Shown here: positions 1-31,524 of the stretch, in pieces | Position numbering within the stretch: the first letter of the stretch is position 1 | Layout: each line of letters begins with the position of its first letter | The notes under the pieces: model-generated | What the model saw: the letters and a program-made list of their open reading frames with translations, nothing else | What the model was told of the DNA's origin: nothing | Database searches by the model: none | DNA from: a virus | DNA length: 31,524 nt | Direction: 5' to 3' (one strand) | Virus record (IMG/VR): IMGVR_UViG_3300050015_000063 | Location: 1-31,524 of that record | Made by a program: the position numbers and the translations under genes

Positions 1-452
1 GGAGAACCAGAAAGTGTCCCCCATTTGAAGATTTGATTTGTGCCTTGAAAACCCCAGAGATAGTCTATAAACTCAAACAAACAGCCATTTTGAACAGCCC
101 CGTTGCCCTCTGATGAGGCTGGAAGTGTCCAATTTCCTGTCGTAGCATCGGCTTTGTAAACTATTTTAGTCTGTCCTGAACCGTTCTTTCCTAGTCCATA
201 TAATTTAGCGGAAGCCGAAGCGTAAAGAAAATCCTGAACATAATACTGCTTCATTCCAGTTGAGGTAGAACCGTCATTCGTATCAGCACCTAAATCACGG
301 TAAGGTGTTATCTTTCCTGGATTTGAGAAAATATCAAAATGCTTTGAGATGATGAAAGAGTCAGCAAAATAGTTCTTACGATAAAGTCGCACTTGTCGGT
401 TGTTATCCGATATTCCTCCCGACCAGTCGAATTGTGCTAGGAATGTTGACAT
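1..452 (-). CDS. Tail structural protein, N-terminal part (version A, cut by window edge)
   Basis: This is the first ~150 codons of a protein that runs off the left edge. It starts at an ATG (reverse strand, 452-450) and reads MSTFLAQFDWSGGISDNNRQ onward. Nearly every residue matches the N-terminus of the complete gene at 29106-30626, while the DNA differs at roughly 7-8% of sites, mostly at synonymous positions (my count by eye). It sits just downstream of a glycine-rich fibre gene, as the complete copy does. On a circular map this is the same gene seen in a second strain version. A true duplication is the alternative. The role as a tail or tail-tube-associated protein is inferred from its place between fibre and ejection-protein genes. 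Confidence 0.8.
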   Translation of the reverse strand, partial: MSTFLAQFDWSGGISDNNRQVRLYRKNYFADSFIISKHFDIFSNPGKITPYRDLGADTNDGSTSTGMKQYYVQDFLYASASAKLYGLGKNGSGQTKIVYKADATTGNWTLPASSEGNGAVQNGCLFEFIDYLWGFQGTNQIFKWGTLSGS

Positions 453-479
453 AGGTTATTTATTTTTAGTTCTTGGATT

Positions 480-1394
480 TTAGACATAGTGTTCAGTCAC
501 AATTACAATACCTTGCGTTCCTGCATTACCAGCAGAGGGTGATGAGTGGCTTACAATCCCTGCACCTCCAACTCCGTAAGTAACAGAAAACATAGAGATT
601 GCCACAGGAAGTACGGAAGCTGTTGCTGTTGGGCCAATAGGAGAAAGTCCATTGCCTCCTGAAAGGTTTATGTCACCACTTGCTCCCACTCCACCAGTGT
701 TAGAACCACCACCTGTGTTACTTCCTGCTGTTCCTCCACCACCAGTAGCTGTACAAAGAGTACCTAGTGAACTTGAACCACCAGTTCCAGCTACGTCATT
801 ACCACCAGAACTTCCTGCTGTTCCTGCCGCACCAATAGTAACTGTTTCAGTTGTTCCAAGAGCACTGGCCGCTATAAGTTTTCTGCTATATCCACCAGCA
901 CCACCACCTGTAGTTTGTGCATTTGTGTTTGCTGTCGTTCCACCAGAACCACCACCACCTGCTTGAACTTCCACTATGACATATTTCAATCCTGCGGGTT
1001 TTGTCCACGTTGCAGGTGAAGCAGAGTGGTCATAAGTCCTTACTATTGGTTTTGCCAAAGACCCACCAATATAGGTTGCCAACTTCGCAGGCGTAACAAA
1101 CAACTTCGCTCCCGTTGCTCCTGTTGCAGTGCCTGCTGTCACTTCTGCATCTGTAGCTTCTTCAACGATACCTTTTGTGGTTTCTGAAGCGAGAGGATTA
1201 CCGCCAGAGTCTACGTACGCACGAGTTGCACGCTGTGAGGCAATCTTCGTTGCGGAGTTAGCGGCAAGTGTGCTGTCATCATCTAACAAGGAAGTTTCCA
1301 ACTTTTCATTGTTCAACGCTGTTACGTTATTATTTATTACTGCTCTTGAGTCAGTTATTAAATCCGAGGCTTGTATAAGTGTAATGTTACTCAT
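480..1394 (-). CDS. Glycine-rich tail fibre / receptor-binding protein (version A)
   Basis: A 304-residue protein. Residues 1-60 are helical and polar, and the DNA here is almost identical to version B at the right end. Residues ~60-115 hold an Ala/Thr-rich segment ending in LFVTPAKLATYIGGSLAKP. From ~115 a domain opens with 'ATWTKPAGLKYVIVEVQAGG', followed by glycine-rich blocks separated by variable loops, and the protein ends in GNAGTQGIVIVTEHYV. Gly-rich C-terminal domains with variable loops are known from phage adhesins that recognise host receptors. Differences from version B cluster in the loops at about residues 150-165 and 230-285. The start codon overlaps the stop of the homing endonuclease gene at 1387. 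There is no Shine-Dalgarno site. Receptor binding is inferred. Confidence 0.75.
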   Translation of the reverse strand: MSNITLIQASDLITDSRAVINNNVTALNNEKLETSLLDDDSTLAANSATKIASQRATRAYVDSGGNPLASETTKGIVEEATDAEVTAGTATGATGAKLFVTPAKLATYIGGSLAKPIVRTYDHSASPATWTKPAGLKYVIVEVQAGGGGSGGTTANTNAQTTGGGAGGYSRKLIAASALGTTETVTIGAAGTAGSSGGNDVAGTGGSSSLGTLCTATGGGGTAGSNTGGGSNTGGVGASGDINLSGGNGLSPIGPTATASVLPVAISMFSVTYGVGGAGIVSHSSPSAGNAGTQGIVIVTEHYV

Positions 1395-1971
1395 TTGTTT
1401 TTTGTAAAAATTCTTCTAATTGCTCTCGTGTGTTATTTCTAAACCCGTATTTATTGTGAAACTCTTTATGTGCTTTTTCTGATAGAGTAATACCATTTTC
1501 AATACTCGTTCTTAATTCAGGAAACTCTGAAAAGTTGTTTATGTGGTGAACATTCAAACCCCCTGTTCTTACTCCATATTTTTGGCAAGTAAAATTGTCT
1601 CGTTCGTAACAAGCCTTTCGCCACAATCTCATTTCTAAAGAGGTTCTAGCTTTTATATTTTCTGGTGTTATTCCGCCTTTCCACAAATAACTCTTTGACC
1701 CCTTGTTAGCAAAACTTATTTTTAATCTTGTTTCTAGTGGTATTGTTTTGCCCCTTGCTTTAAGATGAGGAATAAAAGGAAACTTCTTACCCTTCATTGG
1801 AGATATTTTACCTAAATGAGATATTCTCAATTTTTCAATAAGTTCCGCACTCGCTTTTTTACCCTTGTTGTGCGGAGTCAATCCTTTCCTAAATTGTGTT
1901 TTTGGAGATGCAGAAATACCCTTCTTGAATTGTCCTTTATTTATTCCTTTTTTTGGTATTCCTGATGGCAT
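1387..1971 (-). CDS. NUMOD3-HNH homing endonuclease
   Basis: A 194-residue basic protein. The N-terminal ~100 residues carry repeated NUMOD3-like DNA-binding motifs (KKGINKGQFKKG, GLTPHNKGKK, IEKLRISHLGK, ETRLKISFANKG). The C-terminal part is an HNH nuclease: FTCQKYGVRTGGLNVHHINN, then a histidine-containing EKAHKEFHNKYG segment. In most relatives the first motif reads CxxC; here the second cysteine is tyrosine (TAT rather than TGT), so the zinc site may be weakened. The gene is wedged between a 60-residue tail-region protein and the fibre gene, overlapping the fibre start by 8 bp. That is the usual placement of a free-standing homing gene. An AAGGAT element sits close upstream of the ATG. 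Confidence 0.85.
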   Translation of the reverse strand: MPSGIPKKGINKGQFKKGISASPKTQFRKGLTPHNKGKKASAELIEKLRISHLGKISPMKGKKFPFIPHLKARGKTIPLETRLKISFANKGSKSYLWKGGITPENIKARTSLEMRLWRKACYERDNFTCQKYGVRTGGLNVHHINNFSEFPELRTSIENGITLSEKAHKEFHNKYGFRNNTREQLEEFLQKTNE

Positions 1972-1995
1972 AATATCCTTATTTTAACACATATT

Positions 1996-2178
1996 TTACG
2001 GTTTCGCCACGTTAACTATTGCAGAACTTTGACGTGTTGTGTTCGTAAAAAGTTGTGATACAGCAAGCCAAGTCCTCGTTTCTGCACTCCACGTTGAAGT
2101 TATTGAAGCCCACGTTTCACCGATTGAAACTTTAGTTGCGTTGACTATTGAGGTTGTCGGTTTGCTTACGTTAATCAT
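1996..2178 (-). CDS. Small virion-region protein with tryptophan repeats
   Basis: A 60-residue protein beginning MINVSKPTTSIVNATKVSIG. It contains evenly spaced tryptophans (GETWASITSTWSAETRTW) and ends in a segment resembling its start (VNVSKP versus VNVAKP), which suggests an internal repeat. Small Trp-spaced proteins of this kind occur near connector and tail genes in many phages, but I cannot assign a function. It lies 5 bp downstream of the connector-like gene and upstream of the homing endonuclease, so it is probably co-transcribed with the head-tail genes. Confidence 0.6.
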   Translation of the reverse strand: MINVSKPTTSIVNATKVSIGETWASITSTWSAETRTWLAVSQLFTNTTRQSSAIVNVAKP

Positions 2179-2183
2179 ATATT

Positions 2184-2903
2184 TTACCTAAAGCGTATAG
2201 GTCGCATCGTTAAAATATTATCAGAGTCTTTGTTGCGGTCACTGAAGTAGGTTTTCATCTTTAAGTCTTCTCTCTGCATTTCTGTTCCTAGTAAATTAAC
2301 GTTTGGAAGTCCTAAAGTCATAGCTCCATCATAAGCGGCTGCGATTACATATCCTCTATGAAGTAAAGGAGAAACTCCAGGAGCTTTTGTGGTGTCTGTT
2401 GCCACGAAATATGAGCCAGTTCGTTGGAAGTAAAACTTTAATCCAGCAGTTACTGAAGTTGTAGGTTTTGGATAGAGTCTTATGATATTGTCAGCAATCT
2501 TGTCATAATAAAGAGGTAGGTTAGTAACACTTTGGAGTTGGTCAAGTGCCATTCCTTCTAAATCTTTCTGGTCAATCTCTTGTAACTGTAAATAAACTCC
2601 TGAAGGCGTAAGCATATCAATTCTAGTAAGAGTGATAATTGAGTTGCCTTGCTCGTCTGTAAGGAAAGAATAGTCTGATTGACTGCCTACAAGGTTTGTC
2701 GTTCCAATAGGAAGTTTTGTGTGATTAGTATCATCCCATTGAAATCGTGAATCCGCTCCAATAGCAAAACCTGTAACTAAATCGTGATAGTTGTTTACCG
2801 AATTAACTATCTTCTGTGTAGACCATTGATTAGCGTCAACACGCATTAAGTTTCTAACTTGCTCCACTATGCCATTCTGGTCTGTGGTTGATGAAAATAC
2901 CAT
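2184..2903 (-). CDS. Putative head-tail connector / adaptor protein
   Basis: A 239-residue protein: an N-terminal helical region (IVEQVRNLMRVDANQWSTQK), then a beta-rich middle with YSFLTDEQGNSIITLTRIDM, then a helical C-terminus. Size, composition and position (after capsid and decoration genes, before fibre genes) resemble the gp4-type head completion and adaptor proteins of short-tailed phages, which join the portal ring to the tail. The assignment rests on position and general character, not on a diagnostic motif. The start codon lies 1 nt after the stop of the NUMOD3 mini-protein, with no Shine-Dalgarno site. It could also be another neck protein. Confidence 0.45.
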   Translation of the reverse strand: MVFSSTTDQNGIVEQVRNLMRVDANQWSTQKIVNSVNNYHDLVTGFAIGADSRFQWDDTNHTKLPIGTTNLVGSQSDYSFLTDEQGNSIITLTRIDMLTPSGVYLQLQEIDQKDLEGMALDQLQSVTNLPLYYDKIADNIIRLYPKPTTSVTAGLKFYFQRTGSYFVATDTTKAPGVSPLLHRGYVIAAAYDGAMTLGLPNVNLLGTEMQREDLKMKTYFSDRNKDSDNILTMRPIRFR

Positions 2904-2904
2904 T

Positions 2905-3021
2905 TTATTTGGTTAAACTTTTAAGTGCTAAAATCTTTTTTGTGTAATCAGAAATCTTATGACCCATTAAGGATTGGCTGATTTTTCTTTTTGTCTCTTC
3001 TGTGTGTTTCCTGTTGTTCAT
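2905..3021 (-). CDS. NUMOD3 mini-protein (38 aa)
   Basis: A 38-codon frame packed exactly between two genes: its ATG lies 1 nt after the glycosyltransferase stop, and its stop lies 1 nt before the connector ATG. It begins MNNRKHTEETKRKISQSLMG, a classic NUMOD3 DNA-binding motif normally attached to GIY-YIG or HNH homing endonucleases. No nuclease domain is present. It is either the surviving stub of a homing endonuclease or a free-standing small DNA-binding protein. The tight spacing argues that it is translated. Confidence 0.6.
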   Translation of the reverse strand: MNNRKHTEETKRKISQSLMGHKISDYTKKILALKSLTK

Positions 3022-3022
3022 A

Positions 3023-3619
3023 TCAGTATGCATATTCACCCAAGTGACGAACTTTTATCGTAGGGTCAATGTATGTTTTGAATCCCATATCACGAGCTGC
3101 GTTACTAAACCAGCAATCCTCCCCCATCGCCAAGTTTCCTTTGGAATCACGCCCGAAGTTAAAGTAGGGGACTTTCTTCCCATTTATTGGGTCAACCCAT
3201 TCTTTATCAAAGATAGAAAGTTTAATGAGCATAAGTCCCATTCCTGCGTATTTCGCTTCGTATAGGTCAGTTTCAGACCTTTCAGTCATAGGTTTAAACA
3301 CTCCCTCTAAAGGAAACTGCCTCTTGTTATATTCTGTTCCGACTATCTCTTTGTCATGTGCCAAAAGTTTACCAAGTGCGGACATCATAAATTGCATATC
3401 AGAGTCTACGAATAGAATATGTGTTCCACCATTCTTTATTGCCTCATTAACCAACCAAGTCCTTGAAGACACGATGTCGCAAGATACTCGGACAATGTAA
3501 TCTTTAATGAGTTCAGGATATTGAATAATCGTACAGCCAATAGCGTGAGCTGTTAGGACTTTCATATAACCAGCGTCTGCGACTGGTACTGCGATTATTA
3601 CTTTTGGTTTTGTTTCCAT
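3023..3619 (-). CDS. GT-A-fold glycosyltransferase-like protein
   Basis: 198 residues from the ATG at 3619; a longer frame would need a TTG start. The N-terminus METKPKVIIAVPVADAGYMK is typical of the nucleotide-sugar-binding strand. 'HILFVDSDMQF' holds a DxD-type metal-binding motif. Near the C-terminus 'GEDCWFSNAARDMGFKTYID' and KVRHLGEYAY match the late acidic/aromatic region of family-2-like glycosyltransferases. Such enzymes transfer a sugar from a nucleotide donor. The acceptor is unknown: virion proteins, phage DNA or host glycans are possible. Its place inside the capsid module, between the decoration-like protein and the connector, favours decoration of virion proteins (inference). 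Confidence 0.75.
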   Translation of the reverse strand: METKPKVIIAVPVADAGYMKVLTAHAIGCTIIQYPELIKDYIVRVSCDIVSSRTWLVNEAIKNGGTHILFVDSDMQFMMSALGKLLAHDKEIVGTEYNKRQFPLEGVFKPMTERSETDLYEAKYAGMGLMLIKLSIFDKEWVDPINGKKVPYFNFGRDSKGNLAMGEDCWFSNAARDMGFKTYIDPTIKVRHLGEYAY

Positions 3620-3659
3620 ATCCCTATCCACCTGCAGATGGACAGAGGATAAAAACAAA

Positions 3660-4100
3660 CTAGGCGTTAGCTACAAAGTAGAAGAGAGTAATTTCTACTA
3701 CTCCTGCTGTAAGGTCTGCTGTTCCAACAGTAACAGTTATGTTTCCTGCTGCGGAAAGTTTAACTGGTGTCGCAAAAACAGGTATGGCATTGACTAGGGC
3801 ATTGGCTGAAAGCGTAGCCTTAGCGGTTGCTCCCAAAATTGCTGTTGCTGATGAACCTGCTGATGTTCCTACTGAAAGAGTAGCTGAACCTCCTGATGTA
3901 ACTGCTCCAGTTGAGTTGATTGTTCCACCTACGATAACTGCGTTCTTTGGTAGGCTTGCTGTTCTCTTTGGAGTAATCAAACCTTGTGCTCCACCGTCAG
4001 TTGCAAAACTATAAATAGCCTTTGCTACTCGTAGACCTGCGTTTGGATTCCCTTGACCTAGCTGTGTTGTTAAGTCTGATTCAACGATTGTTGTGGCCAT
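3660..4100 (-). CDS. Putative capsid decoration protein
   Basis: A 146-residue protein rich in Ala, Thr, Ser, Val and Gly, with alternating beta-strand pattern (AVIVGGTINSTGAVTSGGSA) and no membrane segment. It lies directly downstream of the major capsid gene. Small beta-rich Ala/Thr/Gly proteins in that position are often capsid decoration or stabilising proteins bound outside the head. No diagnostic motif is visible, so the call rests on position and composition. A minor tail protein is the alternative. Confidence 0.5.
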   Translation of the reverse strand: MATTIVESDLTTQLGQGNPNAGLRVAKAIYSFATDGGAQGLITPKRTASLPKNAVIVGGTINSTGAVTSGGSATLSVGTSAGSSATAILGATAKATLSANALVNAIPVFATPVKLSAAGNITVTVGTADLTAGVVEITLFYFVANA

Positions 4101-4125
4101 AAGATTATTTGATTAACTAATAAGC

Positions 4126-5043
4126 TTAGGCAACGTTGATGTCGTAGATTACAGGAAGCAAGTTGGTTGGCACAAGGAGACCGTAGTCAAGTCGTGTGTG
4201 GATTTGTGTACCTGAAAGCGACCCGCCAGTTGAACCTCCACCAGAGGCAGTGTAAGCTGGCATTTCATTGGTATAAGTCTTTCCAAATGTACTCTTAAGA
4301 ATACCGAATTTCTGAACACCTCGAACTCCACCCATAACGTGACCTGCAGCGTGAGCTGTTGAAACGTAGTGATTGAGTCCTAGATAATCTACACCGATTG
4401 AACCACCGTTCTTCAAAGCAGCGTCAGCCATGTTGAAGCCGTTTGCCTGCATAAACTGAACCATGAAAGTCCAATCTGCTGGTCGCCATTCAATAAAGCC
4501 ACCGTTCTCCTTGTAAAGGTTGAAACCGTTTGCTGTATAAATCTGCTCTATAACACCTCGCACAACGTCATCAACGTTGTTGGCTGAAATGGTAAGAGTC
4601 GTGGTTGTAAGACCAACTGCTCCGCCACCATTATCACCAATGTTTGTCCATGAACCGTGGTTAGCGAGAGAGATTGCTTCTGCTCGTTCACCGATTTTCT
4701 TACCTAGCAAAGTACCCATCTCCGCCATTTTAGCGTAGTTAGATTGTGCTTGGTCAGCGTAATCGAGATACACAGAGTCAATTTCTGCTGTGATGATTGA
4801 GAGAGTCTGGTTGGTCTCTGTTACGTCAATAAAAGGAATGACGTTAGTAAGAGTTGAGCGACCCGCTGCTGTGTTGGTAAGAGTTGCAACTGCTGGTTCG
4901 TTAGCGGTTGAAACTAGAGGGAAGTTGTAAGTCTGTGTGTCTGAATAGACTACATCGTTTACTTCTTTCCAATTTTGTGGTTTGTCAAGTCGTTGTGCGA
5001 GCTTGTTTTCCCACAGGGCCTGATAAATAATTGTATTTGCCAT
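4126..5043 (-). CDS. Major capsid protein (HK97-fold candidate)
   Basis: A 305-residue protein starting MANTIIYQALWENKLAQRLD. Residues ~20-60 look like an N-arm. A long central helix region follows (VYLDYADQAQSNYAKMAEMG), then beta-rich segments with RGVIEQIYTANGFNL and WRPADWTFMVQFMQ. These match the spine-helix, P-domain and A-domain order of HK97-like capsid proteins. Length is normal. It follows the scaffold-like gene, with an HNH gene inserted between them, and precedes the decoration-like gene. The region before the ATG is AT-rich with no Shine-Dalgarno site, although this should be one of the most highly expressed proteins. Confidence 0.8.
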   Translation of the reverse strand: MANTIIYQALWENKLAQRLDKPQNWKEVNDVVYSDTQTYNFPLVSTANEPAVATLTNTAAGRSTLTNVIPFIDVTETNQTLSIITAEIDSVYLDYADQAQSNYAKMAEMGTLLGKKIGERAEAISLANHGSWTNIGDNGGGAVGLTTTTLTISANNVDDVVRGVIEQIYTANGFNLYKENGGFIEWRPADWTFMVQFMQANGFNMADAALKNGGSIGVDYLGLNHYVSTAHAAGHVMGGVRGVQKFGILKSTFGKTYTNEMPAYTASGGGSTGGSLSGTQIHTRLDYGLLVPTNLLPVIYDINVA

Positions 5044-5071
5044 TATGTCTAATTATGTTAATAAATAACTA

Positions 5072-5404
5072 CTATGACCTCTTTTTAGAGCGATTACAGG
5101 ACTTGTGAGCTAATTGTAGATTTGTTGCATCTACCACTAACCCCCCTATTGCGATAGGCACAATATGGTCAATTTCCTCCTCTCCTTCTATGGTGTGTAA
5201 ACCGCATATTCCACAACTATCTCCATCTCTTTGTCTCAAGAGAGAGACTACCATTTTAGTATAATTCCTTTCAGAATTGCATTTATGGGTCTTTGCGTAT
5301 TCACGATTTTTGGCTAATATCCTTTCCCTATTTTTTAGATAATAGTCTTTGAACCACGCTGGGTTCTTATCACCATTAGAGAGTCTTGCTTTCAATTGAT
5401 TCAT
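5072..5404 (-). CDS. HNH endonuclease
   Basis: A 110-residue protein. The N-terminal half is basic and helical (YYLKNRERILAKNREYAKTH). The C-terminal half is a canonical HNH domain: CGICG, EEIDHIVPIAIGG, and NLQLAHKSCNRSKK. It binds and cuts DNA using a His-Asn-His metal site, with structural zinc held by two CxxC-type pairs. It sits between the scaffold and major capsid genes, a typical insertion point for a free-standing homing endonuclease. Confidence 0.88.
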   Translation of the reverse strand: MNQLKARLSNGDKNPAWFKDYYLKNRERILAKNREYAKTHKCNSERNYTKMVVSLLRQRDGDSCGICGLHTIEGEEEIDHIVPIAIGGLVVDATNLQLAHKSCNRSKKRS

Positions 5405-5431
5405 TTGTAGTGGATAATCAGACGCTTTAGA

Positions 5432-5977
5432 TTACCCCCAAGATGGTTTTTTGGAATGTCCCTTGTCAGCTATTGCGTTCACTACTTCGGAACGGAGTTT
5501 ATAGTCTGCTGGTAACTCTCCTGTTTGGTCAAACCTTGCAATCGCTGAAGCAATATCATTGATTTGATTACCGCCTCGCTTTGTTGCACTTGGTGTTGCA
5601 CCTTTGACTTCCCTTGCTTTACTATTAGCTTCTAACTTTGATTGAACATACTCATCTTTAAGGGCTTGCCTTATTGTCTCGCCAGTTCTTTGAACGTGTC
5701 GAGCGATGATTTTGATGTCATCATCGTCAGATATACCTTTCAAGTCAAGATAATCCAACTGTGTTTCATCTAACTCGCCTGCTCGTTTTTCAACGATTCT
5801 TTCTACCTTCTTTTCTACTTTAGAATCTAATTTCATCCTCTCAATCTTAGCTTCCGCTCTCTTGAGACGAGCTTTCAATTCTACTGGAGATTCAGTCTCG
5901 GAAACGTCAGTTTCCTCAACGTCACTCTCTTCTTCCGATTTGGCGACTTCGGTGTCCACTTCATTTTCTTGTGCCAT
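5432..5977 (-). CDS. Scaffolding protein
   Basis: A 181-residue, highly charged, predicted helical protein. Residues 1-35 are very acidic (SEEESDVEETDVSETE). A coiled-coil stretch follows (ELKARLKRAEAKIERMKLDS), and the C-terminus is basic (KGHSKKPSWG). Acidic N-terminus, central coiled coil and basic tail are the usual pattern of phage scaffolding proteins, which assemble the procapsid and then leave. The position between portal and major capsid gene fits. No protease domain is visible. Confidence 0.75.
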   Translation of the reverse strand: MAQENEVDTEVAKSEEESDVEETDVSETESPVELKARLKRAEAKIERMKLDSKVEKKVERIVEKRAGELDETQLDYLDLKGISDDDDIKIIARHVQRTGETIRQALKDEYVQSKLEANSKAREVKGATPSATKRGGNQINDIASAIARFDQTGELPADYKLRSEVVNAIADKGHSKKPSWG

Positions 5978-6055
5978 AGATGATACTATCTTAATGATTT
6001 TTGGCGGGAATCATAACCTTAATAAAGTCACTTTTATGGAGTGATAACCAAACTT

Positions 6056-6316
6056 CTACTCGTAAACTATTGTGATGTCTGCTGTTCCACCGATTGTAGC
6101 GTAAAGTCCTGTAGTAAAACAAGCTCCGTAAAGTGGAATAAACCTTTCACCTGCGGCGAAGGTCATTGTATTGACTAAAATAGGCGTTGTTGCTGTAACT
6201 GCGTCCCAAAGTTTCAAAGTTCCTGATGAATGAGAAGCGATGATTACTCCAGTTGCTACACCTGCTCCGTTCTTTACCAAACCACTTGCCGAAAGATTTT
6301 TATATTTGTTAAACAT
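6056..6316 (-). CDS. Small beta-rich head-region protein
   Basis: An 86-residue protein with beta-strand-like sequence (SGLVKNGAGVATGVIIASHS, SSGTLKLWDAVT, TADITIVYE) and no membrane segment or cysteine cluster. Small proteins of this pattern lie near portal and scaffold genes in many phages and may be head decoration or completion proteins. I do not recognise a specific family. The 78 bp between it and the scaffold gene contain a small inverted repeat (ATGATT/AATCAT) but no clear promoter. Confidence 0.55.
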   Translation of the reverse strand: MFNKYKNLSASGLVKNGAGVATGVIIASHSSGTLKLWDAVTATTPILVNTMTFAAGERFIPLYGACFTTGLYATIGGTADITIVYE

Positions 6317-6368
6317 TGCTTTTTTATTATTTGCTGATAATTATACCAAATTATTATGTGCAAGTCTA

Positions 6369-6614
6369 CTACCTCGCACGATTTATTTTCTCTGCACCAA
6401 CTTCTTGCGTCTTATACGTTGCTACTTTTCTAAATGCATTCTCTACTTTGTTTTTACCGACCAATCTTGCTCTAAATATCTGTCCTAATACTTCGTCTGT
6501 GATACCTAGGTCTGCTTGTGGTGTTTCTATCTCAAACTCATCAAGAATATGCTTCTTTAAGCAGTCAAAGAGGGCAGGATTGTCGGCGATTACCTTGAGT
6601 ATTTCCTTATCCAT
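6369..6614 (-). CDS. Hypothetical protein after the portal gene
   Basis: An 81-residue protein, predicted helical, beginning MDKEILKVIADNPALFDCLK and ending in a basic stretch (KVATYKTQEVGAEKINRAR). Its ATG overlaps the last codons of the portal gene by 8 bp, indicating translational coupling. Small helical proteins here could be head-assembly cofactors. No function can be given. Confidence 0.6.
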   Translation of the reverse strand: MDKEILKVIADNPALFDCLKKHILDEFEIETPQADLGITDEVLGQIFRARLVGKNKVENAFRKVATYKTQEVGAEKINRAR

Positions 6615-8430
6615 TGGCGGTCATATTAGCTGGCATTGGTGGTGTAACAGGTGCTGTTGGGGCTTGTAGAGCCTGTGGTTGGGTCTTTTGGACTTGTTCG
6701 TCTGTAATTCCATTAAAGTCTGCAGGGTCTAGGCCTGAACTCTCCAAAATATCATTAAATATTTTACCAATCGCAGGGATTTGTAACACAGCAGGATTTG
6801 CAATAATTTGTCGGAAGATGTTTACCAATTTATCTGTCTTGCCTGATAGGTCTTTACTCTTACCTTTTACGGAAACTTTAACTGCAAGAGGTGTATCCTT
6901 AAACTCGCCTTTTAGGATTTCAATGAAATGCTTAGTGCCTTTATCTTTGAAGTTCTGCATCTCCAACTCAGTCAGAGTCTTTTGGATTTCAGGTGTTACT
7001 TCTTTACCTTGAATAACCATATCTACAATCTTCTTATTGGTTTCAAGTACTGCTACCTTTTTAGCTACGAATTGCAACTCATCTAGAGACAATTCAGAAA
7101 GAAACTGTGAACCTTCGCAGATTTTCTTTTGAATGTGAGGGATAATCCAATCTTTATAGATTTCTTCAATGTGTTTAGCGAATATCCCTCGTCTGTAATC
7201 GTGTAGTCCGTGAGCTTCTTGAGTTACAAGTTCTTGAAGTTGAAATGGAGTTCCTGAAGCAGGATTGTCTCCCATAATTGAATCGTTGGCCGCACCCATT
7301 TGCTGTGCGTGTGCTTCCCATTGTTCTACTGACTTATCAAACAACTGCATATTACGAGGGAATGTATCTACTTGTCCTAAGTCTCCGTCTCCAACATCTA
7401 GGATTGTAAGGTTGTCTAAGTCTCTAACTTTTTGTTTCTTAGCAAGGATTGAACTGTTCGCTCCCGTTGCCTTTAAGATAGTCTTTGAAGCAGCGTCTAA
7501 CATATCCTGAATACGAATCATATCGTAATTGACCCAAACTTGTGCTTCAAACAATTCCTCTGCACCACCGAAACCTAGTGCTCTACCGAATACAGGGTCA
7601 CGCTTGATTAGTTTGAATGGCAATTCTTTCTCTGGTGCGGTGTAAAGAACAACTCCTTGTTTATCGGTACTGCCTTTCTTTTGATAGAAAGCCACAATGT
7701 ATAGACGGGTTTCGTAGTCCTCTGAAGTGTCCATAGGGTCAGCAAATCTCTTTGGTAGGTTGCCGTGGACTTCAAAGACTTCAACGTAACGCCCTGGAGT
7801 TTTCTTTGTCCTACCGTCTGAACTTTCGTTACCTTTTTCTTCCTTTGAAAGAGCAATCAAATCTTTAATTGATATAGTCGCACCGTTCTTCTCATTACCC
7901 CAACCAAACTGTTCCATTTCCATTAACTGGTCTGGGGAGTAGTAATGTCTAATACCAAGTGGAGCTGATAAAATATCTGTCTGGTCACAGAAAGCGATTG
8001 TCTGTAGAGGCACGACTTCAGGGCAAGGTTTGTTTAATTGTTTTGAAAGTCCTCCACCAAAATCTATTCTTGAAACGTTGAGAGCATCAAAGAAAGTGTC
8101 TAAATCATTCTCTTGAACGAATACATCATCGTGGTATTTCTTAACTAGGAACGATAGGTGAAACTTATCTGGGTTATCTATGTAAATCTGAACGTCTTTC
8201 AATTCAATATCTTCTGTCCTATGTTGAAGATTGAGAATAGGTCTCGTAATGTTTTTAACAGGTTTGAAATCATCTTTACCTGTAAGAAGTTGTGAGTTGT
8301 TGTATAAATCAGAAGTCTTAATGTGGTCATACATACACCAATCCCAAGTGTCGTTTATCGGTATTGGTCTTTTATAATTTTCTTCTTGACTGGTTATGTA
8401 ATCAAATATTGATGTGTAGTCTTTTATCAT
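6607..8430 (-). CDS. Portal protein
   Basis: A 607-residue protein in the expected position between terminase and scaffold/capsid. Portal-like features include a central segment with 'FGRALGFGGAEELFEAQVWV' followed by NYDMIRIQDMLDAASKTILK, the long helical 'stem' typical of portals. Then comes 'GANSSILAKK', a wing-like region and a charged helical C-terminus ending in a Pro-rich tail (PTAPVTPPMPANMTANG). Twelve copies form the ring through which DNA enters and leaves the head. The size (~600 aa) is within the range of short-tailed phage portals. The start ATG has only A/T-rich sequence upstream. Confidence 0.85.
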   Translation of the reverse strand: MIKDYTSIFDYITSQEENYKRPIPINDTWDWCMYDHIKTSDLYNNSQLLTGKDDFKPVKNITRPILNLQHRTEDIELKDVQIYIDNPDKFHLSFLVKKYHDDVFVQENDLDTFFDALNVSRIDFGGGLSKQLNKPCPEVVPLQTIAFCDQTDILSAPLGIRHYYSPDQLMEMEQFGWGNEKNGATISIKDLIALSKEEKGNESSDGRTKKTPGRYVEVFEVHGNLPKRFADPMDTSEDYETRLYIVAFYQKKGSTDKQGVVLYTAPEKELPFKLIKRDPVFGRALGFGGAEELFEAQVWVNYDMIRIQDMLDAASKTILKATGANSSILAKKQKVRDLDNLTILDVGDGDLGQVDTFPRNMQLFDKSVEQWEAHAQQMGAANDSIMGDNPASGTPFQLQELVTQEAHGLHDYRRGIFAKHIEEIYKDWIIPHIQKKICEGSQFLSELSLDELQFVAKKVAVLETNKKIVDMVIQGKEVTPEIQKTLTELEMQNFKDKGTKHFIEILKGEFKDTPLAVKVSVKGKSKDLSGKTDKLVNIFRQIIANPAVLQIPAIGKIFNDILESSGLDPADFNGITDEQVQKTQPQALQAPTAPVTPPMPANMTANG

Positions 8431-8440
8431 ATTGTTATTA

Positions 8441-8659
8441 TTATTTTTCTAAAAATTGGCATTTAAAACATATCGTCTTATCCATTCCTTTGATTGGCAC
8501 AAACAAATCATAGCACTTACCGCAAGTCGGATATTTCTTATGTTCATACACATCTTTTTTCATAATGAACCACTCACAGAAATCAGTTTCAAAGCAATCC
8601 CAACTCTTAGGCACTGCCATACGATATTTTCGTTCACTACACGATGGATATTTATACAT
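8441..8659 (-). CDS. Small four-cysteine zinc-ribbon protein
   Basis: A 72-residue protein with two CxxC pairs in its C-terminal half (YPTCGKCYDLFVP and TICFKCQF), a typical zinc ribbon. The N-terminal half is aromatic-rich (WDCFETDFCEWF). The start overlaps the preceding gene's end by 8 bp. It lies between the terminase group and the portal gene. It may be a nucleic-acid or protein adaptor; no specific function is visible. Confidence 0.6.
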   Translation of the reverse strand: MYKYPSCSERKYRMAVPKSWDCFETDFCEWFIMKKDVYEHKKYPTCGKCYDLFVPIKGMDKTICFKCQFLEK

Positions 8660-8870
8660 AAAGTATTTTGATTCTCTCTGTTCTATCTCTTGCTGTGTTG
8701 TTTAGAACTAAAAGATTTTCAAACTTACGTTTATGGTAGTCGCTTAATGATTCCCACTTACGACCTTGAAAACTTGATTCTTTGGTATTCACCTCTAGTG
8801 CTTTTGTGTAGCCATCTCTTTGTAGCGACTTATTAACATATTGTCCACTTATTGCGAATTTTGGTTTCAT
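8652..8870 (-). CDS. Hypothetical protein
   Basis: A 72-residue basic protein starting MKPKFAISGQYVNKSLQRDG. It overlaps the upstream gene by an ATGA junction and the downstream gene by 8 bp. Composition is polar and helical in the second half (HKRKFENLLVLNNTARDRTE). No recognised domain. The tight coupling supports it as a real gene of the head operon. Confidence 0.55.
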   Translation of the reverse strand: MKPKFAISGQYVNKSLQRDGYTKALEVNTKESSFQGRKWESLSDYHKRKFENLLVLNNTARDRTERIKILYV

Positions 8871-9250
8871 CTTAATAAATATTCAAATTGCTTTGCGAGT
8901 ATCGGTTGTGATATTTTACGGAATAGATTCCTAACTTTAATTGGATTCCAAGTCTGATTCATCTTCTTGCCAGCATATTCTAATTCAATAAAACCTTTAG
9001 TGAAGATTTTGATAGGTGGTTCAATGGAGCGTAGAGCCTCTAAAGCTGTCTCGCCTTTACCTTTCAACACCACGTTCTCAAGTGTGAGAGTAATTGAAAA
9101 GAGACTCTTAGGAGTTTTCCCAAAGAATTTAGAGCTTTCTGTTTCCTCTTTGTCCACATTGTCTTCGTGAACCTGTGCGTGTTTTTTGAACTTATTTGTA
9201 GCAATCTGTTTTCTACAAACGAGACACAATGTTGTTTTAGTCTTAGCCAT
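8867..9250 (-). CDS. Zinc-finger-containing hypothetical protein
   Basis: A 127-residue protein. The N-terminus has a C2H2-like finger, CLVCRKQIATNKFKKHAQVH, with two cysteines and two histidines at finger spacing. An acidic linker and an alpha/beta region without known motifs follow. It lies between the large terminase and two small genes. Nucleic-acid binding is plausible from the finger alone. No further role is visible. Confidence 0.6.
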   Translation of the reverse strand: MAKTKTTLCLVCRKQIATNKFKKHAQVHEDNVDKEETESSKFFGKTPKSLFSITLTLENVVLKGKGETALEALRSIEPPIKIFTKGFIELEYAGKKMNQTWNPIKVRNLFRKISQPILAKQFEYLLR

Positions 9251-9280
9251 AATGCGTAATTATAACACGTTTATAATTTA

Positions 9281-10588
9281 TTATCTAGCAGGATTTTTCC
9301 TTTCAACAGGTCTATCGTAAACAATATCAAAATCATTTGTTCTGTTGTGCATTGAGGAGATTGGGTATGACACAGAGTCCATTGCGTGAGACCAAGTATG
9401 TTCTGGCACACCTTTCGGATTGCCGTCTTTATCCTCCGCCCAACGATAGTTCTCATAAGACTCCCAAACATTCGTACTTCTTTTAGTTACATAAATCTTC
9501 TTCTGTGAAGTAGCTTTGATACGGAACGACACAGAGTCCTTACCTTTCTCACAACCTACTACATTCATTCCATAAGCTCTTTGCTCTGCGATACTCTTAG
9601 GTTCTGCACTATCAGCCACACAAGAGATTTCAGAGTGTCTACCTGTTACTTTAAGAGCTTCACCTGCAAGGTATTCATTCGTTAGTTCTGTACCATAAGC
9701 GAGTTCATCAATGATGTAAGCACCATTCCAGTAATAAACGGCTACGAGGGAAGCAGGGTCAGGAAACCACCCAAAGTCTTCACCCAATTTAACCAAACGT
9801 GCCTCATTTGGTATGTTATCAATCAACTGCCAACCTGTGTATATCTTTCCCCTTACTTCATCAGGACTCAATCCCTCAATCACTTGCCAATAATAATCAG
9901 GGTTTGTGTATTTGTATTGCTGATAACGCCAGACTGTGGACTCATCAAGATTAGGTTTGTTCTCTACCCAAGTTCCACCAATGTAAATAGCGTCTTTACA
10001 ATCTGCTTTAATCTTTGGTATGTAAAACCCTGTCGCTTCAGGGTGTGGTGTGAGGTCAAACCATTTCTTAATAATCCAATGACTCTTTGAAGGTGTGTTG
10101 AGAGTTAGAACAATCGTAATCTTTCCTTTAACCGTACGGAGTGTGTCGTCTAATGTTCTAAACTCTGCTTCACCAATTTCTTCAGCCTCTTCAATCCATA
10201 CAAAGTTATACCCAGCTAGAGATTTCAAACGTGCTGTAAGTGACCCACTAGAAGCTCTGAAACCGTGTGCTCTTAATGAGTTCTGTCCACGTTCTATGAA
10301 CATATCGTTCTCGGTAATATGGAAACCACTTTCTATTCCCTGCTCTCGTAACCTATCCATTATTTCACTCCAACAGGAAGCTCTAATGTCCTCACGAGTA
10401 GCACGCATTATTGCTCCTCGGATATATTCCTTTGAAAGTAGTTTAGAAACAGCGAAGCGTGAAGCTGTTCCTGAACGACCGTTACCACGACCACCGCAGA
10501 TTATGACGTAACGTATGTTATCTCCTATTGTCCAAAGTGGAGCGTGCGATTCGTGAACCGTAAAATCTATTTCTTTATTTTCTGACAT
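9281..10588 (-). CDS. terL: Terminase large subunit (packaging ATPase/nuclease)
   Basis: A 435-residue DNA packaging motor of the PBSX-like (Terminase_3) type. The ATPase domain has a P-loop at residues 31-41 (CGGRGNGRSGT), Walker B with adjacent glutamates at 130-138 (FVWIEEAEE) and a coupling motif near 160-168 (IVLTLNTPS). The C-terminal RNase-H-like nuclease shows acidic residues in LGEDFGWFPDP (D272) and VADSAEPKS (D327). Unusually, the P-loop lysine is replaced by arginine (GNGRSG instead of GxGKS). It overlaps the small-terminase candidate by 14 bp. The enzyme docks on the portal and drives DNA into the head. Confidence 0.93.
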   Translation of the reverse strand: MSENKEIDFTVHESHAPLWTIGDNIRYVIICGGRGNGRSGTASRFAVSKLLSKEYIRGAIMRATREDIRASCWSEIMDRLREQGIESGFHITENDMFIERGQNSLRAHGFRASSGSLTARLKSLAGYNFVWIEEAEEIGEAEFRTLDDTLRTVKGKITIVLTLNTPSKSHWIIKKWFDLTPHPEATGFYIPKIKADCKDAIYIGGTWVENKPNLDESTVWRYQQYKYTNPDYYWQVIEGLSPDEVRGKIYTGWQLIDNIPNEARLVKLGEDFGWFPDPASLVAVYYWNGAYIIDELAYGTELTNEYLAGEALKVTGRHSEISCVADSAEPKSIAEQRAYGMNVVGCEKGKDSVSFRIKATSQKKIYVTKRSTNVWESYENYRWAEDKDGNPKGVPEHTWSHAMDSVSYPISSMHNRTNDFDIVYDRPVERKNPAR

Positions 10589-10850
10589 TTATATTAACAC
10601 CTGTTATGTTTAGATTTGCATTTAACTCACCTTTAGTGTCGGGCATACCTTCCGACATCTTCCAAACGGTTTCTTTATCCAAACCCTCAAGCCATTCATC
10701 ACGTTCTTCATCAGTAAGTTTTGCTAAATAATCTCTAGCGTAATCCTTCATTGTTTTTCCTTTTGGTCTGCCTTTAGGATTAGGACAAAACCCTTTCTTC
10801 CACAACCAAGGCTTTGAAGTGTTCTCTAACTGTTTAACAGAATCTTCCAT
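10575..10850 (-). CDS. Putative terminase small subunit
   Basis: A 91-residue protein just upstream of, and overlapping, terL. It carries a basic motif KKGFCPNPKGRPKGKTMKDY, common at the N-terminus of small phage DNA-binding proteins next to terL, then a helical acidic stretch (LTDEERDEWLEGLDKETVW). It is shorter than typical small terminases, so it may be a reduced form or a functional analogue. The assignment is from position and the basic motif. Confidence 0.5.
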   Translation of the reverse strand: MEDSVKQLENTSKPWLWKKGFCPNPKGRPKGKTMKDYARDYLAKLTDEERDEWLEGLDKETVWKMSEGMPDTKGELNANLNITGVNINVRK

Positions 10851-10943
10851 ATCAACATATTATAACATATCCCTTACTTCTATTCTAGTTGTAAAGGGGG
10901 GAGACAACTTTGAGGTTAAGCTGGTAGAAATAATAAACAACCT

Positions 10944-11153
10944 TTATTTTTTTGACCACCAATTTTTTGCTTTTAGAAAGTTATTAGTCACTATTTCTAT
11001 ATCTTTATCACAACCTTTAATAAATCTATGAAGAAAGTTATGACAATTTTCGCACAATATTATCGTTCTGTCCATATCTGCTCCATATTTCTTGTAAGCA
11101 AAGTGATGAACAACCAATCTATCTCTACTTGAACAACATTTACATCTAATCAT
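10944..11153 (-). CDS. Small HNH endonuclease
   Basis: A 69-residue minimal HNH protein. CKCCSS and CENCH give the two zinc cysteine pairs, and LVVHHFAYKKYG and NFLHRF supply the catalytic histidines. Stand-alone HNH proteins next to terminase genes assist cos-site cleavage in several phages (known for HK97 gp74-like proteins), so a packaging role is possible; a homing role is the alternative. It follows the predicted terminator at 11230-11254, so it may need its own promoter or read-through. Confidence 0.8.
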   Translation of the reverse strand: MIRCKCCSSRDRLVVHHFAYKKYGADMDRTIILCENCHNFLHRFIKGCDKDIEIVTNNFLKAKNWWSKK

Positions 11154-11164
11154 ATATTTATTGA

Positions 11165-11235
11165 TAAAAGAATAAAAGAAAGAAAAACGGGGGCAAAAGA
11201 AAGAAAAAAGAAAAAGTCCGTTGAAAAAGAAAAAA
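11165..11235. other. Polypurine/polypyrimidine tract in a gene-free stretch
   Basis: Between genes at 11153 and 11345 the plus strand is almost all A and G over ~70 bp, interrupted by short C/T groups such as CGGGGGC and GTCCGTT. The 11256-11344 remainder shows no gene or clear promoter. The tract could be a structural or nuclease-sensitive DNA element near the packaging genes. I assign no function. Confidence 0.5.
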
Positions 11236-11254
11236 CTGTTACTGGAGTAACCAG
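11230..11254 (-). terminator. Predicted rho-independent terminator
   Basis: On the minus strand the stem GGTTACT/AGTAACA with a two-base loop is followed by TTTTTTC. It lies after the 11345-11560 gene and before the HNH and terminase genes. It could end or attenuate transcripts from the divergent region. The stem is short (6-8 bp), so partial termination is more likely than complete. Confidence 0.5.
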
Positions 11255-11344
11255 ACGTTCGTGGTTTTTTGTACCCTGAAAGCTAGAATATATTTGGAAA
11301 AATACTATTTCACAGGCTCTCTGATAACTGGATAGGTTATATTT

Positions 11345-11560
11345 TTATAATTTACTTTTCTTCAAACAAAGTTTCGCACAAACATCAAATAATTTGGCGA
11401 TTTCTCTGTAATATACGGCTTGAGCAGACAGTTTGGCTTTTCTTTCAGTATCCTCTACTAATTTTCTTTGAGCAACTTTCGCAAGCAATTTTTGGGTTGC
11501 CCCTTTTTGCATTTGTTCTCGTTGCTTCACTCGGATTAGTATTCTTTCTGTCTGATTCAT
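11345..11560 (-). CDS. Small basic coiled protein
   Basis: A 71-residue, Lys/Arg/Gln-rich, predicted helical protein (MNQTERILIRVKQREQMQKG; KLLAKVAQRKLVEDTERKAK) ending CAKLCLKKSKL. Its start overlaps the upstream gene's stop by an ATGA junction. It may bind nucleic acid or oligomerise as a coiled coil. No family recognised. Confidence 0.55.
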   Translation of the reverse strand: MNQTERILIRVKQREQMQKGATQKLLAKVAQRKLVEDTERKAKLSAQAVYYREIAKLFDVCAKLCLKKSKL

Positions 11561-11814
11561 ATCCGTATCATTACATCGCCAGTTCGCTCATCGTGCTTAT
11601 GGCGTTTCAATTTCTTAATTTCTTCTTGTAGTTCATTTATAGCTTCCCATGTTTTAGGTAGAGATGTGTCGTAATCTTTCCCGATAATTCCTATGAAAGC
11701 CTCACGGGTTTCTAGTTCTCCCGTAATTTTTTCATATTTACCACCAGTTGAAAAATCTCCTTCTTTGCAGGTATCAAGCATATCAATCAACTCACTGGTT
11801 TTCTTGTTCTCCAT
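11557..11814 (-). CDS. Hypothetical acidic/helical protein, first gene of minus-strand unit
   Basis: An 85-residue protein starting MENKKTSELIDMLDTCKEGD, with a helical C-terminal part (AINELQEEIKKLKRHKHDE). It is the first gene downstream of the predicted minus-strand promoter at 11995-12023 and its ~170-nt leader. Being promoter-proximal, it may be expressed before the packaging genes. No known domain. Confidence 0.55.
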   Translation of the reverse strand: MENKKTSELIDMLDTCKEGDFSTGGKYEKITGELETREAFIGIIGKDYDTSLPKTWEAINELQEEIKKLKRHKHDERTGDVMIRI

Positions 11815-11909
11815 AGTGTTAATTGGTTAGTCCTATCCAGTTGTCAAAGAACCTATGTACAACAAAAAACACACCTAAATAGTGTGTCCAATTAAATACT
11901 CTGTGCATA

Positions 11910-11988
11910 CCGCAAATGAAATGATGTTCACCCCATTTGTGGTTTGCGGCACGCACGCAATATTCAATTGTAAAGCTGGAGTGAACAT
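11910..11988 (-). promoter_or_regulatory. Leader hairpin and inverted repeat upstream of the minus-strand unit
   Basis: CCGCAAA (11910-11916) pairs with TTTGCGG (11943-11949), and inside it AAATG (11919-11923) pairs with CATTT (11934-11938). The loop octamer ATGTTCAC (11924-11931) is perfectly complementary to GTGAACAT (11981-11988), which overlaps the expected start site of the minus-strand promoter. It can be a repressor operator pair (half-sites 57 bp apart) or an RNA pseudoknot in the 5' leader. The sequence shows the pairing; the function is inferred. Confidence 0.45.
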
Positions 11989-11994
11989 ACCACA

Positions 11995-12023
11995 ATTATA
12001 ATCTATCTGAAATAAAAATGCAA
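11995..12023 (-). promoter_or_regulatory. Predicted sigma70-type promoter for the minus-strand late unit
   Basis: On the minus strand TTGCAT (12023-12018) is followed after 17 bp by a perfect TATAAT (12000-11995). The expected start is near 11988, giving a ~170-nt leader before the first ATG at 11814. The -35 matches consensus only in its first three bases. Confidence 0.5.
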
Positions 12024-12053
12024 ATCGTAATGCAAATAAATAAAAGGAAAAGG

Positions 12054-12062
12054 TGTGGATAA
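12054..12062 (-). promoter_or_regulatory. DnaA box in the divergent intergenic region
   Basis: The nonamer TGTGGATAA is a perfect DnaA box (TTATCCACA) on the minus strand. It borders an A/T-rich run (12011-12050) and lies between the two divergent promoters. This is the most origin-like spot in the window, but a single box is weak proof of an origin. Confidence 0.5.
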
Positions 12063-12148
12063 GTCCTCTTGCTTTATTTTTCTTTTGTGTTGTATTTTCT
12101 AGGGGCTATGTTGAGCCATTATACGCCACCATTTATGATTGATAATGC

Positions 12149-12176
12149 TTGACAGTATTATACTAGGGTGTATACT
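12149..12176 (+). promoter_or_regulatory. Strong sigma70-type promoter for the plus-strand early unit
   Basis: A perfect -35 TTGACA (12149-12154), a 16-bp spacer and the -10 TATACT (12171-12176). The predicted start, about 12183, lies at the beginning of the structured RNA, more than 300 nt before the first coding ATG (12490). This is the best match to consensus in the early region. Confidence 0.7.
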
Positions 12177-12182
12177 GTATGT

Positions 12183-12469
12183 AGAAAGGTAGATAGTAAT
12201 GGTGGTAGTTCAATCAAGTACAACGTAGGTCTGGTGGTACTTTGAAAACTGAATAGATAAAAAGATGTGGCGGCAACACTTGAAATAGGAAGTTCGTGAA
12301 AACGACAATATAAATCATTTTTATGATTATTACAAGTTTAATTGCAAATCACACAGCGCTCGACCTTAGATGAACAATCTACAATATTCTATTCAGTCTC
12401 CAGAGTATCAACTGGTCTTATCCTCAGTCAATCAAAACTACCTCCACTACTGTCTATCTCAAAGGTCGA
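12183..12469 (+). ncRNA. Candidate structured noncoding RNA or long 5' leader
   Basis: No credible ORF lies here, but nested pairing is extensive. Outer helix: 12191-12210 with 12436-12459 (GGTGGTAGTT against AACTACCTCC, AGATAG against CTATCT). Second helix: ACTGAATAGA (12248-12257) pairs perfectly with TCTATTCAGT (12388-12397), extended by 12231-12246 with 12399-12414. The inner arm stacks GTG/CAC, GCAA/TTGC (12273/12342) and ACTTG/CAAGT (12278/12333). It branches into TCGT-GAAA-ACGA (12294-12305, a GNRA loop) and AATCAT-TTTT-ATGATT (12313-12328). TCGACCTT (12360-12367) can pair with AAGGTCGA (12462-12469) as a pseudoknot or switch. No U-run follows, so it may be a processed leader of the 12490 operon. 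No known family is recognised. Confidence 0.6.
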
Positions 12470-12489
12470 TAATTTAATCAAACAACATT

Positions 12490-12678
12490 ATGAACGAAAA
12501 AGAAATTAGAAAAATGCAGATGAATGAAGAAGAGAAGGAAACAATGAAAGCAATTTGGTTTCCAAAAGAATGGCACAAAGTAATTAAGGAACGAGCGGAA
12601 GAAGAAGGATACCCAATTTATAAATATATAATGATGTTGAGTAATAATAAAAATATATTCAATGAAAAATCCAACTAA
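12490..12678 (+). CDS. Putative ribbon-helix-helix regulator
   Basis: A 62-residue protein. After a charged N-terminus, 'ETMKAIWFPKEWHKVIKERA' gives a short strand and first helix, and EEEGYPIYKYIMML gives the second helix, matching the Arc/CopG-type ribbon-helix-helix layout. Such proteins bind operators as dimers. It is the first gene after the structured leader and the divergent promoters, so control of one or both promoters is plausible. Internal ATGs (MQMNEEEKE) offer shorter starts. No Shine-Dalgarno site. Confidence 0.5.
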   Translation: MNEKEIRKMQMNEEEKETMKAIWFPKEWHKVIKERAEEEGYPIYKYIMMLSNNKNIFNEKSN

Positions 12679-13117
12679 AACATGTGCGAAGTGTAAAGAA
12701 ACAAAATCTGTAAAAGATTTTTACACCACAAGTTTTGGAACTCCTGCTTCATATTGTCATCAGTGCAGAATAATTATAGGAAGAAACTGGAGGGTTACTC
12801 ATTTGGAACAATCAAGAGAATTGGTTAGAAACGCAAGTAAAAAATATAGAATAAAATATTTACACTCATACGATAAGTATGTAAAAAATAACCCAGAAAA
12901 AAGATACGCAAAAGAAGTTATACACGATTTGACCAGACATGGAAAACTTACAAGAAAACCTTGTGAAGTATGTGGAGAAAACAAGGTTCACGCTCATCAC
13001 CCAGATTATTCAAAGCCTCGTGAAGTGATATGGCTTTGTCCAGTACATCACAAAGAAGAACATAGGAGAATAAAATTATTAGTTAATAAACATAAAGTAT
13101 ATGAGTTCAAGAACTAA
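12662..13117 (+). CDS. HNH endonuclease with N-terminal zinc knuckle
   Basis: A 151-residue protein. Residues ~8-36 form a CxxC...CxxC zinc knuckle (CAKCKETKSVKDFY ... YCHQCR). The middle is basic and helical. The C-terminus is HNH-like: CEVCGENKVHAHHPDYSKPR, then WLCPVHHKEEH. It overlaps the upstream gene by 17 bp. It is clearly related in architecture to the protein at 14913-15464, so two members of this nuclease family lie in the same operon. Homing or DNA processing is the likely role. Confidence 0.82.
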   Translation: MKNPTKTCAKCKETKSVKDFYTTSFGTPASYCHQCRIIIGRNWRVTHLEQSRELVRNASKKYRIKYLHSYDKYVKNNPEKRYAKEVIHDLTRHGKLTRKPCEVCGENKVHAHHPDYSKPREVIWLCPVHHKEEHRRIKLLVNKHKVYEFKN

Positions 13118-13211
13118 AGTGTGGTGTGGTGGTCTAGTCATAGGTTTCCTTCTCGGTGCAATCGTAGCGGTGGGAGTGTATGGGACTATATTATTAGCTT
13201 ATCTAAAGTAA
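13101..13211 (+). CDS. 36-aa single-span membrane protein
   Basis: A short ORF (MSSRTKVWCGGLVIGFLLGA...) whose ATG overlaps the HNH gene end by 17 bp and whose stop abuts the next ATG. Residues ~9-33 form one hydrophobic membrane segment with a positively charged N-terminus. The tight packing supports translation. It may be a small envelope-acting early protein. Function unknown. Confidence 0.55.
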   Translation: MSSRTKVWCGGLVIGFLLGAIVAVGVYGTILLAYLK

Positions 13212-13442
13212 ATGGAAAACCCAGTTATTAGAGATAGAGAACGTCAAGAAGAATGGAATGATAAAGAAGCGGAAAAGTGTGAAAAGTTAATCGCCAGTCT
13301 ATCTGATGAAGATGAGGATAAACTTCAGACATATCACGCAGAGAATTGTGCAGACGGAGTGTTAGATGATGACCTTTATGCGGATTACGAGACTTGGTTA
13401 GAGACATTAAACAGCGAAGAAATCTTAAACATAATCAAATGA
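13212..13442 (+). CDS. Acidic hypothetical protein
   Basis: A 76-residue very acidic protein (SLSDEDEDKLQ; DGVLDDDLYADYETWLETLN), predicted helical. The ATG follows the preceding stop directly. Acidic small early phage proteins sometimes mimic DNA or bind host proteins, but nothing here is diagnostic. Confidence 0.6.
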   Translation: MENPVIRDRERQEEWNDKEAEKCEKLIASLSDEDEDKLQTYHAENCADGVLDDDLYADYETWLETLNSEEILNIIK

Positions 13443-13645
13443 TACAAGATACTCAAACAAAAAATAAGGCTATGAGTAGATTGGAATACGAAAACGAAGA
13501 ACTCCTAAAAACTATTCGTAATTACGACGAAACAATGGCAACCTTAAGAACGAAACTTTTAGATGTCATAGAAAATTACCAGCATAATTCAGAAAGATTA
13601 GTCATTCAACTTCAAGGAACAATTAACCTTTTAGAACATTTATGA
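13439..13645 (+). CDS. Coiled-coil hypothetical protein
   Basis: 68 residues from the ATG overlapping the upstream stop (ATGA). The sequence is heptad-like throughout (MSRLEYENEELLKTIRNYDE; ATLRTKLLDVIENYQHNSER), suggesting a dimeric coiled coil. A longer upstream start would overlap the previous gene by 49 bp and was not chosen. Function unknown. Confidence 0.55.
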   Translation: MIQDTQTKNKAMSRLEYENEELLKTIRNYDETMATLRTKLLDVIENYQHNSERLVIQLQGTINLLEHL

Positions 13646-13851
13646 CATTAGTTCTAACAAGTAAAGACTTTGAGCGAAGACGAAATCACTTCGCACATCA
13701 AGACTACGAAAACCTTATCAGTCTGTACTATAGGGCATTGAAAGAGGGTCTAACAATGAAAGCCTATCACATCAGCAAGATTATCTACGACAAGTTCGGT
13801 GAGGGAGATTTTAGAAGTGGTTACGATTATGGGAACGAAGTTAATAAATAA
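13642..13851 (+). CDS. Hypothetical helical protein
   Basis: A 69-residue protein (MTLVLTSKDFERRRNHFAHQ; DYENLISLYYRALKEGLTMK) joined to the upstream gene by an ATGA overlap. It is probably all-helical, possibly a small TPR-like pair. No family recognised. Confidence 0.55.
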   Translation: MTLVLTSKDFERRRNHFAHQDYENLISLYYRALKEGLTMKAYHISKIIYDKFGEGDFRSGYDYGNEVNK

Positions 13852-13856
13852 AAACT

Positions 13857-14351
13857 ATGAGTAAATTGACCATAAATTGGGGAGAAGTAAAATCAATCGC
13901 AAGTGGTGCAAAACTATTTGAAGGTTCGTTTATAGACGAGAGCGGTACAGAAACTACAGCTACAATCTGGGAAAAGGACAAAGAGGGTAAAGTGTTCCCA
14001 GACTTCGCTACATTAGCCCCTGGACACATCATAGAGGGTAACTTGTGGCAGAGTCCCACTACAAAGAAATGGACAGTTTATCCGCCTAAGCCTGAAGCAG
14101 CAAAAGGTGGTAATCGTACTGCTATGATGGAAAAAGTCATGGACAAAAAAGCAGGACAGATTGAAAACTTCCAAGCCAAAAAGGAAAGTTCAATAGAGAA
14201 AATGGCGTGCCAACGTGATGCTGTGTTGCTTGTAACCGCTTTCTATCCTGAACTCGCTACCGTAGCAATCGTAATGCGTGAGGAGTCTATCGCTAGAAAG
14301 ATAGAACATTGGAGAGAATATCTACAAAATAAACTTAATCAACCTTTCTAA
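13857..14351 (+). CDS. OB-fold-like, putative single-stranded DNA-binding protein
   Basis: A 164-residue protein. Residues ~15-78 read as a five-strand beta pattern (KLFEGSFIDESGTETTATIW, PGHIIEGNLWQSPTTKKWTV) typical of an OB fold. A Pro/Gly linker and a helical C-terminal domain follow (AMMEKVMDKKAGQIENFQAK; EHWREYLQNKLNQPF). No acidic tip as in bacterial SSB is visible. It is the only replication/recombination-type protein in the early unit apart from the nucleases, which makes an ssDNA-binding role reasonable but unproven. Confidence 0.5.
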   Translation: MSKLTINWGEVKSIASGAKLFEGSFIDESGTETTATIWEKDKEGKVFPDFATLAPGHIIEGNLWQSPTTKKWTVYPPKPEAAKGGNRTAMMEKVMDKKAGQIENFQAKKESSIEKMACQRDAVLLVTAFYPELATVAIVMREESIARKIEHWREYLQNKLNQPF

Positions 14352-14352
14352 T

Positions 14353-14634
14353 ATGACACACCCAAACTGCGACCATAGTTGCACAAGTGAATGTAGACGA
14401 AGTGGTTGTAACTGTCTGTGTGGAGAGTACCACGACAGTATGACACCAGACGAACTCATAGAAGCGTTGAAAGACGATTTACGAGATACCAGAATTGAGA
14501 CTGTAAAGATGTTACTTCTTATGTATTTGCAAGGCGAGAAAGCTAGAAAACTTGCAAGCGATATTGTAGACGGATTATTCCCAGACCAAGACTTCATCAA
14601 CGACAAAAAGGCTTTAGCTCAACACAACGACTAA
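14353..14634 (+). CDS. Cysteine-rich small protein
   Basis: A 93-residue protein. Residues 6-27 carry many Cys/His residues (CDHSCTSECRRSGCNCLCGEYH), likely one or two zinc sites. The remainder is helical and polar (TPDELIEALKDDLRDTRIET). It follows the OB-fold-like gene by one base. No known function. Confidence 0.6.
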   Translation: MTHPNCDHSCTSECRRSGCNCLCGEYHDSMTPDELIEALKDDLRDTRIETVKMLLLMYLQGEKARKLASDIVDGLFPDQDFINDKKALAQHND

Positions 14635-14635
14635 C

Positions 14636-14923
14636 ATGACACAGAAAAACATTATCTTAAAACTCCTCGCCTCTCAACCAGATAAAAAGTTTTTCAGTTA
14701 CGAACTTATGAAAGCAAGTACACCGTTCGGTTGGTTGGGGAGTTCTGGGGATAGACGAGCAAGAGAACTGGCGGAAGAAGGCTTAATAAATAAAAGAGAG
14801 GGCAAAGTCTATGCAGAATACTGGCATAAACCAAAACCAGATGTCTTTCAGATGATGGGATTAACAAAGAAGCCAGTTATGCAGGACTTATTCAAATCAT
14901 TTGGAAAAATCTATGGAAAATAG
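14636..14923 (+). CDS. Winged-helix DNA-binding protein
   Basis: A 95-residue protein with helix-turn-helix/wing pattern: IILKLLASQPDKKFFSYELM, SGDRRARELAEEGLINKREG, and KVYAEYWHKP as wing strand. This form is common in phage regulators that read DNA or promote orderly origin firing. It lies after the OB-fold-like gene and before an HNH gene. Confidence 0.6.
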   Translation: MTQKNIILKLLASQPDKKFFSYELMKASTPFGWLGSSGDRRARELAEEGLINKREGKVYAEYWHKPKPDVFQMMGLTKKPVMQDLFKSFGKIYGK

Positions 14924-15464
14924 AACCTTTGACAGCGTAATCTCCGCCTTAAACAATATGGTCGCACAGAAGCAATGCCGAAAATGTGATGAGATAAAAT
15001 CTAGTGATTATTTCGGAAAGGATAAAAAAAGAAAAGACGGTTTGGCTTCTTGGTGTAAAAAGTGTAGAAATGCTGTGAGACATAACTTTTACATTAAACA
15101 CAAATCAAAAGAAATCAAGCAAAAAATTAAATACTATATTCGTAACAGAAAACAAATACTAAAAAGAGAAAAGGTATATAAAAGAAAGAATAAGGACTCT
15201 ATATCAGATAGAGATAGAAAATACCAAAAAAGAAAAAAAGACACTATCGGTGGTCATAGAAAATATGTTGCAAGATATAAGACAAAAAATGCCGTCCTTT
15301 CAGGAAAATTAAAAAAATTGCCTTGTACCTTTTGCGGGAGTATTAAAAGTCAAGCTCATCATCATAATGGATACACAAAAGAACACTGGTTAGACGTGTT
15401 ATGGCTTTGTGAAAAACATCATAAAATAGTACATAGAAAATATAATTATTCAAAACTAAAATGA
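14913..15464 (+). CDS. HNH endonuclease with N-terminal zinc knuckle (second copy)
   Basis: 183 residues from the ATG at 14913; the frame could extend to a TTG at 14901. N-terminal knuckle: CRKCDEIKSSDYFGKD ... SWCKKCR. Middle: strongly basic, Lys/Arg/Tyr-rich helices. C-terminal HNH: CTFCGSIKSQAHHHNG, then WLCEKHHKIVHRKY. The same domain order as 12662-13117 indicates a shared origin. The start lies inside the upstream gene's last codons. Confidence 0.82.
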   Translation: MENRTFDSVISALNNMVAQKQCRKCDEIKSSDYFGKDKKRKDGLASWCKKCRNAVRHNFYIKHKSKEIKQKIKYYIRNRKQILKREKVYKRKNKDSISDRDRKYQKRKKDTIGGHRKYVARYKTKNAVLSGKLKKLPCTFCGSIKSQAHHHNGYTKEHWLDVLWLCEKHHKIVHRKYNYSKLK

Positions 15465-15796
15465 TAAAACTTCCAGCATATTTTTGTGGCTTTGGTTCTA
15501 AAGTAGACGGTTCAGCTTCGCTTCGCTTCAACACACAGGAAATTGCCGACACAGACTTTGCAGAATTGAAACGAACGCTTAATTTATTTGGTTGGTTGAT
15601 TTTTGCCGAAAATGCTACTGATAAAGACTTGCCAGATGAACCGCCAGTTGAAGAAGGAAAAACCCATAGTGAAAGATTAAGGTCGGTACTCTTTCTATTA
15701 TGGAAGCAGAAAAAGGAAACTACGGACTTTGAGACTTGGCGAAAAGCACAGATGGAAAAGTTTATTGAACACATTAAGAAGCAATTAGATGATTAA
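15461..15796 (+). CDS. Hypothetical early protein
   Basis: A 111-residue protein starting MIKLPAYFCGFGSKVDGSAS. The first half is beta-like (SLRFNTQEIADTDFAELKRT) and the C-terminus is a basic helix (FETWRKAQMEKFIEHIKKQL). The ATGA overlap with the HNH gene supports it. Proteins of this pattern occur in many phage early regions. Function not assigned. Confidence 0.6.
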   Translation: MIKLPAYFCGFGSKVDGSASLRFNTQEIADTDFAELKRTLNLFGWLIFAENATDKDLPDEPPVEEGKTHSERLRSVLFLLWKQKKETTDFETWRKAQMEKFIEHIKKQLDD

Positions 15797-16037
15797 ACTC
15801 TCTGACTTCACAAAAGACTATAAGACGGGACAAGTGGAAAATAGGAATGACATTGTTAAGAAATTCGTGGTAAAATTAAACCAAGATAGAGTGTTTAATA
15901 AATTGAAACCACTTGCCCCTCGCTTCTATGCAATCCGTATGAGTATGTTGAAAATCTGGGAATTAGAAGCGTTTTTAAAAGAGTGTTGGCACGCAGATAA
16001 CTTCTCACGCTTTTGGTGGGGGAAGACAAAAAAGTAA
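15789..16037 (+). CDS. Hypothetical basic protein
   Basis: An 82-residue basic protein (MIKLSDFTKDYKTGQVENRN; LKPLAPRFYAIRMSMLKIWE) with an aromatic C-terminus (SRFWWGKTKK). It overlaps the upstream gene by 8 bp and is the last gene before an internal promoter, so it probably ends a sub-operon. Function unknown. Confidence 0.6.
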   Translation: MIKLSDFTKDYKTGQVENRNDIVKKFVVKLNQDRVFNKLKPLAPRFYAIRMSMLKIWELEAFLKECWHADNFSRFWWGKTKK

Positions 16038-16047
16038 CTATGTCCAC

Positions 16048-16056
16048 TTATCCACA
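16048..16056 (+). promoter_or_regulatory. DnaA box upstream of an internal promoter
   Basis: A perfect TTATCCACA nonamer in the 74-bp gap before the 16112 gene, 19 bp upstream of a 20-bp palindrome and about 20 bp from the -35. It could be a DnaA-controlled promoter element or part of a dispersed origin. Confidence 0.45.
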
Positions 16057-16074
16057 TATTATGCCTACAATGCC

Positions 16075-16104
16075 ATTGAATAGCTCTATTCAATATAGTA
16101 TAAT
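16075..16104 (+). promoter_or_regulatory. Sigma70-type promoter with overlapping palindromic operator
   Basis: TTGAAT (16076-16081), a 17-bp spacer and a perfect TATAAT (16099-16104). A 20-bp sequence with perfect 9-bp arms, ATTGAATAGCTCTATTCAAT (16075-16094), covers the -35 and most of the spacer, as a repressor operator would. The expected start (16111-16112) coincides with the ATG of the next gene, so the mRNA may be leaderless. Confidence 0.6.
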
Positions 16105-16111
16105 AGAGGAT

Positions 16112-16543
16112 ATGAAAAAGAAAAAAGTGTGTGAAGAATGTGGGTGCAACTATGAAACTTATCAGGCATTTTCAAGATATTGTGGACAGCGTTGTAAAGG
16201 TAAAGCAAATTACAAATCAAGCGGTCGTAGTGTTCATGGGGATAATAAATTACCAAGTGCCACAGTCGGAGCTATGTCAGAAATATTTGTTTCGGCAGAG
16301 TTAATGAAAAAAGGTTATGCAGTCTTCAGAGCATTATCTCCATCTTGTTTCTGTGATTTAATTGCAATAAAAAATAACCAAACCTTAAGAATTGAAGCGA
16401 GGACAGGATATAAGAACACTAGAACGAATAGAATGTGTTACCCAAAAAATACTCATGGCGATATTACACACTTTGCAATTTATGAAAGAAATGAAGGTAA
16501 AACTTATTTTTTTGACACTAATCATAATGAAATAATGATATGA
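16112..16543 (+). CDS. Zinc-knuckle PD-(D/E)XK-like nuclease
   Basis: 143 residues from the ATG at 16112, chosen because it lies right at the predicted transcription start. N-terminus: CEECGCNYETYQAF ... RYCGQRCKG, a zinc knuckle. C-terminus: 'SEIFVSAELMKKGYAVFRAL', 'CFCDLIAIKNNQTLRIEART', matching the E...D...(E/Q)xK layout of the PDDEXK_5-type nucleases. The final catalytic lysine is arginine here (E-A-R). Such enzymes cleave DNA in resolution, restriction or homing. Activity is uncertain because of the substitution. The gene has its own promoter and operator. Confidence 0.65.
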   Translation: MKKKKVCEECGCNYETYQAFSRYCGQRCKGKANYKSSGRSVHGDNKLPSATVGAMSEIFVSAELMKKGYAVFRALSPSCFCDLIAIKNNQTLRIEARTGYKNTRTNRMCYPKNTHGDITHFAIYERNEGKTYFFDTNHNEIMI

Positions 16544-16926
16544 ACGGACAACCTATACCAAAACAAGGCAAAGTAAAAGGTTTATCGTTAGGTAAGTGGC
16601 GTTCAAAGTGTGATAAAGAAATGCAGATAAAAGGTAAAATGCTCTTTCCCAAAAGTTTAATTTCAGGACAACCTACAGAGGTTATGCACCACTTTATTCC
16701 GAAAAGTGTTTCAGCGACACTTCGTTACAACTGGGATAACCTTATCCCATTGACAACTGCCGAACATTGTCGCCTACACCAAAGTCCTGACCCTACGATT
16801 GAACAGATGATACGGAGTAAAAAAGGCGATGCGTGGTGGAATGACTTACAGGCACGGAAAGGAGTAATCATAAAAGTAAATGTCGGGTATTACAAAGAAG
16901 TTTATCAACGGCTATCCGCAGTTTAA
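16540..16926 (+). CDS. HNH-like nuclease
   Basis: A 128-residue basic protein. 'TEVMHHFIPKSVSATLRYNW' and NLIPLTTAEHCRLHQSPD give an HH...N...H pattern like the HNH or NinG-type recombination nucleases. The N-terminus is basic (KQGKVKGLSLGKWRSKCDKE). It overlaps the PD-(D/E)XK-like gene by an ATGA junction, so two putative nucleases are co-expressed from one controlled promoter. Confidence 0.65.
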   Translation: MNGQPIPKQGKVKGLSLGKWRSKCDKEMQIKGKMLFPKSLISGQPTEVMHHFIPKSVSATLRYNWDNLIPLTTAEHCRLHQSPDPTIEQMIRSKKGDAWWNDLQARKGVIIKVNVGYYKEVYQRLSAV

Positions 16927-16938
16927 TCTCAAACTTAT

Positions 16939-17082
16939 ATGAAAAAGATAATTAGAGGAATAGATTGTTGTTGCGATGAGATTTATATATGCCGTTATCA
17001 TTATCGCCTCTGCTGGATAAAAGGCTCAATCATTGGTTTTGTTATAAGTGCCATAGTTATTAGCTTAATGTTCCTTATATGA
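16939..17082 (+). CDS. 47-aa cysteine-rich membrane protein
   Basis: A short ORF with a Cys-rich head (IDCCCDEIYICRYHYRLCW) and one hydrophobic span (GFVIISA-type segment, residues ~28-46). Its stop overlaps the next ATG (ATGA). The coupling on the 3' side supports translation. Function unknown. Confidence 0.5.
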   Translation: MKKIIRGIDCCCDEIYICRYHYRLCWIKGSIIGFVISAIVISLMFLI

Positions 17083-17642
17083 AATCAGAAGAACAAAAAT
17101 GTAGAGTATGCGGTTGTACAGACAATAATGCGTGTATTGGTGGTTGTCATTGGATTGCGTATGATTTGTGTTCTGCCTGCCACACTCCCGTTCAAAAGGA
17201 GAAGTGTGTAACTGACCCAGAGTTTAGAAAGCAATATGAAAATCGTATCCCCCAAACTTCAAGTGGACATTCTGCACATTTTGAACACAATCCCCACGAT
17301 TTAGGTACACTAGCAGTTGAGGATTATGAAATCAAGAATGCAAGTACTTCCTCATCAGAGAGTTGGGGTGAGACCTTTGAGAAACATTTTAAGGGCGTTT
17401 GTGTCTTAGACCCAGATGGTGGTGCTTTTGACCACAGTGTTATTACAGTATATCCAGCAATCCTCTCCTTCATCAAAAATACAATTACAGCTGAGGTTGA
17501 GAGGGGGAGGAAAAAAACTGTGGAGGAGTGTGTGAATGTGATTTATGGATTACAAAAACCAGAAGATGAAGACGGAGAGGGCAAAGAGTGGAACGCCGCA
17601 ATCAAATGTGCCCACGATAATGTCCGTTCCTTTACCCACTAA
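17079..17642 (+). CDS. Zinc-binding early protein
   Basis: A 187-residue protein. The N-terminal ~35 residues, CRVCGCTDNNACIGGCHWIA then DLCSACH, form a Cys/His module seen in many phage early proteins. The rest is polar with no known motif (VITVYPAILSFIKNTITAEV; EGKEWNAAIKCAHDNVRSFT). A nucleic-acid or protein-binding adaptor is plausible. Confidence 0.6.
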   Translation: MKSEEQKCRVCGCTDNNACIGGCHWIAYDLCSACHTPVQKEKCVTDPEFRKQYENRIPQTSSGHSAHFEHNPHDLGTLAVEDYEIKNASTSSSESWGETFEKHFKGVCVLDPDGGAFDHSVITVYPAILSFIKNTITAEVERGRKKTVEECVNVIYGLQKPEDEDGEGKEWNAAIKCAHDNVRSFTH

Positions 17643-17655
17643 ATTATTTTAACAG

Positions 17656-17844
17656 ATGAAAAAGAGTATGGAAACAAAAGCAACGGTTTTAGGGTTTGAG
17701 ATAGTTTGCTCTGACTGTTTCGCTCATTACGATAAATACAGAGAACACACTTGCCTGCCTTGGCTTAAAATGTTGGTTGCAAAATTCAAGAAAGATAATC
17801 CAGAGAAATACAAAGAGATGTGCAAAAATCAAATCACCTTATAA
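17656..17844 (+). CDS. Small hypothetical protein with CxxC
   Basis: A 62-residue protein (MKKSMETKATVLGFEIVCSD; CSDCFAHYDKYREHTCLPWL) with one CxxC, a further Cys and histidines that may bind zinc. A second in-frame ATG at codon 5 gives a 58-aa version. Function unknown. Confidence 0.5.
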   Translation: MKKSMETKATVLGFEIVCSDCFAHYDKYREHTCLPWLKMLVAKFKKDNPEKYKEMCKNQITL

Positions 17845-17882
17845 GCCCCCACAAGGAGATAAATTAAAATAATAAGAGATAT

Positions 17883-18089
17883 ATGAAAATCAAGTGGCAA
17901 TTACCAAAACAGTGCAAAAAAGTTTCCTACAAAACCAGACAGAACGCTTGGAAGGCGGCGATTAGGTTTAAGGAATTGTATGGTACAGAACAGGCCGCCT
18001 ATATCTGTTTTCGGAAGGACTTAAAGAAACACTTTCACCTCACTAGCCACGCACCAATGACACCACCAAAGAAATTATTAAATCTTTAA
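17883..18089 (+). CDS. Small basic protein
   Basis: A 68-residue, strongly basic protein (MKIKWQLPKQCKKVSYKTRQ; NAWKAAIRFKELYGTEQAAY) with a CFRKDLKKHFHLTSH end. The pattern resembles small phage nucleic-acid-binding proteins. An AAGGAG sits 25-30 nt upstream, too far to serve as a normal ribosome site. Confidence 0.5.
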   Translation: MKIKWQLPKQCKKVSYKTRQNAWKAAIRFKELYGTEQAAYICFRKDLKKHFHLTSHAPMTPPKKLLNL

Positions 18090-18101
18090 CCCCTAACCAA
18101 T

Positions 18102-18275
18102 ATGCCATCAAAAAGAAGTGAGGAAAAGAAGAACTGGCTGTGCAGATTATTCGGCCACAAGTTTGATTTGATTGAAGTGGCGATATTCAACATAGAATGT
18201 TCGGCAATAAATCGTGAGGAATTAGCACCGCAGATAGTTTGCCAAAGATGTGGCTTTACTTTTAAGATAAAATAA
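18102..18275 (+). CDS. 57-aa zinc-motif protein
   Basis: Short ORF beginning MPSKRSEEKKNWLCRLFGHK and ending VCQRCGFTFKIK. The CxxxxGH ... CxxCG spacing is a recurrent small phage zinc module. It lies 12 nt after the preceding gene. Role unknown. Confidence 0.5.
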   Translation: MPSKRSEEKKNWLCRLFGHKFDLIEVAIFNIECSAINREELAPQIVCQRCGFTFKIK

Positions 18276-18298
18276 ATATAACCTCAAGTGCTAGATTT

Positions 18299-18417
18299 AT
18301 TAGAAGTTAAATGAAATAAATATATGAGAGATTGCGACTGCGGCGGAAACTTGATTTGTAGGTATTCGTGGCTTTATAAGTTTATTAAAAAATTACTCAT
18401 TAGAAGTTAAATGAAAT
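18299..18417 (+). repeat. Duplicated 19-bp leader sequence
   Basis: ATTAGAAGTTAAATGAAAT occurs at 18299-18317 and 18399-18417, each just before a start codon (18322 and 18421). The copies are exactly 100 bp apart. They could be a duplicated translation or operator element, or the trace of a short tandem duplication. Confidence 0.7.
18322..18410 (+). CDS. Mini-protein of about 28 aa, cysteine-rich start
   Basis: A short reading frame beginning MRDCDCGGNLIC and continuing with basic/hydrophobic residues to a stop just before 18411. The first half is clear; I am less sure of the frame in the second half. It is placed between two copies of the 19-bp repeat. The Cys pattern resembles the neighbouring small zinc proteins, but coding is uncertain. 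Confidence 0.3.
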
Positions 18418-18420
18418 GAG

Positions 18421-18621
18421 ATGAAAAAACTTATACTTATAAAAAATAAAGACTTGGCTATCAAAAAGGAAGTGGCAGATTGCTATTGTGATTTTTGTGG
18501 TGAAGATGAGGTTGTTGTTTTCACCTCTACTTTTGACGATAAAAAAGACGGCGACCTTAGAAAATGCGAAATGCAAATCTGTGTAGACTGTGTACAGCAA
18601 TTAGCTAAACTACTCAAATGA
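18421..18621 (+). CDS. Small two-CxxC zinc protein
   Basis: A 66-residue protein: CYCDFCGEDEVVVF and CVDCVQQLAKLLK give two CxxC pairs, a treble-clef-like zinc site. It is preceded by the second copy of the 19-bp repeat and overlaps the next gene by an ATGA junction. Function unknown. Confidence 0.55.
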   Translation: MKKLILIKNKDLAIKKEVADCYCDFCGEDEVVVFTSTFDDKKDGDLRKCEMQICVDCVQQLAKLLK

Positions 18622-18953
18622 AAAACAACCAACCATTTATTACGACAGACTTGAGAGAGGAGTTTGAGAAACGATTTCCTAACATAGAGGTTAGAATACC
18701 CGATATTGAAGAGTACCATACTGGCAAAAAGGCTTATGACGCTATCGCCGACTTCTGGCTTCAAAAGATGTCAGAACACAAAGAACGCTTAATCAAAGAG
18801 GTGGAGGAACCAAAATACACATTTAGAAAAGTGGAGTGGGAAACGGGAATTGAGTCTATGGAAAATGAGCAAGACGACACCAAATGTACGGCTTATTGCG
18901 AAGGCTATAACCAAGCCCAAAAAGACATTTTACGCAGGCTACAGAGCGTGTAA
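18618..18953 (+). CDS. Hypothetical protein
   Basis: A 111-residue, charged, mostly helical protein (MKNNQPFITTDLREEFEKRF; AYDAIADFWLQKMSEHKERL) ending EGYNQAQKDILRRLQSV. It is joined to the upstream gene by an ATGA overlap. No domain recognised. Confidence 0.55.
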   Translation: MKNNQPFITTDLREEFEKRFPNIEVRIPDIEEYHTGKKAYDAIADFWLQKMSEHKERLIKEVEEPKYTFRKVEWETGIESMENEQDDTKCTAYCEGYNQAQKDILRRLQSV

Positions 18954-18963
18954 TTAAATTGTT

Positions 18964-19212
18964 ATGAAAACAAAAGATATACACATTGACCCGAATGATG
19001 ACAGTACTACAATACTTGCTAGAGCCACAGAGTGTTGTAACGGCAGTCACCAGACCATTGCGGGAGCATTACTTAAAAGCCCTCAGTGGAAGGCGTGGTA
19101 CGATTATGCTTCAAGAAAGCAATTATTCGATGTCGATGAGTCAATGATGATTGATTGTATGAGTGACGCCCATTGGAAAACGTTCGTATTATTTATAAGG
19201 AAAATGAAATGA
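18964..19212 (+). CDS. Hypothetical protein
   Basis: An 82-residue protein (MKTKDIHIDPNDDSTTILAR; CCNGSHQTIAGALLKSPQWK) with no known motif. It is coupled to the next gene by an ATGA overlap. Probably helical. Confidence 0.5.
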   Translation: MKTKDIHIDPNDDSTTILARATECCNGSHQTIAGALLKSPQWKAWYDYASRKQLFDVDESMMIDCMSDAHWKTFVLFIRKMK

Positions 19213-19391
19213 AACCTTATCGCTGCTTTAAGTGCAAAAAACTAATACCCAAATACTCTGAAACTTACTTCAGAGGGCATATCTTTCACTTTAAGTGTTT
19301 GAAAATGAGCGAGTTTAGACCTGCCAACAAAACTTTGAAGGCAACCAATCAGAAGTCCCGCTCTTCCCATAAACGTAAGCGGCTAAAATAG
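19209..19391 (+). CDS. LIM-like small zinc protein, last early gene
   Basis: 60 residues from the ATG that overlaps the previous stop; a longer frame from 19173 would overlap deeply. CFKCKKLIPKYSETYF followed by HIFHFKCL resembles half a LIM-type zinc finger. The C-terminus is basic (HKRKRLK). Its last 77 bp overlap, tail to tail, the transglycosylase gene on the other strand, marking the meeting point of the two transcription units. Confidence 0.5.
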   Translation: MKPYRCFKCKKLIPKYSETYFRGHIFHFKCLKMSEFRPANKTLKATNQKSRSSHKRKRLK

Positions 19392-19743
19392 TATTGTCTG
19401 TTTCGTCAAAGACATCATGGTTTTTTAGATTATCTCCCCACAACTGTTTTCCGTAATGCTCCCAACTACTTTTTAGGAACTGGTATTTCCCGCTTGCTGT
19501 TGAGTTTGGGTTGCGAGCTAGTGGATTGTTTTGAGACTCGCACTTCGCTATTCTTTCGAAGACGGATAAAGGCTTCGGGTAGTCCAACACAGGAACTAAA
19601 ACCGTTGGTGTAGAAGAACTTTGTTCCGTCTGCATTTGGTTGGCTAATGCTTGCTTTGGAGAAAGTACCTTTTTTGCGACTAACATTATTAGTAAACTGA
19701 CTATTATTATCAACAGAATAAACCATCTAGATTTTGATTTCAA
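19315..19743 (-). CDS. Membrane-anchored Rpf/SLT-like transglycosylase
   Basis: A 142-residue protein from a TTG start; no ATG is available upstream before an in-frame stop. Residues 7-24 are a membrane anchor (WFILLIIIVSLLIMLVAKKV), then a Ser/Thr/Pro linker. Residues 60-140 form a lysozyme-like domain, 'ERIAKCESQNNPLARNPNST' with catalytic Glu at about 69, then ASGKYQFLKSSWEHYG. This matches resuscitation-promoting-factor and soluble lytic transglycosylase domains that cleave peptidoglycan. It lies at the end of the lysis region, preceded by a long structured leader (19744-19980). With a TTG start and no Shine-Dalgarno site, translation may be weak or controlled. Confidence 0.75.
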   Translation of the reverse strand: MKSKSRWFILLIIIVSLLIMLVAKKVLSPKQALANQMQTEQSSSTPTVLVPVLDYPKPLSVFERIAKCESQNNPLARNPNSTASGKYQFLKSSWEHYGKQLWGDNLKNHDVFDETDNTILAAYVYGKSGTSDWLPSKFCWQV

Positions 19744-19980
19744 TTTGAGTAAGGGGGAGTGTCCTATATTCTCTGAACCCTACACACAAACATTTATCGC
19801 ACTCTAAACTAGTATCGGGCGAAAGAGAGCCGAAGCCCTATGTTTGGCGTAAGGTGTAAGATTACCCGTATTCACGGGCAGACCTGCGACTCCTAATCCT
19901 GCAGGGTTCAAAGAACATAACTCATTTCTCGGTCTGCGGTTTGCCCGACTAAGGCAACCCTAGACTTGTGCTATACGGAA
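19744..19980 (-). ncRNA. Multi-hairpin leader or noncoding RNA between lysis genes
   Basis: A 245-bp gap without a credible ORF holds many stems (plus coordinates). GAGC/GCCC flank a loop that reads TTCG on the minus strand (19827-19838). CCCGT/ACGGG (19865-19878). CCTGC/GCAGG (19883/19901). GCAGACC (19878-19884) with GGTCTGC (19931-19937). GTTC-AAA-GAAC (19906-19916). GGTTTGCC/GGCAACC with a 7-nt loop (19938-19959). The UUCG loop and gene direction favour the minus strand. It could be a structured 5' leader of the TTG-started transglycosylase or a separate RNA. It does not match tRNA, tmRNA or RNase P in my reading. Confidence 0.45.
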
Positions 19981-19989
19981 GAACTACTA

Positions 19990-20238
19990 CTATCCCAAAT
20001 TCACCACACCTGCTACCTTACCATTATTGTCTGTGAATAATTGCTTGAGCAAATATCCAAAACCTGCAACGATGCCGAAATTAACCATATTCTTACCTAC
20101 TACGAGCCAGTCTGTTGCAAAGGCATCAAACCCTGACGTCATTACAATACCTGCTACTGCGATGATTAACGCCGCACCTACAGCAGTAAGTAGACCTTTT
20201 GCTAAATCTTTCCAACCGATAACAAATAATCCATTCAT
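19990..20238 (-). CDS. Holin candidate (two membrane segments)
   Basis: An 82-residue protein: MNGLFVIGWKDLAKGLLTAV with a first hydrophobic span (~13-35), then a second (~46-66; FGIVAGFGYLLKQLF), ending with a short polar tail. Size and two-span topology, in a lysis cluster, fit a holin that permeabilises the membrane so endolysin can reach peptidoglycan. No sequence motif proves it. A minus-strand TATAAT sits at 20284-20279 upstream, without a good -35. Confidence 0.55.
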   Translation of the reverse strand: MNGLFVIGWKDLAKGLLTAVGAALIIAVAGIVMTSGFDAFATDWLVVGKNMVNFGIVAGFGYLLKQLFTDNNGKVAGVVNLG

Positions 20239-20313
20239 TTTATTAGATATTACTTAATAATAAGTTCAATCTGACACAATTATACTATAAAAACACAACT
20301 TTTGGTAGGTACT

Positions 20314-20322
20314 TTATCCACA
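20314..20322 (+). promoter_or_regulatory. DnaA box upstream of holin candidate
   Basis: A third perfect TTATCCACA in a non-coding spot, between the hairpin at 20328 and the holin gene. It may be functional or chance. Two to three perfect boxes in 30 kb is more than expected by chance alone. Confidence 0.4.
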
Positions 20323-20327
20323 TAGCA

Positions 20328-20353
20328 AAGCCCCGTAGCAAAATGCGGGGCTT
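20328..20353 (-). terminator. Strong hairpin, possible terminator
   Basis: CAAAGCCCCG ... CGGGGCTT forms an 8-bp GC-rich stem with a ~10-nt loop. On the minus strand it is followed by only three T, so it is a weak intrinsic terminator. It lies after the three-gene cassette (20370-20974) and before the holin candidate. Confidence 0.45.
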
Positions 20354-20369
20354 ACCTCTTACGAGGATT

Positions 20370-20555
20370 TTATGCGTGACCACCGAACCCCCAGATTTGG
20401 TCTGACTTTGGGGGACGATTTGCGAACCTTGGACACAGAACGTGCAGGTGCAGATAGCACCTCGCATAGTTGCTTCTTTCTAGGCAACCACGTTGTGGAC
20501 ACAAGACCATTTTCAGGTCATGTTTCTGACCATCTGTGAGTTTATCCTCGGACAT
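20370..20555 (-). CDS. Small zinc-motif protein with strong ribosome site
   Basis: A 61-residue protein: MSEDKLTDGQKHDLKMVLCP, then CPQRGCLERSNYARCYLHLH and VLCPRF, giving a C4- or C3H-type zinc site. The start is fixed by GGAAAGGAG 7 nt upstream, a Shine-Dalgarno unlike most of this genome. It overlaps the HNH-like gene by 14 bp. Function unknown. Confidence 0.6.
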   Translation of the reverse strand: MSEDKLTDGQKHDLKMVLCPQRGCLERSNYARCYLHLHVLCPRFANRPPKSDQIWGFGGHA

Positions 20556-20790
20556 GTTCGTCTCCTTTCCTGTGACAAGTGTAGTAGTACCTCTGGTCGC
20601 ACCAGTAGTTCAAAGCTGGCAGTAGTCCCTCGCCTACGTTGTTGGCGAAGATTTCGTGCCATGTTGCATGAAGTTCTTTGGGGACAACGATGATGTTCTC
20701 CCCGCCTCCACCTTGACGACTTCTTGGTCTGCGATGATGACGATTTGTACCACGCAAAATACGTTTATGCCTGCGATACAGTTTACGCAT
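20542..20790 (-). CDS. Small HNH-like protein
   Basis: 82 residues from the ATG preceded by a perfect AGGAGG (8 nt). A longer start at 20820 lacks this. The core 'GTNRHHRRPRSRQGGGGENI' followed by VVPKELHATWHEIFAN is the His-His-Arg ... Asn ... His-xxx-His pattern of small HNH-type proteins found in various phage and CPR genomes. It is arginine-rich and may bind or nick DNA. Composition is more GC-rich than its surroundings. Confidence 0.65.
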   Translation of the reverse strand: MRKLYRRHKRILRGTNRHHRRPRSRQGGGGENIIVVPKELHATWHEIFANNVGEGLLPALNYWCDQRYYYTCHRKGDEHVRG

Positions 20791-20974
20791 CTTTCCTCCT
20801 TGCTTTGACTGTGAGTACAAACTTCTCCACCTTGAGATTGGTCACCCCGAAGATGAGCCATTCATGGTGAAAGAAATCTGCCTCTTGTTGGTTACGGCCA
20901 TGAGCCAAGAAGAATATCTGCTTGGGTGTCAGGCCACTATAGCGTGAGGCTTCAACAACGATGTCTCGTTCCAT
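20783..20974 (-). CDS. Hypothetical protein, first of an SD-bearing cassette
   Basis: A 63-residue protein (MERDIVVEASRYSGLTPKQI; HHEWLIFGVTNLKVEKFVLT) with GGGAGGG 7 nt before the ATG. It overlaps the HNH-like gene by 8 bp. Beta/alpha, no known domain. With the next two genes it forms a unit with uniform strong Shine-Dalgarno sites and higher GC. Confidence 0.6.
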   Translation of the reverse strand: MERDIVVEASRYSGLTPKQIFFLAHGRNQQEADFFHHEWLIFGVTNLKVEKFVLTVKARRKDA

Positions 20975-21002
20975 TTTATCCCTCCCTATGTTAAAGAACT
21001 AT

Positions 21003-21031
21003 GTTTTACCAAACACGGTGGGAGGAGGCAA
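21003..21031 (-). promoter_or_regulatory. Weak promoter candidate for the SD-bearing cassette
   Basis: On the minus strand TTGCCT (21031-21026), 17 bp, TAAAAC (21008-21003). Three and four matches to consensus, so only suggestive. Placement before the cassette's first ATG (20974) is right. Confidence 0.3.
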
Positions 21032-21082
21032 ATAAGATACTTTAGAAGTGTTCGTTCTTATGCAGTCCCCCCATCCTATCTA

Positions 21083-21997
21083 CTAAGAATTTAAATAACT
21101 TCTTGTTATCGTCCCACAGAATCCCGTATTTATTATTCCGTGGTCTTTCTGGTACTTCCTCACAGCGTCTCTGGTCATTGTCCAGTACAATCCAGTTTGT
21201 TTGACTCCCAGTCGTTTCTGCAACTCCTTTACATTGTTTCCGAAAGAACCTAATCCCATATCTTTAGTGAATAGGAACTTATCTTGTGGAACTGAAACGT
21301 CTTTTACTCCTAAGAAATACATCGCAGCAAAAACACGATGTTGTAGAAAGTCTTGAGTTATAAGGCGTAATCCGTCTGGCGATGAAGTTTGTCCAGCACT
21401 ATCCTCGCACGCTATCGTCTTAACGCCATTTACAAGACCATAATCGACCGCACAAATACCGTGGCCGAAGGTAGTTAAACCTCCGAGATAAATTGGAGTT
21501 AATTGATACTCATTACTATTGCTTTCTAAAAGGACAACACATTGTTTGTAGGCTTCTATAGCTTCAGCAATTTGTTCAATATCTTTTGCATTTCTAATCG
21601 TACGATAGCCAGTCACGCCAATGTTTGTAGTGAGTTGTTTTATAGTATTCATCACTACTTCGTTTTGGAATTGAGAAGGAGAGACTGCTTCCAAACAAGT
21701 ATAACGATTGTAATAAACATCTCCCATGTCCTGAAGGAATGAACCTTCGTTTGGATAATTCTTTCTCCAGAAATATGGTGAAGCTGAAACAACTTTACCC
21801 GTTAAGACTTCAATAGCTTTTGCACCTGCTTGAAAAACACAGGAATAAGACCCATTTTGGTTACGCTGTTTATAACGTTTCCAAGTCTTTTTCTCTACCC
21901 AAGTTACAGGAGTAACACCAGTAGTATGGATATAGTCGAGAGCTTTTTTCTCCTCTGGTCGTGGGTCTTGAATAGCACCATTTTTTATATTGTCCAT
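21083..21997 (-). CDS. Endolysin: papain-like cysteine peptidase plus peptidoglycan-binding domain
   Basis: 304 residues from the ATG one nucleotide after the upstream stop. Residues ~50-200 are a cysteine-peptidase domain: 'SYSCVFQAGAKAIEVL' with nucleophile C53, 'FGHGICAVDYG' with H179, and CEDSAG with D199 as the third catalytic residue. Residues ~248-302 form a peptidoglycan-binding type 1 domain (GSFGNNVKELQKRLGVKQTG). Together they suggest peptide-crosslink cleavage in the cell wall at lysis. There is no signal peptide, so export depends on the holin system. A signature lysozyme domain is absent here but present in the separate gene at 19315. Confidence 0.8.
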   Translation of the reverse strand: MDNIKNGAIQDPRPEEKKALDYIHTTGVTPVTWVEKKTWKRYKQRNQNGSYSCVFQAGAKAIEVLTGKVVSASPYFWRKNYPNEGSFLQDMGDVYYNRYTCLEAVSPSQFQNEVVMNTIKQLTTNIGVTGYRTIRNAKDIEQIAEAIEAYKQCVVLLESNSNEYQLTPIYLGGLTTFGHGICAVDYGLVNGVKTIACEDSAGQTSSPDGLRLITQDFLQHRVFAAMYFLGVKDVSVPQDKFLFTKDMGLGSFGNNVKELQKRLGVKQTGLYWTMTRDAVRKYQKDHGIINTGFCGTITRSYLNS

Positions 21998-21998
21998 G

Positions 21999-22367
21999 TT
22001 ATTTAGATATAAGATATTTAATAATTTCAATTAAGCCAACGAGGACAACTCCAACACCACCACCAGTTATTCCACCAGAAATTTTGGCTTGCTTTTGTAT
22101 TACCTGTTCTTGTCCTTCGTGATTAGCTTTGAAAGTATCAAGAGCATCCACTTTTTCAGACAACACCTTTATTTCAGATTGGACTTCTTTTCGCAAATCT
22201 TCAATCTTTTTATTTTGGTCAGAAGTAGCAACACGAAACTCAATCTTAAAATCATTGATACTTTGATTAACTGCTAAAAATGATGCTTGAGTAGCAACAC
22301 TTTGGGCAGTAATAGTTCCTTGTAATTGTCCTATCTGTTGAAATAAATTGTGGTCTGGTGATTCCAT
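21999..22367 (-). CDS. Coiled-coil protein with C-terminal membrane segment (holin/spanin-like)
   Basis: 122 residues from the ATG next to the upstream stop; a 19-codon N-terminal extension would overlap the upstream gene. A long coiled coil (KIEDLRKEVQSEIKVLSEKV) leads to a glycine-rich hydrophobic end (GGITGGGVGVVLVGLIEIIK) with a Lys tail. Such an arrangement is common in small lysis-region phage proteins (XhlA-like). It directly precedes the endolysin. Holin, spanin or anchor function is inferred. Confidence 0.6.
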   Translation of the reverse strand: MESPDHNLFQQIGQLQGTITAQSVATQASFLAVNQSINDFKIEFRVATSDQNKKIEDLRKEVQSEIKVLSEKVDALDTFKANHEGQEQVIQKQAKISGGITGGGVGVVLVGLIEIIKYLISK

Positions 22368-22368
22368 T

Positions 22369-22734
22369 TTATTCAATAGGTTCATCAACTGGTAATGTAT
22401 TCTCGGTTGGCTTAACCTCATCAACAGGTGTCAAATCTTTTACTTTCTGTTGTAACTCTTCTTTTTCAGTTTGAAGGGTTGTAATTGTGTCCACCTTGTC
22501 TTCTATCTCTGCGTCTTTACTCATCACAACGGCCTTTAATCCTTCAATCTCTCCATTCCTACTATTCAAAATAACAACCCCATCATTAGCCTCTTTTTGA
22601 GCAATTTCAAGAGTCGTAAATTCTGCTTTGAAATTCTCATTGAGAATATCGCTTGCAAGTTGTAAGACTGCCAACTCATCTGTGCGAGTTTTAATTGCAT
22701 TTTCTATCGTCGCTTTTGCCATTTTTATATCCAT
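22369..22734 (-). CDS. Coiled-coil hypothetical protein
   Basis: A 121-residue, almost purely helical, charged protein (MDIKMAKATIENAIKTRTDE; VVMSKDAEIEDKVDTITTLQ) ending in an acidic Pro-containing tail (TENTLPVDEPIE). It lies between the surface protein and the lysis genes. It may be a virion-associated or lysis-accessory protein. No known family. Its fifth codon is a second possible ATG. Confidence 0.55.
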   Translation of the reverse strand: MDIKMAKATIENAIKTRTDELAVLQLASDILNENFKAEFTTLEIAQKEANDGVVILNSRNGEIEGLKAVVMSKDAEIEDKVDTITTLQTEKEELQQKVKDLTPVDEVKPTENTLPVDEPIE

Positions 22735-22744
22735 AAAATTGTTG

Positions 22745-24238
22745 TTAATTTTGTAATTGTGTACATTGATAATTTATCTTATTCCCCGACAAAGCTGTTT
22801 GAGAAATGACTAACTGTGTTGTACTTACCGTATAGGTCATAGCGTTGACTACGGACATGGATTGATTTGTTACTACACAACTCGGAGCAAAAGATTTTGT
22901 TGAGGTAAATGCCACAGTACAGCCAGTTGTAGCCGTTCCAACAGTTATTTCTCCTGCTGTATCAGTACCACGAACAGAGGGTGAACCGCCGCAACTTGAA
23001 AGAGTTGGGGCAGTACCGCCAGTTGCTATATCACCATATACCGTTAATTTATAATTAGGAGTTGAAGTGCCGACACCGACTTTTCCGTTCACCAAAAGAT
23101 TTGCCGCCCCAGATCCATCTGCTCCTATAATTTGCACAGCCACACCATTGACAGAAGTGCTGGTAGAAATACTTAGCGATGGGAAAGAAGATGTCGTACC
23201 GCCAAATTGCAAAAGACCAAAATCAGTTGCTGCGTTGTTCGCTATTAACAGGTTATTATTTGTGGCCGATGATATTCGCGATCTTCCGCCGCCACCTCCG
23301 AACTGTATAAGAGAACCCACATAGCTTCCGGCGAGAGAGCCTCCTATTATTTGTCCAACTGCCGTGAAGGCGGCATCAGTTTTTACTACCCCAGATCCAC
23401 TTCTGTACAAGTTTGCTGTCGCGTCACCAAAGTTGATCCCCCCAGCTGTCGTCGTCCCTTGTGACAAATTCAGCAACGCCGCCATTGTCGTCGTTCCAAT
23501 CCCGACATTCCCATTTCCCAGCACTGTAAACAACGTGGTTGTTGCCAAGTTGGCTGAAGTTGATGAGGCAATAGCAAAAAGTGTATTGGTACCAGCCAGT
23601 CCTGAGTTGTCGTGGATGGAAAGTTTGGCGGTGGGGGCGGTGGTGCCGATACCGACAAAACCATTACTAAGTATTCTCATTCTTTCGTTTGAGGTAGCAG
23701 AACCACCTGTTAGAAAGTTTATGTATCCACCCGTCGTAGATGTACTAGCAATTATTCCAACTGGCCCATCTGTGTTTTGAATGTATAGATAATTTGGTAT
23801 CGCATAAGCAGCCCCAAATACTGGGTCTGAGTAGGTACTTGAGTTGTAAAACATTCCACCAAAATGTAGAAAAGTTGCATCTCCAAGGTTATTATTTAGT
23901 GACAAACCATTCCAAGCGGAGGAACCCGAGTTTATATTTGAAATTTGTCCATATACTCCGCCAGAGGTATTGTCATTTCCAGTAAGTTGAAAGCATGCTC
24001 CACTAAATCCTACGCAAGTCCCTGATGTTGTTGCATTACCCATTGATGTAAAACCATTGATATTTGCTGCAGAAACAGTAAGTGATGTCGTCGCTACATA
24101 CGCACCTGTAGTTGTGGACTGTAAAATATAACCAGAAGTCGGGGCTGAGGGGACGGTTATATTAAGTGCCAATGCGATTAAAGGTGTTCCTAATAAAATT
24201 CCTGCTAATATAAGACCTAGTTGTTTTAATGTTTTCAT
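22745..24238 (-). CDS. Secreted surface-type protein with Patescibacteria-like GIGTT repeats
   Basis: A 497-residue protein. Residues 4-27 form a signal peptide or membrane anchor (LKQLGLILAGILLGTPLIAL). The body is Gly/Ser/Thr-rich, with three near-repeats: SNGFVGIGTTAPTAKLSIHD (191-210), LGNGNVGIGTTTMAALLNLS (240-259) and NGKVGVGTSTPNYKL (384-398). Between repeats lie SST...TTLF strings. The C-terminal ~95 residues contain cysteines and SFAPSCVVTNQS, ending KINYQCTQLQN. This arrangement is what I know from secreted repeat proteins of Parcubacteria. The middle (about 23380-23660) is clearly more GC-rich than neighbouring genes, which suggests acquisition from a host. It could be a virion adhesin or a host-surface mimic. 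Confidence 0.7.
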   Translation of the reverse strand: MKTLKQLGLILAGILLGTPLIALALNITVPSAPTSGYILQSTTTGAYVATTSLTVSAANINGFTSMGNATTSGTCVGFSGACFQLTGNDNTSGGVYGQISNINSGSSAWNGLSLNNNLGDATFLHFGGMFYNSSTYSDPVFGAAYAIPNYLYIQNTDGPVGIIASTSTTGGYINFLTGGSATSNERMRILSNGFVGIGTTAPTAKLSIHDNSGLAGTNTLFAIASSTSANLATTTLFTVLGNGNVGIGTTTMAALLNLSQGTTTAGGINFGDATANLYRSGSGVVKTDAAFTAVGQIIGGSLAGSYVGSLIQFGGGGGRSRISSATNNNLLIANNAATDFGLLQFGGTTSSFPSLSISTSTSVNGVAVQIIGADGSGAANLLVNGKVGVGTSTPNYKLTVYGDIATGGTAPTLSSCGGSPSVRGTDTAGEITVGTATTGCTVAFTSTKSFAPSCVVTNQSMSVVNAMTYTVSTTQLVISQTALSGNKINYQCTQLQN

Positions 24239-24255
24239 ATAAAATTATTTAAAAT

Positions 24256-25245
24256 TTAAATAAAACCGTAAATATCATCATTCGGTGGAATTGTCATTGT
24301 TGCCTGTGATAAACCAACGTTCCACGTCCAACCTTTATTTTCACGATACCAAGCACCATCTTGAACAATAAATGTCGGTTTCTGTGTAAAAGTGAAGGCG
24401 GTATTACTACCATCTATTGTACCAGTTGCAGGAAGGAGAGTAAAACCACTGCTATTACCCCATATATCATCATTTGGGGGTATTACCATTGTAGCAGTTA
24501 AAGTACCAGTATTCCACGTCCAACCTTTATTTTCACGATACCAAGCACCATCTTGAACAATAAATGTCGGTTTCTGTGTAAAAGTGAAAGTTAGATTTGA
24601 GCCGTCTACCGAACCTGTGGCTGGGAGGAGTGTGAAGCCTGAACTTCCTCCTGCAATGGTTACAGTATCAAGTCCATTTACTTTAGAATATGTTGCACCT
24701 GCAAAATCAATAGAGTTTACTTTACCTTTCTTTTGACCTGCAACGTGTAGAAATACACCACCTGAACCACCACCTCTTTGTATTCCTTCAGTTACTTTTT
24801 TAGTTAAACTGTCTTCAAGTCCTTTAATCACTTTTTGTTCTATGATACCTTCTTCGGAGTTGAGTTTTTCAGCTATCTGTAGCGATGTGTCACTAGAACC
24901 ATCTTTGCCATCAAGCCCGTCTAATCCATTTTCTCCGTCTTTCCCATTCTTACCATCAGTACCGTTTAGACCGTTTATTCCGTCAATTCCATTGAGCCCG
25001 TCATTACCAGTATCACCCTTATCCCCTTTGTCTCCCTTATCACCTTTAGCACCTTTTATGGTAACTAGTTCAGCACCTTGTATCTCTACTTTCTGCACTT
25101 CGGGCATTTCAGGTTTCATACTTAATTTATTGTCCACAGCCTTAATAGCCTTGAATATGGCTAATTCGGGGTCTTTATTGAGATTTATCAAGTCTTGAAT
25201 TTGTTGTTTCTTTTCTTCTGTATTTAATTGTGTCGTAGGTGGCAT
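24256..25245 (-). CDS. Collagen-like fibre protein with duplicated C-terminal domain
   Basis: A 329-residue protein. Residues 1-60 are helical and charged. Residues 65-117 are Gly-X-Y repeats (GAKGDKGDKGDKGDTGNDG), which form a trimeric collagen-like rod. From ~195 two tandem domains follow (~65 residues each), both containing PTFIVQDGAWYRENKGWTW and ending near IPPNDDI. Collagen-like repeats with C-terminal beta domains occur in phage fibres and spikes. This is a probable adsorption appendage. The second copy of the domain ends the protein. Confidence 0.72.
   Translation of the reverse strand: MPPTTQLNTEEKKQQIQDLINLNKDPELAIFKAIKAVDNKLSMKPEMPEVQKVEIQGAELVTIKGAKGDKGDKGDKGDTGNDGLNGIDGINGLNGTDGKNGKDGENGLDGLDGKDGSSDTSLQIAEKLNSEEGIIEQKVIKGLEDSLTKKVTEGIQRGGGSGGVFLHVAGQKKGKVNSIDFAGATYSKVNGLDTVTIAGGSSGFTLLPATGSVDGSNLTFTFTQKPTFIVQDGAWYRENKGWTWNTGTLTATMVIPPNDDIWGNSSGFTLLPATGTIDGSNTAFTFTQKPTFIVQDGAWYRENKGWTWNVGLSQATMTIPPNDDIYGFI
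24320..24588 (-). repeat. 77-bp exact direct repeat within the collagen-like fibre gene
   Basis: 24320-24396 and 24512-24588 are identical over 77 bp, 192 bp apart (64 codons), although the flanking repeat sequences have diverged. They encode the FTFTQKPTFIVQDGAWY... core of each tandem domain. The long identical core inside diverged copies suggests recent gene conversion. Confidence 0.85.
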
Positions 25246-25253
25246 AGTTGTTG

Positions 25254-25282
25254 TTGACTTTATTATATCACAGGTGTATAAT
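25254..25282 (+). promoter_or_regulatory. Near-consensus plus-strand sigma70 promoter inside the late region
   Basis: TTGACT (25254-25259), a 17-bp spacer and a perfect TATAAT (25277-25282). All neighbouring genes are on the minus strand, so this promoter opposes them. The predicted start (25289) is the first base of a hairpin. Confidence 0.6.
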
Positions 25283-25601
25283 TCCTTTGTAAGTTAATCT
25301 TACCAACAGAGCAAAGAATTCTAAAGAACCTTTGCAAGAGTTCTGGAGAGCAATCTCCAGCTCTGTTGTAAGGGTTTTTACTTATCAGGCCTTTCTTACG
25401 AAACAATACTGGGCGTATGTTAGACTTGCGTTTAGAGTTTCCTTCTCTTTTTTCTTTTCTTTCTGCCCCCTCTTTCGTTTTCTTTGTTTCTTTTAATAGA
25501 AGTTTAATAACACTAGATATGATTATATTAGAGATAGTAGGTATTATATTACTAATGTTTGTCTTAATCTCTTTAGGTTTTGTTGTATTTATATTGAGCA
25601 T
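25263..25601 (-). CDS. Doubtful ORF: Lys-rich hypothetical protein
   Basis: A 112-codon frame from ATG 25601 (MLNINTTKPKEIKTNISNII; TKEGAERKEKREGNSKRKSN), filling the gap between the fibre gene and the 541-aa gene. A longer version from 25676 would overlap the upstream gene. It is colinear with its neighbours, which favours coding, but it overlies the candidate plus-strand RNA and the plus-strand hydrophobic ORF. Its composition is that expected from the reverse complement of T-rich sequence. I regard it as undecided. Confidence 0.35.
   Translation of the reverse strand: MLNINTTKPKEIKTNISNIIPTISNIIISSVIKLLLKETKKTKEGAERKEKREGNSKRKSNIRPVLFRKKGLISKNPYNRAGDCSPELLQRFFRILCSVGKINLQRNYTPVI
25289..25380 (+). 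ncRNA. Candidate small structured RNA
   Basis: Starting at the predicted +1: GTAAG (25289-25293) pairs with CTTAC (25299-25303). CAACAGAGC (25304-25312) pairs perfectly with GCTCTGTTG (25360-25368), enclosing GAAC/GTTC (25326/25340) and a 7-bp CTGGAGA-GCAA-TCTCCAG hairpin (25343-25360) with a GNRA loop. Five T follow at 25375-25379. Promoter, GNRA loop and T-run together point to a ~90-nt plus-strand RNA. It is antisense to a minus-strand ORF whose status is doubtful. No known family recognised. Confidence 0.5.
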
Positions 25602-25701
25602 TTTCTGTCTTTCTTTTCTGTTAGGATTGTTAAAACCTATAGCTTCTTGGCTATTGAACCAGCAACACGAGACCAAAACGCCGCACCCTTTGGCGAAGTA
25701 A
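25519..25701 (+). CDS. Doubtful ORF: small plus-strand membrane protein
   Basis: 60 codons: MIILEIVGIILLMFVLISLG then more hydrophobic residues, then LLKPIASWLLNQQHETKTPH. It would be a single- or double-span membrane protein with a polar tail, downstream of the plus-strand promoter. Its 3' end overlaps the 541-aa gene by 65 bp on the opposite strand. Small hydrophobic proteins expressed against the late genes could act as a toxin or regulator, but coding is not established. Confidence 0.35.
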   Translation: MIILEIVGIILLMFVLISLGFVVFILSIFCLSFLLGLLKPIASWLLNQQHETKTPHPLAK

Positions 25702-27262
25702 AGACAAGACCAAGAGTTTTGATTAGTTGTTTTGTGGCACTTCCACCGAATTGACCTTTTGGCAATACTTTTTGAGTTTGCAAAGCGGCAATACCGTCAA
25801 GGATATTTATACCAGTCTTATCTTGTAAGTCTTTAAGAGCCGAAAGATAAGCCGAACTATTTTCGTCAAAGACTTTTTGCAATCTTCCTTCCACAGTTTT
25901 CATTGAAATCGGACTTCCGTTCCAAGCCTTTACGATTGCGTTAGCGTTATCAAGGACTTGTTTTTCTGTTGCGTAGTTACTCAAGAAATCAGAAGCTCCA
26001 GTAAACTTACTAACTGCACCGTCAAGAACATCTTTGAATTGTCGGACAATAATTCCACCTGAACCCATTTTAACATCTGCTTTATTATAGAGTTCGTTGA
26101 TGTTTTTATTAAGGTCAAGTAATTCTTTGATACTCATATTGCTCGTATCTTTTGGCACTTCAATACCATATTGAGAAACAATTTTATCAAGTAATTTTGT
26201 CTGTGGTGTTGTTAGACTTGCTCTCGCTCCTTGATTTGTGTCTATCAAAGTTGTCATTCCTTCATCCCATTGAGAGGATAAAGTTTTACGCAAAGTCTTA
26301 ACTGCATTTTGTGTATTTTCTCTAACCGAAGCAACACCACCAGTTTTTACTGAACTTCCAGCTTCAGCCATCGCTGATGGATTATCAAAGTTTCTTTGCA
26401 AAATATCCTCTGGTGTGTTTGATGTATAACTCAATAATTTAGGAGTTCCTTTAACTGCATACTTTATTCCCTCAAGTGCCGCAGAAGTTCCAGCACCAAC
26501 TACTGCACCACCGACTCCACCAACGACAGCAGACTTCAAAATACCAGTAGGCGAAGCATTTTGTTGCATAGCTCCTGTTGCTCCAAAACCAGTCCCATAA
26601 GCCGCTCCGACTTCTACACTTTTTAGTATTTTTTGTCCTGTTGAAACTACTTTTGCCGTTCCTGCGATTTTACTTGAAGCACTTGCGAGTCCTGAACTTG
26701 CTCCTAACATTTCAAGGAACATAGAACCGAAATCTCCCAAAACTTGTTCATTAGATTTTTTGAGAGCAGGGAATATATCTTCTACGGTTTGATGATTTGT
26801 AAGTTGATAATTTTTTATCAAATTATCGTAATGAGAAGTATCTTGTCCACTTGCTTTTATCTGTTGTCTTTTCTGAATAATGTTTGTTAAAAATTGCTGG
26901 TCAGCTTTATCTATTTTATTTAATCCAGCCTGTATCATAGGAGACCACGCAACCGCAGAAATATCTTTACCAACTTCTACTGTTCCGCTCACAAGAGATT
27001 TTGCTGTATTAACTAAAGCTGTGCCTGTGTCGGGAGTTGATGAGTCTGGTATTGCTTGAGTAGAACCCGAAGTTGCATTATTCTGTGTCCCAACAAAACT
27101 CGGAGTCTGAATTACTGGAGCAGTTGGCTGAACACCAAAGTTTACTTGGCTAGCATAGACAGGATATTTAGCAATGATTTGTTTCGCTAGAGTTGTATCA
27201 TCAACACCTGCATAAGTTGGATATTTTGCTTTTACTTGTGCTGAAAATTGTTGTGGTGTCAT
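25637..27262 (-). CDS. Large internal/ejection-type virion protein
   Basis: A 541-residue protein. The N-terminus has a repeated 'KAKYPTYAGVDDTTLAKQII' and AKYPVYASQV motif. Then comes a long helical body with a Gly/Ala-rich hydrophobic stretch (ILKSAVVGGVGGAVVGAGTS, about residues 235-260) that could insert into a membrane. The C-terminus is helical. Large helical proteins with Gly-rich membrane-active segments after tail genes are typical ejection proteins of short-tailed phages. No lytic transglycosylase motif is visible. The assignment is by architecture and position. Confidence 0.5.
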   Translation of the reverse strand: MTPQQFSAQVKAKYPTYAGVDDTTLAKQIIAKYPVYASQVNFGVQPTAPVIQTPSFVGTQNNATSGSTQAIPDSSTPDTGTALVNTAKSLVSGTVEVGKDISAVAWSPMIQAGLNKIDKADQQFLTNIIQKRQQIKASGQDTSHYDNLIKNYQLTNHQTVEDIFPALKKSNEQVLGDFGSMFLEMLGASSGLASASSKIAGTAKVVSTGQKILKSVEVGAAYGTGFGATGAMQQNASPTGILKSAVVGGVGGAVVGAGTSAALEGIKYAVKGTPKLLSYTSNTPEDILQRNFDNPSAMAEAGSSVKTGGVASVRENTQNAVKTLRKTLSSQWDEGMTTLIDTNQGARASLTTPQTKLLDKIVSQYGIEVPKDTSNMSIKELLDLNKNINELYNKADVKMGSGGIIVRQFKDVLDGAVSKFTGASDFLSNYATEKQVLDNANAIVKAWNGSPISMKTVEGRLQKVFDENSSAYLSALKDLQDKTGINILDGIAALQTQKVLPKGQFGGSATKQLIKTLGLVFTSPKGAAFWSRVAGSIAKKL

Positions 27263-27266
27263 ATTA

Positions 27267-28802
27267 TTATTTAGTTACTCCAAAAACTCCTAATGGGTCG
27301 GTTGCAACGGTCATAGGAACTGTTACTGTGTTTGCTGAACCTATCGGATTATTGTAAATAGAATTAGCTAGAGATATAGTGTCCATTACTTGTTTAGGAC
27401 TATATTTTCTTGTTAATCCTAGAGCAGTTCCGACAAATCTCGCAGAGGTTGCAATAAAAGACGGAGAGTTTAATGAAAGTGTCGGGTCTCCACCTGAACG
27501 AGCCAAGTCTGGTTTTACCATACGAGCAGTCTGTTGTGCGATAGCGGCTTGGTCTTCATCACTCAATTTTCCTATATCACTTTGTGTTACTGTCGCTGGT
27601 GTTAATTTGTAATTAGAGAGAATTGCTTGAATACGAGAATACGCAGAGTTGACAGTTTGTGTATCAAGATTATTCTGCTCAACAACTTTCGGGTCAAGTC
27701 CGTTCCCAAGTGTAATTCCTTGTAAGTCTGATAGTTTTGTTCCGACTGGAACACCGTACTTTGCCGCTTCATCAAGTGTTAGTGTACGGTTAAGATTTCC
27801 TTGAGGATTTAGTATTGCATTTACTTGAAGTTGTTTTAATTGTTGTCCAAGAACATCACCACTATATTGTCCAGCCGCCTTAATTGCCGAGTTCATATCA
27901 GTTGCGTTGTTGATTGCAGAGACAACCGCCCCTGAAGCACCTTGAGAAACAGCACTTTGAAGAAGTTGACTTTGTGTCTTGAGAAAATCTTGTTGTGTTG
28001 CATAAGCTTGTGCCTGTTGAGTTTTAAGGGTATCGAGTAAGTTTTGTTGCTGTTTATCCGCAAAATCATACACTGCATTTATCATACTGGTATTAAAACT
28101 GTATGTATTCTCTGCATCTTTTGATTTGATTGAAAATAATGTGTCAAGATTACTTTGAGCCATCTGTAAATTACCTTGAGCAGTAGCGAGAAGTGCTTGA
28201 ATTGGAAGAGCATTGATTGCAGCTTCTTTAGCGATTTCTGCTTGTCTACCACCTACAATCGTTTCGGTTGCACCAGTATTTGAACCCTGTACATTTGCAG
28301 CAAGTTGGGCAGCTTGGGAATTAGCTGTAATGGTATTTAATTGTCCTGTGTAAGTATTGACTGCTTGCTGTGCTTGGTCAACGCCAGTTTGTTGGCGGGT
28401 TGTGTTATAAAGATTTTCTAAATTAGGTTGAGGATTATTCATCAACGCATTTATTCTGTCATTTGCGAGTTTTGTCTGTGAATCAACAACGGCCTGTTCT
28501 TTAGGAGTGTAAATACCGTTAGAATCTGTGGTAAACCCTGAAGGAGTCAATGCTTGATTATTTGCTGTTACTACACCAGTTGTTTGAGATGTTGGAATTG
28601 TGGTAGCAGTCGGAATCGTTGGTTGTGTTGTAGGTGTTAGAGTAGTAGAGGAGATGGGAGCGGTTGCTGTTGATGAAGTAGGTATACCATAAGAAGCATA
28701 TTGAGCATCTTGTGCTTTCGCTGAGGCACTTGTTCCACCTACCACGTGTCCACTCGGCATTACTGTTCCTACTGCGTATCCTCCTATTGTTTGAGTTGCC
28801 AT
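27267..28802 (-). CDS. Large helical Gln/Ala-rich virion protein
   Basis: A 511-residue protein. Residues ~1-110 are Ser/Thr/Pro-rich and probably disordered (SSTTLTPTTQPTIPTATTIP). The rest is helical, rich in Gln, Ala and Asn (AQQAVNTYTGQLNTITANSQ; DKQQQNLLDTLKTQQAQAYA), without cysteine or membrane segments. It precedes the 541-aa protein by 4 bp, so the two are likely co-translated and may form a complex. A role as ejection or internal core protein is inferred. Confidence 0.5.
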   Translation of the reverse strand: MATQTIGGYAVGTVMPSGHVVGGTSASAKAQDAQYASYGIPTSSTATAPISSTTLTPTTQPTIPTATTIPTSQTTGVVTANNQALTPSGFTTDSNGIYTPKEQAVVDSQTKLANDRINALMNNPQPNLENLYNTTRQQTGVDQAQQAVNTYTGQLNTITANSQAAQLAANVQGSNTGATETIVGGRQAEIAKEAAINALPIQALLATAQGNLQMAQSNLDTLFSIKSKDAENTYSFNTSMINAVYDFADKQQQNLLDTLKTQQAQAYATQQDFLKTQSQLLQSAVSQGASGAVVSAINNATDMNSAIKAAGQYSGDVLGQQLKQLQVNAILNPQGNLNRTLTLDEAAKYGVPVGTKLSDLQGITLGNGLDPKVVEQNNLDTQTVNSAYSRIQAILSNYKLTPATVTQSDIGKLSDEDQAAIAQQTARMVKPDLARSGGDPTLSLNSPSFIATSARFVGTALGLTRKYSPKQVMDTISLANSIYNNPIGSANTVTVPMTVATDPLGVFGVTK

Positions 28803-28828
28803 TATATTTTTGTTAAATTATACCATAA

Positions 28829-29104
28829 TTACGACTGTGTGCCTACTATTGTAAAAGTATTTGCTGACGAACAAATCTTTAATTTACCTCCTACCTCTAT
28901 AATCTCTCCGACTTCTGCCGTTGTGGGGTCACTTGCGTAATGTGGAACTTTCAAACGTGTAACGAAACTACTTTTCTTTGTAAAATCCTGTTGAGCGGAG
29001 AAATTATTTTTATAAAATTCTGAAGAAAGACTATCAAAATCACTCTGTAGCTTAGTGAGTTTATTTTGCAATGCTGTTATTTCGTCTTGGTAATCGTTTT
29101 CCAT
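28829..29104 (-). CDS. Small coiled-coil tail appendage protein
   Basis: 91 residues from the ATG 1 nt after the upstream stop. A coiled coil at ~1-35 (MENDYQDEITALQNKLTKLQ), then a beta-rich end (FVTRLKVPHYASDPTTAEVG; KICSSANTFTIVGTQS). The last motif is common at the C-terminus of phage tail appendage proteins. Probably a small trimeric tail protein. Confidence 0.55.
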   Translation of the reverse strand: MENDYQDEITALQNKLTKLQSDFDSLSSEFYKNNFSAQQDFTKKSSFVTRLKVPHYASDPTTAEVGEIIEVGGKLKICSSANTFTIVGTQS

Positions 29105-29105
29105 A

Positions 29106-30626
29106 TTATCCTGTGCTACCGAATAGATTTTCGGTCTCAAACTTAAAGCCTGTTAATTCTGCACCACCCGTTGACTCTATTCTAAAGCGTATTTCTCCAA
29201 ACGTGGCAAAAGGTAATTGGGTGCTTTCTATCACAAAGAAATCACGACCTACTTCTCCGACTGTTGAAAGAGAACCGACAGTAGTCCAAGAAGTATCAGC
29301 GTCTACTTTATATTTTACGGTAAGAGTTCCACCTGTCATCGGAGGTGTAGTGATAGAGATTTTTTCTATTCGTTTTGTCGTTGAGGCATCTCCAAAGTTA
29401 AATATCTGTGTTTCGTAAAAGGAAGTAAATGTATATGTCGCTGTTGAAGAGGTCTTATCTATTGAACCGTCTCCACTGTGAGAAATAAAGAAGTAATTGG
29501 CCGCTGTTCCAAAGGCTTGAATACCTGATGTGTTTACGTTCTCATCAATGTAATCTAGTGAAAGAGTAAAAGGATATGACGCACTCTTTCTACCGAAAGA
29601 CCAGATACCCTCGTTGTATTCTGTGCCTGCGTCATTACTCATCAATTTTGCCGCAAAAAATAGACGATTATTCTTAACTGCCTTTGAAAGAGGCATAGTA
29701 ACACCAGTTAGTTTTTTAGTGAAAACTTCTTTAACTACTTGTGGTGAACCACCAGAATAGGTTTGAATAATTAAAGAACCTCTACCTGCTCCTGTAGAGT
29801 TATTGAGATAACGGTCTGTAACTCCTACAAGCATACCCTCAATCGTTTCAAGGATATTTAATGAACCCTCACCCCAATCAATGTTATCTTGAAAAAGGGT
29901 TGAAGAATAATCCCATATAAAAACTTTAGACTTTCCGTTGTATTGATTGATTGGAGCACAAGCGATGGCTAGATAGTTTCCGTAGTTTGTTAAAGAAGTA
30001 ATTTTATAGTTTACTGGAACAGTTTTAACTGCATCTGTAATCGTACCAGCAGGAGAAATCCTTACGATATTATTATTGTATGCGATATACCCCTCACCTA
30101 AAGAGTTAATAACTCCACCTTGTGCGACTGAAGTGATTGTCGCTCCCAAAGTTACGGCAGTATTCGTAATACTCGGAGAACCAGAAAGTGTCCCCCATTT
30201 GAAGATTTGATTTGTGCCTTGAAAACCCCAGAGATAGTCTATAAACTCAAACAAACACCCATTTTGAACAGCTCCGTTACCCTCTGATGAAGTAGGGAGT
30301 GTCCAGTTACCAGTTGTAGCGTCGGCTTTGTAAACGATTTTAGTCTGTCCTGAATCGTTCTTTCCTAGTCCATATAATTTAGCGGAAGCGGAAGCGTATA
30401 GAAAATCCTGAACATAGTATTGCTTCATTCCAGTTGAGGTAGAACCGTCATTTGTATCAGCACCTAAATCACGGTAAGGTGTTATCTTTCCAGGATTTGA
30501 GAATATATCAAAATGTTTTGAAATAATAAAAGAGTCGGCAAAATAATTCTTACGATAAAGTCGTACTTGTCGGTTGTTATCCGATATTCCACCTGACCAA
30601 TCAAATTGTGCAAGAAATGTAGACAT
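29106..30626 (-). CDS. Tail structural protein, beta-rich (complete copy, version B)
   Basis: A 506-residue protein, beta-rich throughout (MSTFLAQFDWSGGISDNNRQ; LTNYGNYLAIACAPINQYNG; WTTVGSLSTVGEVGRDFFVI), with periodic Gly/Trp strands reminiscent of a beta-propeller, and ending LTGFKFETENLFGSTG. It lies between the fibre gene and the small coiled-coil gene. It may form the tail hub or a tail-needle/tube element of a short tail. The N-terminal third has a second version at 1-452. Confidence 0.6.
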   Translation of the reverse strand: MSTFLAQFDWSGGISDNNRQVRLYRKNYFADSFIISKHFDIFSNPGKITPYRDLGADTNDGSTSTGMKQYYVQDFLYASASAKLYGLGKNDSGQTKIVYKADATTGNWTLPTSSEGNGAVQNGCLFEFIDYLWGFQGTNQIFKWGTLSGSPSITNTAVTLGATITSVAQGGVINSLGEGYIAYNNNIVRISPAGTITDAVKTVPVNYKITSLTNYGNYLAIACAPINQYNGKSKVFIWDYSSTLFQDNIDWGEGSLNILETIEGMLVGVTDRYLNNSTGAGRGSLIIQTYSGGSPQVVKEVFTKKLTGVTMPLSKAVKNNRLFFAAKLMSNDAGTEYNEGIWSFGRKSASYPFTLSLDYIDENVNTSGIQAFGTAANYFFISHSGDGSIDKTSSTATYTFTSFYETQIFNFGDASTTKRIEKISITTPPMTGGTLTVKYKVDADTSWTTVGSLSTVGEVGRDFFVIESTQLPFATFGEIRFRIESTGGAELTGFKFETENLFGSTG

Positions 30627-31524
30627 ATTAGAAGTTATTTATTTTTAGTTCGAAGGTTTTAGACATAATGTTCGGTTACGATTACAATACCTTGCGTTCC
30701 TGCATTACCAGCAGTTGCAGATGAGTGGCTTAAAACTCCTCGCCCACCAGAACCATAAGTAACAGAAAATATAGATACTGCGGCAGGTGGAAAATCACCA
30801 CTAACTCCACCGCCAATATAACTACTTCCACTAGCACCGCTTAAGTTTATATCACCGCTTGCACCAACACCTCCAGCAGTTGAACCACCACTTGTATTGC
30901 TACCGTTTGTTCCACCGCCACCAGTCGCTGTGCAATGAGCACCAAAAGAACTATTACCGCCAGCCGCAGCAACATCATTACCACCTGACGAACCACCAGC
31001 TCCAGCAATTCCGATTGTTACGGTTTCAGTAGCACCTAGTGTTGCAGCCGCAATTAGTTTCCTTGAATAACCACCAGCACCACCTCCTCCTCCATCTGCC
31101 GAATTTGCGTTTGCACTCGTTCCACCAGAACCACCACCACCTGCTTGAACTTCCACTATGACATATTTCAAACCAGCTGGTTTGCTCCAAGTTGCAGGAG
31201 AAACAGAGTGGTCATAAGTCCTTACTATTGGTTTTGCCAAAGACCCACCAATATAGGTTGCCAACTTCGCAGGCGTAACAAACAACTTCGCCCCTGTTGA
31301 ACCTGTTGCTGTTCCTGCTGTTACCTGTGCGTCTGTAGCTTCTTGCACGATACCTTTAGATGTTTCGCTTGCTAAGGGGTTACCGCCAGAGTCTACATAC
31401 GCACGAGTTGCACGCTGTGAGGCAATCTTCGTTGCGGAGTTAGCGGCAAGTGTGCTGTCATCATCTAACAAGGAAGTTTCCAACTTTTCATTGTTCAACG
31501 CTGTTACGTTATTATTTATTACTG
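30175..31524. repeat. Terminal homology with positions 1-1342 (strain variants or repeat)
   Basis: Both window ends contain the same gene order: the N-terminal part of the tail protein, a short spacer and the fibre gene. 1-83 and 30175-30257 are identical, as are 1216-1342 and 31398-31524 (127 nt). Between them identity falls to about 90%, lowest in the fibre tip, with a 5-nt spacer difference and a one-codon difference. This is best explained by a circular genome assembled through two strain versions. Confidence 0.8.
30659..31524 (-). CDS. Glycine-rich tail fibre (version B, 5' end beyond the window)
   Basis: Homologous to 480-1394. The reading frame stays open to the window edge, so the start codon lies outside; the internal TTG at 31498 is not the true start. 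The conserved helix/anchor part is nearly identical to version A. The Gly-rich distal part differs, with loops such as GDINLSGASGSSYIGGGV against GDINLSGGNGLSPIG and one codon of length difference. The likely role is host recognition. Confidence 0.75.
   Translation of the reverse strand, partial: VINNNVTALNNEKLETSLLDDDSTLAANSATKIASQRATRAYVDSGGNPLASETSKGIVQEATDAQVTAGTATGSTGAKLFVTPAKLATYIGGSLAKPIVRTYDHSVSPATWSKPAGLKYVIVEVQAGGGGSGGTSANANSADGGGGGAGGYSRKLIAAATLGATETVTIGIAGAGGSSGGNDVAAAGGNSSFGAHCTATGGGGTNGSNTSGGSTAGGVGASGDINLSGASGSSYIGGGVSGDFPPAAVSIFSVTYGSGGRGVLSHSSATAGNAGTQGIVIVTEHYV

Follow-up and report, generated by a model that had tools for sequence, protein, structure and literature searches.

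A gene for a fibre protein with a signal peptide recurs across a group of tailed phages, mostly beside a tail-fibre gene. It was studied in a virus record from IMG/VR, 31,524 bases long, the whole of which is referred to here as the window. The C-terminal domain (C-domain) of the protein is carried on signal-peptide phage proteins in 13 of 14 distinct cases, and both observations are new. The anatomy of the protein, the relatives of its modules and its position in related phages are established here. A patescibacterium near Paceibacteria is the most likely host of the phage. The product may be a Sec-exported, trimeric, lectin-tipped fibre which acts outside the infected Patescibacteria-type cell, a reading that is preferred tentatively.

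The gene lies on the minus strand, the plus strand over 22745-24238 being stop-rich throughout. The protein and its parts are as follows.

22745-24238, minus strand: signal-peptide fibre protein, 497 aa
24167-24238, minus strand: Sec-type signal peptide, residues 1-24, with an A-L-A cleavage site (heuristic call)
23597-23695, minus strand: shaft repeat 1 (...ERMRILSNGFVGIGTTAPTAKLSI...), matching the Bdellovibrio MAT chains 8ond and 8oml
23447-23545, minus strand: shaft repeat 2 (...LFTVLGNGNVGIGTTTMAALLNL...)
23018-23116, minus strand: shaft repeat 3 (...LLVNGKVGVGTSTPNYKLTV...)
23339-23698, minus strand: GC-rich middle, GC3 up to 0.51
22748-23026, minus strand: C-terminal Cys domain, all-beta, a weakly H-type-lectin-like tip (alignment A4; AF2 pLDDT 87)

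The leader (MKTLKQLGLILAGILLGTPLIALA, followed by LN after the predicted cleavage site) has a positive n-region, a hydrophobic core and the A-L-A site. Only two ORFs of the window pass the heuristic signal-peptide filter, namely the fibre and a small TM/holin-like ORF. A misplaced start codon was considered and ruled out, as the following Met comes only at residue 66, and the leader is common to the relatives. The body between the leader and the C-domain is rich in Ser, Thr and Gly. It contains three VG[IV]GT[TS] motifs (VGIGTT at residues 195 and 245, VGVGTS at 387), and none occurs outside this ORF in the six frames of the window. Shuffled versions of the fibre hold 0.003 such motifs per copy, and none of 20,000 shuffles reaches three. 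Four of the six Cys residues are located in the C-terminal domain (416, 440, 454 and 492); each of the five upstream genes for tail and tail-fibre proteins encodes 0-2 Cys. Neither a cell-wall anchor nor a Peptidase_S74 match was seen in the protein. The initial annotation had reported a signal peptide, three NGxVGIGTT-type repeats and a Cys-containing C-terminal domain for this ORF, all of which are borne out.

It had also described a GC-rich middle unlike the rest of the genome, and base composition agrees. Measured over 400 bp, GC is highest in the window at 23251, with 0.515 (z = 3.0). Within fibre residues 181-300, GC3 rises to 0.51 (z = 3.0; the genome averages 0.29), whereas the two ends of the gene, at 0.21-0.25, are unremarkable for the genome. 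The GC-rich middle is therefore more than an amino-acid effect.

The surroundings of the gene are those of a tail-fibre and lysis region. Transcription on the minus strand runs from the collagen-like tail fibre through the signal-peptide fibre, the coiled-coil protein and the holin-like protein to the lysin candidate.

30659-31522, minus strand: Gly-rich tail protein (PHROG phrog_863, Pfam Gly_rich_2)
29106-30626, minus strand: tail protein, conserved in relatives
27267-28802, minus strand: large structural, probably ejection-type protein, judged by size and place
25637-27262, minus strand: large structural, probably ejection-type protein, judged by size and place
24256-25245, minus strand: collagen-like tail fibre (Pfam Collagen, PHROG tail fibre), directly upstream of the signal-peptide fibre
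22369-22734, minus strand: coiled-coil protein, downstream of the fibre
21999-22424, minus strand: coiled coil with a C-terminal hydrophobic segment, holin-like (by eye)
21083-22030, minus strand: lysin candidate with a Cys-peptidase-like part (by eye) and PG_binding_1
9281-10588, minus strand: large terminase (Pfam Terminase_3), the basis of the host phylogeny
6607-8430, minus strand: putative portal, from position and conservation in relatives, without a family match
4126-5043, minus strand: putative major capsid protein, from position and conservation in relatives, without a family match

Similarity between the two ends of the window (1-1342 and 30175-31524, about 1,350 bases) is 84%. Assembly has probably continued beyond the starting point of a circular or permuted genome into sequence of a second strain, which places the true genome at about 30.2 kb. 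HNH-like ORFs are present at 1387-1971, 5072-5404, 12662-13117, 14901-15464 and 16540-16926; of these, only the first two have confirming Pfam matches, to NUMOD3 and HNH. When the lysin candidate was compared with 333 Patescibacteria genomes, its peptidoglycan-binding part alone matched, in 5 genomes.

The terminase of the window matched 39 viral contigs, a single named record (MW202577, Manatee Spring, 51% identity) and six loci in cellular genomes. The cellular identities are 71% for nzgw467, 54-61% for three Rhizobiales MAGs, 40% for Fermentibacteria and 25% for a Clostridia MAG. A search of 297 genomes from the order of nzgw467 gave no terminase relative other than that of nzgw467 itself. 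The signal-peptide fibre is found in six of the eight genomes compared, those of the window, L044 (genome G005), L045 (G008), L047 (G010), L049 (G017) and the Rhizobiales contig Ga0077530, and was not seen in the Hyphomicrobiales prophage or MW202577. The four L-numbered copies have a signal peptide, a Ser/Thr-rich body and a common leader-proximal motif. In these four and in the window (5/8) the fibre adjoins the counterpart of the collagen-like fibre, with one HNH-like gene placed between the two in L047. The Ga0077530 copy lies elsewhere in the tail-gene block, between an adaptor-like gene and the next tail gene. The distal parts of the fibre are unrelated between relatives, and the L045 copy ends in a C-terminal Peptidase_S74. 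Across genomes whose terminases are 61-76% identical the gene keeps its position, and this type of fibre gene is old in the phage group.

A scan for the ejection protein found no relative and one for the lysin a single partial one. Most matches in the scan for the collagen-like fibre were to collagen repeats, and it added no signal-peptide fibre. A tblastn search of the fibre and the L119 C-domain against 50,697 named phages gave no match. Small proteins with a signal or TM start are present between the portal and scaffold genes of several relatives (L043:16822-17343, L047:3558-4124, L050:485-994 and L056:5889-6314). Literature searches on signal-peptide tail fibres returned nothing directly relevant.

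Structural comparisons suggest a prism-like shaft and, much more weakly, a lectin-like tip. By phmmer the shaft matches Bdellovibrio MAT fibres (8ond, E 5e-6; 8oml, E 2e-5). A PDB fold search with the C-domain ranks H-type lectins first, at E 0.27-0.33, TM 0.42-0.45 and an rmsd of about 10, with tailspike and pyocin-fibre tips behind them. No Pfam hit to the H_lectin sequence family was obtained for the window protein. In a viral structure library the C-domain has three matches with E below 0.001, each to a phage protein that is uncharacterised; some H-lectin phage proteins follow at E 0.04-0.2, and tail-fibre proteins also appear. The full-length AF2 monomer has a pLDDT of 35 and is unusable, so the predicted trimer rests on homology.

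From these data a route can be proposed for the product of this gene of the tail-fibre/lysis region. The signal peptide would direct the fibre out of the cytoplasm and would then be removed. Outside, three chains may wind into beta-prism segments with the VGIGT loops as caps, and the C-terminal all-beta domain, presumably stabilised by disulfides, could form a lectin-like tip for the binding of glycans at the surface. As the fibre would leave the cytoplasm, the site of virion assembly, it would mostly work as a receptor-binding adhesin of the infected cell, either surface-bound or released. Such an adhesin might cover the phage receptor or alter what the host sticks to. The export step is suggested by the signal peptide of the window protein and of its five relatives, four of which occupy the same position. 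The reading also draws on the signal peptides of C-domain proteins in other phages, on the chromosomal Patescibacteria proteins that share these modules, on the shaft match to the surface-located MAT family and on the Cys content, which exceeds that of the upstream tail genes. The tail-fibre/lysis neighbourhood, retention in most relatives and a highly variable distal part weigh against a role at the cell surface, as these are traits of virion receptor-binding proteins; the lack of a visible cell-wall anchor and the weakness of the lectin matches also count against the model.

It is also quite possible that the protein is a receptor-binding fibre of the virion, either exported and joined to particles at lysis or held by its N-terminal helix as a virion or membrane anchor. 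This explanation fits the genomic place and the variability better than the surface model does. The gene adjoins the collagen-like tail fibre, and a lysin-like gene follows it in the window and in L045, L047 and L049 (the L044 contig ends before any lysin is visible). It is also retained in six of eight genomes, and unrelated distal parts are typical of receptor-binding proteins. The fold matches to viral tail-fibre proteins point the same way. So do the counterparts of a second tail gene, the Gly-rich tail protein at window 480-1394, which have an N-terminal hydrophobic helix in L008 (19448-20572), L047 (6828-7874) and L053 (1396-2517); these counterparts are assigned by position, at 22-26% identity, and the window copy is without the helix. 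The S74 chaperone at the end of the L045 copy would suit a virion fibre, but it does not discriminate, as Bdellovibrio surface fibres also carry S74 (PMC10769870). Against a virion role stands the conserved signal peptide itself: a Sec-exported protein could not join virions in the cytoplasm, and either joining after lysis or an uncleaved anchor would be needed.

The modules of the fibre are also found in cellular genomes. A shaft-repeat model built from phage copies only was compared with the phylum of nzgw467 (Patescibacteria) and that of Hyphomicrobiales (Pseudomonadota). It matched 64 of 145 Patescibacteria genomes and 5 of 150 Pseudomonadota genomes, the latter being several times larger (the Patescibacteria genomes listed are 0.4-2.0 Mb); nzgw467 itself has 11 matches. 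The earlier statement that this repeat style is typical of Parcubacteria and relatives is upheld as an enrichment, relative to the single phylum used for comparison. The C-domain model, for which GC-rich phages supplied most of the sequences, matched 10 of 240 Patescibacteria genomes and none of 249 from Pseudomonadota. An N-terminal model (A3) matched 5/145 and 0/150, respectively, and was dropped as a diagnostic for being too rare. Several chromosomal Patescibacteria proteins combine a signal or TM start with VGIGT repeats and/or the same C-domain. Those of L140 and L144 adjoin genes resembling gap-pgk-tpi (by eye), and that of L142 has a signal peptide and the Cys C-domain.

In phages, the DNA pattern of the C-domain occurs on 17 viral contigs. 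A signal peptide starts 13 of the 14 distinct C-domain proteins, compared with 21 of the 146 remaining ORFs of these contigs (Fisher p = 3e-9, a guide only, as the contigs are partly related). The C-domain phage contigs are mostly GC-rich, and three that were checked have Shine-Dalgarno fractions of 0.33-0.60, so they are not CPR-phage-like. Exported proteins encoded among virion genes are therefore no CPR peculiarity. On C-domain phage contigs L118, L122, L113 and L116, runs of signal-peptide proteins lie amid virion structural genes. A broader proposal is that Patescibacteria phages and the C-domain-sharing phages send fibres of the virion region through Sec, to clothe the infected cell anew in host-style trimeric adhesins or to complete virions with fibres that mature outside the cytoplasm; it is speculative and rather unlikely in this general form.

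A host within the Patescibacteria is probable. In the terminase tree the window and the nzgw467 contig fall into one clade of 19 rows (99/96); the sister of that contig is G005. The MAG nzgw467 is a patescibacterium with three prophages, placed among MAGs of the Paceibacteria family UBA5272 (PMC12455944). Its phage contig, a single one, is tied to it by co-binning and not by integration. The same bin holds other phage-like contigs, L080 (G021:C23) and L147-L151, including a divergent terminase. In the window, 3 of 40 genes have a Shine-Dalgarno-like site ahead of them. By a single method, the fraction is 0.07 for the window, 0.09 for the nzgw467 phage contig and 0.07 for an nzgw467 chromosomal contig, against medians of 0.11 in Patescibacteria and 0.31 in Pseudomonadota and values of 0.18-0.21 for the Rhizobiales prophages; each set is small, and Bacteroidota, outside the sample, would look alike. 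In k-mer composition, one nzgw467 chromosomal contig ranks 2nd (L1) and 8th (TETRA) of 41, which agrees weakly with a Patescibacteria host. A ranking with nzgw467 first was dropped, five of its six contigs being phage-like or too short.

A host outside the Patescibacteria, for example an alphaproteobacterium, with the resemblance due to a module common to many phages, is unlikely. It would account for the relatives in three Rhizobiales MAGs (54-61% terminase identity) and for the C-domain in GC-rich phages. The Hyphomicrobiales contig ends carry DCD, Sbt, ion-channel and ABC-transporter genes, and Ga0077530, which has a signal-peptide fibre of the same style, carries TspO and MFS genes at one end; with such host-type genes, both are likely true prophages. 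In the tree, however, these Rhizobiales loci stand apart from the window as a long-branched clade of their own (100/100), and their GC content is 0.55-0.58. Patescibacteria are the better fit for the Shine-Dalgarno use and the k-mers of the window (Bacteroidota being Shine-Dalgarno-poor as well), and the models of the shaft, the N-terminus and the C-domain have few or no matches in Pseudomonadota. One Rhizobiales prophage related to the phage group (L058/L077-L078) encodes a Parcubacteria-style fibre of 1,029 aa; another is L057/L073-L076/L081. The CPR host named in the initial annotation is thus favoured by the terminase tree, the Paceibacteria placement of nzgw467, the rarity of Shine-Dalgarno sites and, weakly, the k-mers. 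The surface protein alone does not point to it, given the Rhizobiales prophage, the Bdellovibrio repeats and the C-domains of GC-rich phages.

The same annotation had proposed that the gene was taken from the host, to which the matches lend no support: in local comparison phage C-domains come first (E 1e-15, about 42%), the best cellular match being Patescibacteria shafts (E 3.5e-7, 34% over the shaft), with no match in the Pseudomonadota sample, which was not balanced by design. A recently acquired host surface gene (moron), serving adhesion of the patescibacterium rather than the phage, is improbable: the modules shared with chromosomal surface proteins, the GC3 island in the shaft and the lectin-like adhesion genes proposed for groundwater Patescibacteriota phages (PMC12911398) would suit it, but there is no close cellular homologue, the gene type is old and keeps its place, and GC3 is normal at both gene ends.

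Phages credibly linked to Patescibacteria are few, and cell recognition by these epibionts and their phages is largely unknown. A recurrent signal-peptide fibre with modules common to host surface and predator fibres is a concrete candidate for receptor binding. Signal peptides on the products of genes beside virion genes bear on where phage fibres mature; if the proposal holds, export by Sec would be an unusual route for the fibres of tailed phages.

Four known systems resemble the window fibre in part. The H-type lectins, such as Helix pomatia agglutinin (2cgy, 2ce6 and 4q56), resemble the C-domain weakly at best, in fold (E about 0.3) and not in sequence family. The surface proteins of Parcubacteria/Patescibacteria likewise have a signal or TM start, a Ser/Thr-rich body and VGIGT repeats, some with the same C-domain. 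They differ in being chromosomal and mostly about 800-4,000 aa long, and none is a close orthologue of the window fibre. Peptidase_S74 tail fibres and tailspikes, such as the T5 L-shaped fibre and the K1F endosialidase, have the same shaft principle and genomic place; unlike these, the window fibre is without S74 and has a signal peptide, while its relative L045 does have S74. The MAT fibres of Bdellovibrio bacteriovorus, for example Bd2133 (8ond) and 8oml, are about 1,000 aa long, compared with 497 aa for the phage-encoded window protein, and have another tip. The family has signal peptides, trimeric beta-prisms and variable tips, with a conserved beta-rich N-terminal domain of ~130 aa after the signal peptide across the superfamily, and acts at the predator surface (PMC10769870). 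The window fibre is like them in its signal peptide, its predicted beta-prism shaft with VGxGxxxPxxxL-type capping loops and its variable C-terminal tip.
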